Shown here piece by piece: positions 1 through 64,000 of a stretch of DNA of 64,000 bases. Below the pieces are notes generated by a model. That model had not been told where the DNA came from, made no database searches, and worked only from the letters and a program-made list of their open reading frames with translations. The stretch lies in NCBI RefSeq assembly GCF_000768705.1, contig NZ_AVPJ01000015.1:1-64000 (forward strand), written 5' to 3'. The DNA is from Knoellia sinensis KCTC 19936 (GTDB taxonomy: Bacteria > Actinomycetota > Actinomycetes > Actinomycetales > Dermatophilaceae). Both the position numbers and the translations under genes were made by a program. The first letter of the stretch is position 1; each line of letters begins with the position of its first letter.

Positions 1-2
1 GG

Positions 3-1364
3 GCGCGCGAATACGACCCCACCCTGGGCCGCTTCATCAGCGTCGACCCCCTCCTCGACGACGGCGACCCGCGCCAACTCAACGCCTACCAGTACGGGTA
101 CAACAACCCCCTCGCCTACAGCGACCCCGACGGACTGCGGCCCCTCGGCGCCGGCGACACCGGTTGCACCAACTGCCGCCCCGTCTACACCGCACCCAAA
201 GCCAAGAAGAACAAGCAGAAGTCCTACTGGAAGTACGGCAACGAACGACACGGCTCCAAGAGCGTCTACGGGAAGAAATCCAGCAGCTACAAATACAAGG
301 GCGGCTCCAACTTCAAAAAGAACGGGTGGGGTAGGAACAAGAACGACGAACGCGGGCGGCGCACGATGAAGGCGCTTCAGAGCGCCAACACGAAGAAGGC
401 CTTGGCCGCTGTATCTGCCACAAGAGCGTTCCTGCTCAAGGACCGTCAAACGATGCGATCCAGTACGCCCGCGTCACTGCAAAGCACATTCGAAAATGGC
501 TATGACCTCATGCTGGGGAGCCTAGATGACACCGAAGGGTGCCTACTGGGAGGTAAAGCCGAATGCGGAATGCTGGCGGCTGGGATCGCCGCACCTGGAG
601 TCGGCAGACTTGCCAGTAAGGCGATAAAGGGCGTTTGGCGGGCCCTGGGGTCCGGCGCGAAGTCGTGCAGCTTCACCGGCCCCACCCTTGTACTCATGGC
701 CGACGGGTCACGGAAGCCCATTGAGGACGTCAAGGTCGGCGAAAAGGTCCTCGCCTCCGACCCCGAAACGGGCGAGCAGCAGGCGAAGAACGTCACTCAC
801 GTCTTCGTCCACGACGACACCGTCGCCGACCTCGTCATCGACGGTGAAGTCATCAGCACCACCGAGGACCACCCCTTCTGGTCCATCACCGACCAACGCT
901 TCGAACGCGCCGACGAACTAGCAACAGGTGAGCAGGTCCTAAGGGCTAGCGGACGATCGGCAACGGTTGCTCGCCTGAAGACTGGCACGTCCCGGACCGC
1001 GGCCGCGTACAACCTTTCCGTTGAGGGCATTCATACCTTCCACGTCGGGCGGATCGGCGTGTTGGTGCATAATACTTGCCCTGTTGGAGATGGTCCTTCA
1101 TTCATTGGCTTTGCCGATGACCCCCCCGTGGCCGTCCCGGCTGGTGCGAAAGGACCGCTGGCAACCGATGGCCCGGGATTCCAGTTCTTAGGTGGCTCGG
1201 GCGGGCATGGGCTCGACGCGAGAGTTGCAGGAGTCCGCGTCATGGACGCCACTGCCCACCACGCCCGCAGAATTGTGTTCATGAACAGGACAGGCCAGAC
1301 AGTGAACCCCGTCTCCGGTCAAACCATCAGCAGGTCCAATCCCTGGGCGCATGTGCCATGGTGA
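3..1364 (+). CDS. Rhs/YD-repeat polymorphic toxin, C-terminal part (5' end outside window)
   Basis: The open frame runs from the window edge, so the N-terminus and repeats are missing; the 453 visible residues are the business end. Residues 1-44 are the hyperconserved Rhs core closing motif (REYDPTLGRFISVDPLL, then YQYGYNNPLAYSDPDG). A basic linker rich in K, S and Y follows. A Hint (intein-like) domain begins at Cys222 (CSFTGPTLVLMADGS), carries the TTEDHPFW block and ends in VLVHN at about residue 357. Hint domains in such toxins cut themselves to release the tip. The last ~95 residues are the variable toxin, ending in GQTVNPVSGQTISRSNPWAH; I do not recognise the activity. The stop codon overlaps the next gene by 7 nt, the usual toxin-immunity arrangement. 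An internal ATG at 366 is unlikely to be a start because the core motif continues upstream in frame. Confidence 0.9.
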   Translation, partial: AREYDPTLGRFISVDPLLDDGDPRQLNAYQYGYNNPLAYSDPDGLRPLGAGDTGCTNCRPVYTAPKAKKNKQKSYWKYGNERHGSKSVYGKKSSSYKYKGGSNFKKNGWGRNKNDERGRRTMKALQSANTKKALAAVSATRAFLLKDRQTMRSSTPASLQSTFENGYDLMLGSLDDTEGCLLGGKAECGMLAAGIAAPGVGRLASKAIKGVWRALGSGAKSCSFTGPTLVLMADGSRKPIEDVKVGEKVLASDPETGEQQAKNVTHVFVHDDTVADLVIDGEVISTTEDHPFWSITDQRFERADELATGEQVLRASGRSATVARLKTGTSRTAAAYNLSVEGIHTFHVGRIGVLVHNTCPVGDGPSFIGFADDPPVAVPAGAKGPLATDGPGFQFLGGSGGHGLDARVAGVRVMDATAHHARRIVFMNRTGQTVNPVSGQTISRSNPWAHVPW

Positions 1365-1735
1365 ACCGATTCCAGTTGAAGGATTTGATCGGCCTGGAAC
1401 TCAGTGCCGCATGCTACGTGCGCGACTACGTTGAACTCCACTTCGATGGCCCGATTCTCCGATGTCTCGCTGATCCAATCGTTGTCGGACCGTCCGGGCG
1501 GTTCGAGCACCCGAACGTCGGCTCGCGAGACGCGCTTTGCGCGCTAGTTGGGGACGTGGTCTCGGGGGCTGTAGACGAGTCGACGAGGCTATGTCTCGAG
1601 TTTGCTGGGCAAGCAAGGGTCTTCGTTCCGAAGCAGTCACCCAGCGCTGGACCGGAGGTCGCCCACCTTGTCCCTTTCACAGATGGCACCCCGGATGTGG
1701 CCGGAATGTTGATATGGCCGAATCAGATGGGCTGA
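1358..1735 (+). CDS. Probable immunity protein for the adjacent Rhs toxin
   Basis: 125 residues. The ATG lies inside the last codons of the Rhs toxin (7-nt overlap), so translation is coupled. The product has no signal peptide or membrane segment. Its DYVELHFDGP motif near the N-terminus and GPEVAHLVPF near the C-terminus resemble small cytoplasmic proteins found just after Rhs genes in other actinobacteria. The immunity role comes from position and size, not from a proven family. It presumably binds and neutralises the toxin tip encoded directly upstream. Confidence 0.7.
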   Translation: MVNRFQLKDLIGLELSAACYVRDYVELHFDGPILRCLADPIVVGPSGRFEHPNVGSRDALCALVGDVVSGAVDESTRLCLEFAGQARVFVPKQSPSAGPEVAHLVPFTDGTPDVAGMLIWPNQMG

Positions 1736-1781
1736 GGGAGGTTCGGCCCCGTAGCCGAGGGCCAGCGCCAGGACCCGGGGC

Positions 1782-1979
1782 GGTTCATCCGCGCATACCG
1801 ATGAGCGAGGGCCGACGCGCGCGGGCGGCTTTCGTTGGCGTCTATCCGACAACTTCTCCGAACAGGTGCGCTTGATGCCCGGAAAGGCGACTGACCCGAA
1901 CCCAATTAAGCAGGGGCCATACATTCGTTTCAGCATCAATGGGCAGAAGTCTGGTCCCTTCCCCTTGGCGGACTGGTGA
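1782..1979 (+). pseudogene. Displaced (orphan) Rhs C-terminal toxin fragment
   Basis: No proper start is needed to see this: the frame ending at TGA 1977-1979 reads GGFRWRLSDNFSEQVRLMPG, then PNPIKQGPYIRFSINGQKSG and PFPLADW. This looks like the tip of a second Rhs toxin, cut off from any Rhs core. In an alternative frame just upstream, GPGRFIRAYR may be a relic of the recombination junction. Its stop overlaps the start of the following immunity-like gene. Silent toxin-immunity tips of this kind are known to accumulate downstream of the active Rhs gene and can be swapped in by recombination. Confidence 0.6.
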
Positions 1980-2185
1980 TGGACGACGTCGAGATTGAGG
2001 TACTAAGCCTTGCGACCGAGGATTACTACGGTCTTTGGGAGTTGACCGTTCAAATTCCCGTTGCACGGGATCGCCTTGCCCAAGCGATCGAGGGGCTGGT
2101 GGGATCGGGATTGGTCGAGTGGTACTACCGCACGTCGGACACTGCTCAGGCTGTGCCAGAGGGTAACCTCACGCCCAGGCGACCC

Positions 2186-2195
2186 GACCTAGCGG
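2186..2195. repeat. Target-site duplication, left copy
   Basis: GACCTAGCGG lies directly outside the left end of the IS element and is repeated exactly at 3662-3671. A 10-bp duplication is within the usual range for the IS4 family. It fixes the element borders and shows the insertion is recent enough to remain undamaged. Confidence 0.93.
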
Positions 2196-3661
2196 CAATA
2201 CCGTTCAGTTAGGTGGGGTGAATGAGGTAGTTGGGTGGGTGCTGGGGTTGGGGCCAGGCTGCGTGGTGGGCGCGTTTGACGTGCCATTTGACGTATTTGC
2301 GTTTGATGACCCTGGGGTTGGCGCGTGTGCGCCGGGCGGGGTTGAGCCGGCCCAGGAGTCGGCGGAGGAAGCCCAGCCAGCCGGGGTTGTCGCGGTCGCG
2401 GGCGTCAGGGGGGGAAAGCGCCCGGTTGGGCGATGGTGGCTCTGGTGATCCGCAGCGCGGCGACGAAGCTGACCCGGTCCGGGTCGTGTCCGGCGTGGAG
2501 CGCGGCCTGGGTCATCAGCGAGCGGATGGCGTAGTGGCAGCACAGGTGTCCCCAGATCTCTTGGAGGACCAGGTCCGGGGACTTGCTGCGGAGCACGGTG
2601 CGTGGCCCGCGTTGATGGGTTTTGAGTTCGTCGAAGGTCAGCTCGATCTCCCAGCGTTGGGTGTAGGCGGCGGCGAGGTCGGTCGCGGTGGCCTGGTCGG
2701 GGTCCAGGATGGTGGTGAAGAGCCGGTAGGTGGTGGGGTTGTCTCGTCCGTCCTCGATGGTGTAATCGAGGACCCGGACCGGTATCGGCTCCTCGCGCCG
2801 CGCCGCAGCCGAGTGTGTCTGGTGGAGGTGGGCCAGCCAGGACCCGTCAGGAAGGTCTTCGACATGGGTGGGTTTGGGTCCGGCCTTGTCGGTGCGGACT
2901 CGCCACAACAGGTCGGCTCCGGTCCCGATCGCCTTGCGCCACAAGGCGTAGGAGAAGAATCCGCGATCGGCGGTGAGCAGCATGCCTGGCTCCAGCCGGT
3001 CCAGCAGCGACTCGGTCAACGTCGCCTCGGACTGGGAGTACCTGCCGACCGCAGCAGCAAAGATCGCATGCGTGCCGCACTCGGCCAAGGCCACGACCCG
3101 GGCCTGCGGGAACGCTGCCTGCTCGCCCTTGGTGACCCCGGGACGTGCGAAGTGCGCGGTGTTCGCGGGCGTGTCGGCGACATCGAGGCAGGTTCCGTCG
3201 ATCGCGACCAGACGCCGCCCGGCCAACCACACCCCGGGGGTGTCGTCACCGCCGATCGGCTCCGCGACCCGCTCGAACAGGGCGGCCAGCGGCCCAGACC
3301 CCAACCGGGCCCGGGCCTGGAAGATCGCCGACTTGCTCGGCGGTGAGTAGCTCTCCTGCCAGCCCGAGGCCCACGACAACCCGTCGGTCAACTGAGCCAG
3401 CACGTCCTGGTACGACCCCTGGGAGTACAGCGCCATCCCGATCGAGAAATAGGCCATCACCCGGGCCGGCAGCGACCGGTGACGCTGCTCCGTCCGACCA
3501 GCCTGCGCGATCACCTCATCGACCAACTCCGGCGGGAACACCCGCGTGAGCACCCCGACCGACACCAGGTCAGACAAACGACGATCCGTCTCCGGCTTCA
3601 CCCATCCAGCACGAGGCATGACCCCAAACTACACCGATGTAACACTAACTGAACGGTATTG
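2196..3661 (-). mobile_element. IS4-family insertion sequence, 1466 bp, complete ends
   Basis: Both ends are visible. The left end (2196-2212) and the reverse complement of the right end (3645-3661) share a perfect 17-bp inverted repeat, CAATACCGTTCAGTTAG. The element is flanked by identical 10-bp direct repeats. It carries one transposase gene on the minus strand that is frameshifted near its 3' end. The element inserted into an immunity-like gene of the Rhs locus. Confidence 0.93.
2209..3619 (-). pseudogene. IS4-family DDE transposase, frameshifted at a C7 tract
   Basis: The intact part runs from ATG 3619 to a stop at 2405 (404 residues). The DDE acidic residues are in VAIDGTCLD, LTADRGFFSY and RWEIELTFDELK; the last matches the Y-2-R-3-E-6-K signature of IS4 transposases. 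At 2405-2415 the coding strand has seven C residues (TTCCCCCCCTGA). With six, the frame would read on through DARDRDNPGWLGFLRRLLGR and VIKRKYVKWHVK to a stop at 2209-2211 inside the terminal repeat, giving 469 residues. The basic tail is typical of the family, so the longer form is the ancestral one. The extra C could be a real mutation, a sequencing error or a slippage site. The DDE core is undamaged. Confidence 0.85.
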
Positions 3662-3671
3662 GACCTAGCGG
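3662..3671. repeat. Target-site duplication, right copy
   Basis: GACCTAGCGG immediately right of the IS end, identical to 2186-2195. The immunity-like reading frame resumes through this copy. Confidence 0.93.
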
Positions 3672-3772
3672 ACGACTCTCTCTGGCGAACTCCAGGGCCT
3701 CTCGACGCGCAATGGCTTCTCGGTTCGACGGACCGCGGCGATCAGAGCTATTTCGGATCTGGGGAAGGATGA

Positions 3773-4299
3773 CCAAAACGAGTCTCGGTGCTGGCGCCAT
3801 CGCGCTTCACGCTTGAACGCCGTCATCTCCGCACTACCGGCCTTATCGGGCTTGTATAACTTGAAGGGCCTCCTGGTGACAGGTGGTGGTCGCTACGGTG
3901 GCTGTGGGAGAAGGCTTCGGGTCGTGCCGTTTTCCGGCTGAGCGTTCGGGCTCGTGAAAGAGATCGACAGGCTCGGGGTCGGCTCTCCCGGCCGAGGCTG
4001 GCCCGGTTTAGGGAATTGGTGGCCGGGGCGGGTCCCGCCACGCGGGGTGCCCGGCTCGGGTAGGCACCGGATCACGCACAAGCGAGGGACTGTCTGCCGT
4101 GGCGTCCACTGTTGGTGTGGCTGGGTGGTGAGGTTCGGGAGTTGCCCCGTTCTCGTGCCGAGGTTCGTCGGGCCCGGGTTTGGTTCGGCGGGCAAAAGGG
4201 GCGAGGGTTCTCCCGCTTGCCGTTGTGCCCCCGCCCGCGTGGTCACTGGCCGGTGGTTGACGCGGTGGGGGTTCGTGTCCAGCGAACGGAGGAACCCTC
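3773..4299 (+). other. Non-coding leader of the first IS110-family remnant
   Basis: About 530 bases lie between the end of the interrupted immunity gene and the IS110 transposase start, with no convincing gene on either strand. The part from about 3890 to 4299 is G-rich and full of short inverted repeats, and ends in a good ribosome binding site (GGAGG before the GTG at 4300). IS110-group elements are known to encode a structured guide (bridge) RNA in a long 5' non-coding end; this segment is in the right place for one. The element border cannot be placed because IS110 ends lack clear inverted repeats. Confidence 0.4.
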
Positions 4300-5036
4300 G
4301 TGTCCATTCACAGTAGCGACCTGTCCCCGGTGCGGGTGCAGGTTGGCATTGACGCGGCGGTGGTCGCGAACCATCACGTGTGCGTGCGCGAGCACGACGC
4401 CGACGGGCAGCCGAGGTTGACCCGCTTTCATGTTCCGCCCACGATTGCCGGGTTGCGGCGGCTCGGGGACAGATTGGCCCCGTATCCGGGGGGGGTGGCG
4501 GTGGCCGAGCCGACTTCGATGACCTGGCTGGGGTTGTCGGTGGCGTTGCGGGATGCTGGCGCGGACTTGGCGCTGGTCGGCACCCGGGATTCGGCACGGT
4601 TGCGGGGCGCGATCAGCGCCAAGCACAAGTCGGATGTGATCGACGCCGACGTGCTGGCGACCGCGGGCGAGGTGTTCACGCTCACGCCGTTGCGGCCGCC
4701 GCCCCCGGCCCAGCTGGCTCTGCGGCGGGCCTGCACCAGACGCGGCAAGGTCGTCATCGACGGGAACCGGGCCCGGCGACGACTGATCTCCCTGGCCCGC
4801 TGGGCCTTCCCCGACGTGTGGGGTGGGTTCGCCGGGTCGATGCCGACCGCGGTCGCTGTCCTGACCCGCTGGCCCGACCTGAGATCCCTTGCGGCAGCGC
4901 GCCGCTCAGCCTGACGGCAGTGGTCGCGAACACCCGTTCGGCCGAAGCCTCGGGCACCCTGCCGCACCTGTTGTCGGGATGGGCAGACGCTACCCGGCGC
5001 CTACTGGCAAACATCCTGATTTGCCGCACTCAGTGA
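4300..5036 (+). pseudogene. IS110-family transposase, truncated and frameshifted
   Basis: GTG start with GGAGG upstream. The 204-residue frame is the N-terminal RuvC-like DEDD domain: VGIDAAV (first D), AEPTS (E), and KSDVIDADVLA (the D-x-x-D pair). It ends in RWPDLRSLAAARRS, after which the frame breaks. The next frame continues a few dozen residues (LTAVVANTRSAEASGTLPHL) to TGA at 5034-5036. The C-terminal serine-containing Transposase_20 domain is absent, so the protein cannot be active. The remnant abuts the 3' end of the DUF4238 gene on the other strand. Confidence 0.8.
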
Positions 5037-6115
5037 GTGCTTGAACTCCAGGGACCGGTGGAGTGCGGCTCGTAACCTGGAATCGGCCAGGTGTAGTCGG
5101 CGATGATCGCGTCGGGTTCTGCGTCAAAGTCGTGCTCGCCAATCTGCTCGAGGACGTCGGCCAGAGGGCGATCCCGATTAGCGAAGTCGTAGACGCCGGC
5201 TGGCGCAAACAGACTCCTCTCCTCGCGAGGCAGAGCTAACCCCTCTGTTGGGTCTGCGTCGTCCGGATGCATGTACACGAATCGCTCCGCACCGAAGACG
5301 ACCGACTGGTTATGGAGCCGGGCGGCCAAGGTTGAGGGCGGGTAGTCGCCGTTACCGACCGTGGGGTGGTCGAGCCAAAGCAGGGTGCGACGGTCAAGGG
5401 CGATAGTCACGGCACCGGCGTTCGCCAAACCGACGCCGCGGGCCGGATGGTGGTCTTCTGCGGGGATGAGCCCCACAGGGCTGTCGTTGATCGCAAGTGA
5501 GCGACGGTCGAATCGGATACGGTGCCAACTCCTGTGGCCGATGAAGTTGGCGGCCTGACCCAGTGAGCCGCGTATCGAATGGATGTGCTCTGATCCGGTG
5601 ACGCGGACGGCGGGACCACCAGGACTATGAATGTCGTCCCACACCGCTTCCGCCTCTTCCGCCGACACCGCCCGTTGTAAGCCCTCGGACATTGCGTGGC
5701 GTAAGTAGGCGAGTCCGCCCATGCCGACCGTCATGACCAGCGTTTGGGCGCGGATCTGAGTCAGCAACCTTCGGTGGTCGGGTCCGCGGAGAAACTGCAG
5801 GGCTATCCAAGTCGTTAGGTGCGCCAGCTCGATCGGCGAAGGAGACCAAAAAACCTCTCGGGTGGCAGCCCGCACCATGGGCGCCACTCGAGACTCTGCC
5901 TCAGCGAACCGCTTCTCCCAGCGATCCGACCGAGTGCCATCTTCGAGCTCGACCGTGTAGAAGTCCCGCACCACGCTCGCGTCTGAGACAGATACCAGGC
6001 GACGAGACCCCGTGCGCAGATCGACCTGGCGAAGCATGCCGTCGGGCGAAGCGAAGCCACGCAGGTGAAACCTCGGGACCGTGTGATGGCGCTTGCTGCG
6101 CGAACGGCTACTCAC
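5030..6115 (-). CDS. DUF4238 domain-containing protein
   Basis: 361 residues with the family's N-terminal signature HHTVPRFHLRGFA at residues 10-22, followed by a helical middle (DRWEKRFAEAESRVAPMVRA) and a conserved NDSPVGLIPA region near the middle. The family is cytoplasmic, widespread in bacteria and biochemically uncharacterised; it is often found in accessory regions. The gene stands alone between two IS110 remnants and appears intact. No signal peptide or membrane segment is seen. The molecular role is unknown. Confidence 0.8.
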   Translation of the reverse strand: MSSRSRSKRHHTVPRFHLRGFASPDGMLRQVDLRTGSRRLVSVSDASVVRDFYTVELEDGTRSDRWEKRFAEAESRVAPMVRAATREVFWSPSPIELAHLTTWIALQFLRGPDHRRLLTQIRAQTLVMTVGMGGLAYLRHAMSEGLQRAVSAEEAEAVWDDIHSPGGPAVRVTGSEHIHSIRGSLGQAANFIGHRSWHRIRFDRRSLAINDSPVGLIPAEDHHPARGVGLANAGAVTIALDRRTLLWLDHPTVGNGDYPPSTLAARLHNQSVVFGAERFVYMHPDDADPTEGLALPREERSLFAPAGVYDFANRDRPLADVLEQIGEHDFDAEPDAIIADYTWPIPGYEPHSTGPWSSSTH

Positions 6116-6372
6116 GCCGTGACCGTAGTGGACGCCTCTGACATTTAGCGTGGGGTTAGGTTCGCGGGCGGTCGAGCCACTGACCGGGACACGTGGTGAT
6201 CCCTGAGCGCTGAGTGGTCGTCCGCGGACCGGTGTCTGGTCGATGCGGTGTCCCTGTTCGGGAACTTGGAGCCAGCCGGTATGGGTGGACTCCTACTTAG
6301 AGAATGTCTGGGAGGTGGCCGCGATGGTCAGTCACCTGGTGGACAGGATTCCGACTGATGGGAGCGGTGACG

Positions 6373-7766
6373 ATGGCTTTGACCTTGGGTATCGACGTGG
6401 CCTGCAGGGCTGCGCATCAAGCGACCCTTGCGCGCGATGGCGCGACCGTGTGGCGGGGCCGGAAGTTCGGGACCCGGCCAGCTGATCTGGAGCGGTTGTG
6501 GATGGATCTGGGCCTGGATGACCCGGGCGATCTGACGGTCGCGCTTGAGCCGACGCGCAACGCGTGGATCGTGGTCGCGGAGTGGTTCCGGCGCCGTGGC
6601 GCGCGTGTGGTGATGGTCCCGACGACGCAGTCGGCGGATCTGAGGGAGTACTACTCCAAGCACACCAAGAACGACCGGATCGATTCCGAGCTGCTCGCCC
6701 GGTTGCCGCTGCTGCATCCCGAGGGGCTGCGGGAGTACTCGGGTCAGGGACCGGCCGACCCGCTGCGTCGGCTGGTCAAGCAGCGCTCCACGATGGTCAA
6801 GCGCCGCACCGCGGTCTACTCCCGGCTCGACGCCTTGGTCGAGCTGTTGGGTCCGGCGTGGTACGACGTGCTCGGGTCGAATTACGGCATCGCTGCGCTC
6901 GAGTTCCTGGCCCGCTACGCCGACCCGAACACCGTGATCCGGCTCGGCCAGGCACGACTGGCCCGGTTCCTGATCGCCCGATCCCGCCGGGCGTGGCGTC
7001 AGGACCACGCGGTCGGGCTGGTCGCGGCGGCCAGAGACACCCTCGCCCTGTGGGGACCGGCCGGGATGAACTTCGCCGGGCTTGCGAGGACATCGGCCAC
7101 GAGGCCGAGCAAGCCCTGTTCCCGACCCGTCAGATCAAACAGATCGACGAGCGCGTGGCGAACCTGTACGCCGAGGCCGACCCTGACGGCATCGTGGCCT
7201 CCGCACCTGGGGTGGGGCCAGTGATCAGTGCCGTGATCGCCGGCCGGATCGGTGACCCGCACCGGTTCACCTCGCTGGCGGCGATCCGGGCGTACACCGG
7301 GCTGGTGCCCAAGATCAGCCAGTCCGGAGTGGGCAAGGTCGAGTCCTCGATCACGAAAGCCGGCGACCCGCTGCTGCGCGAAATGTTGTGCACCGCCGCC
7401 GATCAGGCCCGCAAGGTTGACCCGCAGATCGCGGCGAAGTACCAGCGGCTCATGGTCGGCGACCGGCACCACGACTCCGCGATCTGCCATCTGGCCACCC
7501 AACTCGTCACCCGGATCGCGACCTGCATGCGCGACCATCAGCCCTACGCCCTGCGCGATGTCGACGGCACACCCATCACCGAAGCCGAGGGACGAGCCAT
7601 CGTCAAAGCCCGTTACCAAATCGACCGTAACCAGCGCGTGGCCGCGGCAGGTCGACGCATGCATCAACGACGCAAGCAGGCAGCGAGCCCGGAGTCACAG
7701 AAGTCGCAAAGCGCTCCAACATCCGGGCCCGCCAACAACAAGCCTACGAGCCGCCAAGTGGCTTGA
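6373..7766 (+). pseudogene. IS110-family transposase, one frameshift
   Basis: ATG at 6373 (MALTLGIDV) starts an N-terminal DEDD domain: GIDVA, ALEPTRNAW, and KNDRIDSELLA. The frame shifts by one base at about 7075-7086 (NFAGL / CEDIGHEAEQ). In the second frame the C-terminal Transposase_20 domain follows (APGVGPVISAVIAGRIGDPH, FTSLAAIRAYTGLVPKISQS, GVGKVESSITKAG), including its serine region and a helix-hairpin-helix-like turn, ending at 7766. Joined, the length of ~464 residues is usual for the family, so a single base was probably lost or misread. The 257 bases before the start are non-coding and could hold the element's guide RNA. Confidence 0.8.
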
Positions 7767-7808
7767 CTGCCCCTAGGAAGTCAGCCTCTGTGATCCGCTC
7801 AAAAGCGA

Positions 7809-8723
7809 CTACCGCTCGCCCGCGGCCGCCTCGTTCAGATCACGCACGACGTTGCCTATCGTGAATCCGAATCGTGTGTCGGCCGCCGTCATGTCCTGTT
7901 GGACACCCCGACGTTGGAACGGGGCGGGTATAGATGTACTTGCGGCCCGGGCAGACTCCTCATCCATTCGGTCGAGCACCTCTAGATTGACTTGGTCCAG
8001 CGCGACCTCGTTGACCCAAAGCACTTGCTCGCTGTCAACACCCATCCCGAGCCCCCGAGTCACGGTTGCTGTGTGGGCAAGGTTTGGCGCCACCACCTGA
8101 TGCCATGTAGGGGTCCGGGACATGTCGCGCTCGTGGATCTCGCCAGTGAGCCACTGCCCCGATTTGTTGCGGAGTGGACCCAGCATGGCGTTGGCCGCCT
8201 TCACTCGTGATTCTTCCGGCCAGCGCGGACGATTCGTACTGATGAACAGATCCACGTCCAAGGCGCGCCCCGGACCCGGGGCGTGTCGTACCACCCCGGC
8301 TTGCGCCCGATTGGGCCGTTTGACGTCGCCTGGGTTCGGGCCAGATGGCACGCCGGACCTGAACATCGTCCAATCGAATCTGAAACGAACGCAGTGCCGC
8401 ACGTTTGGCTGGACCTCGTGGCCGGCAAACCAAATCGGAAGGTTCCATCGACCGACGGCCAGCCCAGTGTTGCCATCCACGCTGGAGTCTCGGCCGATCT
8501 TCAGCCACGGCCCTGGCCCTGGGTTCTCGGATCGAGGACCGTGCAAGCTGAGCTTCATATCCGTGAAGCCCGGCGCTGTGGACTTGAGGTAGAACGAAGT
8601 CGCTGCCGGCCAGATGCGCCATGTGTAGCTGTTCGCTGGAGTGGCGTCATCACGGACCACGAAGAGGATCTTCTCCAGGTCGTTGGTCGGTTCTCCGTTG
8701 AAGGAGCTTGACGTAGCAGTCAC
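7809..8723 (-). CDS. Hypothetical protein, 304 residues
   Basis: I do not recognise this protein. The N-terminal half is rich in aromatic and polar residues (YTWRIWPAATSFYLKSTAPG, KLSLHGPRS, WLKIGRDSS), suggesting a beta-rich cytoplasmic fold. The C-terminal part has LWVNEVALDQVNLEVLDRMD and ends in a short helix. There is no signal peptide or membrane segment. It sits alone between an IS110 remnant and the pRiA4b ORF-3 family gene on the opposite strand. Codon use fits a real gene, and it fills its interval with no better competing frame. Confidence 0.6.
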   Translation of the reverse strand: MTATSSSFNGEPTNDLEKILFVVRDDATPANSYTWRIWPAATSFYLKSTAPGFTDMKLSLHGPRSENPGPGPWLKIGRDSSVDGNTGLAVGRWNLPIWFAGHEVQPNVRHCVRFRFDWTMFRSGVPSGPNPGDVKRPNRAQAGVVRHAPGPGRALDVDLFISTNRPRWPEESRVKAANAMLGPLRNKSGQWLTGEIHERDMSRTPTWHQVVAPNLAHTATVTRGLGMGVDSEQVLWVNEVALDQVNLEVLDRMDEESARAASTSIPAPFQRRGVQQDMTAADTRFGFTIGNVVRDLNEAAAGER

Positions 8724-8992
8724 CCGTAGGACTCAACATGCTGGGCGACTGCCAGGTCAACCTCACACGCGAACGCGCTTCCCTGACTCCCAGGGTTTTC
8801 CGCTCATGGCGCGATCGGGCTCGTCCGGCAAGAGTTTTTCGACGTGCGTCACTCCGCCGCGAGCCATGCTTGATCCGGTGGATTCGTTTGGACAGTCGCT
8901 CGTGCGGTGTTCGGTGAGGGTGGTTGTGCCAACCGACCAGCATCCGTTGGTGGGCGGGCCGGCTCGGCTGGTTGACTGGTTCGGTGACCGAG

Positions 8993-10492
8993 ATGCGACC
9001 TGTGCCCACGGACCCCGCCGCACTCAAGACCTGGGTCGCGAACTTGAGCAGGGACGAACTCAAGGTGCTGACGCAGCAGGTGTCCAGCGGCGCATTGACC
9101 GGCGGCCTGGGGCTGCTCGGGGATCTTGCTCCGGGCAACCGGGAGTTCGACCTCGCGACGCCACCGGACGAGCCGAGCCTGTTCACGCTCACCCTCGAGC
9201 TGCGGGGCTCCACGCCCAGGATCTGGCGGCGCCTGGACCTGCCGGGCGATCTTACGCTGGACGTGGTGCACACGCTGTTCCAGGCCGTGATGGGCTGGAC
9301 CGATTCGCATCTGCACCGCTTTCAACCCGGCGACGGGCAGAGCTACAACCAGCCGTACTTCGTCACGGAGTTCGACGAGGACGAGGGCGACGAGGGCACT
9401 CGCGAGGACGGCGTCCGCCTGGATCAGGTTCTCCGCACGCCGGGGGACCGGCTGACCTACCTGTACGACTTCGGCGACGGCTGGGAGCATCGGGTCACCC
9501 TGGACTCGGTTGTCCCGTTGACGCCGGGCAACCGTGAACCGGTGTGTCTGGGTGGCGCAAGAGCGTGCCCGCCCGAGGACGTCGGCGGGATCCACGGGTA
9601 CCAGGAGATCGCTGCGTGGCTGCGAACGGGGGCCCCAGCCAACGACGTGCCCGAACCGTTCGAGGACGCCGACCACGCCCACGGTTGGCTCCCCGTCGAT
9701 TACGATGCCGACGCCTTCGACGCCGCCGAGGCGACCGCGGCGATGCAGCTGTGGGTTCGTGGTGAGCACCGGCCCTGGCACGGCGTTCCGGAGCCGCTGG
9801 CAAACCTGGTGCAGGGTCTGCGTGGCCAGGGGTGGGTGGACGCGACCGCGTGGCTCACGGCCTTGGGTCCGCGTGCGGCGGTCGGGCTGGACGAGGAAGA
9901 CGTGCGTCGCGCAGGACGGCCGTGGCTGGCGGTGCTGGATGCCGTCGGGGCGGGGACGAAGCTGACGACAGCCGGCTACCTGCCTCCGGGTGTGGTCGCG
10001 CAGATCGCGCAATCCACCGGGATGACGGATTGGTGGATCGGCAAGGCCAATCGGGAGGACCTCACGTGGCCGGTCGCTGCACTTCGTGAGAACGCGCAAC
10101 ACCTCGGGCTGCTACGCAAGGCCAAGGGCACGTTGGCCCCGACCGCCCGCGCCCGGGCCGTCAGAGGCCACCCCCGTGAGCTGGTCGCCACCGTGCTGCA
10201 GCGGCTGCCACTGGGCAAGGGCTTCGCGGCGGACGCGGGGTGGTTGCTGCTGCTCGGGCTGGCAGCCGGAGATGGCGGTGCGGCCCTCGACGAACGGGTG
10301 GCGCAGATGCTGACCGAGCGCGGCTGGCGCACCCATGGCAGCTCGGGGGTCAGCGCTTCCGATGCGCGCCGCGGCTCACGGGTGACGCTCGGGGCCTTGG
10401 AGTCAATGGCGGGTGGACACCGGGCCGTCGACGCCGCCCTGCTCACCCGGTTGGCCCGAGCCACACTGCTCGGAGTCACCAACAACCAGTGA
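8993..10492 (+). CDS. Plasmid pRiA4b ORF-3 family protein
   Basis: 499 residues from ATG 8993 (MRPVPTDPAALKTWV); an earlier in-frame start at 8924 would add 23 unlikely residues. The pRiA4b ORF-3-like domain covers roughly residues 45-260: LTLELRGSTPRIWRRLDLPG, VMGWTDSHLHRF, LTYLYDFGDGWEHRVTL. The related passenger protein of IS1096 was once called TnpR. The remaining C-terminal ~240 residues form a helical region of unknown role. The family occurs on plasmids, islands and in IS1096-like elements; its function is not established. No partner transposase is seen here. Confidence 0.8.
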   Translation: MRPVPTDPAALKTWVANLSRDELKVLTQQVSSGALTGGLGLLGDLAPGNREFDLATPPDEPSLFTLTLELRGSTPRIWRRLDLPGDLTLDVVHTLFQAVMGWTDSHLHRFQPGDGQSYNQPYFVTEFDEDEGDEGTREDGVRLDQVLRTPGDRLTYLYDFGDGWEHRVTLDSVVPLTPGNREPVCLGGARACPPEDVGGIHGYQEIAAWLRTGAPANDVPEPFEDADHAHGWLPVDYDADAFDAAEATAAMQLWVRGEHRPWHGVPEPLANLVQGLRGQGWVDATAWLTALGPRAAVGLDEEDVRRAGRPWLAVLDAVGAGTKLTTAGYLPPGVVAQIAQSTGMTDWWIGKANREDLTWPVAALRENAQHLGLLRKAKGTLAPTARARAVRGHPRELVATVLQRLPLGKGFAADAGWLLLLGLAAGDGGAALDERVAQMLTERGWRTHGSSGVSASDARRGSRVTLGALESMAGGHRAVDAALLTRLARATLLGVTNNQ

Positions 10493-10649
10493 ACACCCGT
10501 GTCAGCGCCCGTCTTGGCCGCGCACCGAGGCGCGCCGATAGCTGGGACTCCGCCCTCGGCGGCGGGCGGACATGCCCGGTCCGCGGCCAGTTGACTATGG
10601 TCGTGGCGGCGACGAACTCGGTTGCCGGTCGATGAGGGGACTGGTTGCA

Positions 10650-10943
10650 GGCGGCTGACTTTCGGGGTGCCAGCTGTTCGCTCGGTGGCGAGGTCGTTGG
10701 CCGCCTGCATGGCCAGTCATGCGCGTGTGGTGCCCACGCCGGCCTCTTCGAGGCGGGCAGCGAGGTTGGAGCGATCCGGGCTTGACCGTGCAGCACGCGG
10801 CTCAACGTCACGCGCGAGATGCCGAGCCGCGCGGCGGTCTCGCCGACGCTCAGGCCGATCTCGGCGAGCACGTCCTCGCGCAGGATCTCGCCCGGGTGGA
10901 CGGGGTTGTTCTTCCGGGACTCACCGAGGTGATCCGCCAGCTT
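10650..10943 (-). pseudogene. HigA-type antitoxin remnant (XRE family)
   Basis: On the minus strand NPVHPGEILRED is followed by VLAEIGLSVGETAARLGISR and VTLSRVLHGQARI. This is the start and helix-turn-helix of HigA-type addiction-module antitoxins. The frame shifts just after (about 10775). The neighbouring frame gives NLAARLEEAGVGTTRA, then a TGA where a Trp is expected, then LAMQAANDLATER, the usual family ending. No start codon survives upstream of the HPGE motif. So at least two lesions and a lost start make this a dead gene. No HigB toxin is seen beside it. Confidence 0.7.
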
Positions 10944-11133
10944 CTATTTACCCAAGCCGCGGCGTATGTATAACAGATCGTTAGAGTGAGTTAGGAACTT
11001 CTATAAGGGCGCCCGTCGCGCACATCCTTTGTGACGAGCACCAGGACCGAGGGCAACCGCAGGCGAGGCGCCGGGCCGAGAGGTGAGTCAGTCAGTCCGC
11101 GCCGATCGTCGGCCCCTGTCGTGGTGTGGCAGG

Positions 11134-11370
11134 TCAGGCGGGTCGGCTCAGCTCATGCTCGACGGCGCGTCGGATCCACGCCGACACTGATCGGTCGTCG
11201 GCGTCTGCGCGGCGTTTGACCTCGGCGAGCAGCTCGGGTGGGAACCGGACCGGGATCGGTGCGGTGAGTCGCTTGGTGCGCCGCACCGGCTGGCCCTGCG
11301 GCTCCTGGTTGTCCGGCTGGGCGTAGAAGTCGTACTCCTCGTCAGGAGTCATGGATTCAGGAGTCATCAC
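11134..11370 (-). CDS. Ribbon-helix-helix antitoxin-like protein
   Basis: 78 residues. The C-terminal half (APIPVRFPPELLAEVKRRAD, DDRSVSAWIRRAVEHEL) is a CopG/Arc-type ribbon-helix-helix DNA-binding domain. The N-terminal segment is acidic, typical of an antitoxin's toxin-binding part. The start overlaps the 3' end of a frameshifted toxin-like gene. The toxin-first order resembles BrnT/BrnA pairs. The gene is intact and probably autoregulates its own promoter together with the toxin. MTPE and SMTPD give two possible ATG starts. Confidence 0.75.
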   Translation of the reverse strand: MMTPESMTPDEEYDFYAQPDNQEPQGQPVRRTKRLTAPIPVRFPPELLAEVKRRADADDRSVSAWIRRAVEHELSRPA

Positions 11371-11670
11371 GGTCCCTGCGGTAGGTGGTGGCGAGGCCGG
11401 CAGATGCCTCGTAGCAGCCGATAGGTCGGCACCTGGCGGGATCGCCAGAGCGTGAAGGTGCGATCGGAACGACCAAGACCCTCCCTCCCACCTCGGCCAC
11501 CATCAGCCAATGCGCCGGCGGCTTTGCGGGTAGAAGTGCGGATCACTCGCCCAGACGTCGAGCACGTCATCGACACCAAGATGCGGGTGTTTGAACAGGT
11601 GCGCGGCCTGCGCGTCGATCTCGAATGGTTCGCCTTCGTCGAGCCAGTCGGGATCGAAGAACTCAGCCAC
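11357..11670 (-). pseudogene. Frameshifted toxin of the ribbon-helix-helix pair
   Basis: From GTG 11670 the frame reads AEFFDPDWLDEGEPFEIDAQ, then HLFKHPHLGVDDVLDVW and DPHFYP. It then stops because one base is missing after TACCCG. Shifting by one gives PAKPPAHWLMVAEVGGRVLV followed by RCRPIGCYEASAGLATTYRR and a stop at 11357-11359. That overlaps the antitoxin start, as expected for a toxin-antitoxin operon. Joined length is about 104 residues. The HxxxxLGVDDVLDVW pattern is BrnT-like, but I am not sure of the family. The toxin is inactive as read. Confidence 0.6.
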
Positions 11671-12007
11671 TCATCGAGTGTATAACAAACGACTACGAAG
11701 GCAGGCTTTCATGCGGTCAACCGCTCGTCGAGATGAGGGGTCACCTCGGCCTCGTGCTGCACCCTCCTTGGCTGCCAGGTGAAAGCCGAATGTGTGGGGT
11801 TGAGGTCCACGTGAACCGGACGCATGGCGCAGGCTTCGGTCCAAGAATGGTCCCAACAAATCTCCGGCGAGCGGCTTCGATAACGATCTGACAACAGCCG
11901 ACTCATCGCGACGCATGGCGTCACCACCCGCGCTGACCTGCGCAAACGTCAACCTCGGGCGTTGCAACGGACGTGGGAGGTCGGCTCGGGTCGGAGACTT
12001 GAACTTG
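11671..12007. other. Non-coding stretch at the island edge
   Basis: About 340 bases between the toxin remnant and the tRNA fragment. Short open frames exist on both strands but none has a ribosome binding site, a recognisable motif or convincing codon use. An integrase gene would be expected near one end of such an island; none is seen here, so it is probably at the other end or lost. Confidence 0.5.
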
Positions 12008-12049
12008 CTACGGATCAGAAGGTTAGGGGTTCGAATCCCTTCGGGCGCA
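12008..12049 (+). other. 3' part of tRNA-Arg(ACG): probable island attachment site
   Basis: From the anticodon loop (CTACGGA, anticodon ACG) onward the sequence is a normal tRNA-Arg: descending anticodon strand TCAGA, variable loop, T-arm GGGGTTCGAATCCC and acceptor strand CGGGCGC plus discriminator. The 5' half (acceptor GCGCCCG, D-arm and ascending anticodon strand) is absent; upstream bases (ACTTG) do not pair with TCAGA. Tyrosine integrases commonly recombine in anticodon loops and leave such a 3' duplicate at the far end of the element. The orientation places the inserted element to the left, consistent with the Rhs, IS and toxin-antitoxin content of 1-12007. Confidence 0.8.
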
Positions 12050-12164
12050 CTCTGTGTTGAGACAGACGTTGGGGCCCCGGACGCGCAAGCGATCCGGGGC
12101 CTTACTCGTTGCCCGACCCAACGGGAGCTCACGAAGGGCGCCGCTGCCCGCATCGGGGTGGAGG

Positions 12165-13190
12165 TCAGGCGATTCGGTCGAGAAGCTCAGGCGTAACGCA
12201 GTGTGCCAAGGGCTCGCCGCGGAAGTATCTGCCGATCTCCTCGAGCAGCACCGTGCCCTGCCGGGCGCGGCCCTCGATCGTCCCGGCGGCTTGGTGGGGA
12301 GTCAGTAGGACGTTGGGCAGACGGCGCAGTGGGTCGTCGACACGCAGCGGTTCGTCATCGAAGACGTCCAGCGCGGCGTCGATCCGCCCCGACCGCAGTT
12401 CAGCCAGCAAGGCCTCCGAATCGATAAGCCACGCCCTCGCAGTGTTCACGAGCCCTGAGCCATCGGGCATGGACGCCAGTTGCCCTGCTCCGATCATCTC
12501 TTTGGTCTCGGGGAGTACGGGTGCGTGGAGAGCCACGATGCGAGAACGCGCCATGAGTTCGTCGAGGCCAACCCGGCGCACCCCAAGCGCAGCTGCCTCG
12601 GCCTCGTCGAGGTACGGGTCGTGAACTGCCACCGTGGCGCCAAGGTTCTGGGCGAGTGACGTGTAGGCACGGCCAACCCGGGATGCGCCCACCACTCCAA
12701 AGGCTGCTCCTGCGATCTCGTGTCGGGGCCGGGCCAAGGCAAGGGTCGCGTCGAAGTCGGTGCCCGACCTGAGCGCGTGGTCGAAGACGTGGATCTGATG
12801 CAGGAGACTGAGGGAGAACGTCAAAGCCACCTCTGCCACGGGTCGCGCCATACCCATCCCCGCCTGCGTAAGCACCACCCCTCGCTGGAACATCGCCGGG
12901 GTGGCGAACGACTTCACGGCGGCACCCACATAGGCAATGAGGCGGAGGCGAGGAGCGGTGTCCAGGAGTTCCGGAGTCAAGGGGGGAACCCCCCACCCCG
13001 CGACAAGCACTTCGACGTCGGGCAGCGCATCGACGATGGCGTCTGTCCCGGACAGCACATCGAGGCGCCCGAGGTCCTTCAGGACCTGCCAAGAATCATC
13101 TGGGAAGACCTGGTCCCGCATGGGCTGGGCCAGCGCCATGGCGATTCGCGGCATCACATGCCCTGTGGCTGGCCCTTCGGGGGGTGTCAT
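12165..13190 (-). CDS. D-2-hydroxyacid dehydrogenase family protein
   Basis: 341 residues from ATG 13190 (MTPPEGPATG); an upstream in-frame ATG at 13265 would read through a poor N-terminus. The Rossmann motif is FGVVGASRVGRAY. Catalytic residues of the D-isomer-specific family are visible: Arg in NTARAWLID, Glu in DVFDDEPL, His in LTPHQAAG. The enzyme would reduce a 2-keto acid or oxidise a 2-hydroxyacid with NAD(P). It lies 40 bp downstream of the DegT aminotransferase on the same strand, so it probably shares its LacI-type operator. The substrate is unknown. Confidence 0.85.
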   Translation of the reverse strand: MTPPEGPATGHVMPRIAMALAQPMRDQVFPDDSWQVLKDLGRLDVLSGTDAIVDALPDVEVLVAGWGVPPLTPELLDTAPRLRLIAYVGAAVKSFATPAMFQRGVVLTQAGMGMARPVAEVALTFSLSLLHQIHVFDHALRSGTDFDATLALARPRHEIAGAAFGVVGASRVGRAYTSLAQNLGATVAVHDPYLDEAEAAALGVRRVGLDELMARSRIVALHAPVLPETKEMIGAGQLASMPDGSGLVNTARAWLIDSEALLAELRSGRIDAALDVFDDEPLRVDDPLRRLPNVLLTPHQAAGTIEGRARQGTVLLEEIGRYFRGEPLAHCVTPELLDRIA

Positions 13191-13230
13191 CTGACTCCGA
13201 GGCTGGGTGTGGCGGATCGAACGAGAGGGG

Positions 13231-14460
13231 CTAGTGGGTTGAGGGGGGGAGCAGGGCCGCGCCAACTTTGCGCAGGGCTGCCGCCACCAGAGCTACTTGC
13301 TCATCGGGCAAATCCTCGTGGAGCCAGAAGACGAGGAGCTTTTCCAGCATGGCGCGTGCAGACGGGGTGAGATCGGATGAATATGTCGCTGCGGGCTCGA
13401 CGAGGTCCAGCGGGTATCGCGTGCCACCGAACGTTCCTGCCTCGTGGAGTGCAGCCATGCACTGGTGGATCTCCGCCCCTGTGTAGCCAGGGGAGGTCGG
13501 CACGCCCTCGGCGAGCAGTGCAGCCGCCCACTCGTCTCGTCGTCCCCCCTCGACCATGAAGGGGTACGCCCAGTAACTCGCGTGCACCCTGGGGGCGGGA
13601 GTCCAGGGCTTCAGCCCTCGGATCTGGGTGACACCCGAGTCGAGGGTGGCTGCGTGACGCCGCCGGACGGTGATGCGGCCGCCCAATATGGGCAACTGTG
13701 GAATGGCCAAGGCCGCGACCAGTTCGCTCGCCCGGTAGTTGAGCCCCAGCGAGGGGTAAGACCTTGCACCGGACGTCGACCGGTCCCAACCCTTGTCCCG
13801 GAATAGTCGCATCCGGTTGTCGAGGCCCGGATCCGACGTGACGCACACGCCGCCCTCGCCTGCGGTGATGTGCTTGCTCTGCTGCAGTGAGAACACACCG
13901 ATCGAACCAAACGATCCCACGTGTCGGCCGTCGATCGTCGTCCCGTAGGCCTGGCTGCAGTCCTCGATCAAGGCGATGCCGGCGCCGTCTGCGAGTTCAC
14001 GCAGTGCCGGGGCATCGCAGGCGCCGCCAAACGGGTGAACCGCGAGGATAGCCGCTGTGCGGTCGTTGATCAGTGATCGCACTGACTCAACGGTCATGCT
14101 CAGGTGCTCGTCGACGTCAGCAAAGCGCGGGACGCAGCCTTGGAAGAGCAGTGGAGCGACACTCCCCGCGTCGGTGATCGGGGCCGTGATGACCTCGGAC
14201 CCTGGCGCCGGATCGAGGGCGGCGATGGCGGTGTGGACGGCTGCGGTCCCCGAGGACACCGTTACTGCGTGTGCCGTTCTGGTTAGCTCTGCGAACTCAC
14301 CCTCGAAGCGCTGGGTCAGCGGTCCAGTGGGGCCGAACAGGACTCCGCTACCGACGGCTTCGGTGATGAGGTCCAGGGCTTCCGGAGGGAACGGGGTGCG
14401 CGGCGTCAGTGGGGACGACAGGGTCGGTGTGCCGCCTGCGATGGCAAGCGCTTCGGTCAT
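13231..14460 (-). CDS. DegT/DnrJ/EryC1/StrS-family PLP aminotransferase
   Basis: 409 residues from ATG 14460. The PLP-binding lysine is Lys196 in SLQQSKHITAGEGG. VSSGTAAVHTAIAAL (cofactor phosphate site) and IEDCSQAYGT (the ring-contacting Asp) are also present. The family transfers amino groups to sugar or cyclitol keto groups. It is the first gene of a minus-strand pair with the hydroxyacid dehydrogenase. A 16-bp palindrome lies just upstream, between it and the divergent amidohydrolase. In this locus it could act on a keto-sugar intermediate, but the substrate cannot be read from sequence. Confidence 0.87.
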   Translation of the reverse strand: MTEALAIAGGTPTLSSPLTPRTPFPPEALDLITEAVGSGVLFGPTGPLTQRFEGEFAELTRTAHAVTVSSGTAAVHTAIAALDPAPGSEVITAPITDAGSVAPLLFQGCVPRFADVDEHLSMTVESVRSLINDRTAAILAVHPFGGACDAPALRELADGAGIALIEDCSQAYGTTIDGRHVGSFGSIGVFSLQQSKHITAGEGGVCVTSDPGLDNRMRLFRDKGWDRSTSGARSYPSLGLNYRASELVAALAIPQLPILGGRITVRRRHAATLDSGVTQIRGLKPWTPAPRVHASYWAYPFMVEGGRRDEWAAALLAEGVPTSPGYTGAEIHQCMAALHEAGTFGGTRYPLDLVEPAATYSSDLTPSARAMLEKLLVFWLHEDLPDEQVALVAAALRKVGAALLPPSTH

Positions 14461-14480
14461 GGCGGGTCTTTTCGGAGGTT

Positions 14481-14496
14481 GAGAAAGCGATTTCTC
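14481..14496. promoter_or_regulatory. LacI-type operator, site 1
   Basis: GAGAAAGCGATTTCTC, an almost perfect palindrome, sits between the divergent DegT and amidohydrolase genes. It resembles sites at 19356, 21496 and 22741. The central CG and the AT-rich arms are typical of LacI-family operators. The obvious binder is the LacI regulator at 21600-22607. Confidence 0.65.
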
Positions 14497-14534
14497 CCCA
14501 AACTTGGCATACTCTCTTCCACGTGGCAAGGGAC

Positions 14535-15344
14535 ATGGTCGCGGGACTTGGAGATGGCCCCAGCGGCATCATCGACAGTCACGCACACGTGGCCAGCGGA
14601 TTCTCGCCGTGGCGCTCGGGCAGTGTCCCAGCGGACATTGTGAGCACCGCAGCCGAGTTGGGCATCGGGCGTTCCATCGTGTCGTCACTCGGAGTCGACG
14701 CAATGCTCGAGAACCCGACCGCTGACGAACTCGTCCTGGCGAACGAGGCTGCATGGGCAGCCGTCATCGCGCATCCGGAGTTGGCGGGCATGGTGCTGTG
14801 CTCCGGCGAGCATTCGCGCATGTCGTTGGACTTGATGAACAGGTACATCACCGACGGCCCCTTCGTTGGAATCAAACTCTGGATTGCCACGAGGGTGAGT
14901 GACCCGCGGGTTGATGCCATCGCCGAACGGGCCGCGGAGCTCGGTGTCCCCGTCCTCGCACACGCGTGGCACAAGCGCGTTCAGGAGTTCCAGAACGAGT
15001 CCACCCCCACCGATGTCGCGACCGCCGCCGCTCGCCATCCGGAGACGACCTTCATCATGGCCCACCTAGGAGGTGCGGGCCAGCGCGGCGTCGACGAGGT
15101 CGCAGGCCTCGACAACGTCGTCGTTGACACGAGTGGCGGGGATCCGGCCCCAGGCCTGCTCGAGTACGCGGTTTCAGCGCTCGGTCCAGGCCGCGTGATT
15201 TTCGGAAGTGATGTGCCCGTGCGCGATCCGCTCACGGCTTTGGCCAAGGTGCATTCGGCGAAGCTCGACGCGGCGACCCGGCAGAGGATCCTGCGCGACA
15301 ACGCTGCTCGGGTCTTCACCCGCTTGCATTCGACGGAAGGGTGA
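14535..15344 (+). CDS. Metal-dependent amidohydrolase (TIM-barrel)
   Basis: 269 residues from ATG 14535; a GTG at 14524 is an alternative. The metal-binding residues of the amidohydrolase superfamily are all visible: IDSHAHV (His16, His18), Lys in FVGIKLW, His in VLAHAWHK, His in TFIMAHLGG, and Asp in IFGSDVPVRDP. It should hydrolyse an amide, lactone or ester bond, or decarboxylate, in the cytoplasm. It overlaps the following degenerate paralogue by a few bases (GTGA), so both are made together. Confidence 0.85.
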   Translation: MVAGLGDGPSGIIDSHAHVASGFSPWRSGSVPADIVSTAAELGIGRSIVSSLGVDAMLENPTADELVLANEAAWAAVIAHPELAGMVLCSGEHSRMSLDLMNRYITDGPFVGIKLWIATRVSDPRVDAIAERAAELGVPVLAHAWHKRVQEFQNESTPTDVATAAARHPETTFIMAHLGGAGQRGVDEVAGLDNVVVDTSGGDPAPGLLEYAVSALGPGRVIFGSDVPVRDPLTALAKVHSAKLDAATRQRILRDNAARVFTRLHSTEG

Positions 15345-16108
15345 GCCCAATGGTCGAGCGCCATGAGCCGCCTGTGCGCGGAGTCAGCGTTCGTGAGGAC
15401 ACCTGCGTATTCGCCGACGTGAGCAGCCCTTACGAGGCGTCGCGTGCAGCCCGGAGTGACCTGGGCTCCGGCCTTCGTGACGTCGAAGTCGAACGGGCAT
15501 GGGTGTCTCCGCTGGAGGCACTGTGGTCTGGAACTGACCTGCCGGGGGCCAATGCCCGACTCCGCAAGTGGGGCAGGGTTCCAGGGGTCTCGACTCGGCC
15601 CGTTCCGATAGTCGGACTGGGCGTCCCCCTCCAGGACAGCCTGGGCGCTGCGTGGTCGCATGATGTGCTCGTGCAGCGAGTGAGCACCGTGCGCGTAGTG
15701 CCGGGTCCGTCGCCGGACGTGGTCGATGGTGTTCTCGCGCTTGCCGACGAGTGCGTCGGGCACGGTCTCGGGCTGATCGTCCAGGCACGAGTGTCCGATC
15801 CCCGGTGCATGTCGCCTGACGTCACTCCAGTCGACCTCGACCCGGGCCTCATCGTCGATCTTGCGCAGAGGGTGTCAGGGTCAACGGTGTTCGCCGGCCT
15901 GCGTGAGGCCGAATCCCGAGCGGTTCTTCGACTGCTGAAGCCCAACGTCTACGTCGAAACCTCGCACCTCGACACGCCAGATGCACTCCCACGCCTTGTG
16001 GCTGAATGGGGCTCAGCTCGCATCCTGTTTGGCACGCACGCCCCTCTCTTCCCTCCGCTGGTGGCGGCGTGGCGAGTGCGGGCGGCGAACGCGAGGCTTG
16101 CCCTGTGA
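15341..16108 (+). CDS. Amidohydrolase-like protein lacking the metal ligands
   Basis: 255 residues from GTG 15341 (ATG 15350 also possible), coupled to the upstream amidohydrolase. The end of the barrel is recognisable: KPNVYVETSHLDT and RILFGTHAPLFPP, where active relatives have a GSD motif. Here the catalytic Asp is Thr, and the N-terminal HxH is replaced by VFADVSSPYEASR. It is therefore probably catalytically dead and may be a structural or regulatory partner of the active enzyme. The stop codon abuts the convergent permease gene with no spacer. Confidence 0.7.
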   Translation: MSPMVERHEPPVRGVSVREDTCVFADVSSPYEASRAARSDLGSGLRDVEVERAWVSPLEALWSGTDLPGANARLRKWGRVPGVSTRPVPIVGLGVPLQDSLGAAWSHDVLVQRVSTVRVVPGPSPDVVDGVLALADECVGHGLGLIVQARVSDPRCMSPDVTPVDLDPGLIVDLAQRVSGSTVFAGLREAESRAVLRLLKPNVYVETSHLDTPDALPRLVAEWGSARILFGTHAPLFPPLVAAWRVRAANARLAL

Positions 16109-17008
16109 TCAGCCCTTGATGCCTGTCGACGCGACTCCTTCAACGAAGTGCCGCTGAGCAAAGAGGTAGGCAATGAACACCGGAGCCAGTGACAGGGTGG
16201 CGCCGGCGAACACGACGTTGAAGGGGGCGGCCTGTTCCTGCAAGGAGGAAACACCGACCGTCAGGGTCCACATGTCGGTCTTGCGCGCCATGATGAGCGG
16301 CCACAGGAAGTCGTTCCAATGCCAGAGGAACACGAAGACGCCCAATGTCGCCAGGATGGGACGACAGAGGGGCACCACCAACGTGAAGAAGGTGCGCAGT
16401 TCGGAGGCGCCGTCGATGCGGGCCGCCTCGAAGAGGTCGTCCGGAATGCCGAGGATGAACTGACGCATGAGGAAGACGGCCTGCGCGTTCGCGATCGTCG
16501 GCAGGATCAGACCCCACCACGTGCTAACCCCGTGCAGTTGCGACAACATCGCGAAGGTGGGGATGAGGGTCACGTGATACGGGACCATCACCATCGCCAG
16601 GAACGACCAGAACAGTCCGCTCCGCCCCGGGAATCGCTTCTTGGCGAACGCATAGCCGGCGAGGGTGGCCAGAAGGAGCACCAGTACGACGCTCACCAGT
16701 GAATAGATCACGCTGTTGATGAACCACCGGATGAGATCGGAGCCGCCCAGGACTCGCTGATATGCCGAGAGCTCAAGGTTCCAAGGGGCGAGGATCCCTG
16801 GAAAGTCGACGGCACCAGCTGGTTTGAAGCTGATGAGGACCATCGCATAGAAGGGGAAGAACGTCAGGACGGCCATGAGGGCCAAGGTGCCGAGCCGAAC
16901 GGCTCGACCGAGACGGGACCCGCCTGCATCCGGTGTGCCTGTGTCGAGGCGAAGCCGACGACGACTCGTGACCCGAGGTTGGGGGGGCTGGTGAACTGGA
17001 TGCGTCAT
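16109..17008 (-). CDS. Carbohydrate ABC transporter permease (MalG/UgpE type)
   Basis: 299 residues with six predicted membrane helices starting at LGTLALMAVLTFFPFYAMVL. The EAA loop is EAARIDGASELRTFFTLVVP LC, the ATPase-docking signature of CUT1 permeases. It overlaps the upstream permease gene by 4 nt. It forms the channel with that partner and receives substrate from the lipoprotein at 18043. No ATPase gene is in the locus, so a shared MsiK-type ATPase elsewhere is likely, as is common in actinobacteria. Confidence 0.92.
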   Translation of the reverse strand: MTHPVHQPPQPRVTSRRRLRLDTGTPDAGGSRLGRAVRLGTLALMAVLTFFPFYAMVLISFKPAGAVDFPGILAPWNLELSAYQRVLGGSDLIRWFINSVIYSLVSVVLVLLLATLAGYAFAKKRFPGRSGLFWSFLAMVMVPYHVTLIPTFAMLSQLHGVSTWWGLILPTIANAQAVFLMRQFILGIPDDLFEAARIDGASELRTFFTLVVPLCRPILATLGVFVFLWHWNDFLWPLIMARKTDMWTLTVGVSSLQEQAAPFNVVFAGATLSLAPVFIAYLFAQRHFVEGVASTGIKG

Positions 17009-17970
17009 GTGCGATCCCTCCCGAGCATGAAGTGTTGGATGCCCGCGACGACAAGCGTGAGCACGAACAGGACGCCGCCGATCGCGCTGGCCATGCCGAA
17101 CTCCAGGTTGCGGAACCCTCGTTCGTATAGATCGAGGACCAGTGTGTGGGAAGCTCGCGCGGGCCCTCCCCCGGTCATGAGGTAGACGAGGTCGAAGATC
17201 TGGAAGCTCGCAGTGGTTTCGATGACCGCGAGGAAGAACAGCGCCGGTCGCAGGTGGGGAAGGGTGAGGTGGCGAAAGCGTTGCATTGAGCTGGCGCCGT
17301 CCGTGCGCATGGCATCCTCGAGCTCACGAGGCTGGTCCTGCAGGCGGGCCAGCAGGATCAACATGCCGTAGCCGTAGCGGGTCCAGACGTTCACGACGAC
17401 GAGGGCCAAGATGACCAAGGTCTCGCTGCGCAGCCACGATGCGTCACCCAGGCCGAGTGCCGACTGGACACTCGACACCGGCCCTCCAGTCGAGAAGAAC
17501 CAGCCGAAGACAGCCGCGGCCACGACCAGGGACGTGATGACGGGGAGGAAGTAGACCGAGCGGAAGAAGTTCACCGTGCGCGAGCCGCGACGCACGAGCA
17601 GTGCCATCACGGTGGAGATGGCAAGTCCCGTCGGAACGGAGAGGAATCCGAAGATCAGCGTCACCTTGAGCGCTGTCCAGAAGTTCGGATCCTCCGCCAA
17701 CCGCTTAAAGTTCTCCACTCCCACGAACTCCGGAGTGTCGCCCGGGTAGTAGTCGAAAAAGCCGAGCAGCAGCCCCGCCAGCGACGGACCAAACCGGAAG
17801 ATGATGAAGAGCAACGCCATCGGCAGGACGAACAGCAGGCCAGCGTAGGCCTCCCGACGCCGATGGCTCAGCAGGCGCCTGGGGCGCACTGGCGAGGGGC
17901 CATCGGGTCGGGGGACTGCGCTCGGCTCGCCGCGAGGTGGAGCCTCACTCAGCGCTGGGTGTGCGCTCAT
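17005..17970 (-). CDS. Carbohydrate ABC transporter permease (MalF/UgpA type)
   Basis: 321 residues from ATG 17970, which has GGAG 8 nt upstream; an in-frame GTG at 18006 would add 12 residues. Six membrane helices are seen, the first at YAGLLFVLPMALLFIIFRFG. The EAA loop is ELEDAMRTDGASSMQRFRHL. It pairs with the MalG-type permease directly downstream. The solute-binding lipoprotein gene lies just upstream, giving the usual order SBP-MalF-MalG on the minus strand. Confidence 0.92.
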   Translation of the reverse strand: MSAHPALSEAPPRGEPSAVPRPDGPSPVRPRRLLSHRRREAYAGLLFVLPMALLFIIFRFGPSLAGLLLGFFDYYPGDTPEFVGVENFKRLAEDPNFWTALKVTLIFGFLSVPTGLAISTVMALLVRRGSRTVNFFRSVYFLPVITSLVVAAAVFGWFFSTGGPVSSVQSALGLGDASWLRSETLVILALVVVNVWTRYGYGMLILLARLQDQPRELEDAMRTDGASSMQRFRHLTLPHLRPALFFLAVIETTASFQIFDLVYLMTGGGPARASHTLVLDLYERGFRNLEFGMASAIGGVLFVLTLVVAGIQHFMLGRDRT

Positions 17971-18042
17971 CGGGACTCCGTCATCTCGCTCCCGCAGATT
18001 CTTCACCTGAGAGTTCGGTGGCGCTGCCGCTGTTCAGCCTGG

Positions 18043-19302
18043 TCATTTCATTAAGGCATCGGCGGCCTTGGCAGCGTCGTCCAGCGCCTGCTGAGAAGTC
18101 TTCTTACCGATGACCGCGGCCTGAATCTCTGGCGTGAGCACGCCCATCACTGCACGCGACTTGTCGTTGACCGCGCCAACAGTCATCTCGGGGACCAGTT
18201 TCTCGAGCGCGGCGTCGACGGAGCCTGCCGGATACAACGAGCCAGCCGATTCGCGAGGCGAGTAGAAGCTCGCGGCGGTCAGGAGAGGCTTGCTGTTCTC
18301 AGGAGTCGTGGCGAACTCAATCCACTTCATCGCAGCCTCTTTGTTCTCGGTCGACTTGAGCATGGACAACGAGCCCACAGTCCCGTATCCGACCGATTCT
18401 GCCTTGTTCAACGGAGGCAGCACCTCCATGTTTTCCGCCCCCCACAGTTTCACGAGGTCCTGGGTGGGGACGCCCCACGTGCAGGCGACCGTGCCCTTGG
18501 CAACGCCCGTCTGCTCGGTGGGGGCAGCCTTGATGACGTAGTCCTTGTTGATGAAGCCGCCGTCATACATTTTCTTGAAGTAGTCGAGAGCCTCCACTCC
18601 TGGAGCTTCGTTGAAGGCAGCGGCTGTCTTGTCGTCGTTGAGCACGTCGCCGCCGGCCTGCCAGAGCAGGGGGTAATAGCTGACGTTGAGGGTTCCTGAC
18701 GCGTCGGCGGTGATGAGGGACAGGTCGATCCCCTGCGCCTTGAACGTGGGGCCCAGCGCAAGGTATTCGTCCCAGGTCGTGGGATAGGTCGACACTCCCG
18801 CCTTCTTGAAGGCTCGCTTGTCACAGACGAGCGTGGTCACCGAGGTGAGCAACGGCATACCGACGAGTTTGCCGTCTACAGTGGCGGCCGCCTTCGCATT
18901 GTCCTGGGTGTCGTTGAGGGCATCTTCACTTGCCATGGAGTCGATCGTTTCCAGGCTCCGGGCATACACAGGCACCTGGTCGGGGACCAGGTAGACCACA
19001 TCTGGCGCGGTGTTGCTCGCAATGGCGGCTGCCAGGGCCTCGTCGCGCTTGGCCCACGGGTACACCTCGACGGTGACATCGATTCCGGGGTTGGAGGTCT
19101 TGAACTTCTGCACGGTGTCAGCCCAGAACTTCTTGTTGGCTGCTTCGTCGGTCAGGATCGGATAGACCCACATAGTGACCTCGCCGGTGGCGCCATCCGC
19201 TCCAGCGGCTTCGTCGTTCTCTGCACCGGAGCCTCCGCAGCCCGTCAGGACCAAGCTCGTTGCGAGCACACCGGTCAGAGCCAAATTGCGCGGCATCTTC
19301 AT
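18043..19302 (-). CDS. Extracellular sugar-binding lipoprotein of an ABC importer
   Basis: 419 residues. ATG 19302 is preferred because AGGAGG lies 7 nt upstream. The signal peptide ends in a lipobox (LVLTGCGG), so the mature protein is anchored to the outer face of the membrane. The body is a cluster-1 solute-binding fold: VTMWVYPILTDEAANKKFW, APDVVYLVPDQVPVYA, GKLVGMPLL and PENSKPLLTAASFYSPR. The ligand is unknown. A LacI-type palindrome is about 55 bp upstream. This gene leads the transporter operon. Confidence 0.92.
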   Translation of the reverse strand: MKMPRNLALTGVLATSLVLTGCGGSGAENDEAAGADGATGEVTMWVYPILTDEAANKKFWADTVQKFKTSNPGIDVTVEVYPWAKRDEALAAAIASNTAPDVVYLVPDQVPVYARSLETIDSMASEDALNDTQDNAKAAATVDGKLVGMPLLTSVTTLVCDKRAFKKAGVSTYPTTWDEYLALGPTFKAQGIDLSLITADASGTLNVSYYPLLWQAGGDVLNDDKTAAAFNEAPGVEALDYFKKMYDGGFINKDYVIKAAPTEQTGVAKGTVACTWGVPTQDLVKLWGAENMEVLPPLNKAESVGYGTVGSLSMLKSTENKEAAMKWIEFATTPENSKPLLTAASFYSPRESAGSLYPAGSVDAALEKLVPEMTVGAVNDKSRAVMGVLTPEIQAAVIGKKTSQQALDDAAKAADALMK

Positions 19303-19355
19303 CTGCAAGCCTCCTACGTACCATTGGTCGCGGACTTCGCGAGCGTGAGTTGTAC

Positions 19356-19375
19356 TCTAGAGAACGTTTTCTCGA
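19356..19375. promoter_or_regulatory. LacI-type operator, site 2
   Basis: TCTAGAGAACGTTTTCTCGA, with 8 of 10 positions matching between half-sites around a central CG. It lies upstream of the binding-protein gene of the sugar importer and matches the other three palindromes of this locus. Confidence 0.7.
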
Positions 19376-19406
19376 CCGGCAAGGCCCCTTGCCCACCTTT
19401 GGGGAC

Positions 19407-20444
19407 CTACTCATCAAAGATGTGCGGGAAGCGCATCCGGGCCTGTTCGATCAGGGTGGCTTGACCGGGGGAGAGCCGCTCCTTGTCGGTCAGGCACACG
19501 CTGGTGGCAACGCGCCCCTGCTGGCGCAGTGCTTCGTTAACGCCGGCCACACAGCCCGCGAAATTGTTGTCGACGTCGAACACGGCAGCATTGACCTCTA
19601 TGACGGCGGCAGCCTCTGCAAGAACCTCGATCGCCAGTCCGACGTCGTGTCGGGCTTTCACGGCCATATCCAAGAGCCGCCTTGCCTCGGCTACGCCGAT
19701 TGCCCACTGGCCGAGTAGGCCGCCCTCGAACCACAGGGTCCGACGTTTGCCGTTCACAGAGGCAATAACGGGCGTGATTAGGTCGTGCACGATGGCATCG
19801 TCGTTGCCGGTGAGGAGGGAAACGTCCTGCCACCGGTCGTGCACGATTAGGGCCTGTGCCACGTCGTTGGTGGCATAGCGATCGAAGGGCGCCGCCTTGA
19901 CTCCGACGACGGATTCCAGGTCGAACAGCCCGCTCCAGAACTTTCGATCGAGGTGAAGGCCGCCGATGGCCCGCTGCAGGTAGAACCCGATCGTCGGCAT
20001 GACCAGGCCCACAACCGCAGCTCGGTCGAGCAGGGAAGCGGGGCTGCGGTTGGTCATGCCCCAAGGGCACAGGAGTGCGGCCTCGTAGCCGCACTCAAGG
20101 GCGATCTCGGCCTCGCGGACGGCATGGTCGGGGTCACCCACGATGCCGGCAATGAGGAGGGGCCTTCGGTCGTGGTGCTCTGCCTCGTCAAGGGCTGCGT
20201 CGGCTGCGCGCTGCCATACCTCTCGCAGAAGTCCGGCGTCGTGATGGAGTTCGAACTGTGTCGTGTGCACGCCTACCGCGAGTCCGTTCGCACCTGCCCC
20301 GACGTAGTACCTGGTCAGGCGATCCTGGGCAACCCAGTCGACCTCGCGTGTGGAGGTCAACGCCAAGGGGTGGGCCGGGATCAGAACGCCACCTCGTAGC
20401 CGAGCCGCGACATCGATCGAACCCGGCGCCGCACTCGTGCTCAT
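19407..20444 (-). CDS. Dihydrodipicolinate synthase (DapA)-family aldolase/lyase
   Basis: 345 residues from ATG 20444. The Schiff-base lysine is in VVGVKAAPFDRY, with Tyr in PTIGFYLQRAIGG. The family makes or breaks C-C bonds in pyruvate or keto-sugar-acid substrates, or dehydrates sugar acids. The length is longer than DapA (about 295), as in uncharacterised sugar-locus members. Its ATG overlaps the stop of the epimerase gene (TGATG), so the two are coupled and probably act in succession. Confidence 0.85.
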   Translation of the reverse strand: MSTSAAPGSIDVAARLRGGVLIPAHPLALTSTREVDWVAQDRLTRYYVGAGANGLAVGVHTTQFELHHDAGLLREVWQRAADAALDEAEHHDRRPLLIAGIVGDPDHAVREAEIALECGYEAALLCPWGMTNRSPASLLDRAAVVGLVMPTIGFYLQRAIGGLHLDRKFWSGLFDLESVVGVKAAPFDRYATNDVAQALIVHDRWQDVSLLTGNDDAIVHDLITPVIASVNGKRRTLWFEGGLLGQWAIGVAEARRLLDMAVKARHDVGLAIEVLAEAAAVIEVNAAVFDVDNNFAGCVAGVNEALRQQGRVATSVCLTDKERLSPGQATLIEQARMRFPHIFDE

Positions 20445-21493
20445 CAGTACCGCCCTTCGCGCTGTTCGAACTTCGTGGCCTTGCCCAGCGTCCGGCCACC
20501 ACCGGCGACCCATGTGGCGACGCGTCCGACGAGCTCGCGGCAGGCCATGCTGGGATATCCGAACCGCTCGATGGCCAGTCCGGCGTTGCTCAAGAGCGCG
20601 TCGTGCGCCTCGACGCCGGTGAAGATGGGCGCGACACCGACGACTTCACCGACCAGCTCCGCGATGTGGCGCACCGACACCGTCTCGGGGCCGGCTGCAT
20701 TGAGCACGGCCGCAGGGGTGCTCGCCATCGCGAGACTCGACAGCGCCCACGCGTTGGCGTCGCCCTGCCAAAGCACGTTGACCATCGGCATGGTGACGTC
20801 GACCGGTTTCCCTGCCGCGACCCGGGCGGCGACGTCGGCCACGACGCCGTAGCGCAACTCGCAAGCGTAGTTCAGCCGAAACAGCAAGACGGGAGTCTCG
20901 AATGACTGCGCTGCATACGAAAAGATGCGTTCGCGCCCCAGACACGACTGGGCGTACTCACCGATCGGTTCCGGCGGGGTGGTTTCCGTGGCGCCGCCGG
21001 ACGTCAACATGGACCGGGGGTAGACGTTGCCTGTGGAGTAGACGACCGATGGAACGCCGCGATAGCGATTTGCGACCATCGCCGGGATGGCAGTGTTGAA
21101 CCACCAGGTGCGAGCCTCGGCACCGGCCGTGCCGAACTTCATCGCTGCGAGATAGAAGATCGCGCCGGCATCCGGGAGGTTGCGCACGGCCGCCTCGTCC
21201 GACAGGTCTGCGCTCAGCGTCTTCACCCCGGACGCCTCGAGGGAGTCTCGAACGCCGTCTTGTGTGAAGCGGGCTACGGCCAAGACCTCATGGTCGTGGT
21301 CCCCGACAAGGTCCAGGGAGCGCCGAGCCATCGTGGCGAGGCTCGGTCCGATCTTGCCACCGGCGCCGAGGATGACGATGGGTCCCCGAGTCTCGGCGAG
21401 ATCTGCGCCGACACGCTCGCTCGGCATCGACAGCGCCAGCTCAAGGTCGGCCTCGGTGCGAATGTCGGTCGACGTGAGTTGTCCATACTCCAC
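20444..21493 (-). CDS. NAD-dependent epimerase/dehydratase (extended SDR)
   Basis: 349 residues. The nucleotide-binding motif is VILGAGGKIGPSLA near residue 40. The usual YxxxK catalytic pair is changed to EYAQSCLGRERIF, so Lys is Cys. The FYLAAMKFG and VYSTGNVYPRS strands are as in the family. This family is common in sugar loci with DapA-type aldolases, but its chemistry is not known to me; losing the lysine argues for a changed reaction. A promoter (TTGACG at 21548-21553, 18-bp spacer, TAGGTT, minus strand) and an operator lie just upstream. Confidence 0.82.
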   Translation of the reverse strand: MEYGQLTSTDIRTEADLELALSMPSERVGADLAETRGPIVILGAGGKIGPSLATMARRSLDLVGDHDHEVLAVARFTQDGVRDSLEASGVKTLSADLSDEAAVRNLPDAGAIFYLAAMKFGTAGAEARTWWFNTAIPAMVANRYRGVPSVVYSTGNVYPRSMLTSGGATETTPPEPIGEYAQSCLGRERIFSYAAQSFETPVLLFRLNYACELRYGVVADVAARVAAGKPVDVTMPMVNVLWQGDANAWALSSLAMASTPAAVLNAAGPETVSVRHIAELVGEVVGVAPIFTGVEAHDALLSNAGLAIERFGYPSMACRELVGRVATWVAGGGRTLGKATKFEQREGRY

Positions 21494-21495
21494 AG

Positions 21496-21511
21496 GAGAA
21501 ATCCTTTTCTC
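21496..21511. promoter_or_regulatory. LacI-type operator, site 3, beside the epimerase promoter
   Basis: GAGAAATCCTTTTCTC lies 3 bp upstream of the epimerase ATG and just downstream of its predicted -10 (minus strand -35 at 21548-21553, -10 at 21524-21529). A bound repressor would block early elongation. The divergent LacI gene starts about 90 bp away. Confidence 0.65.
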
Positions 21512-21599
21512 GACGTGCTGGGGAACCTACGCGGACGGCCTTGGTTGCGTCAAGCCTGGGTGGCCGGAATCGGGAGCAGCGTTGTAATACGCTGACGAC

Positions 21600-22607
21600 G
21601 TGCCTGCCAATCTGCGCGACGTCGCCGCAGTGGCTGACGTGTCCGTTCCCACCGCCTCGCGGGTCCTTTCCGGCAGTGCCTATCCCGTCGCGGACGAGCT
21701 TCGCGCCCGGGTGCTCAAGGCAGCGGAGGAGCTCGACTACGTGCCCAACGCCCAGGCGCGCGCCCTTCTCGTCGGCTCCTCAGCGACAGTGGGCGTTCTG
21801 GCGGGCGATGTCGGCGACCCGTACTTCTCGTTGATCATCGACGGCGTTCAAGACGTGGCAACCGGGGCTCGCGTCCTGGTGACGATCTGCACGACCGGCC
21901 GCGACATCGACCGAGAACTCGAGTACTTCGGCCTGTTGCAGTCGCACCGGGTGGGCGCAGTGATCATTGCGGGCTCGACCCTCGCGGAGGAGAGGTACGC
22001 CGCGGGGTTACGCAAGCGCGTCGCGTCGTACCTCGCCGGGGGTGGGCGAGTGGTCGCGATTGGGCAGCCCGACCTCGGCGTTGACCGCGTGCTCGTGACG
22101 AACGCCAAGGGGGCGACCGCACTCGGGCGACACCTGGTTGACCTTGGCCACCGCAGGGTCGGGATTCTCGCGGGCCTTAGGACGTTGGCCTCGACCATCC
22201 AGCGCATCGACGGGATCCGCGCCGCAGTGGAGGGCGCCGGAGGGTCCGTGGTCGTCCTGCACGGCGCGGCGACTCGTGAGGGCGGTGAGCGCGGTGTCCG
22301 CGAGCTACTCGCCACCAATCCCGCTGTGACGGCAGTGGTCGGAACTGCTGACCAGATGGCGGTTGGTGCGATGCATGCCCTCTCGGAGCAAGGCATCTCC
22401 GTGCCCGATGAGATCTCGGTTGCAGGCTTCAACGACATTCCTGCCGGCTTGGACGTCACGCCGAACCTGACGACAGTGCAGCTGCCGCTTCGTGAGATGG
22501 GTGCCCAAGCGGCGCGGTATGCCCTCGAGTCCAGCCGGACCCCACGCTCGCGCACCCTGCATACCAGGCTACTGGTGCGCGGCTCCACCGCTGTCCCGCG
22601 GGGCTGA
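21600..22607 (+). CDS. LacI-family transcriptional regulator
   Basis: 335 residues from GTG 21600. The N-terminal helix-turn-helix is LRDVAAVADVSVPTASRVLS, followed by the hinge helix YVPNAQARALLVG. The rest is a periplasmic-binding-protein-like effector domain (VGVLAGDVGDPYFSLIIDGV, AVVGTADQMAVGAMHAL, ISVAGFNDIPAG). It probably represses the surrounding locus through the four palindromes listed. The effector is presumably the imported sugar or a metabolite. A TAATAC -10-like box lies at 21585-21590. Confidence 0.92.
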   Translation: MPANLRDVAAVADVSVPTASRVLSGSAYPVADELRARVLKAAEELDYVPNAQARALLVGSSATVGVLAGDVGDPYFSLIIDGVQDVATGARVLVTICTTGRDIDRELEYFGLLQSHRVGAVIIAGSTLAEERYAAGLRKRVASYLAGGGRVVAIGQPDLGVDRVLVTNAKGATALGRHLVDLGHRRVGILAGLRTLASTIQRIDGIRAAVEGAGGSVVVLHGAATREGGERGVRELLATNPAVTAVVGTADQMAVGAMHALSEQGISVPDEISVAGFNDIPAGLDVTPNLTTVQLPLREMGAQAARYALESSRTPRSRTLHTRLLVRGSTAVPRG

Positions 22608-22740
22608 GTCTGCCCGGCTGACCGACAGCACACGCGCGCAGGATCTCGCTGCTGGTGTTGCTGAACGGCATACGAGTCGCCGTGAATTTGCCGCCGATGG
22701 GCACGGCGTCAGTCTGAGACTTCAGACGTAAAGGCCAGCC

Positions 22741-22779
22741 CAGAAAACGTTTGCCAAACGGGTATTGGACCGCTAGCCT
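22741..22779 (+). promoter_or_regulatory. LacI-type operator site 4 overlapping a promoter
   Basis: CAGAAAACGTTTGCCA (22741-22756) is a weaker palindrome of the same type. It overlaps a -35 box TTGCCA (22751-22756); after a 17-bp spacer comes TAGCCT (22774-22779). The promoter faces the secreted propeller gene, tying that gene to the regulon. Confidence 0.6.
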
Positions 22780-22835
22780 CACCCAAGATGGCCAGCGAAG
22801 GACAGCCCGGTTGAACCACAGTCGAGGAGTGTCGA

Positions 22836-24899
22836 ATGCGTCGAATTCACCGAAGAGTTACAGGATTCCTGTTGGCATTCGCTGTCGTCCTGGCTGGCTT
22901 GGTGGCAAGCCAGCCAGCGCAGGCGCGCCTGACAACAGCCTCTGACTCCGACGTCACCGTCCGCTCGCTGGGGACGCCCCTCTATGACGTCTTGGTGCTG
23001 GGCGGCACCCCTGGGCCGGGGCCTGACGGGCAGGAGGCGATGTGGGTTGTGACGGCTGGCAGTCCGGCTCGCCTGCAGTCCCTATCACCGCTTTCGGGAT
23101 CGGTTCTCTCGGATCAGCCCTTGATGCACGCCGACGGTGGGGGAGGCGCGCCTGGCGGCTACGGGATTGTCACCGCTCCCAATGGCGACGTCTACGTCGG
23201 CACCTATGGGGACGGCCATCTCTATCGCCGTGCTGCCGGCTCCAACTCGACCATTGAAGACCTGGGACGTCCCCGTCCTGGAGACACATACGTCTTCGCC
23301 ATGACGATCATCGATGGCAAGCTCTACGGCGGCACCTACCCGGGCGGGGCAGTCTTCTCGTACGACCTGGCGACCGGCGCTGTGCGCGACTACGGCCGCA
23401 TGATGGACGGGCAGCTCTACGTTCGGAGCATCACGTCCCTGGACGGCATCGTTTACGCCGGCACCTATGACTGCCACATCTTCGCGATCGACCCTGCAAC
23501 GGGCGTTAAGACCGAGCTGCCTCAGCCTGCGCCCAATTGCGGCAACGTCAGCGACATGAACGCCATCGACGGCAGGCTCTACGCCAGGATCGGCTCGAGC
23601 ATCATCAACGCCACAGAGCACGTCTACGATCCGGCCTCGGGCACATGGGTCGGCAGCATCCCCAACGTGGCGGGCCTGTCGCTGTCCGAGGTCGGCCCCG
23701 ACGGCAAGATCTACTACATGCACACAGACGGTGCTGTCGGGACGGTATCCCGCTTCGACCCGGAGACCCTCGCGGTCGAGAAGACCTCGGCCGTGGTCAG
23801 CGGGCGGGTGGTCAACAACCGTGGTGTTGGGTGGATGGACCTCGGGGACCCCGGGTGGCCCGGGCAGACCCTCGTTCAGGTCCTCTGGCGCGGTCAGGTC
23901 GTTCTCTACAACCCTCAAACCGATCGTTCGGAGGTGCGCGATGCTCCGCTGAGCGGCGAGCCGATCCGGATCAACGTGATCGGTGCCGACGATGAGGTCT
24001 ACGTGGGTGGCTACCTCAACGGGGGAATCGCAGCGGTCGACCCAGACTCAGGCGCCAAAACCTTCCACAGGTTCGCTCAAGGTGAATCCATTCTCCCCGA
24101 CGGAGATCAGGTGTGGCTTGGGGTCTATCCCGACGCCCGGGTGTATGCGTGGGACAGGACCAAGGTCTGGCACAACCCGGCATATTCGCCGGGCCCGATC
24201 GGCAGCGTCGACAACCCGACCCTCCTGCATGACGGTGGCCCCGGTGACCAGAACCGGATCTCAGCCGTCGCCGACCTGGGCAACAGGGTGGCATTCGGAA
24301 CCCAACCAAACGCCACACTGACCGGCTCGGTGGTGGTCGTCGATAAGGCCACGCGAACCCCCACGGTGTGGGAGGGTCCGATCGCCGACCAGAGCACCGT
24401 TGGCCTGGCCGCCCGGGGTGGGACGCTTTTTGGCGGGACGTCGATCATCGCCTCCTATGCCCAGCCAGCGCCCACAACAACCGACGCACACCTCTACGCC
24501 CTGGACCCCACGACGGGCGAGCTCAAGTGGTCTGTCGTACCGAGTCCGGGAGCCCCAGCCATCCGTGGCGTCGAGGTGGACTCCAAGGACCGGGTGTGGG
24601 CATTGACCAACGGCGCCTTGACGAGCCACAACTCTCGGAACGGTGACCTCATGCGAACGATCAGGCTGACGGCAGACCAGCACTCTGGGCGACTCGCCGG
24701 CGAACTCGAGTACGACCCTGAGGCGAACGTGCTGTGGGCGCTTGTTCAGGGGTCGAAGTTGTATGCCGTGGACGCGCAGACCGGCAAGGCCAGACTGGTC
24801 CTCGAGCGGCCCATGCTGCGCCTCGCGGTCAGCTCCTCGGGCACAGCCTTCGTCTCGTCGAACGCCGAACTCCTGGCGGTCGAGTTCAATCAGGGCTGA
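22836..24899 (+). CDS. Secreted beta-propeller protein
   Basis: 687 residues. A signal peptide (basic RRIHRR, hydrophobic FLLAFAVVLAGLVA, cleavage near QAQA) covers about residues 1-33, with no lipobox. The mature part is built of PQQ-like repeats with recurring patterns such as GDVYVGTYGDGHLYR, GKLYGGTYPGGAVFSYD, GIVYAGTYDCHIFAIDP and DEVYVGGYLNGGIAAVDP. These point to one or two propellers. No catalytic residues are recognisable. It may bind or process an extracellular polysaccharide whose products the ABC importer takes up. The LacI-type operator upstream supports that link. Confidence 0.82.
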   Translation: MRRIHRRVTGFLLAFAVVLAGLVASQPAQARLTTASDSDVTVRSLGTPLYDVLVLGGTPGPGPDGQEAMWVVTAGSPARLQSLSPLSGSVLSDQPLMHADGGGGAPGGYGIVTAPNGDVYVGTYGDGHLYRRAAGSNSTIEDLGRPRPGDTYVFAMTIIDGKLYGGTYPGGAVFSYDLATGAVRDYGRMMDGQLYVRSITSLDGIVYAGTYDCHIFAIDPATGVKTELPQPAPNCGNVSDMNAIDGRLYARIGSSIINATEHVYDPASGTWVGSIPNVAGLSLSEVGPDGKIYYMHTDGAVGTVSRFDPETLAVEKTSAVVSGRVVNNRGVGWMDLGDPGWPGQTLVQVLWRGQVVLYNPQTDRSEVRDAPLSGEPIRINVIGADDEVYVGGYLNGGIAAVDPDSGAKTFHRFAQGESILPDGDQVWLGVYPDARVYAWDRTKVWHNPAYSPGPIGSVDNPTLLHDGGPGDQNRISAVADLGNRVAFGTQPNATLTGSVVVVDKATRTPTVWEGPIADQSTVGLAARGGTLFGGTSIIASYAQPAPTTTDAHLYALDPTTGELKWSVVPSPGAPAIRGVEVDSKDRVWALTNGALTSHNSRNGDLMRTIRLTADQHSGRLAGELEYDPEANVLWALVQGSKLYAVDAQTGKARLVLERPMLRLAVSSSGTAFVSSNAELLAVEFNQG

Positions 24900-25058
24900 A
24901 CATCTGAGCGGCGACGTCAACTGGAAAGCACCGACGCCGGGGATGCTGAGGCGTACTCACTTCGCGATACCGCTCCGCGCCGAGAATGTCCCAAATTCAC
25001 CGTCGACCGGCGTTGGCAACGATCAGACAATGGCCGACTGGATGCGACTAGAAGGGTC

Positions 25059-26114
25059 TCAGGTCGTGCGGGTGACCTTGGAGAGTCCGCGAGGTGCGTC
25101 GGGATCGTGGTGGCGGGCGATCGCCATCGCGTGGGCCAGGCGCTGAAGCGGGATGATCTCGAGGAGCGGGCTGAGCTCCTCGGGCACGCGCGGCAACACG
25201 ATCGCCGGCTCCTGGCCTGCCGTGTCGGCGTCACCGACGACGGTCAGGTCGGCTCCACGGTCACGCAGCCGTTCGAGCACGGCCGCCATGGCCGTCCCGG
25301 CGACTCCGTGCGGGACCACCGCGAGCACAGGCCGCTCGGAGTCGACCATGGCGAGCGGGCCATGGAGCAGGTCGGCACCGGAGAAGGCGTGAGCCGCGAG
25401 ATACGACGTCTCCATCAGTTTGAGCGCGGCCTCGCGTGCCGTGGGATAGGCGTAGCCGCGACCGGTGAGGACGAGCCGATCGACGAAGCGGTAGTGGCCG
25501 GCAACCTCCGTCACGCCGGGCGCGGCCACGGTTTGCTCGGCCGCGGACACCAGGCCGGTGCCGTCGAGCATGCCGCGGCCGCTCCATGCGTCGACGAGGA
25601 GCCACAGAGTGAGCAGCGTCGCTGTGTAGGTCTTCGTCGCCGCAACGGCGCGCTCTGTTCCGGCGCGCACATCGAGGTGCAGTTCGGCCGCAGCGGCCAG
25701 CGGTGATTCCGCGTTGTTGGTCACGGCCAGGGTGAGGGCACCTGCCCGGCCGGCGGCGCGCGTGGACTCCAGCAGGTCGGGTGATCCGCCGGACTGGCTC
25801 ACGGCGACCCACAGGACGTCGCGGAAGTCCGGCTGGGCGGCATAGGCGGTCGTCGTCGACGGTGAGGCAAGGCCGCATGGGAGGCCGAGCACGATTTCTG
25901 CGAGGTACTTGAAGTAGAGCGCCGCGTGGTCGCTGGTCCCGCGGGCCGCGATCATGACGAAGCGGGGAGATGCGGCACGGATCCGCGCCGCCACGGTGTC
26001 GACGTCGGCCGGGCTTTCGGCGAGGATGCGGTCGAAGATGGCCGGCTGCTCGGTGATCTCCATCGCCATCAGTGCACCGGGAACCGTTGCGACAGAGGGG
26101 TTTTCAGAGGTCAC
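25059..26114 (-). CDS. SIS-domain sugar isomerase/deaminase (NagB-II type)
   Basis: 351 residues from GTG 26114, coupled by a GTGA overlap to nanE. Two SIS domains are seen. The first has MIAARGTSDHAALYFKYLAE and VSQSGGSPDLLEST; the second has VLTGRGYAYPTAREAALKLM and ADLLHGPLAMVD. This is the isomerase half of GlmS without the glutaminase part. In this context the likely reaction is glucosamine-6-phosphate to fructose-6-phosphate plus ammonia, the last step of sialic-acid breakdown. A NagA deacetylase is not in the window. It is the last gene of the nan operon. Confidence 0.85.
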   Translation of the reverse strand: MTSENPSVATVPGALMAMEITEQPAIFDRILAESPADVDTVAARIRAASPRFVMIAARGTSDHAALYFKYLAEIVLGLPCGLASPSTTTAYAAQPDFRDVLWVAVSQSGGSPDLLESTRAAGRAGALTLAVTNNAESPLAAAAELHLDVRAGTERAVAATKTYTATLLTLWLLVDAWSGRGMLDGTGLVSAAEQTVAAPGVTEVAGHYRFVDRLVLTGRGYAYPTAREAALKLMETSYLAAHAFSGADLLHGPLAMVDSERPVLAVVPHGVAGTAMAAVLERLRDRGADLTVVGDADTAGQEPAIVLPRVPEELSPLLEIIPLQRLAHAMAIARHHDPDAPRGLSKVTRTT

Positions 26115-26821
26115 GACCGCTCCTCCGTGATGTTGTTCTGCGCGACTGCAGCCGCGAACCAGCCGGTGATGGTCGTGGGGTGAGTGATGGCGGTGCCGAC
26201 AACCACGGCGTGGGCGCCGGCGTGGATGGCTGCCGCGGCCTGCCCGGGAGTGTGAACGCGTCCCTCGGCGACGACCGGCACGTCGAGACGTGTGGCGAGC
26301 TGACCCACGAGGGTGAGGTCGGGTCCGTCGGTTTTGATCGTGTATGCCGTGTAGCCGGCGAGGGTGGTCCCGACGAGATCCGCTCCCGCGGCCGCGGCAG
26401 CGATGCCCTCGTCGAAGGTTGAGCAGTCGGCCATCACCAGCGCGCCGGTCGTTCCGTGCACTGCCGCGATGGTCTCGGCGAGGGAGCGCCCGTCGGGTCG
26501 GCGGCGTGAGGTGCCGTCGAGGGCGACGATGTGTGCGCCCGCCTCCGCCACAGCGACGGCGTGCTCGAGGGTCGGCGTGATGAAGACGTCGTCCTCGCCG
26601 TCCTTCCACAGCCCGATGAGGGGAAGATCGACCGCTGCTCGGATGGACGCGATGTCCTCAAGACCCTGGGCGCGGATGCCGACGGCGCCACCGCGAGCAG
26701 CCGCCAGAGCGACCCGAGTCATCGTGTCCGGCGATCGCATGGGCTCTCCCGGGTAGGCCTGACAGGAGACGATGAGCCCATCCCGCAGTGCTTCCACGAG
26801 TTCTGGACTGATCCGGGTCAC
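26111..26821 (-). CDS. nanE: N-acetylmannosamine-6-phosphate 2-epimerase
   Basis: 236 residues from GTG 26821, which overlaps the nanK stop (GTGA); ATG 26851 is an alternative. Characteristic segments: LIVSCQAYPGEPMRSPDTM, IGLWKDGEDDVFITPT, AHIVALDGTSRRRPDG and VPVVAEGRVHTPGQAAAAI. These form the TIM barrel with the catalytic Lys and Glu of NanE. It converts ManNAc-6-P to GlcNAc-6-P. It lies between the kinase and the SIS-domain enzyme, matching pathway order. Confidence 0.93.
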   Translation of the reverse strand: MTRISPELVEALRDGLIVSCQAYPGEPMRSPDTMTRVALAAARGGAVGIRAQGLEDIASIRAAVDLPLIGLWKDGEDDVFITPTLEHAVAVAEAGAHIVALDGTSRRRPDGRSLAETIAAVHGTTGALVMADCSTFDEGIAAAAAGADLVGTTLAGYTAYTIKTDGPDLTLVGQLATRLDVPVVAEGRVHTPGQAAAAIHAGAHAVVVGTAITHPTTITGWFAAAVAQNNITEERS

Positions 26822-27765
26822 GAGGACTCCTTGTCTGCGAATGTCGACCATGCGAGGGCTGCGGCGCCGACGAGAGCCGCATCGGTGCCGAGGGCGGAGG
26901 CCGCGATCGGTGTGTCGACCAGGGAGGGCAGAACCTCACCGGCCACTGCAGAGCGCAGCGCCTCCCACCACAGCTCGCCCGCCTCGCTCACCCCGCCACC
27001 GACGACGACCACGTGCGGGTCGAGGACGTTGACCAGCCCCCCGATGGCGGATCCCACCGCGGCACCACCATCGCGAAGCACCTCCGCCGCGATCTCGTCG
27101 CCGGCCGACGCGAGGGCTGCGACCGCGCGTAGGTCCTGGACAGCCGCGCCCGCCCGGCGGGCGTGTTCGGCATGCAGCCCGGGGCCGGAGGCGAAGGCCT
27201 CGAGGTGGCCGACGGCGCCACACGAGCAGGGGAGCTCACCGGCATACGGACTCGGTTGGTGTCCGATGTGACCGGCGGCGTTGTGGGCCCCTGCGAGAGG
27301 GGCGCCATCGACGATGAAGGAGCCCCCGACGCCAGTCCCCACGCCGACGAAAAGGGCTGTGGCGCAACCCTTTCCTGCGCCGAAGGCGACGTCGCCGAGC
27401 GCATGTGCGTGGACGTCGTTGACCACGGACGTGGTCATGCCCGTCAGGGCCTCCAGCTTCTGGGCGAGAGGAGTGCCAGCCCAGCCGACGAGGACGTCCG
27501 TCGCACCGACCACGACTCCGCGTTGGGGATCGATGACTCCGGCGCTGCCGACGCCGAGGTGTCGAACCGGCGGCGCGCCCGGAGCCGCGCCGAGCCGCGT
27601 CACCAACTCGGCCGCGGTCGCAAGGATCGCCTCCGCACCCGCTTGCCCCGGCGTCGGTGCCGTCGCGCGCCCGACGATTTCGCCACGCGCAGTGACGAGG
27701 GCTGCGGCCGTCTTGGTTCCGCCGATGTCGAGCGCTGCCACGACGGGCGCCTCCGGGTGCGGCAT
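26818..27765 (-). CDS. nanK: ROK-family kinase, probable N-acetylmannosamine kinase
   Basis: 315 residues. ATP-binding motif ALDIGGTKTAAAL, substrate loop VVNDVHAHALGD, GVGTGVGGSFIVDG and ROK signature LPCSCGAVGHLEAFASG. In most ROK kinases the zinc motif reads CxCGxxGCxE; here the third Cys is His (CSCGAVGHLE), which could still bind zinc. It phosphorylates ManNAc released by NanA. A 2-bp gap separates it from nanA and it overlaps nanE by 4 nt. Confidence 0.9.
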   Translation of the reverse strand: MPHPEAPVVAALDIGGTKTAAALVTARGEIVGRATAPTPGQAGAEAILATAAELVTRLGAAPGAPPVRHLGVGSAGVIDPQRGVVVGATDVLVGWAGTPLAQKLEALTGMTTSVVNDVHAHALGDVAFGAGKGCATALFVGVGTGVGGSFIVDGAPLAGAHNAAGHIGHQPSPYAGELPCSCGAVGHLEAFASGPGLHAEHARRAGAAVQDLRAVAALASAGDEIAAEVLRDGGAAVGSAIGGLVNVLDPHVVVVGGGVSEAGELWWEALRSAVAGEVLPSLVDTPIAASALGTDAALVGAAALAWSTFADKESS

Positions 27766-27767
27766 CG

Positions 27768-28706
27768 TCAGAGCAGCCCGGCCTCGACGAGGATCTCGCG
27801 GATGCGCCCGGTCTCGGCGTCGTCCAGGCGACGCATCGGCAGGGACACAGCGTTGCTCTCGATGACACCGAGGAGGGCGAGCGCCGTCTTGAAGGCGCCC
27901 ACGCCGCGCGTGGCTCCGGCCGTCGTCGCGGGGTCGGGAGCGTCGACGATGCGGAAGAGGCGCGTGAGCCGGTCCTGCTCCTCGCGGGCGACGTCCCAGT
28001 TGCCCGAGACGCAGGCGTCGTGGAGACGCACATAGCCAGCCGGGTCGACGTTCCCCAGCCCCGGGACCGAGCCGGAGGCGCCGGCGAGCATCATGCCGTC
28101 AACGACGACCTCGTGACCGGTGAGGGCACTGAAGTCGGCTCCCGGGAGCTCCTCGCGGACCGTGAGGACAAGCTGACGGAAAGCCACGTCGTCGCCGCTG
28201 GAATCCTTGATGCCCGCGATGACGCGGTCGGCGGCGAGGCGCGTCAGCAGGTCCAGGGACAGCTTGACCCGGACGCAGACCGGGATGTCGTAGGCGAGGA
28301 GGGGCAGGTCGGTCGCGTCCGCGATCGCTCGGAAGTGGCGCTCGATCTCATGCGGGCCGACGATGGCGTAGAACGGTGCCGTCGCCACGATCGCGTCGGC
28401 GCCGAGTCGCTCCGACGCCCGGACCCGCTCCAGCACTCGCGGCGTCGTGGGCTCGATGGAACCCGCGATGACCGGCACGGACCCGCTGACGGTCTTGACG
28501 ATGACCCCCAGCGCGCGGTCCCTGTCCGCGTCGGTGAGGAAGACCGTCTCGCCGGAGCTGCCGAGGGCGAAGATGCCGTTGACGCCGGCCTCGAGCTGGC
28601 GTGCGACGAGCCGCTCAAGGGACGCGACGTCGACGCCACCGTCGGCGGAGAGCGGCGTGACGGTCGGGGGGATGACGCCGCTGAATCGGGGGCTGGGGGT
28701 GCTCAC
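27768..28706 (-). CDS. nanA: N-acetylneuraminate lyase (DapA family)
   Basis: 312 residues from GTG 28706, overlapping the ABC ATPase stop (GTGA). Motifs: GVIPPTVTPLSADGGVD, ALGSSGETVFLT (substrate carboxylate loop), PLLAYDIPV (Tyr) and VIAGIKDSSGDD (Schiff-base Lys). The family alone does not separate lyase from other DapA types. The nanK-nanE neighbours and the sialidase make N-acetylneuraminate cleavage to ManNAc and pyruvate the best call. Confidence 0.88.
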   Translation of the reverse strand: MSTPSPRFSGVIPPTVTPLSADGGVDVASLERLVARQLEAGVNGIFALGSSGETVFLTDADRDRALGVIVKTVSGSVPVIAGSIEPTTPRVLERVRASERLGADAIVATAPFYAIVGPHEIERHFRAIADATDLPLLAYDIPVCVRVKLSLDLLTRLAADRVIAGIKDSSGDDVAFRQLVLTVREELPGADFSALTGHEVVVDGMMLAGASGSVPGLGNVDPAGYVRLHDACVSGNWDVAREEQDRLTRLFRIVDAPDPATTAGATRGVGAFKTALALLGVIESNAVSLPMRRLDDAETGRIREILVEAGLL

Positions 28707-29824
28707 GCTGTCTCCTCGACATCGTCGGTGGCGGGCCGTTCGAGCCCGGGGTCCTTGGGGGTTGCGGCACGCGCGAGCGCGACGAGTTCGGCATCGCCGG
28801 TGCCAGCAGGAATGGGGTGGTGACACCGGAACACGTGTGCCATGGCGCCGTTCGTCTCGGCGGTCTCAGGACTCGGCATGGACTCGGCGCACACGTCTGT
28901 CGCCTTCCAGCAGCGAGTCCGGAACGGGCACCCACTCGGGGGCCTGGTGGCACTCGGCACCGGACCGACGAGGGGTATGGGGTCGATCGGCGAGAGCAGC
29001 CCGGGAGTGGCCGACAGGAGTGCTCGCGTGTAGGGGTGCTGGGCACCGGTGGGGAGCGCGCCCGCCGGCGTCTCCTCGACGATGCGACCGAGATACATCG
29101 TCACGACCCGGTCACTCACCCTCTTGACCGTCTGGATGTCGTGCGACACGAAGACCATCGCGAGGCCGAGCCGCTCCTTGAGGTCGAGGAGGAGGTTGAG
29201 GATCTGGGCCCGGACCGACACGTCGAGTGCACTCGTCGGTTCGTCGGCGACGATGAGCGCAGGGTCGAGGGCGAGCGCCCGAGCGATCGACACGCGCTGT
29301 CGCTGGCCGCCGGAGAGCTGACTCGGGAGGACGTCGGCGACCGAGCGGGGCAGCCCCACGAGGGCCATGAGCTCGTCGACCCTGGCCTCGCGCTCCGCCT
29401 TGCTGCCTCGGCGGTGAACGTCGAGTGGGTCACGGAGGATGTCCCGCACCGCCATGCGGCGATTCAGGGAGGTCGAGGGATCCTGGAAGATCATGCCGAC
29501 CCCGGCTCCGATGTGCTCCCGGCGCTCTGACGCGCTCATCGACCACACATCGAGACCATTGACGCGCACGACCCCCTCAGTAGGCGGCTGCAATCCGACG
29601 AGCACCTTCGCGAGGGTGGACTTGCCACAGCCGGACTCACCCACGACGCCGACGGTCTCGCCGCGACGGATGCCGAAGTCTGCGCCGGTGAGGGCGAAGA
29701 CACGCTCGCGGTCGAACATGCCCCCGCCGCGGCTGCGGTGCACGACATGGACGTCGCTCAGTTCCACGATGGTCGGATCGGACGCCACGCCGGACGTGGC
29801 GTCGGACTTCAGGGCCGCGTTCAT
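28703..29824 (-). CDS. Oligopeptide/dipeptide-type ABC transporter ATP-binding protein (DppF/OppF)
   Basis: 373 residues. Walker A VGESGCGKSTLAKVL, signature [12 protein letters not shown], Walker B LIVADEPTSALDV, H-loop VFVSHDIQT, and the family's C-terminal Cys-rich motif GCPFRTRCWKATDVC. The gene overlaps the fused permease-ATPase gene upstream by 4 nt. It serves the importer that, by context, carries sialic acid; oligopeptide-type importers for sialic acid (SatABCD) are known. As the upstream ATPase is interrupted, this subunit may be the only complete one here. Confidence 0.92.
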   Translation of the reverse strand: MNAALKSDATSGVASDPTIVELSDVHVVHRSRGGGMFDRERVFALTGADFGIRRGETVGVVGESGCGKSTLAKVLVGLQPPTEGVVRVNGLDVWSMSASERREHIGAGVGMIFQDPSTSLNRRMAVRDILRDPLDVHRRGSKAEREARVDELMALVGLPRSVADVLPSQLSGGQRQRVSIARALALDPALIVADEPTSALDVSVRAQILNLLLDLKERLGLAMVFVSHDIQTVKRVSDRVVTMYLGRIVEETPAGALPTGAQHPYTRALLSATPGLLSPIDPIPLVGPVPSATRPPSGCPFRTRCWKATDVCAESMPSPETAETNGAMAHVFRCHHPIPAGTGDAELVALARAATPKDPGLERPATDDVEETA

Positions 29825-31785
29825 CGGACTGCCTCCTCGAGGGTCGGTTCCACCGCGGGGTGGTGGCAGGCGAAGGTGTGGTTGTCCGGACCGACGAGCT
29901 CGGGTGCGGTGTCACGGCATACCTGGGTTGCCATCGGGCACCGGTCCGCGAACCGGCAGCCGGAGGGGAAGTCAGCCGGCGACGGCACGACCCCGCGGAT
30001 CTGGGTGAGGCGTTCGGCACCCGTCTCCAGGGACAGCACCGAGCCGAGGAGGCCGCGTGCATAGTGGTGCGTCGGCGCCTCGATCACATCCGCGGTCACG
30101 CCGGTCTCCACGATCTGTCCGCCGTACATGACGACGACGCGGTCGGACACGTCCGCGACGAGGGCGAGGTCGTGGCTCACGAGGATGAGGGCGAAGCCGA
30201 GCTCGTCACGCAGCCGAAGGAGCAGCTCCATGACCTGCGCCTAGACGGTGACGTCCAGAGCCGTCGTCGGCTCGTCGGCGATGACCAGGCGAGGATCGCG
30301 CGACAGTGCCATCGCGATGACGACACGCTGGCGCTGGCCTCCGGACAGCTCGTGGGGGAATGCTGCGAGCGTCCGTTGCGGATCGAGGCCCACCAGGAGC
30401 ATGAGCTCCTCAGCGGTCCGGGTGCCGCCGCGGCTCGTGAGCTGCGCCAGTTGTGCCCCGATCTTGAGCGAGGGGTTCAGTGCCGACAGGGCGTCCTGGT
30501 AGATCATCGCGATCTCGCGACCCATGAGGGCGCGCCGCTTGGTGGCGCTGAGAGTGGTGAGGTCGGTTCCGTCGAAGTGGATCTCGCCCTTGATGCGCGC
30601 ACCGCTGGGCTCGAGTCCCATGATCGCGAGCGCCGTCAACGACTTGCCCGAGCCGGACTCGCCCACGAGACCGACCACTTCCCCCGGGCGCACGTCGAAG
30701 CTGATGTCGTCGACGATGTCCACCCCGTTGTGACGGTCGGCGAAGCCGATGGACAGGTTGCGCACGTCGAGGACCGGGGCCGCGTCGGACAGCGGACGGG
30801 CGCGCTCACGGATGCGGGCGGCCGCTTCGACCAGGCCGGGAAGTTGCAGAACTTCGCCGGTGCCGGGCTCGGCCTTCTCAAGGACGTCCTGCTCGGCGAT
30901 CGCCTTGGTCTTGGCGCGCCGGGCCGCCGGAGCGGCCCAGGCGTCCGAGATCCCCTCGGAGAGCACGTTGAGGGCGAGGACGGTCAGGAGGATCAGGAGA
31001 CCCGGGAAGAAGGTGGCCCACCAGCCACCGATCTGCACCATCTCCTTGCCGAAGGCAATGACCGAACCCCATGAGGACTGGGCCTCCTGGGGGGAGAGCC
31101 CACCGCCGATGAACGACAGGGACGCCTCGAAGACGATGGCATCGGCCACCATGACGGTGACGAACACGAGGATCGGGGCAGCGCAGTTGCGCAGGATGTG
31201 CTTGATCAGGATGTGCGGTCGCCGTGCACCGATGATCCGCTCGGCCGCGACGTAGTCCTCCCGGTATTGGCTGAGGACGTTGGCGCGCACGATCCGGGCG
31301 ATGGACGGGGTGAAGACGAACCCGATCGCGATCACGAGCACGAGGAGGCTGTTCTTGCCGAACGAGATGATGAGAAGCGCCGAGAGGACGATGGCAGGGA
31401 AGGCCATGACGACGTCCAGGCAGCGCATGATCACTTCGTCGACCGCGTTGCGACTCGTGCCCGCGATCGCGCCGAGGATCGAACCGGCAACCAGGGCGAT
31501 GGCGGCGGCCCCGAAGCCGACGATGAGGGATCGGCGCGTACCGGCGACGAGCCGCGAGTAGACGTCACGGCCGAGACGATCGAGCCCGAACCAGAAGTCG
31601 CCGTTCGGGCCGGTGAGGGCCGGTCCCAGGCCGGACTGCGTCGGATCGTGTCGCAGGAGCAGGGGAGCGAGCAGTCCGACGAGGACGACGAGGGCGACGA
31701 AGCCGAGGGCGATCCGGCTCGCGAGACCGAGCCGACGGAAGCCGACCCCGGGGCGGGAGAGTTGGTGGGTGAGGGCGCGACGCAT
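29821..31785 (-). pseudogene. Fused DppC permease + DppD ATPase with an in-frame amber stop
   Basis: ATG 31785. Residues 1-~285 are a DppC permease (membrane helices from [23 protein letters not shown] loop [17 protein letters not shown]). After a charged linker an ATPase starts near 335: Walker A GESGSGKS at 375-382, LSGGQRQR at 480, Walker [15 protein letters not shown]. Then TAG at 30241-30243 replaces the usual Gln of VQAQV. The frame continues unbroken (AQVMELLLRLRDELGFALIL, VSH H-loop at ~538, Cys motif GCRFADRC) to 29821, 654 residues in all. Truncation would remove the H-loop and leave a dead ATPase. Amber suppression, re-initiation at ATG 30229-30231 or a CAG-to-TAG error are the alternatives. 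Confidence 0.85.
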
Positions 31786-32741
31786 CAGTGACCTCCCCGC
31801 AGGCGGGGGTTGGCGAACAGATAGAGGATGTCGACGACGAGGTTCACGACGACGAAGCCGAGGGCGATCGTGAGAACGGTGCCCTGAGCGAGAGCGGTGT
31901 CGTTCTGCTGCACCGCGCTCATGATCTGGGTGCCCATGCCGGGCAGCGAGAAGATCGCCTCGATGATGACCGTGCCGCCGATGAGGTAGCCGATCCGGAG
32001 CCCGAGGACGGTCAGGGGGTTGACGAGCGCGTTGCGCAGGACGTTGCGGCCGATCACGACGCGGGGCGGAAGCCCTGCCCCATAGGCCGTTCGGACATAG
32101 TCACGGTCGAGCTCCTCGACCATCGAGGTGCGCACGATGCGAGCGAGCGAGCAGCCGACCGGCACCGCGAGGGCCAATGCGGGCAGCGTCATCGAGCGCA
32201 GCCATTCGGACGGGGAATCGGCGGGGTTGACGTAACCGCCGGTCGGGAAGAGGTTGCGTCGGACCGCGAACTCCTGGATGAAGAGCAGCGCGAGCCAGAA
32301 CGACGGCATCGCGATCCCGGCCATGGACACGAACCGCATGATGTGGTCCGGCCAGCGGTCCCGGTAGAGGGCGGCCGTGATGCCGAGGGCCAGAGCGATG
32401 ACGAGCGCTCCGAGGACACCCAGGGCTGTGAGCTGGATCGTCAGGGGGAGGGCGGTGGCGATCTTGTCGGCGACCGGTTCGCTCGGGGGGAAGGTCATTC
32501 CGAGGTCGCCGCGCACGAGGTCACCCAGGAAGTGGACGTAGCGCAACGGCAGTGGGTCGTTGAGCCCGTTGGCCTCCTTGAACGCGGCGATCTGCGCTGC
32601 GGACGCCTGGTCGCCCAGCACCGACAGGGCGGGGTCGATCGGCGAGAACTGCATGACCACGAAGACGAAGAGGGTGATGCCCAGGACGAGTGGGATCAGC
32701 GTGAGGAGTCGTCTGGCGATCATGCTCAGGACGGCGAGCAT
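31785..32741 (-). CDS. Oligopeptide/dipeptide-type ABC permease (DppB)
   Basis: 318 residues from ATG 32741 with GGAAGG upstream; an earlier frame start at 32813 is less likely. Six membrane helices, beginning [20 protein letters not shown]. The DppB-type segments [13 protein letters not shown] and EAA-like [17 protein letters not shown] are present. Its stop overlaps the next gene by 1 nt. It forms the importer channel with the DppC half of the downstream fusion. Confidence 0.92.
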
Positions 32742-32836
32742 GGGGGTCCTTCCGTGGTGCGTCCGAACGTCGGGCCGGTTGCGACCCAATGCGGCCATGG
32801 GCCGATTCAGCAAGCGGTATGCCGGGTGAGCGGCTC

Positions 32837-32874
32837 AGGAGTCCTGCCCGGCCCGAGGGCCGGGCAGGACTCCT
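32837..32874. terminator. Strong intercistronic hairpin in the nan transporter operon
   Basis: An 18-bp perfect stem (AGGAGTCCTGCCCGGCCC and its complement) with a 2-nt loop lies between the binding-protein gene and dppB. There is no clear U-run. Hairpins at this place often protect or partially terminate the message so that more binding protein than permease is made. Confidence 0.65.
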
Positions 32875-32908
32875 GCGTGGAAGCGGCGCGGTCGCTCCCA
32901 CGCAGAGA

Positions 32909-34540
32909 TCAGTCCTTGCGGCTGCTCTCGAGGAAGTACAGACCCGTCGTCCCGGCGGAGGAGAATCCGTCGAGCTTGGTCTTGTCGGAGGCCGTGACGA
33001 CCTTCGTGTGGAGGATGGGGTAGAGCGGGGCCTCCTCGGCGACGATGTCGAGCGCCTGCTTCCACAGGGTCTTGCGCTCGGTCTCGTCGGTCGACTGGGC
33101 TGCCTTGTCGAGCAGGCCGGTGATCTGGGTGCGGTGCGCCTCGTCCCAGCGGTAGCGCTTCGTCGGCCAGGTCTCGCCGTGGTAGAACCAGCGCATCAGC
33201 AGGTCCGGGTCGGTGCCGAACACGCTCGGGTCACCCGACGCAGCGAGGACACGGAAGGTGTCCTTGGGCACGACGTCGCCATAGATGGCCGATGAGGGCT
33301 GCGTGTTGAGGGTGGCAGTGACTCCGATGGCCTTCCACGCCTCGACGAGGAGCGGTGCGACGTCCTTGACGATCGCGTTGTCCGTGGTGTCGAGCGTGAA
33401 CTTCAGGTTGCTGGCACCGGCCTCGGCGAGGAGGGCCTTGGCCTTGGCGACGTCGTAGTTGTAGACCGTCGCGGCCTTCTGGTAGTTCGCGTTGCCCTCA
33501 TCGAGGTAGCTCGAGGCGGGAGTGCCGAAGCCGTTGAGCGCCGTCTTGATGACGCTGTCCTTGTCGATGGCGTAGTGCAGGGCCTGGCGGACACGCTTGT
33601 CGTTGAAGGGCGCCGCGGAGTTGTTGAACATGAGGAAGACCTGGTTGAAGGCCTGCTTCTCCTCGACGTTGTACTTGCCCTTGAGCGAGTCGACATTGAG
33701 GTAGGGGACCTGCTCGATGGCCTGAACGCGGCCGCCTTCGAGGTCGGCGACGCGGGCAGAGGCCTCGGTCGTCGTGTTGAGGGTCAGGGTTTCGACCTTG
33801 GCGACCTTCGAACCGTTGTAGTTCGGGTTCTTGGAGAGCTTGAGACCCGACTCCTTCGACGCACTGTCGAGCTTGAAGGGGCCCGATCCAATCGGGGCGG
33901 TGTCGAAGGCCTTGGACGCCTCGGCATCGGCGGTCTTGGCCTTGGGCACGATCTTGATGACGGCGATGCGCTCGGGGAAGAGGGCAAACGGCGACTTGAG
34001 CTTGAACTCTGCGGTCGTGTCGTCCTTGGCCGTGACCGACTCGATGAAGGAGATGAAGCCCTGCATCAGGGGCGGGGCGGCCGGGTCAGCCGGCTGCAGC
34101 ACGCGGGTGAAGGAGTGGGCGACATCCTCGGCCGTCACCGGGGAGCCATCGGAGAACTTCGCCCCGTCGCGAAGCTGGACCGTCCACGTGAGACCGTCCG
34201 CGCTGGCCGTCGGCTGGGACTTGGCGAGGGCGAGGTAGGGCTCTCGAGTCGACGGGTCGAGGTCGATGAGGCCCTCGAACACGTGCTGGTTGGCGGCCGT
34301 CGCGACGGCGCTCGAGGCGTTGGCGGGGTCGAAGCCACTCGACAGGGTGAAGGCCATGGTGGCCTCGATCGAGGTCTTCGCACCGTCAGCGTTGTCGACG
34401 GTGTTCGTCGACGACGGTCCGCCACTGCACGCAGTGAGTGCGAGGGCGGCAACGGCAGAGATGGAGAGGGCCCGCGTTCCACGGGCGCTGAGCCAGCGCC
34501 GGTGCGGGGTGGGGCCGAATGTCTCGGTGGGAGTGGACAA
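32909..34540 (-). CDS. Extracellular solute-binding protein of the sialic-acid-type importer
   Basis: 543 residues from TTG 34540, preferred because GGAGG lies 8 nt upstream; ATG 34555 or 34579 would lengthen the start. A signal peptide ends in a lipobox (LALTACSG). The body is a family-5 (DppA/OppA) binding protein: FVFEGLIDLDPSTREPYLAL-like opening, GLTWTVQLRDGAKFSDGSPV, VRQALHYAIDKDSVIKTAL and EEAPLYPILHTKV. Its ligand is probably free sialic acid, judged only from the downstream nan genes. It leads the minus-strand operon, divergent from nanR. Confidence 0.9.
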   Translation of the reverse strand: MSTPTETFGPTPHRRWLSARGTRALSISAVAALALTACSGGPSSTNTVDNADGAKTSIEATMAFTLSSGFDPANASSAVATAANQHVFEGLIDLDPSTREPYLALAKSQPTASADGLTWTVQLRDGAKFSDGSPVTAEDVAHSFTRVLQPADPAAPPLMQGFISFIESVTAKDDTTAEFKLKSPFALFPERIAVIKIVPKAKTADAEASKAFDTAPIGSGPFKLDSASKESGLKLSKNPNYNGSKVAKVETLTLNTTTEASARVADLEGGRVQAIEQVPYLNVDSLKGKYNVEEKQAFNQVFLMFNNSAAPFNDKRVRQALHYAIDKDSVIKTALNGFGTPASSYLDEGNANYQKAATVYNYDVAKAKALLAEAGASNLKFTLDTTDNAIVKDVAPLLVEAWKAIGVTATLNTQPSSAIYGDVVPKDTFRVLAASGDPSVFGTDPDLLMRWFYHGETWPTKRYRWDEAHRTQITGLLDKAAQSTDETERKTLWKQALDIVAEEAPLYPILHTKVVTASDKTKLDGFSSAGTTGLYFLESSRKD

Positions 34541-34637
34541 TCTGTGTGCCTCCATTGGCATTCCAGGCGCTGTCGCCATGACCGCTGCAGCGCTGAAGGG
34601 GTCGAAGACATGAGACGAGTCGGAAGATTGGACTTAT

Positions 34638-34657
34638 GACGTCTGATGTCTGATTAC
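34638..34657. promoter_or_regulatory. Putative NanR operator, nanR/transporter intergenic
   Basis: GACGTCTGATGTCTGATTAC matches the site upstream of the sialidase (38411-38430) at 14 of 20 positions. It carries repeated ACGTCT/ATGTCT units in the divergent promoter region. The GntR-type regulator encoded next door is the probable binder. Confidence 0.5.
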
Positions 34658-34700
34658 CGATAGAGTGAGACTGACAGAGAACCGACCGAAGGGCAAGCGA

Positions 34701-35444
34701 ATGGCGACAATTGATGCGCATCTGGCCCCTGGCGCCAGTCGCGGCGTGCTGCGGCGCAATGAGGTTGCGGCGGGAATCAAGGACTACATCCTGAGACACC
34801 ACCTCAAGCCCGGGGACCTCCTGCCGACGGAGGCAGAGTTGTGCGAGGCCGTCGGCGCGAGCCGCTCGAGCGTGCGCGAGGCAGTCAAGACCCTGAGCGC
34901 CTTGGACATCGTCGAGGTCCGGCACGGCCACGGCACCTACGTCGGTCGTATGTCCCTGGCGGCCCTCGTCGAGAGCCTCGCGTTCCGAGGGCTGTTGAGC
35001 AGCGAGGACGACCACCTCGTCCTCGGCGAGGTCGTTGACGTCAGGCAGAACATCGAGCAGGGCTTCGCACCCCAGGTCGCGCAGGGGCTCGACACCGACC
35101 AACTGGCCCGGTTGCGCACCCTGGCGGCAGGCATGGCCGAGGCGGCCGAGCGTGGCGACGACTACTTGGAGCTCGACAAGCAGTTCCACCTGCTCCTCAT
35201 GGAGCCGCTCGGCAACGATCTCATCCAGCAGCTCACTGGAGCCTTCTGGGAGGTCCAGTCCATCGTCACCCCGACCCTGGGGTCAGAGCACCAAGGCGCG
35301 CTCACGCTCACGGCGAGCCTGCACATGGCGATCGTCGAGGCGGCAGAGGCGCGAGATGCCGCGGCCCTGCGCACTGCCGTCGCTGCGCACTACGACCCCA
35401 TCCGCGAGCTCATCGCCTCCGTCCGTCGACCCTCGACGGCCTGA
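34701..35444 (+). CDS. GntR-family regulator (FadR/FCD type), probable NanR
   Basis: 247 residues from ATG 34701. The winged helix-turn-helix is NEVAAGIKDYILRHHLKPGD, LLPTEAELCEAVGASRSSVR and TLSALDIVEVRHGHGTYVG. The C-terminal FCD effector domain has DYLELDKQFHLLLMEPL and LHMAIVEAAEARDAAALRTA with the metal-binding His. The divergent position to the importer and shared motifs near the sialidase suggest it controls the nan genes in response to sialic acid or a breakdown product. Confidence 0.88.
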   Translation: MATIDAHLAPGASRGVLRRNEVAAGIKDYILRHHLKPGDLLPTEAELCEAVGASRSSVREAVKTLSALDIVEVRHGHGTYVGRMSLAALVESLAFRGLLSSEDDHLVLGEVVDVRQNIEQGFAPQVAQGLDTDQLARLRTLAAGMAEAAERGDDYLELDKQFHLLLMEPLGNDLIQQLTGAFWEVQSIVTPTLGSEHQGALTLTASLHMAIVEAAEARDAAALRTAVAAHYDPIRELIASVRRPSTA

Positions 35445-35472
35445 GGCGGACGGCCCACGCCGACCGATAGCC

Positions 35473-36459
35473 ATGCCCCTCTTCGACTTGCCGCGTGACG
35501 CCCTGGAGACGTACCTCCCCGAGCGCGCCGAGCCCACTGACTTCGCCGACTTCTGGTCAGGCACGCTGACGGAGGCACGGGCGGTGCGGCGGGAGGTCAG
35601 TCTCACGCCCTTCGACGCTCACCTTCCCCTGGTCGAGGCCCACGACGTCGCCTTCGCCGGCTTCGGGGGCCAGGAGGTCCGCGGCTGGTGGATCCATCCC
35701 GCCGGACCTCAGCCCGGGGCAGGTTGGCCGGTGGTCGTCCAGTTCCTCGGCTACGGCGATGGCCGCGGCACCCCGCTGGACTGGCTCTCCTGGCCCACAG
35801 CCGGGTTCGCCACCCTCGTCATGGACACCCGCGGCCAGGGCGCTCGGGCTCGCCGCTCCGGCAGCACCGGTGACATCGGCGGCTCGGCCACGCCACACGT
35901 CGAGGGCTTTCTCACCAAGGGCATCGACGACCCGCACGACTACTACTACCGACGCGTGTTCACCGACGCCGTATTGGCCGTTGACATGGCACGAGAACTC
36001 CCGGGTGTCGATCCAACCCGGATCGCGGTTCAGGGCACGAGCCAGGGCGGCGCCATCGCCCTCGCTGCCGCGGCGCTGGGGGATCGGGTCGCAGCGGCCG
36101 TGGTCAACGTCCCGTTCCTGTGCAACCCCGAGCGGGCCATCACCGTCACCGACACCAAGCCCTACTCCGAACTGCTCGAGTACGTCCGCACCCGCAAGGG
36201 CGACGTCGAACGTGCCTTCGCGACTCTGCGCTACTTCGACGGCATGACGATGGCCGCGCACGCAACGGCTCCAGCACTGTTCTCGGTGGCCCTCATGGAT
36301 GACGTCTGCCCGCCCTCGACGGTCTATGCGGCGCACAACCACTACCGAGGGCCCAAGGAACTCGTCGTCTATCCCTGGAACCAGCACGAGGGTGGCGGCG
36401 ACACTCAGGAGCTGCGTCAGATCCGTTGGGTTCAGGACCTCTTCGGCCTCCAGCCCTGA
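35473..36459 (+). CDS. Acetylxylan esterase / cephalosporin-C deacetylase family hydrolase (AXE1)
   Basis: 328 residues, alpha/beta hydrolase. Oxyanion region VVVQFLGYGDGRG; nucleophile Ser in AVQGTSQGGAIAL; Asp in MDDVCPPSTVY; His in WNQHEGGGD. No signal peptide, so it acts in the cytoplasm on an imported acetylated sugar. It lies 28 bp after nanR and beside the sialidase. An O-acetyl-sialic-acid deacetylase role is attractive but only inferred. It could be a general carbohydrate esterase. Confidence 0.87.
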   Translation: MPLFDLPRDALETYLPERAEPTDFADFWSGTLTEARAVRREVSLTPFDAHLPLVEAHDVAFAGFGGQEVRGWWIHPAGPQPGAGWPVVVQFLGYGDGRGTPLDWLSWPTAGFATLVMDTRGQGARARRSGSTGDIGGSATPHVEGFLTKGIDDPHDYYYRRVFTDAVLAVDMARELPGVDPTRIAVQGTSQGGAIALAAAALGDRVAAAVVNVPFLCNPERAITVTDTKPYSELLEYVRTRKGDVERAFATLRYFDGMTMAAHATAPALFSVALMDDVCPPSTVYAAHNHYRGPKELVVYPWNQHEGGGDTQELRQIRWVQDLFGLQP

Positions 36460-36504
36460 TCCGGCCAGCCGCAGTCGCGACCACCCTCGTGCTTGGAAGA
36501 GCGC

Positions 36505-38388
36505 CTATCGCAGGGTCACCTCCTGGCCGCGGTGCTCCACGACGGTGACGTCCTCACCTGAGGTCGAGGTCCACGTCGTGACCGGCGTGAACGAACCGCG
36601 ATCGAGGTCCGCCTGCGTGACGAGGTGGTAGCCGGACCCGCAGTTGTAGGCGTCGTTGCCCGGCAGGTTGCGCCACCGGCAATTGCGCGCGTCGACGTTC
36701 GGGTCGAAGTCGCGCAGGTTGCCTGTCGGGACCACGGTGGTGACCGCGTCGGTGAGGTTCCGCACCCGGAAGGTGAACTGCAGCCGGTCGCCGACGGCAT
36801 ACGGAGTCGTTTTGGGGTTGGTCAGAGTGCCGCCCGTGACGGAGATGCGGCCGTCGACCTCCTCGGGCGTCTTCGGGACGCGCACTGTGATCGTGCCGGC
36901 CGAACTACGGCCGGTGGAGTCCGTGAGGCGCATCGGGATCCGGTGTGTCCCGCCGGGACCTGCTGCGGGCACGGTGATCGTCACCGGCACCGTCGCGGTC
37001 CGACCCGGCGTGATCGCGCCCGGCGAGCTGGCCTCGACGGTCCATCCCTCGGGGCTGTCAAAGGAGAGGGACTCAGGGCGGATGACCGGCCCGAGCTGGT
37101 TGTGGACGGTGAGCTCGGTCGTGAGGCTGGTTCCTCGCTCGGCCGTCACCTCTGGTGCGGTGAGCGGCGCGCACAGGCCTTGGAGCCAGGCCAGGTTGAA
37201 GCGCGCGAACGTCACGGCGTTGTGGCCCGGCTCGTAGAGCAGTCCCACCCCGCCGTCCGGCAGGGTGGCGAGGGTCGAGTACGCCATCTCGCCGGGTGCG
37301 AACACCCGTGCCGCAGGCCAGGTCTGGCCATCGTCGCAACTCATCCGAACCGTGCCGTTGGTGCGGGACGACTGGGTGGCCGCGTTGGAGAACAGCAGCA
37401 CACGCGCCTCGTTCGAACCCTTCGGGGCGTTCGGGAAGGCTCGCACGATCGAGGCGTTGTTGGTCGGGTCGGGCAGTTCCCGGTCAAGGGTCACCTCGCC
37501 GTAGGTGACGCCACCATCGGTGGAGTAGGCGACCTTGCGGTATCCCGAGCGCGCCGAGTCGCGAGAGTTCAGCATGATCCGCCCGTCCGAGAGCTCAACC
37601 GTCTTGTTCTCGTCCATGCCCACACCGACCGGCTTGCCGACCTGCCAGCTCTGGCCGTGGTCGTCGGAGTAGACCGAGACAGCCTGAAACGCGCCGGCTC
37701 CGTTGATGATCGTGAACTGCTGCAGAAGTCGACCGGCGTGCTCGCCGTACTTGAGTTGGATCCCTTGGCCCGACGCCGCGAAACGTGAGCGCCAGCCCAG
37801 ATCGGCGGTGATCTCAGCGGTGATGGTGCGGTGCTGCCAAGTGTGGCCTTCGTCGGTCGACGAGCTGACGTTGGCGTGAAGGACGTTGCGATTGGCGGGA
37901 TCGACGCCGGGCCGAGAGCCGGTGAAGCCTTGGTCCATGGAGAAGACATGGAAGTTGAAGACCGTGCCGGTGGTCCGATCGACGATGTAGCTCGGGTCGG
38001 AGTATCCCTGCTTCTGCGCACCTGCGACTCCGGCGCGGACCACGGTGGTGGGCTGCCAGGTGCGTCCGTTGTCGGTGGAGCGGCGCTGGAGGATGGAGTT
38101 CGGGCCGGGGGCGTCGATGCCCGTGGGTCGACCGTCGTAGGACGCGAGCAGGTCGCCGTCGTTGGTCACGGTCAACGCCGGGATCCGGTAGTTGGGGAAG
38201 ACGCCGTCACCGCCCACGGCGAGGACCTGTTGCTCGTAGAACGGCTTGCCAGCCCAGGGTGGAGTGGCGTCGAAGTCGGCCGCGTGCGGCGTGGCCTGCG
38301 CAACTCCGGCCGAGGCCAGCGTGAGCGCGAGTGTGGCGGAGAGGGTGACGGCGAGGGCGGTGGGAGTTCGGCTGATGACGCGGGTCAT
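36505..38388 (-). CDS. nanH: Secreted sialidase (GH33)
   Basis: 627 residues. Signal peptide residues 1-~32 (ALTLASAGVAQA). The arginine-triad motif is YRIPALT at about 67-73. Five Asp-box-like repeats are visible: STDNGRTWQ, STDEGHTWQ, SDDHGQSWQ, STDGGVTYG, SCDDGQTWP. The catalytic propeller ends near residue 400. The C-terminal ~220 residues are two beta-sandwich modules (GPVIRPESLSFDSPEGWTVE, then VGDRLQFTFRVRNLTDAVTT), probably for carbohydrate or surface binding. It releases terminal sialic acid outside the cell and supplies the importer. Confidence 0.94.
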   Translation of the reverse strand: MTRVISRTPTALAVTLSATLALTLASAGVAQATPHAADFDATPPWAGKPFYEQQVLAVGGDGVFPNYRIPALTVTNDGDLLASYDGRPTGIDAPGPNSILQRRSTDNGRTWQPTTVVRAGVAGAQKQGYSDPSYIVDRTTGTVFNFHVFSMDQGFTGSRPGVDPANRNVLHANVSSSTDEGHTWQHRTITAEITADLGWRSRFAASGQGIQLKYGEHAGRLLQQFTIINGAGAFQAVSVYSDDHGQSWQVGKPVGVGMDENKTVELSDGRIMLNSRDSARSGYRKVAYSTDGGVTYGEVTLDRELPDPTNNASIVRAFPNAPKGSNEARVLLFSNAATQSSRTNGTVRMSCDDGQTWPAARVFAPGEMAYSTLATLPDGGVGLLYEPGHNAVTFARFNLAWLQGLCAPLTAPEVTAERGTSLTTELTVHNQLGPVIRPESLSFDSPEGWTVEASSPGAITPGRTATVPVTITVPAAGPGGTHRIPMRLTDSTGRSSAGTITVRVPKTPEEVDGRISVTGGTLTNPKTTPYAVGDRLQFTFRVRNLTDAVTTVVPTGNLRDFDPNVDARNCRWRNLPGNDAYNCGSGYHLVTQADLDRGSFTPVTTWTSTSGEDVTVVEHRGQEVTLR

Positions 38389-38410
38389 GGCATGCGTTCC
38401 TTAAACATAG

Positions 38411-38430
38411 GACGTCTTACATCTGACATC
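38411..38430. promoter_or_regulatory. Putative NanR operator upstream of the sialidase
   Basis: GACGTCTTACATCTGACATC lies about 23 bp upstream of the nanH ATG and is similar to 34638-34657. It contains the inverted-repeat-like units GATGT and ACATC. Confidence 0.5.
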
Positions 38431-38609
38431 TGCCGAATGTAGTGTTCTGGCGTGGCTGTGACTACCCCGATTGGGTAAAGAAATCCTGTGGAGCCACACG
38501 TGTGGGCGCGCCTCGGCGCGCGCGTTCCCAGGGGCTTGGCTCGTCGTCCGCTGATCCGCCTGGACGCTGATTACTTGAACCGATCCAGAAACTGTGTTTG
38601 AGTGCAGGA

Positions 38610-39053
38610 ATGTCGACGATGGGTGTGACCGACCCCCGTGAGCGCCTGAGGGCTGCTGGGCTCCGTGTCACCCGGCCGCGCCTGGCCGTCCTCGACCTCT
38701 TGGCAGCGCACCCGCACGCCGACACCGATGCTCTGGCCACGCAGGCCCGCGAAGTGCTGGGCGCCGTGTCGACGCAGGCGGTCTATGACGTGCTGCGGGC
38801 GCTCACGGATGCCGGGCTGGTGCGCCGGTTCGAGCCGGCGGGTTCGCCGGCGCGCTACGAGTTGCGAGTCGGCGACAACCACCACCACGTCGTCTGCCGC
38901 TCGTGCGGTGCGATCGCCGACGTCGACTGTGCCGTCGGGCAGCAGCCCTGCCTCGACGCCTCCCAGGCCCACGGCTTCGCCATCGAGGAAGCCGAAGTGA
39001 CGTATTGGGGTCTGTGCCCCACGTGCTCTGCCTCCACTGGCAACACCCTCTGA
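38610..39053 (+). CDS. Fur-family metal/peroxide regulator (FurA type)
   Basis: 147 residues from ATG 38610. Winged helix RLRAAGLRVTRPRLAVLDLL, AVSTQAVYDVLRALTDAGLV. Metal site HHHVVCRSCGAIADVDC, and a C-terminal CPTC that completes a structural zinc site. It sits 41 bp upstream of the catalase gene on the same strand, the usual pairing of peroxide-sensing Fur proteins with a catalase. It probably represses both genes until peroxide or metal shortage relieves it. Confidence 0.9.
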   Translation: MSTMGVTDPRERLRAAGLRVTRPRLAVLDLLAAHPHADTDALATQAREVLGAVSTQAVYDVLRALTDAGLVRRFEPAGSPARYELRVGDNHHHVVCRSCGAIADVDCAVGQQPCLDASQAHGFAIEEAEVTYWGLCPTCSASTGNTL

Positions 39054-39094
39054 CCCAAACCACGAAGAACCCACTCACTCAGGAGCGATGAACG

Positions 39095-40603
39095 ATGGCG
39101 TTTGAAGAGAACACCAACCCGATCACCACCGCGGCTGGCGCGCCGGTGGCCGAGAACCAGAACAGCCTCACCGCTGGGCCGCGCGGCCCGATGCTGTTGC
39201 AGGACCTCTGGTTCCTCGAGAAGCTGGCCCACTTCGACCGCGAGGTCATCCCCGAGCGGCGCATGCACGCCAAGGGTTCCGGCGCCTTCGGCACGTTCAG
39301 GGTCACGCACGACATCTCGAAGTACACCAAGGCCGCGATCTTCAACAAGGTCGGCAATGAGTGCGAGATGTTCGCCCGCTTCTCCACGGTCGCTGGTGAG
39401 CGCGGCGCCGCAGACGCCGAGCGCGACATCCGCGGCTTCGCACTGCGCTTCTACACCAAGGAGGGCAACTGGGACGTCGTCGGCAACAACACACCCGTCT
39501 TCTTCTTCCGCGACCCGCTCAAGTTCCCCGACCTCAACCGGGCCGTGAAGCGCGACCCGCGCACCAACCTGCGCGACGCGGAGAACAACTGGGGCTTCTG
39601 GACCAACCTGCCCGAGGCCCTGCACCAGGTCACCATCGTGATGAGTGACCGTGGCATCCCGAAGTCCTACCGCCACATGCACGGCTTCGGCTCGCACACG
39701 TTCTCCTTCATCAACGAGGCAGGCGAGCGCTTCTGGGTGAAGTTCCACTTCCGCACCCAACAGGGCATCGAGAACCTCACCGACGAGGAGGCCGCAGCGG
39801 TCGTGGCCGGCGACCGGGAGTCGTCGCAGCGCGACCTCTACGAGTCCATCGAGAAGGGTGACTTCCCGAAGTGGAAGCTCTTCATCCAGGTGATGCCCGA
39901 GGCGGAGGCCAATGACTACCGCTTCCACCCCTTCGACCTCACCAAGGTCTGGTCGAAGAAGGACTACCCCCTGATCGAGGTCGGCGAGTTCGAGCTCAAC
40001 CGCAACCCCGACAACTACTTCGCCGATGTCGAGCAGGCCGCGTTCACCCCGGCCAACCTGGTGCCGGGCATCTCCTTCAGCCCGGACCGGATGCTGCAGG
40101 GTCGCCTCTTCTCGTACGGCGACGCGGCGCGCTACCGCGTCGGCGTCAACCACCACCAGATCCCGGTCAACCAGCCCCGGGCAGCGGAGCTCACGAACAC
40201 CTACCACCGCGACGGTGCGATGCGCGTCGACGGCAACCAGGGTTCCGTGCCCGGGATCGAGCCGAACAACTTCGGCCGCTGGCCCGAGCAGCCCGCCTAC
40301 GCTGACCCGGCCCAGGCCATCGGTGACGTCGCCGATCGGTTCAACTTCCGCGAGGACGACGACAACTACTTCGAGCAGCCCGGCGACCTCTTCCGGCTGA
40401 TGACGCCCGAGGAGCAGCAGCGGCTGTTCGAGAACACCGCGCGCGCCATCGACGGCGCGTCCGAGACGTCGGTCGAGAAGCACATCGCCAACTGCACGCA
40501 GGCCGACCCGGCCTACGGCGAAGGCGTCCGCAAGGCGATCGAGGCCCTCGCGGCCAGCAAGATCAGCGACACCAACCCCGGCTCGGACAACGACCCCGCC
40601 TGA
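39095..40603 (+). CDS. katA: Monofunctional haem catalase
   Basis: 502 residues with AGGAGCG upstream. Distal His58 lies in [15 protein letters not shown]; the distal Asn is in [19 protein letters not shown]; the proximal haem-ligand Tyr is in [14 protein letters not shown]. Length and motifs fit clade-3 small-subunit catalases. It breaks hydrogen peroxide to water and oxygen in the cytoplasm. The preceding Fur protein is its probable regulator. Confidence 0.95.
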
Positions 40604-40607
40604 TCGG

Positions 40608-40988
40608 TCAGTCCTCCTCCAGCAGCCCGCCACGGCCGAACATCTCGGCCGCCTGGCGGGCTGTTGGCGTCCCGGCGTCCAGGTCGGCGCCCGCTGCGAC
40701 CAGGAGGCGCACGGCCTCGTCGGCGCCCTTGAACAGGGCCCCCGCGATGATCGACTGGTCGCGCGCATTGCGCAGGTCGGGGTCGGCGCCGCGACTGAGC
40801 AGCATGCTCACGGTGTCGGGACGGTCGTGGTACGCCGCCAGCATCAGCAGCGAGTCGCCAGACTCGGACGTTGCGTCAACGGGCAGGCCGTGGTCGAGGA
40901 ACTCGGCCAACTGCTCCGTCTCACCGGCGCGCGCCAGGTCGAGAGCAAGAGCAAGGACACGTTCGACATCCCCTGGGGTGAGGCTCAT
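40608..40988 (-). CDS. Ankyrin-repeat protein
   Basis: 126 residues with about three ankyrin repeats: TEQLAEFLDHGLPVDATSES, SLLMLAAYHDRPDTVSMLLS, ADEAVRLLVAAGADLDAG. No signal peptide. Small ankyrin proteins next to catalase genes occur in other bacteria, for example AnkB in Pseudomonas, where one supports catalase activity. Here the gene is convergent with katA and separated by 4 bp. A role with catalase is inference. Confidence 0.87.
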   Translation of the reverse strand: MSLTPGDVERVLALALDLARAGETEQLAEFLDHGLPVDATSESGDSLLMLAAYHDRPDTVSMLLSRGADPDLRNARDQSIIAGALFKGADEAVRLLVAAGADLDAGTPTARQAAEMFGRGGLLEED

Positions 40989-41040
40989 CTGCGAAGTCTA
41001 GGAGCGCGCGGACCCCAGACGGTTTCATCGACCTGGCCTG

Positions 41041-41096
41041 CCCTGGCTGCTGGCGCGCCGCGGCGTTGCCCTGGCTGCTGGCGTGCCGCGGCGTTG
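41041..41096 (+). repeat. Two tandem 28-bp repeats
   Basis: Two adjacent 28-bp units (41041-41068 and 41069-41096) starting CCCTGGCTGCTGGCG differ at one base. A partial third copy (GGCGGCTGGCG) may follow. They lie in the intergenic space between the ankyrin gene and the SMP-30 gene. No function is evident. Confidence 0.8.
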
Positions 41097-41193
41097 TCGC
41101 AGGCGGCTGGCGCCGTCGTCACTGAGTGTGGACCGCGGCCATGATTGACGTGGGGAGCGATGTTGCGCAGGATCAGCAGGGAGATCGTCGAGC

Positions 41194-42084
41194 GTGCTGA
41201 TCACCACTTCGTCACCGGGCCACCGGGAGGGCAGCCAGTTGAATCAACGGGTTGAGCAAGTGACCGACGTGGTCGCGTACCACGGCGAGGGGCCGGTGTG
41301 GTCGCCGAGTTGGGGCGGGCTGCGCTGGGTGGACATGCTCGCCGGCGACGTCCTCTCGCTCCAGCCGGACGGTTCGGTCGGTCGGCGACACGTGGGCGAG
41401 GTCGCGGCCGCGCTTCGCCCGCGACGCGGTGGCGGTGCGGTGATCGGCATCGAGCGAGGGTTCGCCCTCGAAGACCCGGACGGCAGCGTGCGTGCCCTCG
41501 ACGAGATCTGGGGTGACCCGTCGGTGCGCATGAACGAGGGCGGTTGCGACCCCGACGGCCGCTTCTATTGCGGCTCCATGGCCTATGACCAGGAGGAAGG
41601 AGCGGCCTCCCTCTATCGCCTTGACCCCGACGGCACCATTGTCACGGTGCTCGATGGCCTCACGGTGTGCAACGGTCTGGACTGGAGCCCCGATGGGAGC
41701 CGCGCCTTCCACAACGACACCGCGACCCGCACCATCGCGGTGTACGACTACGACCGCGATGAGGGCCTCACCAATCGGCGAGTCTTCGTGGAGATGGAGA
41801 ACAGGCCCGACGGGCTGACCGTCGATGCCGAAGGCGGCGTCTGGACGGCACTGTCCGACGGTGGCGCCGTCCGTCGCTACTCGCCCGAGGGTGACCTCGA
41901 CGTCGTCATCGAGGTGCCTGCCCACAAGGTCACAGCGTGCACCTTCGGCGGCGAGAACCTCGACGAACTGTTCATCACGACCTCCCGCGAAGGGCTCCAG
42001 CCGGGGGAGGACCCGCTGACGGGCGCACTGTTCCGGGCAGTTCCGGGCGCGCGCGGACTGCCCGTCCGCGAGTTCGCCGGATGA
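41194..42084 (+). CDS. SMP-30/gluconolactonase family protein
   Basis: 296 residues from GTG 41194; TTG 41239 with GGGAGGG upstream is also plausible. Six-bladed propeller with metal ligands: Glu in AYHGEGPVWSP, Asn in SVRMNEGGCDPDGRFYCG, Asn in TVCNGLDWSPDG and the Asp of RPDGLTVDAEGG. Such enzymes open sugar-acid lactones. Its stop overlaps the G6PDH-like gene (ATGA), so the two are coupled. This suggests a dehydrogenase that makes a lactone and a lactonase that opens it to an aldonic acid. Confidence 0.87.
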   Translation: MLITTSSPGHREGSQLNQRVEQVTDVVAYHGEGPVWSPSWGGLRWVDMLAGDVLSLQPDGSVGRRHVGEVAAALRPRRGGGAVIGIERGFALEDPDGSVRALDEIWGDPSVRMNEGGCDPDGRFYCGSMAYDQEEGAASLYRLDPDGTIVTVLDGLTVCNGLDWSPDGSRAFHNDTATRTIAVYDYDRDEGLTNRRVFVEMENRPDGLTVDAEGGVWTALSDGGAVRRYSPEGDLDVVIEVPAHKVTACTFGGENLDELFITTSREGLQPGEDPLTGALFRAVPGARGLPVREFAG

Positions 42085-43421
42085 TCACCAACCTCCTGCT
42101 GTTCGGCGCTACGGGCGACCTTGCCAGTGACCTCTTGCTTCCCGCGTTGGCCGCACTGCGCGCGACCGGTCGGATCGGTGACGACTTCACCGTGATCGGG
42201 ACTGCACGTGACGACATGGACACGAAGGCGTTTCGCGAGCACGCGGCACAGAGCCTCGAGGAGAACGCTTCCCACATCCCGATCGAACACCGGGAGGCCC
42301 TGACCCAGTCGTTGCGGTATCAAGCGGGCGACGCGACGAAGGCTGAGGACGTCGCGGCACTGGTCCGGGAGGCCGGGGACGGCCCGCTCGTCGCCTACCT
42401 TGCGCTGCCGCCCGCCCTTTTCATCCCGTGCATCACCGCCCTCGCCGCGGCTGATCTCTCCGCAGGGAGCCGGGTCGCCCTCGAGAAGCCCTTCGGCGAG
42501 GACCTCGACAGTGCTGTGGAGCTCAACCGCGTGCTGGCTGGTCTGCTCGGTAGCGCCGACGACGAGGCGGCCTACCGGATCGACCACGCCCTCGGCATGT
42601 CGACCGTGCGCAACCTGCTCGACCTGCGGCTGAACGACCCGTTCCTCGCCGCGATCTGGGACGCACAGCACATCGAGCGGGTCGACGTGCTCTGGGAGGA
42701 GGACGACCCGCTCGAGGGTCGCGCCGGCTACTACGACAGCGCGGGAGCCCTCAAGGACGTGGTGCAGAACCACATGCTGCGGGTTCTCGCAGTGGTGGCG
42801 ATGGAACCCCCGGCGGGGCCGGGCGAACAGGAGGTGAAGGAGGCCAAGGTCGACGCCCTGCGCGCGGCCCGCGCGCCTCAGGGCGACGACGCAGCCAGCC
42901 GCACCCGTCGTGCGCGCTGGGCGGCTGGGCGTCTCGGCGACGCCGACGTGCCGGCCTATGTCGACGAGGAGGGAGTCGACCCCTCGCGCGAGACCGAGAC
43001 CTTCGCCGAGGTGGTGCTCGAGATCGACACTCCCCGCTGGCGCGGAACGTCGTTCGTGTTGCGGGCCGGGAAGGCGCTGCGCGTACGGCGCAAGGAGGTG
43101 GTCGTCCACCTTCGTCCGCTCCGGCCGGATGGCCCTCCGGGGCGGCTCGACATCGGCATCGACGGGCCGACGGACATCACCCTGACGCTCCAGGGGAGTG
43201 AGCCGATCATCCTGACCGGGACGCCGCCAGCGTCGCTGCCGCCGTACGCACACGTCCTTCTCGACCTGCTCCAGGGCGGCAGTGCACTGGCGGTGAGTAG
43301 CGGGGGTGCCGAGGAATCCTGGCGGCTGATGGAGCCCGTGCTCGCAGCCTGGAGTGAGGGCCGGGTGCCGTTGGTCGAGTACCCCGCCGGCTCCGACGGG
43401 CCGCCCAGGCTCCTCGGCTGA
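42081..43421 (+). CDS. Glucose-6-phosphate dehydrogenase-like protein with altered substrate site
   Basis: 446 residues. N-terminal NADP motif LLFGATGDLASDLLLPAL, EKPFGEDLDSAVELN and LKDVVQNHMLRVLAVVAMEP are family features. The signature normally reads RIDHYLGK; here residues 166-173 are RIDHALGM. His169 is kept but the Tyr and Lys that contact the sugar phosphate are Ala and Met. The substrate may therefore not be glucose-6-phosphate. It is coupled to an SMP-30 lactonase and followed by a FUSC membrane protein, not by the usual opcA, tal or pgl genes. A main zwf is presumably elsewhere. Confidence 0.8.
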   Translation: MITNLLLFGATGDLASDLLLPALAALRATGRIGDDFTVIGTARDDMDTKAFREHAAQSLEENASHIPIEHREALTQSLRYQAGDATKAEDVAALVREAGDGPLVAYLALPPALFIPCITALAAADLSAGSRVALEKPFGEDLDSAVELNRVLAGLLGSADDEAAYRIDHALGMSTVRNLLDLRLNDPFLAAIWDAQHIERVDVLWEEDDPLEGRAGYYDSAGALKDVVQNHMLRVLAVVAMEPPAGPGEQEVKEAKVDALRAARAPQGDDAASRTRRARWAAGRLGDADVPAYVDEEGVDPSRETETFAEVVLEIDTPRWRGTSFVLRAGKALRVRRKEVVVHLRPLRPDGPPGRLDIGIDGPTDITLTLQGSEPIILTGTPPASLPPYAHVLLDLLQGGSALAVSSGGAEESWRLMEPVLAAWSEGRVPLVEYPAGSDGPPRLLG

Positions 43422-43425
43422 CGCC

Positions 43426-44553
43426 ATGCCTCCTCGCTTGCGCCGGGTAGTCGGCCATGCGTGGCCGCTGTTGCAGGCGACCGTCGCGGCGACCACCGCA
43501 TGGGTGATCGCCCGCCAACTGATCGATGACCACATCCCGTTCTTCGCGCCGATTGCGGCGGTGGTGGCTCTCAATGCTTCCCGCGGGGAGCGCGGTCTCA
43601 ACGCGGTGCGCGTGGTGCTTGGCGTCTTCGTGGGCATCGTCGCGGGGGAGGCTGCGGTGGCCGTGCTCGGGGGCGGGGTCGCTTCCTTGGTCGCGGCACT
43701 TCTCGCTGCTCTGGCCGCGGCTCGCCTGCTTGCGAGCGCCACCGTGGTGCTGAACCAGGCGGCAGTGGCGGCGATCCTCACGGTGGTGGCCGCTGATGGT
43801 CAGGCCGGCCCGCAGCGCCTTGTCGACGCACTGGTCGGCGCTGTGGTCGCCCTTGTGTTCACCCAGGTGCTGTTCTCGCCGGAGCCGGTCGGGATGCTGC
43901 GCCGGGCCCAGGGTCAGGCGCTGGCGGGCATCGGATCCGCCCTCGACCACACGGCCCATCTGCTCGATCGAGTCGAGTCCGGCGAGGTCGATGAGGCGAA
44001 CGTGGCTGGCCTGTCACCGATCGAGGTACCCGCTGCGGTTGTGGACCTCGCCAAGGTCCGTCGGGCGACTGACCGGACGGTCCGGCGGTCTGCGGTGTGG
44101 CAGCGGCAGCGGGGCGCGGTCGAGCACGAGCAGCTTCGCGCCGCGACGATCGACCTGCTCTCGGCCAGCAGTCTCATGCTGTGCCGGGTGACCGTGGCAC
44201 TTCCCACGCCCGACCGGGAGCCGTTCGCGCACCTCATCGGTCGACTCGGTGGGGCGCTCGGCCGGCTGGCAGCAGACCCTGCGGATCATGAGGCGCGGCA
44301 ACGCGCAGCCGATGAAGCGCTGACCGCGGTTCATGAGGTCGTCGACAACGCCGACGACGGCGAGCACGAGCGAGGCGCGGCACTGGCGGCGGCCCGGATC
44401 ACCGTCGGGGACCTGCTTGCTGTCGTCGGGGTCGAACCCGACGACGCTGCCCGTGCCATCGAGTCCGGCCGCGACACCGTTGTCGTCGAGAACGTGCCGC
44501 CCGCGCCCAGATTCCCCATCCGGCTCAGCCGGCGCCACCGGCGCCACTGGTGA
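43426..44553 (+). CDS. FUSC-family membrane protein (aromatic-acid-exporter-like)
   Basis: 375 residues from ATG 43426. About six hydrophobic helices in the first 155 residues (LLQATVAATTAWVIARQLI, HIPFFAPIAAVVALNASRGE, VVLGVFVGIVAGEAAVAVLG), then a cytoplasmic helical region. This is the half-size FUSC layout. The family is linked to export or stress tolerance, but the substrate is unknown. It follows the G6PDH-like gene by 4 bp. Its 3' end overlaps the convergent larC gene by 29 bp. Confidence 0.82.
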   Translation: MPPRLRRVVGHAWPLLQATVAATTAWVIARQLIDDHIPFFAPIAAVVALNASRGERGLNAVRVVLGVFVGIVAGEAAVAVLGGGVASLVAALLAALAAARLLASATVVLNQAAVAAILTVVAADGQAGPQRLVDALVGAVVALVFTQVLFSPEPVGMLRRAQGQALAGIGSALDHTAHLLDRVESGEVDEANVAGLSPIEVPAAVVDLAKVRRATDRTVRRSAVWQRQRGAVEHEQLRAATIDLLSASSLMLCRVTVALPTPDREPFAHLIGRLGGALGRLAADPADHEARQRAADEALTAVHEVVDNADDGEHERGAALAAARITVGDLLAVVGVEPDDAARAIESGRDTVVVENVPPAPRFPIRLSRRHRRHW

Positions 44554-45745
44554 GACCGGCGGCCTGCACGGCGGCGGTCGCCTCGGCGAGAACGACACGA
44601 GCGGGTATGCCGGCCGCCTCGGCTGCCGCTCGAACGTCCTCGAACTCGGGGGTCGCGTGCACGACCGCGCCCTCGGCATCGAGCGAGACCTTGATGCGGA
44701 CCTCGTGACCGCGGACCATGGCCGTGTGCCACGCCCGTCCGAGCGAGTGACGCTCCACGGTGTGTTCGCGGACACCCAGCGTCGTCGTGTGGGTCAGGAC
44801 GATGTCACGCAGGGCGACTCGCAACTCGGCGGTGCACAGAACCGAGAGGGTGTGCGCCGGGCGGCCCTTCTTCATGAGGATCGGCGTGAGCCACGCGTCC
44901 GCCGCGCCCCCCGCCATGAGGGACTCGAGGACGCCAGGCCACAGCCGGGGGTCGAGGTCGTCGACGTTGGCCTCCAGGGCCCACATCACCTCTGTCGCAA
45001 CCGTATTCGCTCCGCCTGCCGCGCCCGCATTCTCCCCCAGAACGACACGCACGACGTTGGCCCGCCCGTCGAAGTCCCTGGTGCCCGCGCCAGACCCGCT
45101 GGCAGTCACCCGCATCGGCGGCAGGGGCTCGCACGCGTCGGCCAATCCACGAATGAGCGCCATGCCCGTCGGTGTCGCCAGCTCCCCCTCGCCGACCGCG
45201 GCCACCTCCCAGCCACGTGCGAGTTCGAGCGTGGCGGGGGCCGGGATCGAGACCGTCCCGTGGGCCGTGCGGGCGGTGCCCGAGCCCAACGCGACAGCGC
45301 TCGCGGACACCGACGTCACCCCCAGCAGTTCCAGTGCGGCGCACACCCCGACGACATCGGCGATGGAGTCCCACGCACCGACTTCGTGGAAATGCACGTC
45401 ACCCACAGCGACTCCGTGGACTCGGGCCTCAGCTTCGGCCAAACCCGCGAATACACGAACAGCCCTGTCCCGCAACACATCCGAGACCTCCGCCCCGTCA
45501 AGCATCGAGCGAATCTCAGACCAGCGGCGATGCGGCTGGTCCTCGACCAGCACCTTTACGTCGACCTTGGAGGCCCGCAGCCCCGCTCGGGTCACGTCCC
45601 CGACAACGAGTCGCACGGTCTCGGGCAGCACCGCATCCACGCCAGCCTGAACGTCCTCGAGCGGTGCGCCGGCATCCACGAGAGCGCCGAGCAGCATGTC
45701 ACCGGCGACGCCCGCGCCGGCGTCGATCCACAGGTGGGACGTCAT
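44525..45745 (-). CDS. larC: Nickel insertion protein of the nickel-pincer cofactor pathway
   Basis: 406 residues, starting MTSHLWIDAGAGVAGDMLLG. The His-containing segment VGDVHFHEVGAWDSIADVVG and the C-terminal region LEANVDDLDPRLWPGVLESL, LMKKGRPAHTLSVLC are diagnostic of LarC. LarC loads nickel into pyridinium bis-thiocarboxylate mononucleotide using CTP. In some bacteria larC is split into larC1/larC2 and joined by ribosomal frameshifting; here it is one continuous frame. It follows the gluconokinase gene by 9 bp on the same strand and belongs with larE and larB 7 kb away. Confidence 0.93.
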   Translation of the reverse strand: MTSHLWIDAGAGVAGDMLLGALVDAGAPLEDVQAGVDAVLPETVRLVVGDVTRAGLRASKVDVKVLVEDQPHRRWSEIRSMLDGAEVSDVLRDRAVRVFAGLAEAEARVHGVAVGDVHFHEVGAWDSIADVVGVCAALELLGVTSVSASAVALGSGTARTAHGTVSIPAPATLELARGWEVAAVGEGELATPTGMALIRGLADACEPLPPMRVTASGSGAGTRDFDGRANVVRVVLGENAGAAGGANTVATEVMWALEANVDDLDPRLWPGVLESLMAGGAADAWLTPILMKKGRPAHTLSVLCTAELRVALRDIVLTHTTTLGVREHTVERHSLGRAWHTAMVRGHEVRIKVSLDAEGAVVHATPEFEDVRAAAEAAGIPARVVLAEATAAVQAAGLTSGAGGAG

Positions 45746-45754
45746 TGCCTCACG

Positions 45755-47286
45755 CTAGTCCGCGTCCCGGGACGGGACGTCGAAGAGATCTCGCACCACG
45801 GCATACGAATCAAGAAGGGTCGGGATGCGCCGCCGCGCCGTCTCGTATGCCGTCCGGTCGCCTTCCGAGACCGCCACCACTTCCCCGGACTCCCGGAGGC
45901 CGGGTGCCAGTGCGTCGAGGCCGTCACGCGGGGACGATGCGCGACCGACCGCGACGAGTCCGAGGGCGGCCGCGCCGAGGGCGGAACCTTCGGCGCCACC
46001 AGTGACAGTGAGTGGGCGTCCGAGGACACCCGCCATCACGTCGCGCCAGACCCGTGATCGGAAGACGCCGCCCGTGGCCCGGGCCGAGGTGACCGGGGTG
46101 ACGGCGTCGAGCGCGTCGACGATCGTCCACAACTGGAGTGCCACGCCCTCGACGACGGCTCGCACGAAGTGACCTCGGGTGTGCGAGTGCTGGATCCCGA
46201 TGACCGCGCCGGTGAGGGTCGGATCCCACAGGGGAGCACGCTCGGCAAGGAGGAAGGGGAGCATGACCAGACCGTCGCTGCCCGGCGGAACCGTCGCGGC
46301 CAGCTCGAGCAGCGCCGCGTCGCTCATGCCGGCGTCGCCGAGGATGTCACGGGCCCATCGGATGGAGATTCCCCCATTGCTGATGGCGCCGCCAACGACC
46401 CACTCGTCGTGGGTGAGTGCGTAGCAGAAGAGTCGCCCGCTCGGGTCCGTGCGAGGTCCCTGGACGACCATGCGGGCGGCACCACTCGTGCCGACCGAGA
46501 GCCCAACGACGCCGGGCTCGAGGGCGCCGGTGCCGAGGTTGCCCAGGGGTCCGTCGCCCGCGCCGACGACGACCGGGGTCGCCGTCGCGAGACCGAGGCG
46601 CGACGCAACGGTCTTCGTGAGGCCGAGGACCGCGGTCGTCGGGAGGATGGGTGGCAACTGGTCCTCGCGTATGCCGGCCAGCTCGATCGCTTGTGGGTTC
46701 CACGCACGGGCGGCGGCGTCGAGGAGTCCGCTCCCCGAGGCGGTCGAGAGTCGGTCGCGGACGTGCCGGTGAGCGCCTGGAGGACGTAGTCCTTGAGTCC
46801 GACCCAGGCCCGCACCTTCGCCGCGAGCTCGGGTTCGTTGCGGTTGAACCAGATGAGTTTGCTCAACGGGCTCATCGGGTGGATCGGCGTGCCGGACGCG
46901 CGGTGGATCGCCTCGGCGTCGGACGACGCCCGCAGTTCGGCAGCCTCGGCGACGGCCCGGGAGTCCGCCCACGTCAGGAGGGGCGTGAGCGGCCGCAACT
47001 GTTCGTCGAGCCCGATGAGGCCGTGCATCGCCGTGCTCACCGAGATGCCGATGACGCGAGCGCCCTTGGCGGCCGTGATGACCTCGGCCAGTGCGCCCAT
47101 GACGGCTGCCACGACCGTGTTGGGGTCCTGCACCTGCCAGCCGGGGCGGGGGGCGAGGAGCGGGTACTCACGGACGACCGTGTGTCGCCAGTCGGATCCG
47201 AGCCCGAACGCGACGGCCTTCGTGCCGGTCGTCCCGACGTCGAGGCCGATGACGGCCTCGGCCGGTGGGTGGGCGTTGGGGGCCAT
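45755..47286 (-). pseudogene. gntK: Gluconokinase (FGGY family), one frameshift
   Basis: ATG 47286. First frame: VIGLDVGTTGTKAVAFGLGS (ATP site), ISVSTAMHGLIGLDEQLRPL, LTWADSRAVAEAAEL, ASGTPIHPMSPLSKLIWF, ending LTGTSATD. These are gluconokinase-type FGGY features. One base is missing at about 46745-46752, after GCGACCGAC. The next frame continues LSTASGSGLLDAAARAWNPQ, VVVGAGDGPLGNLGTGALEP, VGTSGAARM and ATGGVFRSRVWRDVMAGVLG to 45755. Joined length ~510 is normal. It would phosphorylate gluconate to 6-phosphogluconate. Since the rest is well conserved, a sequence error or a very recent mutation is likely. Confidence 0.85.
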
Positions 47287-47361
47287 GGCTCAGCCCACGT
47301 CCGGGGGACGCAACATGTCGATGCCTCTCCTTCGTCGGGGGACCAGACTCCCATTCAGTCA

Positions 47362-47404
47362 GGCAACCACCCCGTGGCACAACGATTGCCACCAGTTGCC
47401 ACGA
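47362..47404. promoter_or_regulatory. Putative LacI operators, gntK/lacI intergenic
   Basis: The region holds several (G)TTGCCAC half-sites: GGCAACC at 47362, the inverted repeat GTGGCA...TGCCAC at 47374-47392, and CAGTTGCCACGA at 47393-47404. The last 12-mer is repeated, reversed, upstream of the LarA homologue near 49754-49764. The LacI regulator beside it is the probable binder. Confidence 0.5.
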
Positions 47405-47421
47405 TCCCTAGGTTTGCCTGT

Positions 47422-48498
47422 GTGGAGCGCCGACCGACGATCTACGACGTGGCCAGGGCGGCCGGCGTCGCGGCGTCGACGGTGTCCAGGGCCTTCGCGC
47501 GGCCGGGTCGCGTCATTGCCGAGACGGCTGCGCGGATCTTCGAGGCGGCGCGTGACCTGGGCTATCGCGCGTCGGCGTTGCCCGGGCTCACGACCTCCCG
47601 CACCAAGACGCTCGCCCTCGTCGTCACCGACATCACCAACCCGTTCTATGCCGAGATCATCCGGGGTGCGCACGAGGCTGCCGCCGACCTCGGCTACACG
47701 CTGAGCCTCTCGCACACGCAGGAGGACGCCGAGGTCGAGCGCGCGTGGATCGAGCACGAACTCTCGTCGGTCGAGGGCATGGTGCTCGCGAGCTCGCGCA
47801 TGTCGGACAGCACGATCCGGACCCTGGCCAAGCAGAAGCCCGTCGTCGTCCTCAACCGCCGGTTGCCGGAAGTTCCCTGCCTGCTCGTCGACAACGCCCG
47901 GGGCACTCGCCGTGCACTCGAGCACCTCGGCGAGCTCGGTCACACGTCGGTCACCTATGTCGGCGGACCCGAGTCGAGCTGGACCGACGGCACCCGCTGG
48001 CAGGCGTTGCGGGAGGCGGGTTTCGAGCTCGACATCAAGGTCCGCCGGATCGGCCCCACGCAGAAGCCCACGATCGACGCCGGGTTCGCACGGGTTCGCG
48101 AGATCCTCGCGCAACCGACCACAGCGGTCATTGCCTACAACGACGTGCTCGCCATCGGTGTCATCAAGGGGCTGCACCGCGTGGGCGTCAAGGTGCCCGA
48201 CGACATCAGCGTCATCGGCTTCGACAACGTCCTGCTCGCCGAGGTGATCGAGCCCGAACTCACGACAGTGGCAGCGCCGCTGCGGCAACAGGGTGAGACC
48301 GCCGTTCGCAACCTCGTGGCGCTCACCCAGGGTGCCCACACGACGTCACGTGAGCCGCTCGTCATGCCGGTGCACCTCGTCGTGCGGCGCTCGACCGCTC
48401 AGCGCAGCCGGAAGAGGACCTCGCCGGCGTTGGGCACCACGAATGACTCGTCATCCGCCTCCTCGGCGGCGAGGTCGATGGAATCGGGGTCGACGTAG
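47422..48498 (+). CDS. LacI-family regulator of the uronate/gluconate locus
   Basis: 358 residues from GTG 47422 (VERRPTIYDVARAAGVAAST). Helix-turn-helix TIYDVARAAGVAASTVSRAF, then effector domain TKTLALVVTDITNPFYAEII, AYNDVLAIGVIKGLH and DDISVIGFDNVLLAEVIEPE. It is divergent from gntK-larC and surrounded by the pathway genes, so it should respond to a sugar acid. The last ~33 codons overlap the 3' end of the LarA homologue on the other strand by 100 bp, giving it a Ser-rich tail. Confidence 0.9.
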   Translation: MERRPTIYDVARAAGVAASTVSRAFARPGRVIAETAARIFEAARDLGYRASALPGLTTSRTKTLALVVTDITNPFYAEIIRGAHEAAADLGYTLSLSHTQEDAEVERAWIEHELSSVEGMVLASSRMSDSTIRTLAKQKPVVVLNRRLPEVPCLLVDNARGTRRALEHLGELGHTSVTYVGGPESSWTDGTRWQALREAGFELDIKVRRIGPTQKPTIDAGFARVREILAQPTTAVIAYNDVLAIGVIKGLHRVGVKVPDDISVIGFDNVLLAEVIEPELTTVAAPLRQQGETAVRNLVALTQGAHTTSREPLVMPVHLVVRRSTAQRSRKRTSPALGTTNDSSSASSAARSMESGST

Positions 48499-49703
48499 CC
48501 GAGATTCGCCTGGTGGCACTTCTCCTCGGGGATCCGGGTCGCGAGGGTCACCTTGACTCGCAACCGCTCTTCGCCCGTCTCGGCGTCATAGGTTCCGGCG
48601 CCCCGCAGGTGCGTCGAGTGCGCGAGCGTGCCCCAGTGGATGTGCTTGAACTTGTCCCACTGCTTCACGAAGTAGTCACGGCAGTGGTATCCGATCTCGA
48701 GGATCTCCGGGTGGCTCGTCGAGATCTCGGTGATGTGCGGGGCATAGAGGATGACTTCGCCCCCGTCGGCCACGACCGGCTCGAGCTTGTAGAAGCCCTT
48801 GGCCCCGGTCCAGATGTCGTCGTACATCTCCGGGATGACCGAGATGACGCGTGAGACCGGCTCGTCGAGGTGGTGGACGTGGGTCGCGGCGCTCACCTCG
48901 GAGGCGCTCGCCCAGGAGGCGACCGTGTCGCCGAACGAGATCGAGTGCAGGTCGAGGGTTCCGGCCTCGCCGACGACGCAGAACGCGAGCTTCTCGGCGG
49001 GCACCAGCGCGGCGCCCTCGTTGATGAGGGCGCGCACGGGGGTGACGGCCGTGGTGCCGATGATCTCGACCGAGGTGATGAGCGCCCCGATCCAGTGGGA
49101 GACGTCGATGATGTCCTGGCCCGCGACGCCTGGGAAGAAGTACTTGTTGCCACCGGACATGCCGACGACCTCATGGGGGAGGACCGGGCCGACGACCAGG
49201 GCGATGTCGTGCTCGACGACGGCCTTGTTGAGGTGGACCGGGACATCCATCGTGAGCCGGCCCTCGGACAGTTCGGCGAGGCGCGAGGCAGGGATCGTGC
49301 CGAGGTCGGCGAACGTGGACGGGTCCCACCACTCGTGGTTGGCGACGGTCATCCCCGGATAGGTGTCCTCGAGCGCACCGACCTCGTAGCCGAGGTGCGC
49401 GGCCAGCGCTTCCTCGCTCATCGCCTGGTGTGTCCCGAGCGCGATGAGGGTCGTCATGCGGCTGACTCGCCCGTGAAGGGCGCGGTGGACGGCCCGCAAC
49501 AGCAGCGGCATCGGGCAGGTGCGGGTGCCGTCGGGCACGACGATGCAGACGCTCTTGCCGTCGACGTCGACGCTCCCGAGCCGGTCGACGATGAACTCCG
49601 TGACCTGTTCACTCGTGAGGACGCCGTGCTCGTCGCCGATGCGGGCGGCCCGCTTCGCGGCCTCGGCGGGGGACTCCTCGGTCAGTGTCGCATCGCTGGT
49701 CAT
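48399..49703 (-). CDS. LarA-family nickel-pincer racemase/epimerase (sugar-acid 2-epimerase candidate)
   Basis: 434 residues from ATG 49703. Active-site residues of LarA are all present with the same spacing: Asp58 and Arg61 (VPDGTRTCP), His92 (ALGTHQAM), His177 (LPHEVVGMSGG), Lys187 (GGNKYFFPG, the cofactor-linking Lys) and His203 (VSHWIG). The 10 and 16 residue steps His-Lys-His match Lactobacillus LarA. LarA racemises lactate through a nickel-pincer hydride shift; homologues act on other 2-hydroxyacids, including gluconate/mannonate. No lactate genes are near. With UxaC, UxuB and gluconokinase as neighbours, mannonate-gluconate epimerisation is the best guess. Expression is divergent from uxaC. 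Confidence 0.88.
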   Translation of the reverse strand: MTSDATLTEESPAEAAKRAARIGDEHGVLTSEQVTEFIVDRLGSVDVDGKSVCIVVPDGTRTCPMPLLLRAVHRALHGRVSRMTTLIALGTHQAMSEEALAAHLGYEVGALEDTYPGMTVANHEWWDPSTFADLGTIPASRLAELSEGRLTMDVPVHLNKAVVEHDIALVVGPVLPHEVVGMSGGNKYFFPGVAGQDIIDVSHWIGALITSVEIIGTTAVTPVRALINEGAALVPAEKLAFCVVGEAGTLDLHSISFGDTVASWASASEVSAATHVHHLDEPVSRVISVIPEMYDDIWTGAKGFYKLEPVVADGGEVILYAPHITEISTSHPEILEIGYHCRDYFVKQWDKFKHIHWGTLAHSTHLRGAGTYDAETGEERLRVKVTLATRIPEEKCHQANLGYVDPDSIDLAAEEADDESFVVPNAGEVLFRLR

Positions 49704-49743
49704 GACCTCACTCTCGTCCCGGGCTCCACGGCTGGCAAGGGTG

Positions 49744-49764
49744 CGGTGCAACTCGTGGCAACTG
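49744..49764. promoter_or_regulatory. Putative LacI operator, larA homologue/uxaC intergenic
   Basis: GTGCAACTCGTGGCAACTG contains GTGGCAACTG, the reverse of the CAGTTGCCAC site beside gntK and lacI. It lies in the 98-bp divergent promoter region. This would place both arms of the locus under one regulator. Confidence 0.45.
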
Positions 49765-49801
49765 ATGGACCACGCGGTTGCGCAAGGCCACGATCGTGAA
49801 C

Positions 49802-51205
49802 ATGACCTCACTCCACCCGGACCGGCTCCTGCCAGCCGATCCCGGCACCCGCGACGTCGCCCGCCGCCTGTATGCCGCGATGGCAGACCTGCCGATCATC
49901 TCGCCGCACGGTCACGTACCTCCGGAGTGGCTGGCCGAGGACACTCCCTTCACTGACCCGACGTCGTTGCTGCTGTCGCCCGATCACTACGTCTTCCGGC
50001 TCCTCCACGCGCAGGGCGTGGACCTCGCCGACCTCGGCGTCGGGGGCGCGCAACTCGACGAGGCCGGGTCGCGACGCGCCTGGACGTTGTTCTGCGAGAA
50101 CTGGTCGGCCTTCCGCGGGACGGCGAGCAGGTTCTGGATGGAGAGCGTCCTCGCCGACGTCTTCGGTCTTGCGGAGTCGCCGTCGGCAGAGACGGCCGAC
50201 ACGATCTACGACCACATCGCCGCGGCGCTGACGACACCCGAATTCCGGCCCCGGGCCCTGGCGGAGCGCTTCAACATCTCGGTGCTCGCGACGACGGACG
50301 ACCCGGTGGACAGCCTTGAGCACCACCGCACCCTGGCCGCGGACTCGTCGTTCGCGACGCGAGTGGCACCGACGTTCCGCCCGGACCGCTACCTCGAGCC
50401 CGTGCGTCCGGACTTCGCCGAACTCGCCAAGTCGCTGGGTGCGGCCGCGGACATCGACACCACGACCTACGCCGGCTACATCGCCGCCCTCGAGAACCGG
50501 CGCCGTTTCTTCAAGGACAACGGCGGCGTCTCCACCGACCACAGCCATCTGGACGTCGTGACGCTCACCCTCGAGCCCGCCGAAGCATCCAGGATCTATG
50601 CCGCGGCCCTGGCCGGTGAGGCCAGCGAGGACGAGGCCACGGCGTTCCGCAGGCACATGCTCGTCGAGATGGCCCGCATGGCCACCGAGGACGGGCTCGT
50701 CATGACGCTCCATCCGGGCGCGCTCCGGAACCACCACATCCCGACGTTCGAGCGCTTCGGAGCCGACACGGGCCACGACATCCCCGTCGGCGTCGAATTC
50801 ACGCGGGGGTTGCAGCACCTCCTCAGCCGCTTCGGGACCTCCGACGGCTTCCAGCTCATCCTCTTCACGCTGGACGAGACGGTCTTCTCGCGCGAGATCG
50901 CGCCGCTCGCCGGCTTCTACCCCAGCGTGTATGCCGGTGCGCCCTGGTGGTTCCTCGACGCACCCGAGGCGGTCCGCCGCTACCGTGGTGCCGTGACCGA
51001 GACCGCTGGTTTCCATCGCACCTCGGGCTTCATCGACGACACCCGAGCGTTCCTCTCCATCCCGGCACGGCACGACATGTCGCGTCGTCTCGACGCGGCA
51101 TACCTCGCGCAGTTGGTCGCCGAGCACCGGCTCGACGAGGACGAGGCCCACGAGACGGCCATCGATCTCGTGACAACGGTCCCGAGCAAGGCGTTCAAGT
51201 TGTGA
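49802..51205 (+). CDS. uxaC: Glucuronate/galacturonate isomerase
   Basis: 467 residues from ATG 49802 (MTSLHPDRLL); a TTG at 49778 is possible. Features: DLPIISPHGHVPPEWLAEDT with His36 and His38, FNISVLATTDDPVDSLEHHR, LHPGALRNHH and KDNGGVSTDHSHLDV. These are uronate isomerase motifs of the amidohydrolase superfamily. It converts D-glucuronate to D-fructuronate (or galacturonate to tagaturonate). It overlaps the next gene (GTGA), so its product is passed straight to the reductase. Confidence 0.92.
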   Translation: MTSLHPDRLLPADPGTRDVARRLYAAMADLPIISPHGHVPPEWLAEDTPFTDPTSLLLSPDHYVFRLLHAQGVDLADLGVGGAQLDEAGSRRAWTLFCENWSAFRGTASRFWMESVLADVFGLAESPSAETADTIYDHIAAALTTPEFRPRALAERFNISVLATTDDPVDSLEHHRTLAADSSFATRVAPTFRPDRYLEPVRPDFAELAKSLGAAADIDTTTYAGYIAALENRRRFFKDNGGVSTDHSHLDVVTLTLEPAEASRIYAAALAGEASEDEATAFRRHMLVEMARMATEDGLVMTLHPGALRNHHIPTFERFGADTGHDIPVGVEFTRGLQHLLSRFGTSDGFQLILFTLDETVFSREIAPLAGFYPSVYAGAPWWFLDAPEAVRRYRGAVTETAGFHRTSGFIDDTRAFLSIPARHDMSRRLDAAYLAQLVAEHRLDEDEAHETAIDLVTTVPSKAFKL

Positions 51206-52608
51206 GTGCCGAGACCGGGAACGTGCCGCGACTCTCGCGGGCCGAGCACGGGCGGGCTGCTTCACCGGTTCGCGTCGTCCACCTCGGCCTCGGCAACTTC
51301 TTCCGCGCCCACGCCGCCTGGTACACCGAGCACGCGCCCGACGCAGCCGAGTGGGGTATCGCCGCGTTCACGGGGCGGTCGCCGGACGCCGCTGAGTCGC
51401 TGGGCGCCCAGGACGGTCTCTACACCCTGCTGGTCCGGGCGGCGGATGGTCCGGAGCCGGAGGTCATCTCCAGCCTCTCGGCGGTGCATCCCGGGGCCGA
51501 TCTCGCCGCGCTGCGGGACTACTTCGCCCGGCCGGAGGTCGCTGTCGTCACGATCACCGTGACCGAGGCGGGCTACCGGCGAGCGTCAGACGGTTCCCTC
51601 GACCTCGACGACGAGGCGGTCGCCGCTGACATCGCGGCACTCAGGGATGACCCCGCGGGTGACGACGTCTCGACGACACCGGGTCGGCTGGTGGCGGGGC
51701 TGCTGGCCCGTCGGGACGCGGATACCGGCGGGATCGCGATCGTTCCCAACGACAACGTCCCCGACAACGGGGCCATGGTCGCGCGGGTCGTCGGCGACCT
51801 CATCGCCGAGGTGGACCCCAGTCTCCAGGAGTGGGTCGACGCCTACGTCTCCTTCGTCACGACGATGGTCGACCGGATCACGCCTCGCACCACCGACGCC
51901 GACCGCTCCGAGGTGAAGACGCTCCGCGGGGTGGACGACCCCGAGGTCGTGCCGACCGAACCCTTCAGCGAGTGGGTCCTCGCCGGCGAGTTCCCCGGTG
52001 GGCGGCCCGCGTGGGATGACGCCGGGGCCACCGTCGTCGACGACGTCGCCCCGTTCGAGCAGCGCAAGCTGTGGCTCCTCAACGGATCGCACTCGCTCAT
52101 GGCCTACGCAGCGTCGATCCGGGGCCACGAGACCGTCGCTGACGCCATCGCCGACTCGCAGGTACGCGAGTGGGTGGAGGAATGGTGGGACGCCGCCGCA
52201 CCACACGTGCCGCTCCCGGAAACGGACGTCACGGCATACAGGAAGGCCTTGATCGAGAGGTACTCCAACGGCAACATCCGCCACCTCCTCGCCCAGATCG
52301 CGGCTGACGGATCGCAGAAGATCCCGATTCGAGCGGTGCCGGTCATCAAGGCCGAGCTGGGCGCGGGGCGGGTCAGTGAAGGGGCGTTACGACTGGTGTC
52401 GGCATGGATCGCGCACCTGCGCGGCTCGGGGGCTCCGGTGACCGACCCACAGGCAGATCTGCTCCAGGGGCTCGTGACCGGCTCGGTCGACAACGGCGTC
52501 GATCGAGTCCTCGAGTGGCTCGGACTCAAGGACGGGCAGTTGCGCGATGTCGTCGTCCAGCAGGTCACCGACCTTGAGGCACCAGGCGCCACGAAGGAGG
52601 AGAAGTGA
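51202..52608 (+). CDS. Mannitol dehydrogenase family protein, probable fructuronate reductase
   Basis: 468 residues from GTG 51202. N-terminal NAD motif VVHLGLGNFFRAHAAWYTEH, then IAIVPNDNVPDNGAMVARVV, SFVTTMVDRITPRTT and FEQRKLWLLNGSHSLMAYAA with the catalytic Lys and the Asn/His pair. The long-chain polyol dehydrogenase family includes UxuB (fructuronate to mannonate), UxaB and mannitol dehydrogenase. Coupling to uxaC favours UxuB (or UxaB). Confidence 0.88.
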   Translation: MSAETGNVPRLSRAEHGRAASPVRVVHLGLGNFFRAHAAWYTEHAPDAAEWGIAAFTGRSPDAAESLGAQDGLYTLLVRAADGPEPEVISSLSAVHPGADLAALRDYFARPEVAVVTITVTEAGYRRASDGSLDLDDEAVAADIAALRDDPAGDDVSTTPGRLVAGLLARRDADTGGIAIVPNDNVPDNGAMVARVVGDLIAEVDPSLQEWVDAYVSFVTTMVDRITPRTTDADRSEVKTLRGVDDPEVVPTEPFSEWVLAGEFPGGRPAWDDAGATVVDDVAPFEQRKLWLLNGSHSLMAYAASIRGHETVADAIADSQVREWVEEWWDAAAPHVPLPETDVTAYRKALIERYSNGNIRHLLAQIAADGSQKIPIRAVPVIKAELGAGRVSEGALRLVSAWIAHLRGSGAPVTDPQADLLQGLVTGSVDNGVDRVLEWLGLKDGQLRDVVVQQVTDLEAPGATKEEK

Positions 52609-52694
52609 CCGCGACGAACGTCGACCAGGACTGGCCGACGAAGGAGTCCACCGACTCGGAACCCACGTCGAGGACCCGACCGCCCTGGGCCTGA
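52605..52694 (+). CDS. Possible 29-residue leader peptide or relic
   Basis: GTG 52605 overlaps the uxuB-type stop (GTGA) and has AAGGAGG just upstream. It encodes TATNVDQDWPTKESTDSEPT and a short tail. I do not recognise it. It may be a small peptide, or the start of a lost gene, since an alternative frame stays open into larE. Confidence 0.3.
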   Translation: MTATNVDQDWPTKESTDSEPTSRTRPPWA

Positions 52695-52747
52695 GCCTGC
52701 CCCGGGTTCGTGTCCGGCGTTCAGTGTTCAGTGAGAAGGTGGAAGGC

Positions 52748-53614
52748 ATGGAGGACGTGACGTTCGGCCAGGACCAGACGAGAGTCGAGGACGTCCTTGG
52801 CGCGTTCGGCCCGTTCGAACGGGTCGGGGTGGCCTATTCCGGGGGCGTCGACTCGGCGACGCTGCTGGCGCTGGCCGCCCGAGCGCTCGGGCCGGATCGG
52901 GTCGTCGCCGTTCTCGGCGTCTCGCCCAGCCTCGCTGCTGCCGAACGGGCCGGAGCCCACGACGTCGCCGCCTTCATCGGTGTCCCGGTCGTCGAGGTGC
53001 GGACCCACGAAGGTGACAACCCGGCATACCAACGCAATGGTCCGGACCGCTGCTTCCACTGCAAGGACGAGCTGTTCACCCGCATCGACGGCTCGGTGGC
53101 GACTGTGCACCGGCTCGACGTCATCGCCTACGGCGAGAACGCCGATGACGCGCGGCGGCCCGACCGGCCGGGTTCGCGGGCGGCCTCGGAGCATGCCGTG
53201 CTGCGTCCGCTCGCCGATGCCGGACTCGACAAGGCGGCCGTGCGTCGGATCGCCCGCGTGCTCGAGTTGCCGTGCGCCGACAAGCCGGCCGCGCCCTGCT
53301 TGGCCTCGCGGATCCCGCACTTCGAGGAGGTGTCCCCGGAGAAACTTGCCCAGGTCGAGGCAGCTGAATCGGCCCTGAGGGCACTGGGATTCGTCGACTG
53401 CCGGGTTCGGCACCATGGTGAGATGGCACGCGTGGAGTTGCTCGTGGAGGACATTCCGCGTGCGGTTGCGCCGGGTCTGCGCGAGGACATCAACGCGGCG
53501 CTGCGGTCGGCCGGCTTCCGCTTTGTGACGATCGATCTGGCGGGGATCCAGTCAGGTGCGTTCACACTGCCCTTGGTTGCCGGGTCTGCCGGGGTTGCAG
53601 CAAGTCATGGCTGA
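52748..53614 (+). CDS. larE: ATP-dependent sacrificial sulfur transferase LarE
   Basis: 288 residues from ATG 52748. PP-loop AYSGGVDSATLLAL (Ser31-Ser36), RCFHCKDELFTRI (Cys102, Cys105) and ADKPAAPCLASRIPH with Cys184. In Lactobacillus LarE the equivalent Cys176 gives up its sulfur to the cofactor precursor. A Cys here, and not several, points to the sacrificial type; Cys102 and Cys105 leave some room for a cluster-using type. It adds sulfur to the LarB product. It overlaps larB by 8 nt. Confidence 0.93.
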   Translation: MEDVTFGQDQTRVEDVLGAFGPFERVGVAYSGGVDSATLLALAARALGPDRVVAVLGVSPSLAAAERAGAHDVAAFIGVPVVEVRTHEGDNPAYQRNGPDRCFHCKDELFTRIDGSVATVHRLDVIAYGENADDARRPDRPGSRAASEHAVLRPLADAGLDKAAVRRIARVLELPCADKPAAPCLASRIPHFEEVSPEKLAQVEAAESALRALGFVDCRVRHHGEMARVELLVEDIPRAVAPGLREDINAALRSAGFRFVTIDLAGIQSGAFTLPLVAGSAGVAASHG

Positions 53615-54293
53615 CGAGTGGGAGCCGGGCGAGGCGTTGCGCGACATCGCCGACCTCGACCTCGACCGCGCGGCCCGGCGCGGCTACCCCGAAGCGGTCT
53701 ACTGCGAGGGCAAGACCGCCGAGCAGGTCGGCGTCATCGCCGCGGCGGTGGGGGAGCGCGGGGCGCGGACCCTGTTCACCCGGGTCGACAAGGCACACGT
53801 CGAGGCCATCCTCGCCGCCTTGCCCGATGCCGCTCACGACCAGACGGCGCGCCTGGTGGCCTGGCCCCCGTCGCCTCCGGAGCCGAGCGGGGGCCAGGTG
53901 CTCGTCGTTGCGGCGGGGACGTCGGATCTGCCTGTCGCGAGGGAGGCGTTGCTCGTCGCGCAGCACTTGGGCCGGTCCGCCGACCTGATCGTCGACGTCG
54001 GCGTCGCCGGGTTGCACCGGATCCTGTCGCGGCTCGACGAGTTGCGGTCGGCTCGGGCCATCGTCGTGGTGGCCGGAATGGACGGCGCCTTGCCCGGTGT
54101 CGTCGCGGGTCTCGTGTCGGCGCCCGTGATCGCGGTGCCGACGTCGGTCGGCTATGGCGCGGCCTTCCAAGGGCTCGCACCTCTCCTCACGATGCTCAAC
54201 AGCTGCGCTCCCGGGGTCGCGGTCGTCAACATCGACAACGGCTACGGCGCCGGTCACATGGCGGCCCAGATCGCCGCACCAGTGACATCCTGA
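53607..54293 (+). CDS. larB: Pyridinium-3,5-biscarboxylic acid mononucleotide synthase LarB
   Basis: 228 residues from ATG 53607. The N-terminal part (DLDLDRAARRGYPEAVYCEG, KTAEQV) and the AIR-carboxylase-like C-terminal domain (VLVVAAGTSDLPVAREALLV, VVVAGMDGALPGVVAGLVSA, AVPTSVGYGAAFQGLAPLLT) are typical of LarB. It carboxylates and hydrolyses nicotinic acid adenine dinucleotide, the first cofactor step. It ends the uxaC-uxuB-larE-larB operon. Confidence 0.93.
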   Translation: MADEWEPGEALRDIADLDLDRAARRGYPEAVYCEGKTAEQVGVIAAAVGERGARTLFTRVDKAHVEAILAALPDAAHDQTARLVAWPPSPPEPSGGQVLVVAAGTSDLPVAREALLVAQHLGRSADLIVDVGVAGLHRILSRLDELRSARAIVVVAGMDGALPGVVAGLVSAPVIAVPTSVGYGAAFQGLAPLLTMLNSCAPGVAVVNIDNGYGAGHMAAQIAAPVTS

Positions 54294-54370
54294 GCCGGCG
54301 CAAGGAGTAGCGTTCCCTCGAGTCTCCGTTTCCGTGAGGCGCGCCCTTTGACCCGCACGGGAGTCCGACG

Positions 54371-55240
54371 GTGTTGAACTCGACGCTACTCATGTCGTCC
54401 GCCCACTTCTTCGGCAACGACCACAAGCTCAACCCCTACTACGAGGACGGCGAGACCGTCGACACGGCCAAGGCCGAGATCGAGCACAACGGCATCAAGG
54501 ACGCGCTCCACCGCGCCGGCGCCGAGATCGTCACGGTCGACGCGCCCCCGACGAGCCAGGACGGCGTCTACACCGCCAACTGGGCCCTCGTCCGCGACCG
54601 CGTCGCCCTCATGGCAGTGCTCCCGCCCAGCCGGAAGTCCGAGGAGGCGTGGGCGCGCACCCAGCTCAGCCAGCTCGGCTACACGGTCGAGGACCTTCCG
54701 CAGCCGTGGCGCTTCAGTGGTCAGGGCGACGCGCTCATCTGCGGCGACCTCGTGTTCTGCGGCGCGGGCTACCGCTCGGACGAGGAGGCGCTCGCCTATG
54801 CCGCGGATCGCTTCGGTCTGACGCGCATCCAGCTCCAGACCCTGCCGCTCCTCAACGAGGACGGGACCCCGCACGTCAACGTCGTGAGCGGGTGGCCCGA
54901 CAGCTACTGGTACGACATCGACCTCACCCTCGCCGTGCTGCGCGAGCCCGACTCGAACGGCAAGGGCCTCATCGCCTACTGCCCCGAGGCGTTCACTCCC
55001 GAGTCGCGCGAGTTCCTCGCCAAGCTCGACACGGTCGACAAGATCGAGATCGCCGAGTCGGAGGCGCGCAACTCCTTCGCCTGCAACCTCGTGTCGACCG
55101 GCACGACCGTTGTCATGAGCGACACGGCCCCGCAGTTGCGCGCTGACATCGAGAGCGCGGGCCTGGAGACCATCAGGCCGCACGTCGACGAACTCGCCAA
55201 GGGTGGCGGCTACATCCGCTGCACCAGCCTCTGGATCTGA
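54371..55240 (+). CDS. Dimethylargininase/amidinotransferase-family hydrolase
   Basis: 289 residues from GTG 54371. The pentein fold is suggested by VYTANWALVRDRVALMAVLP, FSGQGDALICGDLVFCGAGY and the C-terminal catalytic Cys motif GGGYIRCTSLWI. Enzymes of this family hydrolyse guanidino groups (dimethylarginine to citrulline) or transfer amidino groups. No arginine or creatinine genes are adjacent. The short form, without a signal peptide, fits a cytoplasmic hydrolase. The true substrate is open. Confidence 0.8.
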   Translation: MLNSTLLMSSAHFFGNDHKLNPYYEDGETVDTAKAEIEHNGIKDALHRAGAEIVTVDAPPTSQDGVYTANWALVRDRVALMAVLPPSRKSEEAWARTQLSQLGYTVEDLPQPWRFSGQGDALICGDLVFCGAGYRSDEEALAYAADRFGLTRIQLQTLPLLNEDGTPHVNVVSGWPDSYWYDIDLTLAVLREPDSNGKGLIAYCPEAFTPESREFLAKLDTVDKIEIAESEARNSFACNLVSTGTTVVMSDTAPQLRADIESAGLETIRPHVDELAKGGGYIRCTSLWI

Positions 55241-55263
55241 GCGGCTCTCCGCCCACACCTCCC

Positions 55264-55342
55264 CGTACCGAACTCACCCAATTGGACGGTTGGGTACGCA
55301 GGCGTTGCGTGCCGAACCGTCCAATTGGGTGAGTTCGGTACG
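55264..55342. terminator. Perfect 28-bp inverted repeat between convergent genes
   Basis: The arms 55264-55291 and 55315-55342 are exact complements (CGTACCGAACTCACCCAATT...), with a 23-nt loop. They form a very strong hairpin between convergent genes, suitable for bidirectional termination. A partial third copy (CCGTCCAATTCGGTGAG) lies at 55346-55362. This suggests a small repeat family and not only a terminator. Confidence 0.75.
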
Positions 55343-55362
55343 CAGCCGTCCAATTCGGTGAG

Positions 55363-55530
55363 TTAGGGACGGTTCTGCTGGGCTCGGGCGTGGCGTTCGT
55401 GGAGGCGCTCGCGAATCTCTTCGGGCGTATAGGCCCGGCGCTGGCGCTCGTTGCGCGCGATGACGGCGCCGGTCGCGACGACCGACGCGACGCCGGCGAG
55501 ACCGAGCACCTTCCACCAGTTCGACTCCAT
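55363..55530 (-). CDS. Small membrane protein, 55 residues
   Basis: ATG 55530 with GGA upstream. MESNWWKVLGLAGVASVVAT is the start of a single hydrophobic segment (residues ~8-24), followed by a charged tail: RNERQRRAYTPEEIRERLHE. The protein probably has one membrane span with its tail in the cytoplasm. Similar short proteins are common in Micrococcales and unnamed. The gene lies on the minus strand, convergent with the dimethylargininase-like gene. Confidence 0.7.
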   Translation of the reverse strand: MESNWWKVLGLAGVASVVATGAVIARNERQRRAYTPEEIRERLHERHARAQQNRP

Positions 55531-55596
55531 TCCTGCAGCGTATGCCGTCCGCCCATGACCGCGTCCCGGCCGACCGCAGCGTCACCTCACCTCCCG

Positions 55597-55642
55597 TGCG
55601 TCCGGGGATCTGGTCGTCGGGGGAGCCAGATCCGCGGACGCA
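55597..55642. other. Hairpin upstream of the papain-like gene
   Basis: TGCGTCCGGGGATCTGG (55597-55613) and CCAGATCCGCGGACGCA (55626-55642) form a 17-bp stem with two mismatched positions and a 12-nt loop. Outer complements CTCCCGT (55591) and ACGGGAG (55651) could extend it. It lies in the 165-bp space before the gene at 55696. It could be a terminator from the minus strand or a leader structure; no U-run is seen. Confidence 0.45.
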
Positions 55643-55695
55643 AGAGCGGGACGGGAGCTGGGTGCGGTGGTGGGCACCCGGCATACGCTGCGGTC

Positions 55696-56352
55696 ATGGG
55701 TTCTGAGCGTGGGGTCGATGGGCTGAGCCTGGACGAGGCGGTCGAACTCACCCGCACTGGCGACGTGTGGATCTTCCGCGGACGGTCGGTCGCTGACCGT
55801 GCGATCCAGACGGCGACGAATGCGCCCGTGAACCACGTCGGCATGGCCGTCGTGCTCGAGGACCTCCCGCCCCTCATGTGGCACGCCGAACTCGGGAAGT
55901 CGCTGCAGGACATGTGGACCGGCGAGTTCCAGCGCGGCGTCCAGCTGCACGACCTCCGTGCCGCGGTGTCGCGGTGGCAGGAGGAGTACGACCAGCGGGC
56001 CTGGCTGCGTCAGCTCTCGCCCGAGGTCGGCGACGAGCACGAGGATGCGGTGCTGCGCTGCATCGCCCGGCTCGACGGGGTCTCCTTCCCGTCCACGGGC
56101 CGCCTGGCCTGGCGGTGGCTCACGGGTCGTGATGCCCATGCGTCACGCAAGGACCTCGACCTCAAGGCGGTGCGTCCGGAGGTCGCCTATTGCGCCGAGG
56201 TCGTGGCGCTCACGTACGAGGAGATGGGGCTGCTCACGCCCGATGCGCCGATGAACTGGTACGACCCCGGGCGCTTCTGGAGCGGAGACGACCTCCCCCT
56301 CGTGCCGGGCTGGGCCCTGGGCACCGAGATCGAGGTCCGGCCCGCGACCTGA
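55696..56352 (+). CDS. Permuted papain-like (YiiX/NlpC-P60 type) protein
   Basis: 218 residues from ATG 55696. GDVWIFRGRSVADRAIQTAT, followed by NAPVNHVGMAVVL, carries the catalytic-type His. A later Cys is in VAYCAEVVALTYEEMGLLTP. This His-before-Cys order is that of circularly permuted NlpC/P60 (YaeF/YiiX) proteins, which may cleave peptide or lipid amide bonds. There is no signal peptide, so it is probably cytoplasmic or membrane-facing. The substrate is unknown. Confidence 0.7.
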   Translation: MGSERGVDGLSLDEAVELTRTGDVWIFRGRSVADRAIQTATNAPVNHVGMAVVLEDLPPLMWHAELGKSLQDMWTGEFQRGVQLHDLRAAVSRWQEEYDQRAWLRQLSPEVGDEHEDAVLRCIARLDGVSFPSTGRLAWRWLTGRDAHASRKDLDLKAVRPEVAYCAEVVALTYEEMGLLTPDAPMNWYDPGRFWSGDDLPLVPGWALGTEIEVRPAT

Positions 56353-56485
56353 CGTGCGTCACATCTGGTTACTCATCGACAAGTGTGCGGTACCCTCAGT
56401 ATCAGGCACTAGCAGTATCGGATAATGCCTCGGGGCCTCTTGCCCTGCGAACCACCGACGACCTTTCCCGAAGGGAAGCTCCACC

Positions 56486-57817
56486 ATGGCGACGACGCCC
56501 ACCCTCGCCGACCGCGGCCAGCGCCTCGGTCTGCGACTCATCTCCAAGGCCGGCGGGCTCCCCGTCATGGCCGACCCCAAGGTCCGCGGCCGGGTCGAGA
56601 AGATCCTCAGCCGCGGCGCGCACTCCGGCTTCAAGGCGCAGGTGGCCGTCGGCCGGGCGTTCAAGCAGTCCAAAGGCAACGGTTCCGCCGCACGCCCTGG
56701 TCCCGCCAAGCGCCGCGGCATCTTCGACCTGACCCCGACCGAGGACCAGCAGATGCTGCAGTCGGCCGCTCGTGAGCTCGCCGACGATGTCATCCGTCCA
56801 GCAGGTGCCAAGGCCGACGCCGACCGCGCCGTCCCCGCAGACGTCAGCGACGCCATGCAGGAGATGGGCCTCGGGCTCGTCGGGGTTCCCGAGGAGCTCG
56901 GCGGCATCGCCGAGGAGCGCTCTGCCGTCGCCGGTGTCCTCGTCCTCGAGCAGCTCGCCCGCGGCGACATGGGTATCACCGTCTCGCAGATGGGCACGGC
57001 AGCGGTGGCGACGGCACTTGCGCTCTATGGCGATGCCGGCCAGCAGGCGACCTATCTCCCGCACTTCACCGGCGACGAGCCGGTGGCCGCAGCAGCGCTC
57101 GCCCTCCAGGAGCCGCAGCCGCTCTTCGACCCGTTCGCACTGACGACCACCGCTGTGGCACAGGGCGATTCGCTCGTCCTCAACGGCACCAAGGCCATCG
57201 TCGCGAACGCCGACAGGGCCGAGATCTTCATCGTGTCCGCGATGCATGAGGGTGTGGCCCGTCTCGTCGTCGTCGAGGCCTCGACCGAGGGTGTGACCCT
57301 CGAGGACGACCCCGCCATGGGGGTGCGCGCTGCCCACACCGGCCGCGTCATCCTCACCGACGTCGCCGTCCCCAGGGCGAACCTCCTCGGCACCGCCGAC
57401 GACCACCGTGACGCCGTCCGCCGCGGCCGCCTCGCGTGGGCCGCAGCGGCCGTCGGCACCGGCCAGGCCGTGCTTGACCAGGTCATCACCTACGCCCAGG
57501 AGCGCAAGGCCTTCGGTGAGCCGATCGGCCAGCGCCAGGCAGTCGCCTTCATGATCTCCGACATCGCCATCGAGCTCGATGGACTCCGCCTCGCCGTCCT
57601 CAAGGCCGCCGCGCGCCTGGACTCAGAGGCTGACCCCCAGCTCATCGCCCAGTCTGTCGGCGAGGTCCGCGCCCTCACGTCGACGTATGCCGCACAGATC
57701 GGCTCCGCAGCCGTCCAGCTCCTTGGTGGGCACGGCTTCGTCAAGGAGTTCGACAACGAGCGGTGGTATCGCGACCTTCGTGGAGCGGGTGTCCTCGAGG
57801 GCACCCTGCTCGTCTGA
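56486..57817 (+). CDS. Acyl-CoA dehydrogenase family protein (1)
   Basis: 443 residues from ATG 56486 with AAGGGAAG upstream. A basic ~75-residue N-terminal extension precedes the dehydrogenase fold: LTPTEDQQMLQSAARELADD, GLVGVPEELGGIAEERSAVA, VLNGTKAIVANADRAEIFIV, YAQERKAFGEPIGQRQAVAF and QLLGGHGFVKEFDNERWYRD. It oxidises an acyl-CoA at alpha-beta with FAD. It lies 28 bp before a second, different acyl-CoA dehydrogenase, so the two may form a heteromeric enzyme or act on the same chain. Confidence 0.9.
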   Translation: MATTPTLADRGQRLGLRLISKAGGLPVMADPKVRGRVEKILSRGAHSGFKAQVAVGRAFKQSKGNGSAARPGPAKRRGIFDLTPTEDQQMLQSAARELADDVIRPAGAKADADRAVPADVSDAMQEMGLGLVGVPEELGGIAEERSAVAGVLVLEQLARGDMGITVSQMGTAAVATALALYGDAGQQATYLPHFTGDEPVAAAALALQEPQPLFDPFALTTTAVAQGDSLVLNGTKAIVANADRAEIFIVSAMHEGVARLVVVEASTEGVTLEDDPAMGVRAAHTGRVILTDVAVPRANLLGTADDHRDAVRRGRLAWAAAAVGTGQAVLDQVITYAQERKAFGEPIGQRQAVAFMISDIAIELDGLRLAVLKAAARLDSEADPQLIAQSVGEVRALTSTYAAQIGSAAVQLLGGHGFVKEFDNERWYRDLRGAGVLEGTLLV

Positions 57818-57845
57818 CCGGCATACGCAAAGAAGGACTGAACCA

Positions 57846-59105
57846 ATGATCGATCTCGAGGTTCCCAGGAAGTTCCGCCCGCTCGTCGAGCAGGCCCGCG
57901 GCATGGCCGAGGAGGTCTTCCGCCCCATCTCCCGCAAGTACGACCTTGCCGAGCACGAGTACCCGCGCGAGCTCGACCTCGTCTCGGCCGTCATCGACGG
58001 CATGAGCAGTTCGGGCGTCGGCCAGGGTGCCGGTGCGTCCAGCTCGACCCGCGCCAAGGACGACGAGCACGAGGGCGAGGTCGCCGCCGTCGGCTCCGGC
58101 CGCAAGCATGCCGCCACCAAGGAGGTGCGCAACGGCTCCAACCTCTCGTCGGTCCTCTCGATCCTCGAGACCTGCCGCGGCGACGTCGGCCTCACGCTCT
58201 CGATCCCGCGACAGGGTCTCGGCAACGCGGCCATCGCCGCCGTCGCCAACGACGAGCAGAAGAAGCGCTACGACGGCAAGTGGGCCGCCATGGCGATCAC
58301 CGAGCCCGACACCGGCTCGGACTCCGGAGCCATCCGCACGACCGCGGTCAAGGACGGCGACGAGTACGTCCTCAACGGCGAGAAGATCTTCGTCACCGCG
58401 GGTGAGCGCGCCGAGCTCGTCGTCGTGTGGGCGACCCTCGACAAGAGCCTCGGCAAGCAGGCCATCAAGTCGTTCGTCGTGCGGCGCGACAACCCCGGCC
58501 TCAAGCTCGTCCGCCTCGAGCACAAGCTCGGCATCCGCGCGTCCGACACGGCCGCGTTCCACCTCGACGACTGCCGCGTCCCGGCCGAGGATCTCCTCGG
58601 TGACCCGGAGATCAAGATCGAGGGTGGCTTCGGTGGCGCGATGCAGACCTTCGACAACACGCGTCCGCTCGTCGCCGCGATGGCGCTCGGACTGACGCGC
58701 GCCAGCCTCGACACCACGACCGAGCTCCTCGCCAAGGCGGGAGTGACCGTGGACTGGGACCGGCCGGCATACGCCCAGTCGGCTGCGGCGGCCAAGTTGC
58801 TCCAGATGGAGGCCGACTACGAAGCGGCCTACCTGCTCACGCTGCGCGCGGCCTGGATGGCCGACAACGGCAAGCCCAACTCGATGGAGGCCTCGATGGC
58901 CAAGGCGAAGGCCGGGCGCACCTGCGTCAACGTCTCCCTCGCCTGCGTCGAGCTGGCGGGTGCGACCGGCTACGCGGAGCGCGAGCTCCTCGAGAAGTGG
59001 GCACGCGACTCCAAGATCCTCGACATCTTCGAGGGCACGCAGCAGATCCAGCTGCTCGTCGTCGCGCGACGCCTGCTCGGCATGAGCTCCAGTCAGCTCA
59101 AGTAG
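57846..59105 (+). CDS. Acyl-CoA dehydrogenase family protein (2)
   Basis: 419 residues from ATG 57846. AMAITEPDTGSDSGAIRTTA (FAD loop), YVLNGEKIFVTAGERAELVV, VRLEHKLGIRASDTAAFHLD and the C-terminal ARDSKILDIFEGTQQIQLLV are classical. The N-terminal insert RAKDDEHEGEVAAVGSGRKH is unusual. It forms an operon with the preceding paralogue; a strong hairpin terminator follows. Confidence 0.93.
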   Translation: MIDLEVPRKFRPLVEQARGMAEEVFRPISRKYDLAEHEYPRELDLVSAVIDGMSSSGVGQGAGASSSTRAKDDEHEGEVAAVGSGRKHAATKEVRNGSNLSSVLSILETCRGDVGLTLSIPRQGLGNAAIAAVANDEQKKRYDGKWAAMAITEPDTGSDSGAIRTTAVKDGDEYVLNGEKIFVTAGERAELVVVWATLDKSLGKQAIKSFVVRRDNPGLKLVRLEHKLGIRASDTAAFHLDDCRVPAEDLLGDPEIKIEGGFGGAMQTFDNTRPLVAAMALGLTRASLDTTTELLAKAGVTVDWDRPAYAQSAAAAKLLQMEADYEAAYLLTLRAAWMADNGKPNSMEASMAKAKAGRTCVNVSLACVELAGATGYAERELLEKWARDSKILDIFEGTQQIQLLVVARRLLGMSSSQLK

Positions 59106-59129
59106 GACTTTCCCGCCTGAAGGCGGTTC

Positions 59130-59172
59130 CTCTCACCTCGCTTGATCGCCGCGATCAGGCGAGGTGAGAGGT
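59130..59172. terminator. Strong hairpin terminator
   Basis: CCTCTCACCTCGC (59130-59142) pairs with GCGAGGTGAGAGG (59160-59172); TGATCG/CGATCA extends the stem inside. It lies 24 bp after the acyl-CoA dehydrogenase stop and just before the end of the convergent membrane gene, so it probably works in both directions. Confidence 0.85.
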
Positions 59173-59204
59173 TTCTGGGCGAAGTCGGCCAGATTCCGGC
59201 GAGG

Positions 59205-59558
59205 TCAGCGGCGGCGCGCGTCGCGCTGACGCCGCACCCACGGGACGCCGATCGCGATCATCGCGAGCGCCAACACGACCGCCGCCGCGAGCAGGCCGCA
59301 CAGCGTGGCGAACCCGACCTTGATGATTCCCTCCCAGACGAGGTGGTCGTAGGCAAGGTCGTGTTCGTTCTGCGTTCCGGTCCAGAAGCCGAGCACGAAC
59401 GCGATCCCGGTGAGGACCATGAGCCCCAGCGAAATGCTGGCACCGACGGCCACACGCGCGGGCTCGATCGTCTCGGAGGTGTCAGCACCGTCGTCCACGC
59501 GATGGGCGAACGTCTCGAACACGTCCGGCATCGGACCGGTCCGGCGAGGCTTGGGCAT
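59205..59558 (-). CDS. Small membrane protein with two helices
   Basis: 117 residues from ATG 59558 (MPKPRRTGPMPDVFETFAHR). Two hydrophobic segments: ASISLGLMVLTGIAFVLGFW and VGFATLCGLLAAAVVLALAM, joined by an acidic loop (NEHDLAYDHLVWEG). It ends in a basic tail. I do not recognise the family. It is convergent with the acyl-CoA dehydrogenase operon and divergent from the next gene. Confidence 0.75.
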   Translation of the reverse strand: MPKPRRTGPMPDVFETFAHRVDDGADTSETIEPARVAVGASISLGLMVLTGIAFVLGFWTGTQNEHDLAYDHLVWEGIIKVGFATLCGLLAAAVVLALAMIAIGVPWVRRQRDARRR

Positions 59559-59662
59559 GCGGGGAAGCATAAGGCCCGCGGGTCGCCGACTCTGGCGCAA
59601 CGTGCCCATCGCGGGAAGACTGGGGCGGGTCGCAGTCTTGACCGAGAGGCAGGTGCTGATTG

Positions 59663-60163
59663 ATGGACATCAACGGTCTCCCCGCACACGTGCTCGTCGT
59701 GCACGGAGCAGTGGTCCTCACCCCGATCGCGGCGCTCGCCGCCATCCTGTTCGCGGTGGTGCCCCGTTGGCGCTATCTCACGCGGTGGCCCGCCCTGCTG
59801 CTTGCCCTGATCGCCACGGGCAGCGTGTGGGGCGCGCGCATCAGCGGCAACGACTTCTTCGAGTCGCGCTTCTCCCAGCTGCCGGCCGACAACCCCGTGC
59901 GTGCCGCCATTCTCGAGCACCAGAACTACGGCGAGACGCTGTCGCTCGTCGTCATCGCGTTCCTGGTCGTCGTCGCGCTCGGGGCCATGCTGCTCGGTGG
60001 CCCGTCGGGTTTCGCGAGCGGGAGCGGCAGCAAGGAGCAGGCGGCGTCGGCGTTGGAGATGGGCCTCCCCGCTCTCATGCTGATCGCCTCGCTCGCGACG
60101 CTCGTCTATGCCTTCCTCACCGGGGACGCCGGCGCCCGGGCGACGTGGGAACAGCCCTCCTGA
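59663..60163 (+). CDS. DUF2231-like membrane protein
   Basis: 166 residues from ATG 59663 (TTG 59660 possible). Four hydrophobic helices. The opening INGLPAHVLVVHGAVVLTPI, with two His in the first helix, and the second-half pattern HQNYGETLSLVVIAFLVVVA resemble DUF2231 proteins, which may carry redox or haem groups. No operon partner is seen. Confidence 0.7.
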   Translation: MDINGLPAHVLVVHGAVVLTPIAALAAILFAVVPRWRYLTRWPALLLALIATGSVWGARISGNDFFESRFSQLPADNPVRAAILEHQNYGETLSLVVIAFLVVVALGAMLLGGPSGFASGSGSKEQAASALEMGLPALMLIASLATLVYAFLTGDAGARATWEQPS

Positions 60164-60191
60164 CCGGGCACGAACGACCCAAAACGATCAG

Positions 60192-60226
60192 GTATGCCGG
60201 CCGCTCGCCGTGAGCGGCCGGCATAC
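60192..60226. terminator. Hairpin terminator between convergent genes
   Basis: GTATGCCGGCCGCTC and GAGCGGCCGGCATAC form a perfect 15-bp stem with a 5-nt loop between the DUF2231-like gene and the convergent acyl-CoA synthetase gene. Confidence 0.85.
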
Positions 60227-60255
60227 GGTCGCGTGTGACGTCCGTCGTCGAGCGG

Positions 60256-61791
60256 TCAGTTCACCTGACGCTCGCGGCCCTCCCAGTACGGCTCGCGCAG
60301 CTTGAACTTCTGGAGTTTGCCGGTCGCGGTGCGGACCAGTTCGTCCCTGAACTCCACGGACGTCGGCGCCTTGTAGCCCGCGACCTTGGACTTGCAGTAG
60401 GCGATGAGTTCGGCTTCGGTGAGGGTGGATTCGGGCGTCAGGACGACGAGCGCCTTGATCGTCTCGCCCCACTTGTCGCTCGGAACGCCGATCACCGCGA
60501 CTTCGGAAACGTCGGGGTGGGAGAAGATCACGTCCTCGACCTCGATGGAGGACACGTTCTCCCCGCCGGTGATGATGACGTCCTTCTTGCGGTCCGCGAT
60601 CGACAGGAAGCCGTCGTCGTCGATGGTTCCGCCGTCGCCCGTGTGGAACCACCCGTCGGCCAAGGCGCGCTCGGTCTCGTCGGGCAGGTCCCAGTAGCCC
60701 TCCAGGACGACGTTGGAGCGGGCCAGAACTTCGCCGTTCTCGTCGACCTTGAGAGTGACCCCGAGTGCGGGCGACCCTTGGCGGACCAGTTTGGTGGCCC
60801 GCTCCTCGCTGCTCAGGTCATCCCACTCGGATCGGCTCCGGTTGATCGTGAGCAGGGGCGAGGTCTCGGTCAGGCCATAGATCTGGATGAACTCCCAGCC
60901 CAACTCCTGCTCCATGCGCACGATCGTCTTGGTCGGAGGGGGAGCGCCGGCGCAGATGAGCCGCACGCGGTCCCGTCCCGGGACCGGGCCCTCCCACGAT
61001 GCGGCCGCGTCGAGGACGGAGTTCACGACCGCAGGGGCCGCGCACAGCACCGTCACCCCATGCCGTTCGACCCGACGCAGGATCTCGGCACCGTCGACCT
61101 TGCGCAACACGATCTGGGGGATGCCCAGCCCGGCCGTCGCGAACGGCATCCCCCAGCCATTGGCGTGGAACATCGGCAGCGTGTGCAGGTAGACGTCACG
61201 GTCGCTGAGCCCGGCGTGCATGGCGAAGGTCGTGGCGTTCACCCAGATGTTGCGATGGGTGATCTGCACACCCTTGGGGCGGGCCGTCGTGCCGGAGGTG
61301 TAGTTGATCGTGGCGGTGGCGGCTTCGTCCCGCTCCCACGGGGTCGGCTCCGTGTCGAGCAGCATGAAGTCGTCGTCGTCGCCGAGGACGAAGGTGTGCT
61401 CGCACTCCACGTCGCGCAGCGAGTCACGCAGTTCGGGGTCGATGTAGAGCACTCGGCAGCCGGAGTGCTTGACGATGAACTCGACCTCCGGGGGTGCGAG
61501 TCGGAAGTTGATCGGCACGAGCACCCGGCCGTAGCCGCTGACGCCGAAGAACGCCGCCAGCAATCGAGCGCTGTTGTGCGACACGATGCCGACCCGCTCG
61601 CCGGGTGCGATGCCGAGTGAGTCGAGCTTGGCCGCGATCGCGCGAGCACGCACCCCGACCTCGCCGTAGGTGAGGCTGTCCCAGGACTCGGCCACCTGGT
61701 CCGGTTCGTCGATGACGCCGACCCGATCCGCATAGACCGTCGTCGCGCGGTCCAGGAAATCCATCACCGAGAACGGTACGAACACGTCCAT
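60256..61791 (-). CDS. Acyl-CoA synthetase (AMP-forming, fatty-acid type)
   Basis: 511 residues from ATG 61791 (MDVFVPFSVMDFL) with GTGGAG upstream. P-loop INYTSGTTARPKGVQITHRN; IYGLTETSPLLTINRS; DGWFHTGDGGTIDDDGFLSI; hinge and catalytic Lys in DRKKDVIITGGENVSSIEVE and RTATGKLQKFKLRE. It activates a carboxylic acid, probably a fatty acid, to the CoA ester. It may serve the nearby acyl-CoA dehydrogenases, although it is transcribed separately. Confidence 0.93.
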   Translation of the reverse strand: MDVFVPFSVMDFLDRATTVYADRVGVIDEPDQVAESWDSLTYGEVGVRARAIAAKLDSLGIAPGERVGIVSHNSARLLAAFFGVSGYGRVLVPINFRLAPPEVEFIVKHSGCRVLYIDPELRDSLRDVECEHTFVLGDDDDFMLLDTEPTPWERDEAATATINYTSGTTARPKGVQITHRNIWVNATTFAMHAGLSDRDVYLHTLPMFHANGWGMPFATAGLGIPQIVLRKVDGAEILRRVERHGVTVLCAAPAVVNSVLDAAASWEGPVPGRDRVRLICAGAPPPTKTIVRMEQELGWEFIQIYGLTETSPLLTINRSRSEWDDLSSEERATKLVRQGSPALGVTLKVDENGEVLARSNVVLEGYWDLPDETERALADGWFHTGDGGTIDDDGFLSIADRKKDVIITGGENVSSIEVEDVIFSHPDVSEVAVIGVPSDKWGETIKALVVLTPESTLTEAELIAYCKSKVAGYKAPTSVEFRDELVRTATGKLQKFKLREPYWEGRERQVN

Positions 61792-61908
61792 CTCCACTTC
61801 GTCGTCTAAGGCAACCGGGCTCGCCCCATCATGACGTCCGCCCGGCGCCTTGACCACGACTCGACACGATTGCCCACGAGACGAGACGCGCGTAGGTAGG
61901 TTGCGCAG

Positions 61909-62418
61909 GTGCCCAATGACATCGACGGGGCGGAGCTGCCCAGCTTCGCGAGCGACCTTGCGACCGAGCTCCGAGTGCTCGGACTCGTTGCCGGTTTCGC
62001 AGTGGCCGCCGTCCTGCTGTGGCAGGGCCTGGTCATGTTCGGTCCGGCATGGGCCGTTTCGCAGGGTCACGGGGTTCGCGGCGAGTTCGTGGTCGAGTTG
62101 CACCGATGCGGCAAGGAATGCGACCACTACGGCACGTTCACGAGCTCTGGCGGTGATGTCACGTTCGAGAAGGTCAATCTCATTCGTGGCGGTGGGGCTT
62201 TGGGTGAGCGCATCCCCGCTGTGCACGTGGGCGAGGACGACCCGCCGACGAAGGTCTACGCCGAGGAGTCGAACGGCTTGCTGTTCAGCGTCGGGCTCAT
62301 CGTGGTGGGTGCTTTTGCGATCGTGGCGACCCTGGGCGTCCTCATCGAAGGCGTTGTGCTGTGGCGGCGGCAGCAGAGCGCCGAAGACGCTTGGCTGGAA
62401 CGTTTGAGGCAAGCATGA
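61909..62418 (+). CDS. Membrane protein with two helices and an extracellular loop
   Basis: 169 residues from GTG 61909. Helices at VLGLVAGFAVAAVLLWQGLV and LLFSVGLIVVGAFAIVATLG enclose a ~75-residue loop containing HRCGKECDHYGTF, probably outside the cell with a disulphide. The ends are cytoplasmic. I do not recognise a family. The gene is divergent from the acyl-CoA synthetase. Confidence 0.75.
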   Translation: MPNDIDGAELPSFASDLATELRVLGLVAGFAVAAVLLWQGLVMFGPAWAVSQGHGVRGEFVVELHRCGKECDHYGTFTSSGGDVTFEKVNLIRGGGALGERIPAVHVGEDDPPTKVYAEESNGLLFSVGLIVVGAFAIVATLGVLIEGVVLWRRQQSAEDAWLERLRQA

Positions 62419-62514
62419 GGGGCCGCGGCCCGGTGTCCGACACGGCTCGCGAGCCGCCTTGCCTGGCGGTCGCGCGTGGCGGGTTGTCGGAGTCGAGTCC
62501 TAGGCTGATCAACC

Positions 62515-62889
62515 ATGGCGTCCGCTGAGCGACCTCCCGTGCCCGTCGAGTGGATCGAACGACTCTCGGCGATGCTTGCACCTTTCCCAGAGGTGCGGGA
62601 GCACGATGCCTGGATCGGCATGGCATGGAAGGTGCGCTCGGCGACGGTCGCCCACGTCTTCGGCGGCGAGGACCAGTTGTTTCGCATCACGTTCAGGGCC
62701 GAGGCCGACGAGGTGATGGCCTTCCAGCACATGGGCGACCCCTATTTCAAAGCGAGTTGGGGCAGCAACGTCGTGGGCCTGCTGCTCGATGAGAACACCG
62801 ATTGGGGCGAGGTGGAGGAACTCCTCATCGAGTCCTACTGCATCCAGGCCCCGCCGGCCCTCGCGGAGCAGGTGCTCCGCCCGGTGTAG
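62515..62889 (+). CDS. MmcQ/YjbR-like protein
   Basis: 124 residues from ATG 62515. The pattern FPEVREHDAWIGMAWKVRSA, ...HVFGGEDQLFRITFRA and GDPYFKASWGSNVVGLLLD..DWGEVEELLIESY fits the CyaY-like MmcQ/YjbR fold, including the conserved C-terminal helix. The function of these small proteins is unclear (DNA binding has been proposed). It stands alone. Confidence 0.75.
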   Translation: MASAERPPVPVEWIERLSAMLAPFPEVREHDAWIGMAWKVRSATVAHVFGGEDQLFRITFRAEADEVMAFQHMGDPYFKASWGSNVVGLLLDENTDWGEVEELLIESYCIQAPPALAEQVLRPV

Positions 62890-62907
62890 CCCCAACCCTG
62901 CGCAGTG

Positions 62908-64000
62908 TCAGCCGATGTCGCGCAGCCGCACCCCGACCGCTCCCACGCCGATGGCCACGAACGCCACGGCCAAGGCCACGATGCCGGGCGCCGACGTGAA
63001 GGCCTCCACCGGCGATTGAGGCACGTGCGAGAACGGGGACAGAGCCGAGAGCCAGTCGGGGAAGCGCAACAGGTCTCCGAGATACGCCTCGATCAGGGCG
63101 AACGCGAAGACCGCCCACGCGAGCCCGGCCCACCGAGGCAGCCAGCCCAACAGCAGCACGGCTGCACCCAGTACCACCAGGGTGGCCGGCAAGAGTTCGA
63201 CGGCGGCACCCGCGATTGATCCGAAGCTCCCCCAGTCATCGCCGACGACTCCGTGAGCGGTCGCCATCGCCACTCCGATGAGCGTCACATTGACGATGGT
63301 CGCCACGAGCGTGACTGCCAGCGAGCCCACGAGCCAACGGGTTCGGGGCAGCGCGGTCGAGAGCACCAATTCGGCACGGCCGGCCTCCTCCTCCGCGCGC
63401 AGGCGCAGCACCGCCGACACCGAGAACGCCGTCGCGACGGCGACGAGCAGCAGCGCCGAGTAGGCGAAGAATCCCTCCAGCACGTCGCCTTCTCCCACGG
63501 CGATCAGGTCGGCCATCTCGGGGTTGTCCGCGAGGAGGCTGCGCACCTCCTTCCCGAGGGAGCCGAACAGGGCCGCGGTGATGACGAGCCCTGTGGCCCA
63601 GCCGATCCAGAGTCCGCGCTGCAGCCGCAGAGCCAGCCCCACCGGCGTCCCGAGGGAGGCGCTCGCGTGACTGTTCCCGGGTCGGGGTTGGATGAGTCCG
63701 GCTCCCGCGTCGCGGTGGACCGTGAGGTATGCCGTGAGCGCCAGTCCCGCGACCGCCGCTAGGAGGAGCGGTGCGAGCCACACCCACGCGACCTCGCCGA
63801 AGGGTCGAAGCTCCTGGGTCCAGCCGAAGGGACTGAGCCGCGCGAGGACTGAATCGCCGACGGCCCCGACACCGCGGACGAGGAAGGCGAAACCCAGGAC
63901 TGCGCCCGAGATGCCGAGGGCCAGCCGGGCTGACGCGGTCACCTGCGCGACAGCTGCCGCCAAGGCGGTGAAGACCAGACCGATTCCGGTGAGCGAGATC
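62908..64000 (-). CDS. ABC-2 type exporter permease (5' end outside window)
   Basis: The frame is open to the window edge; the visible ~363 residues are the C-terminal two-thirds. Multiple membrane helices: LALGISGAVLGFAFLVRGVG, WVWLAPLLLAAVAGLALTAY, WIGWATGLVITAALFGSL, VEAFTSAPGIVALAVAFVAI. The inner charged loop LRLRAEEEAGRAELVLSTAL is typical of the family annotated as polyketide-antibiotic exporter permeases, where E-E-A-G-R-E/L is strongly conserved. The N-terminal part and any ATPase partner lie beyond the window. Confidence 0.85.
   Translation of the reverse strand, partial: ISLTGIGLVFTALAAAVAQVTASARLALGISGAVLGFAFLVRGVGAVGDSVLARLSPFGWTQELRPFGEVAWVWLAPLLLAAVAGLALTAYLTVHRDAGAGLIQPRPGNSHASASLGTPVGLALRLQRGLWIGWATGLVITAALFGSLGKEVRSLLADNPEMADLIAVGEGDVLEGFFAYSALLLVAVATAFSVSAVLRLRAEEEAGRAELVLSTALPRTRWLVGSLAVTLVATIVNVTLIGVAMATAHGVVGDDWGSFGSIAGAAVELLPATLVVLGAAVLLLGWLPRWAGLAWAVFAFALIEAYLGDLLRFPDWLSALSPFSHVPQSPVEAFTSAPGIVALAVAFVAIGVGAVGVRLRDIG

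What the first reader, a model, noticed from the sequence alone, without database searches (positions are those of the whole stretch)
44525..54293. Candidate nickel-dependent uronate pathway: glucuronate to gluconate through a LarA-type 2-epimerase
Seen: larC, gluconokinase, LacI, a LarA homologue, uxaC, a UxuB-type reductase, larE and larB in one block, with overlaps uxaC/uxuB and larE/larB. Known: UxaC and UxuB take glucuronate to mannonate; mannonate normally goes through a dehydratase (UxuA) to KDG. Neither UxuA nor KDG kinase or aldolase is here. LarA homologues that interconvert gluconate and mannonate have been reported. Inferred: this cluster sends mannonate to gluconate by nickel-pincer chemistry and then to 6-phosphogluconate by the gluconokinase, joining the pentose phosphate pathway. 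I know of no description of the full route as one locus.
Basis: partly seen in the sequence, partly recalled or inferred. Interest (0 to 1): 0.9.

Follow-up and report, generated by a model that had tools for sequence, protein, structure and literature searches.

The report
Nickel-dependent glucuronate breakdown gene cluster
This actinobacterium appears to break down the sugar acid glucuronate by a rarely described route in which a nickel-cofactor enzyme turns mannonate into gluconate, and much the same gene set recurs in many related bacteria that lack the usual mannonate enzyme.

Summary
In detail: larC, gluconokinase, lacI, a LarA homologue, uxaC, a UxuB-type reductase, larE and larB lie together. 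Correction: the gluconokinase is split between two frames near 46750; a Knoellia relative has it intact. The LarA homologue is 37% identical to T. maritima GntE2 (4NAR), an assayed mannonate/gluconate 2-epimerase, with the catalytic and cofactor residues and the group 18-20 signature. In some relatives the locus also holds a glucuronide-type transporter, beta-glucuronidase and 6-phosphogluconate dehydrogenase. This LarA clade is in 45 of 396 genomes of the order; 43 have UxaC, none UxuA. A distant LarA group (group 18, unassayed) takes the same place beside uxaC-uxuB in other genera. A LacI operator marks many of the loci. The chemistry and the idea of the route are already in print; new here are the self-contained, UxuA-less actinobacterial locus, its breadth, the operator, and evidence on group 18. 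No activity was measured; orphan copies and UxaC genomes with neither enzyme exist. New variant of a known kind.

The parts
44525..45745 (-). larC, nickel insertion for the nickel-pincer nucleotide cofactor
   Evidence: NCBIfam LarC1 199.6 bits (cut-off 90), LarC2 133.6 (50); Pfam Ni_insertion 427.3 bits
45755..47286 (-). FGGY gluconokinase (gntK), broken: frame changes near 46747-46753
   Evidence: two halves match TIGR01314 positions 2-170 and 171-453; both 87% to the intact gene of G296, in two frames
47387..47400 (+). operator-like site TGCCACCAGTTGCC in the gntK/lacI divergent region
   Evidence: KGCMACNNGTKGCM occurs twice in 64 kb, 0.06 expected (pattern written after seeing the sites); a like site lies between lacI and uidA in L042 (11995) and L103 (6002)
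47422..48498 (+). LacI-family regulator
   Evidence: Pfam LacI 46.5 bits (27) and Peripla_BP_3 117.1 (26.5)
48399..49703 (-). LarA homologue, proposed D-mannonate/D-gluconate 2-epimerase (GntE-like)
   Evidence: Pfam Lar_N 82.9 bits; 4NAR E 1.1e-66, fold TM 0.81; residues D58 R61 H92 H177 E178 V179 K187 H203 W298 K302
49747..49760 (+). operator-like site TGCAACTCGTGGCA between larA and uxaC
   Evidence: like sites between larA and uxaC in L042 (9648), L043 (9499), L102 (1772), L103 (3648)
49802..51205 (+). uxaC, glucuronate isomerase
   Evidence: NCBIfam PRK02925 565.9 bits (cut-off 387); PDB 2q01 uronate isomerase E 2e-135
51202..52608 (+). uxuB-type reductase (fructuronate to mannonate, proposed)
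   Evidence: Pfam Mannitol_dh N and C; best NCBIfam fructuronate reductase 239.8 bits, below its cut-off 603; 4-bp overlap with uxaC
52724..53614 (+). larE, sulfur transferase of cofactor synthesis
   Evidence: TIGR00268 269.8 bits (cut-off 150)
53607..54293 (+). larB, first enzyme of cofactor synthesis
   Evidence: NF033503 283.3 bits (cut-off 175)

Best explanation
The locus is a self-contained glucuronate catabolic cluster that avoids mannonate dehydratase. UxaC isomerises D-glucuronate to D-fructuronate; the UxuB-type enzyme reduces it to D-mannonate; the LarA homologue, carrying the nickel-pincer nucleotide made by LarB, LarE and LarC, inverts C2 of mannonate to give D-gluconate by proton-coupled hydride transfer; gluconokinase makes 6-phosphogluconate, which 6-phosphogluconate dehydrogenase turns into ribulose 5-phosphate, CO2 and reduced cofactor. 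A LacI repressor binds a GGCAAnnnnTTGCC-type palindrome (a drifted form in Knoellia) between larA and uxaC and in front of lacI. In some relatives the same locus also brings in and hydrolyses glucuronides (GPH transporter, beta-glucuronidase). Shown here: gene content, absence of UxuA and KDPG aldolase, residues and predicted fold, recurrence, operator-like sites. Inferred: substrates of LarA, of the reductase and of the kinase; regulation; nickel dependence of growth.
For: G000 lacks UxuA (control rings in 5 of 14 genomes) and KDPG aldolase (control 8 of 14). Its three MR_MLE_C hits are two o-succinylbenzoate synthase types over cut-off and, by eye, enolase, not ManD. It has a short-type 6-phosphogluconate dehydrogenase. 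LarA: 145 of 393 aligned positions identical to 4NAR = T. maritima GntE2, top fold hit; catalytic and cofactor residues, loop E-V and alpha-11 W are kept in every row of the tree alignment that covers them, 44 clade A and 15 clade B; E-V/S and W are what PMC7583248 gives for groups 18-20. Same-genus locus L042: transporter, uxuB, uxaC, larA, lacI, beta-glucuronidase (882 vs 544 bits), gnd (645 vs 426.7), intact gntK, larC, larE, and larB cut by the stretch end. Context of 80 named loci (best 80 of 577 relatives): uxaC 46, uxuB 47, both 42, uidA 18, gnd 16, gntK 15 (14 at 45% or more), UxuA 0. Order survey: 43 of 45 clade A genomes have UxaC, against 129 of 351 others; UxuA in 0 of 43 against 48 of 129; genera with both, 0 (17 with clade A, 20 with UxuA, of 60). 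KDPG aldolase absent in 18 of 45 clade A genomes against 2 of 35 sampled UxuA genomes. Clade B sits near uxaC and uxuB in 8 of 16 loci, with a gntK match in 7 (6 at 45% or more). Operator in 24 of 43 larA/uxaC regions against a mean of 1.3 in shuffles.
Against: No activity was measured. Reported KM values of LarA-type enzymes for mannonate are high (17, 120, 9.4 and 3.8 mM; PMC7583248, PMC11770544), so the natural substrate may differ. PMC3750489 reports no growth of T. maritima on gluconate, glucuronate or galacturonate, so the route is not shown in vivo there. The gluconokinase frame is broken in this genome. The reductase scores nearly as well as D-arabinitol dehydrogenase, in L094 and L077 that model scores higher, and the nearest solved chain is mannitol dehydrogenase. 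22 of 80 named clade A loci have none of uxaC, uxuB, gntK, uidA, gnd in the stretch held (some are short contigs, but several Kribbella loci are full length), and G122 and G097 have this LarA without UxaC in the genome, so the enzyme also serves elsewhere. 68 of 172 UxaC genomes have neither UxuA nor clade A/B LarA, so lack of UxuA is not special to this route. 7 of 20 clade B genomes have UxuA; in G387 UxuA and the clade B gene lie in one stretch of about 12.5 kb. The GGCAAnnnnTTGCC pattern with one mismatch is not found in the window's own larA/uxaC region.
Confidence: 0.8

Rival explanations
1. Kinase first: the FGGY kinase phosphorylates mannonate and the LarA homologue epimerises 6-phosphomannonate to 6-phosphogluconate, the order found in cell extracts of Lactobacillus suebicus.
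For: [quoted passage not shown] the intact kinase of L042 scores below the gluconokinase equivalog cut-off (390.2 vs 648.55); KM of assayed LarA epimerases for free mannonate is high (PMC7583248).
Against: GntE2 and an oomycete GntE turn over free mannonate at 197 and 111 per second (PMC7583248, PMC11770544); the substrate loop has an invariant acidic residue, E178, which by inference does not favour a phosphate; the best solved kinase relative is named gluconate kinase (3gbt).
Confidence: 0.1
2. The LarA homologue acts on another hexonate or aldarate (altronate/allonate, glucarate/mannarate) in a side branch of uronate use, as PMC7583248 suggested for group 19.
For: High KM of GntE1 (PMC7583248); the closest NCBIfam model is only a putative hexonate epimerase and its cut-off is missed (164.3 vs 500). 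Altronate dehydratase was not searched for in the genome.
Against: A gluconokinase and, in some relatives, gnd lie in the same locus; the window genes and the 6 of 17 L042 gene calls that were scanned show no aldarate or altronate enzyme; UxaC and UxuB would end at mannonate, which without UxuA has no other recognised exit.
Confidence: 0.1
3. Decayed or repurposed cluster in this strain: the frameshifted gluconokinase shows that the route is being lost, and LarA remains for another use, as in G122.
For: Frame break; G122, same genus, has larC-larA-larE-larB but no UxaC in the genome, no uxuB, gntK or lacI match in the stretch fetched, and only distant FGGY kinases (28-32%).
Against: Each of the other seven genes is one open frame; both halves of the kinase are 87% identical to the relative; a second gluconokinase exists; a draft assembly of 61 contigs could hold a one-base error.
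Confidence: 0.15
4. Ordinary lactate or malate racemase that happens to lie beside uronate genes.
For: Same superfamily; Pfam only names Lar_N.
Against: Weak scores to lactate and malate racemase models (68.2 vs 460; 87.1 vs 500); loop E-V where LarA has F-F and Mar2 Y-K (PMC7583248 section 7); linkage with uronate genes in tens of loci.
Confidence: 0.02

Closest known systems
Thermotoga maritima GntE2/LarAH20 (PDB 4NAR, Q9WYS3) and the gnd-uxaRED-gntEK locus
   Same: 37% identical LarA-type enzyme with the same catalytic residues and fold; gntE beside gntK and gnd; mannonate to gluconate to 6-phosphogluconate proposed (PMC3750489 passages; Rodionova 2012 as told in PMC6978723)
   Different: Thermotoga locus is for pectin/galacturonate and a kdgA-kdgK-uxuB-uxuA operon also exists there; here glucuronate, no UxuA or KDPG aldolase, cofactor genes inside the locus, a LacI instead of a GntR-family regulator
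Group 18 LarA homologues (NCBIfam NF052594, NPN_18_hexonate)
   Same: E-V loop and W; found here near uxaC and uxuB in 8 of 16 loci
   Different: about 26% identical to the window clade; model cut-off not met by the window protein; no member assayed in the passages read
Corynebacterium glutamicum GntE1/LarAH19
   Same: actinobacterial mannonate/gluconate 2-epimerase with uronic acid context (PMC7583248)
   Different: its sequence was not in hand; the C. glutamicum control genome does not ring with NF052594 at E 1e-3, so its tie to the window clade is not shown
Lactobacillus suebicus hybrid isomerase/phosphoketolase pathway (PMC6978723)
   Same: mannonate joined to 6-phosphogluconate without use of UxuA
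   Different: phosphorylation before epimerisation, genes unknown, galacturonate as substrate
Canonical UxaC-UxuB-UxuA-KdgK-Eda isomerase route
   Same: first two steps
   Different: UxuA and KDPG aldolase not found in the genome

Membership tests
LarA superfamily (nickel-pincer nucleotide enzymes) | Lar_N domain and LarA fold | tested here: met
   PF09861 82.9 bits vs 23.3; fold hits of the predicted model: 4NAR, 9eia, 6c1w
LarA superfamily (nickel-pincer nucleotide enzymes) | catalytic D72, H108, H174, K298 and cofactor R75, K184, H200 (LarA numbering) | tested here: met
   D58, H92, H177, K302, R61, K187, H203 by alignment to 4NAR; numbering from PMC7583248 section 7
LarA superfamily (nickel-pincer nucleotide enzymes) | cofactor synthesis genes larB, larC, larE in the genome | tested here: met
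   all three in the locus, over cut-off
LarA superfamily (nickel-pincer nucleotide enzymes) | nickel and NPN needed for activity | not testable with these tools
   needs protein and assay
D-gluconate 2-epimerase (GntE, groups 19/20) | loop E-V/S after H174 and W in alpha-11 | tested here: met
   H177-E178-V179 and W298; signature from PMC7583248 section 8
D-gluconate 2-epimerase (GntE, groups 19/20) | interconverts D-mannonate and D-gluconate | not testable with these tools
   no assay
NCBIfam NPN_18_hexonate (group 18) | score at or above 500 bits | tested here: not met
   164.3 bits for the window protein; three clade B members 583-587 bits
UxaC-UxuB-GntE-GntK route | glucuronate isomerase | tested here: met
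   565.9 bits vs 387
UxaC-UxuB-GntE-GntK route | fructuronate reductase | tested here: inconclusive
   239.8 bits vs 603; DalD 234.5 vs 600; mannitol dehydrogenase nearest in PDB
UxaC-UxuB-GntE-GntK route | gluconokinase | tested here: inconclusive
   frame broken in window; intact relative 390.2 bits vs 648.55, PDB best 3gbt gluconate kinase
Canonical isomerase route (UxuA) | mannonate dehydratase UxuA in the genome | tested here: not met
   PF03786 no match in G000
Canonical isomerase route (UxuA) | KDPG aldolase in the genome | tested here: not met
   PF01081 no match in G000
Canonical isomerase route (UxuA) | KDG kinase in the genome | not tested
   no search was made; its PfkB family is broad (recalled)

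The most novel reading that the evidence does not exclude
In about half of the UxaC-bearing actinobacteria of this order that lack UxuA (56 of 124 genomes carry clade A or B LarA), use of glucuronate and glucuronides depends on nickel: one LacI-controlled regulon takes up and cleaves glucuronides, makes the nickel-pincer cofactor, and runs glucuronate through mannonate and gluconate into the pentose phosphate pathway. Two LarA groups only about 26% identical (the window clade near GntE2, and the unassayed group 18) hold the same step in different genera, so group 18 is also a gluconate 2-epimerase.
Probability: 0.55. Interest if true: 0.68.

Novelty: new variant of a known kind. Interest (0 to 1): 0.57.

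Why it matters
PMC7583248 calls the in vivo roles of these nickel enzymes an important remaining question and gives group 18 only a supposed function. These loci offer a direct genetic test: genomes in which a LarA-type epimerase looks like the only exit for mannonate, with its cofactor genes and an operator in one place. If true, a carbon-source phenotype depends on nickel, glucuronate carbon enters the pentose phosphate pathway with reducing power instead of the Entner-Doudoroff route, and a compact gene set is at hand for engineering.

Tried and rejected
Rejected: lactate or malate racemase (weak model scores); UxuA elsewhere in the genome; ManD-type dehydratase (enolase-superfamily hits are o-succinylbenzoate synthase types and enolase). 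Not shown either way: identity of the window clade with C. glutamicum GntE1.

Led nowhere: a first palindrome scan with central CG found no site in the window regions; the half-site GGCAA was then chosen from a site seen in L053 and tested. The Knoellia pattern KGCMACNNGTKGCM was written after seeing the window sites, so its 0.06 expectation is not independent; separate support is its presence in L042, L043, L102 and L103, while L041 and L047 have none. In L043 a second match at 15671 was not placed. The UxuA queries were wrong open frames, so its UxuA zeros are void; one search repeated them with the right frames and a working control. Rodionova 2012 is not held; it is cited as told in PMC6978723. 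A genus survey of Corynebacterium was not reached. Supplementary tables of PMC7583248 could not be read. Not searched in the genome: KDG kinase, altronate dehydratase, tagaturonate epimerase. Paper searches behind the novelty statement: (listings and starts of abstracts; CC-licensed papers only). Papers: PMC7583248 sections 5, 7, 8 and passages; PMC11770544 passages; PMC6978723 abstract and passages; PMC3750489 passages; PMC11851776 one passage.

UxuA counts use 56 of 60 matches, the 4 below cut-off dropped; none of the 60 is in a clade A genome. In the tree rows under 300 residues were dropped and the merged 765-residue frame of L041 was cut to its last 450 residues.
Full report
WHAT IS THERE. 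The window is C7:1-64000 of a 3.99 Mb draft genome (G000, 61 contigs, completeness 100). Gene calls and families: larC 44525-45745(-), gluconokinase 45755-47286(-), lacI 47422-48498(+), larA homologue 48399-49703(-), uxaC 49802-51205(+), uxuB-type reductase 51202-52608(+), larE 52724-53614(+), larB 53607-54293(+).

THE KINASE FRAME. The gluconokinase is in two frames: residues 3-181 and 180-507 of the intact G296 gene match at 87% in two different frames that meet near 46747-46753. A one-base assembly error or a real lesion would look alike. G000 has another gluconokinase of the SKI type over its cut-off on contig 33.

UxuA (PF03786) has no match in G000. KDPG aldolase (PF01081) has none. Three proteins carry the MR_MLE_C domain; two score over cut-off as o-succinylbenzoate synthase types and the third is enolase by eye, so no ManD was found. 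6-Phosphogluconate dehydrogenase is present as the short type (337.3 vs 297.2 bits). KDG kinase and altronate dehydratase were not searched for.

THE LARA HOMOLOGUE. Its best solved relative is 4NAR (E 1.1e-66), filed in the PDB as a putative uronate isomerase and identified in PMC7583248 (section 7) as T. maritima GntE2. 145 of 393 aligned positions are identical. An AlphaFold2 model (mean pLDDT 84.2) finds 4NAR first (TM 0.81). The catalytic and cofactor residues are D58, H92, H177, K302 and R61, K187, H203. The substrate loop is E178-V179 and alpha-11 has W298, the features that PMC7583248 (section 8) gives for groups 18, 19 and 20; [quoted passage not shown]

THE SAME LOCUS ELSEWHERE. In 396 genomes of the order, 45 (G000 included) have this LarA clade (A) at 53% identity or more and 20 have a distant clade B. 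UxaC is in 172 and UxuA over cut-off in 56. Of the 45, 43 have UxaC and none has UxuA, even at E 1e-3, against 48 with UxuA among 129 other UxaC genomes. Among 60 genera with UxaC, 17 have clade A, 20 have UxuA and none has both (Fisher p 4.6e-4, shared ancestry not removed). KDPG aldolase is missing in 18 of 45 clade A genomes and in 2 of 35 sampled UxuA genomes. Of 44 clade A loci fetched from the order (window left out), 27 have uxaC and 29 uxuB in the stretch of up to 20 kb; of 80 named loci, 46 and 47, with beta-glucuronidase in 18, gnd in 16, gluconokinase in 15, and UxuA in none.

THE FULL LOCUS. L042 (G296) has in one stretch a GPH transporter closest to the glucuronide transporter model (514.2 vs 528 bits), uxuB, uxaC, larA, lacI, beta-glucuronidase (882.1 vs 544), gnd (645 vs 426.7), an intact gntK, larC, larE, and larB cut by the stretch end. 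L053 has beta-glucuronidase (888.1 vs 544), lacI, larA, uxaC, uxuB, gntK and a GPH transporter (391.7 vs 528). In L042 the route from glucuronide to ribulose 5-phosphate is thus encoded end to end if the assignments hold, which points to glucuronate as the physiological substrate.

A SECOND LARA GROUP IN THE SAME PLACE. Three clade B proteins score 583-587 bits with NPN_18_hexonate (cut-off 500), that is group 18, for which PMC7583248 only supposes hexonate epimerisation. Clade B is about 26% identical to clade A and the two separate with full support. In 8 of 16 fetched loci it lies near uxaC and uxuB, with a gntK match in 7 (6 at 45% or more), gnd in 5, larB and larE in 7 each. Two distant enzymes beside the same mannonate-making and gluconate-using genes argue that the step itself is what is kept. 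Clade B genomes are not free of UxuA (7 of 20). The other 8 loci are all from family f14 genera; in the two looked at (L086, L092) the neighbours look like housekeeping genes by eye.

REGULATION. The palindrome GGCAA(n)TTGCC with at most one mismatch occurs in 24 of 43 larA/uxaC divergent regions against a mean of 1.3 in shuffles, and upstream of lacI in 15 of 25 against 1.1; the 14-bp spacing accounts for 20 and 14 matches against 0.3 each. The sets hold some duplicate genomes. In clade B loci an exact site stands between lacI and larE (L094, L095, L096, L100), between lacI and uxaC (L097), or between larA and uxaC (L098), so cofactor genes and pathway genes share the operator type. The window's larA/uxaC region has no such site; there the sequence seems to have drifted: KGCMACNNGTKGCM occurs twice in 64 kb, at 47387 and 49747, in the two divergent regions, with like sites in L042, L043, L102 and L103 but none in L041 or L047. 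That pattern was written after the sites were seen.

RESULTS AGAINST. 22 of 80 named loci have no uronate gene in the stretch held; in two Kribbella loci (L125, L128) the neighbours are, by eye, oxidoreductases and a cysteine-synthase-like gene. G122 and G097 carry the LarA without UxaC. 68 of 172 UxaC genomes have neither UxuA nor either LarA clade. The reductase and kinase miss their equivalog cut-offs, and in Brachybacterium-like loci (genus g26) the nearby FGGY kinase is only about 30% identical and in L077 closer to xylulokinase (175.5 vs 152.2 bits). Mannonate KM values in the literature are high, and T. maritima was reported not to grow on gluconate, glucuronate or galacturonate (PMC3750489).

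KNOWN AND NEW. Known: GntE activity (PMC7583248, PMC11770544), a uronic acid context for group 19 (PMC7583248), the proposal that mannonate goes to gluconate and gluconokinase in Thermotoga (Rodionova 2012, not held; told in PMC6978723) and its locus with gnd (PMC3750489). Six paper searches listed nothing that by title or abstract describes a UxuA-less glucuronide-to-pentose-phosphate locus with its own larB, larC, larE in actinobacteria; most subscription papers are not in that library. I therefore file it as a new variant of a known kind: known chemistry, a new setting in which the nickel enzyme looks obligatory, a broad distribution, an operator, and a likely function for group 18.

Noticed in passing
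window 26111-38388 (-): Sialic acid type cluster: NanE, ROK kinase, DHDPS-family lyase and a BNR sialidase-like protein, with peptide-type ABC transporter genes between them by eye.
   Followed up: partly
window 41260-43421 (+): SMP-30/gluconolactonase-like gene overlapping a glucose-6-phosphate dehydrogenase gene just upstream of the cluster; both could feed gluconate or 6-phosphogluconate.
   Followed up: partly
L041 (G122): Same-genus genome with larC-larA-larE-larB but without uxaC, uxuB, gntK, lacI in the stretch; the orphan LarA keeps 89% identity.
   Followed up: partly
L042:4712-6772 and L051:7207-9242: Gfo/Idh/MocA-type oxidoreductase plus a TIM-barrel (IolE-like) pair beside the cluster in several genomes; role unknown.
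   Followed up: no
G387 contig 50 (L097 covers 5000-24900): UxuA, uxuB, uxaC, lacI, larE, larB and a clade B larA within one stretch of about 12.5 kb: both mannonate exits together.
   Followed up: no
L086:8768-10084 and L092:9103-10419: Group 18 LarA in family f14 genomes beside a gene that looks like leuA by eye, away from uxaC; function there unclear.
   Followed up: no
PDB 4NAR: The GntE2 structure is filed as a putative uronate isomerase, a label that could mislead annotation.
   Followed up: no
window 2405-3577 (-): IS4-type transposase.
   Followed up: no
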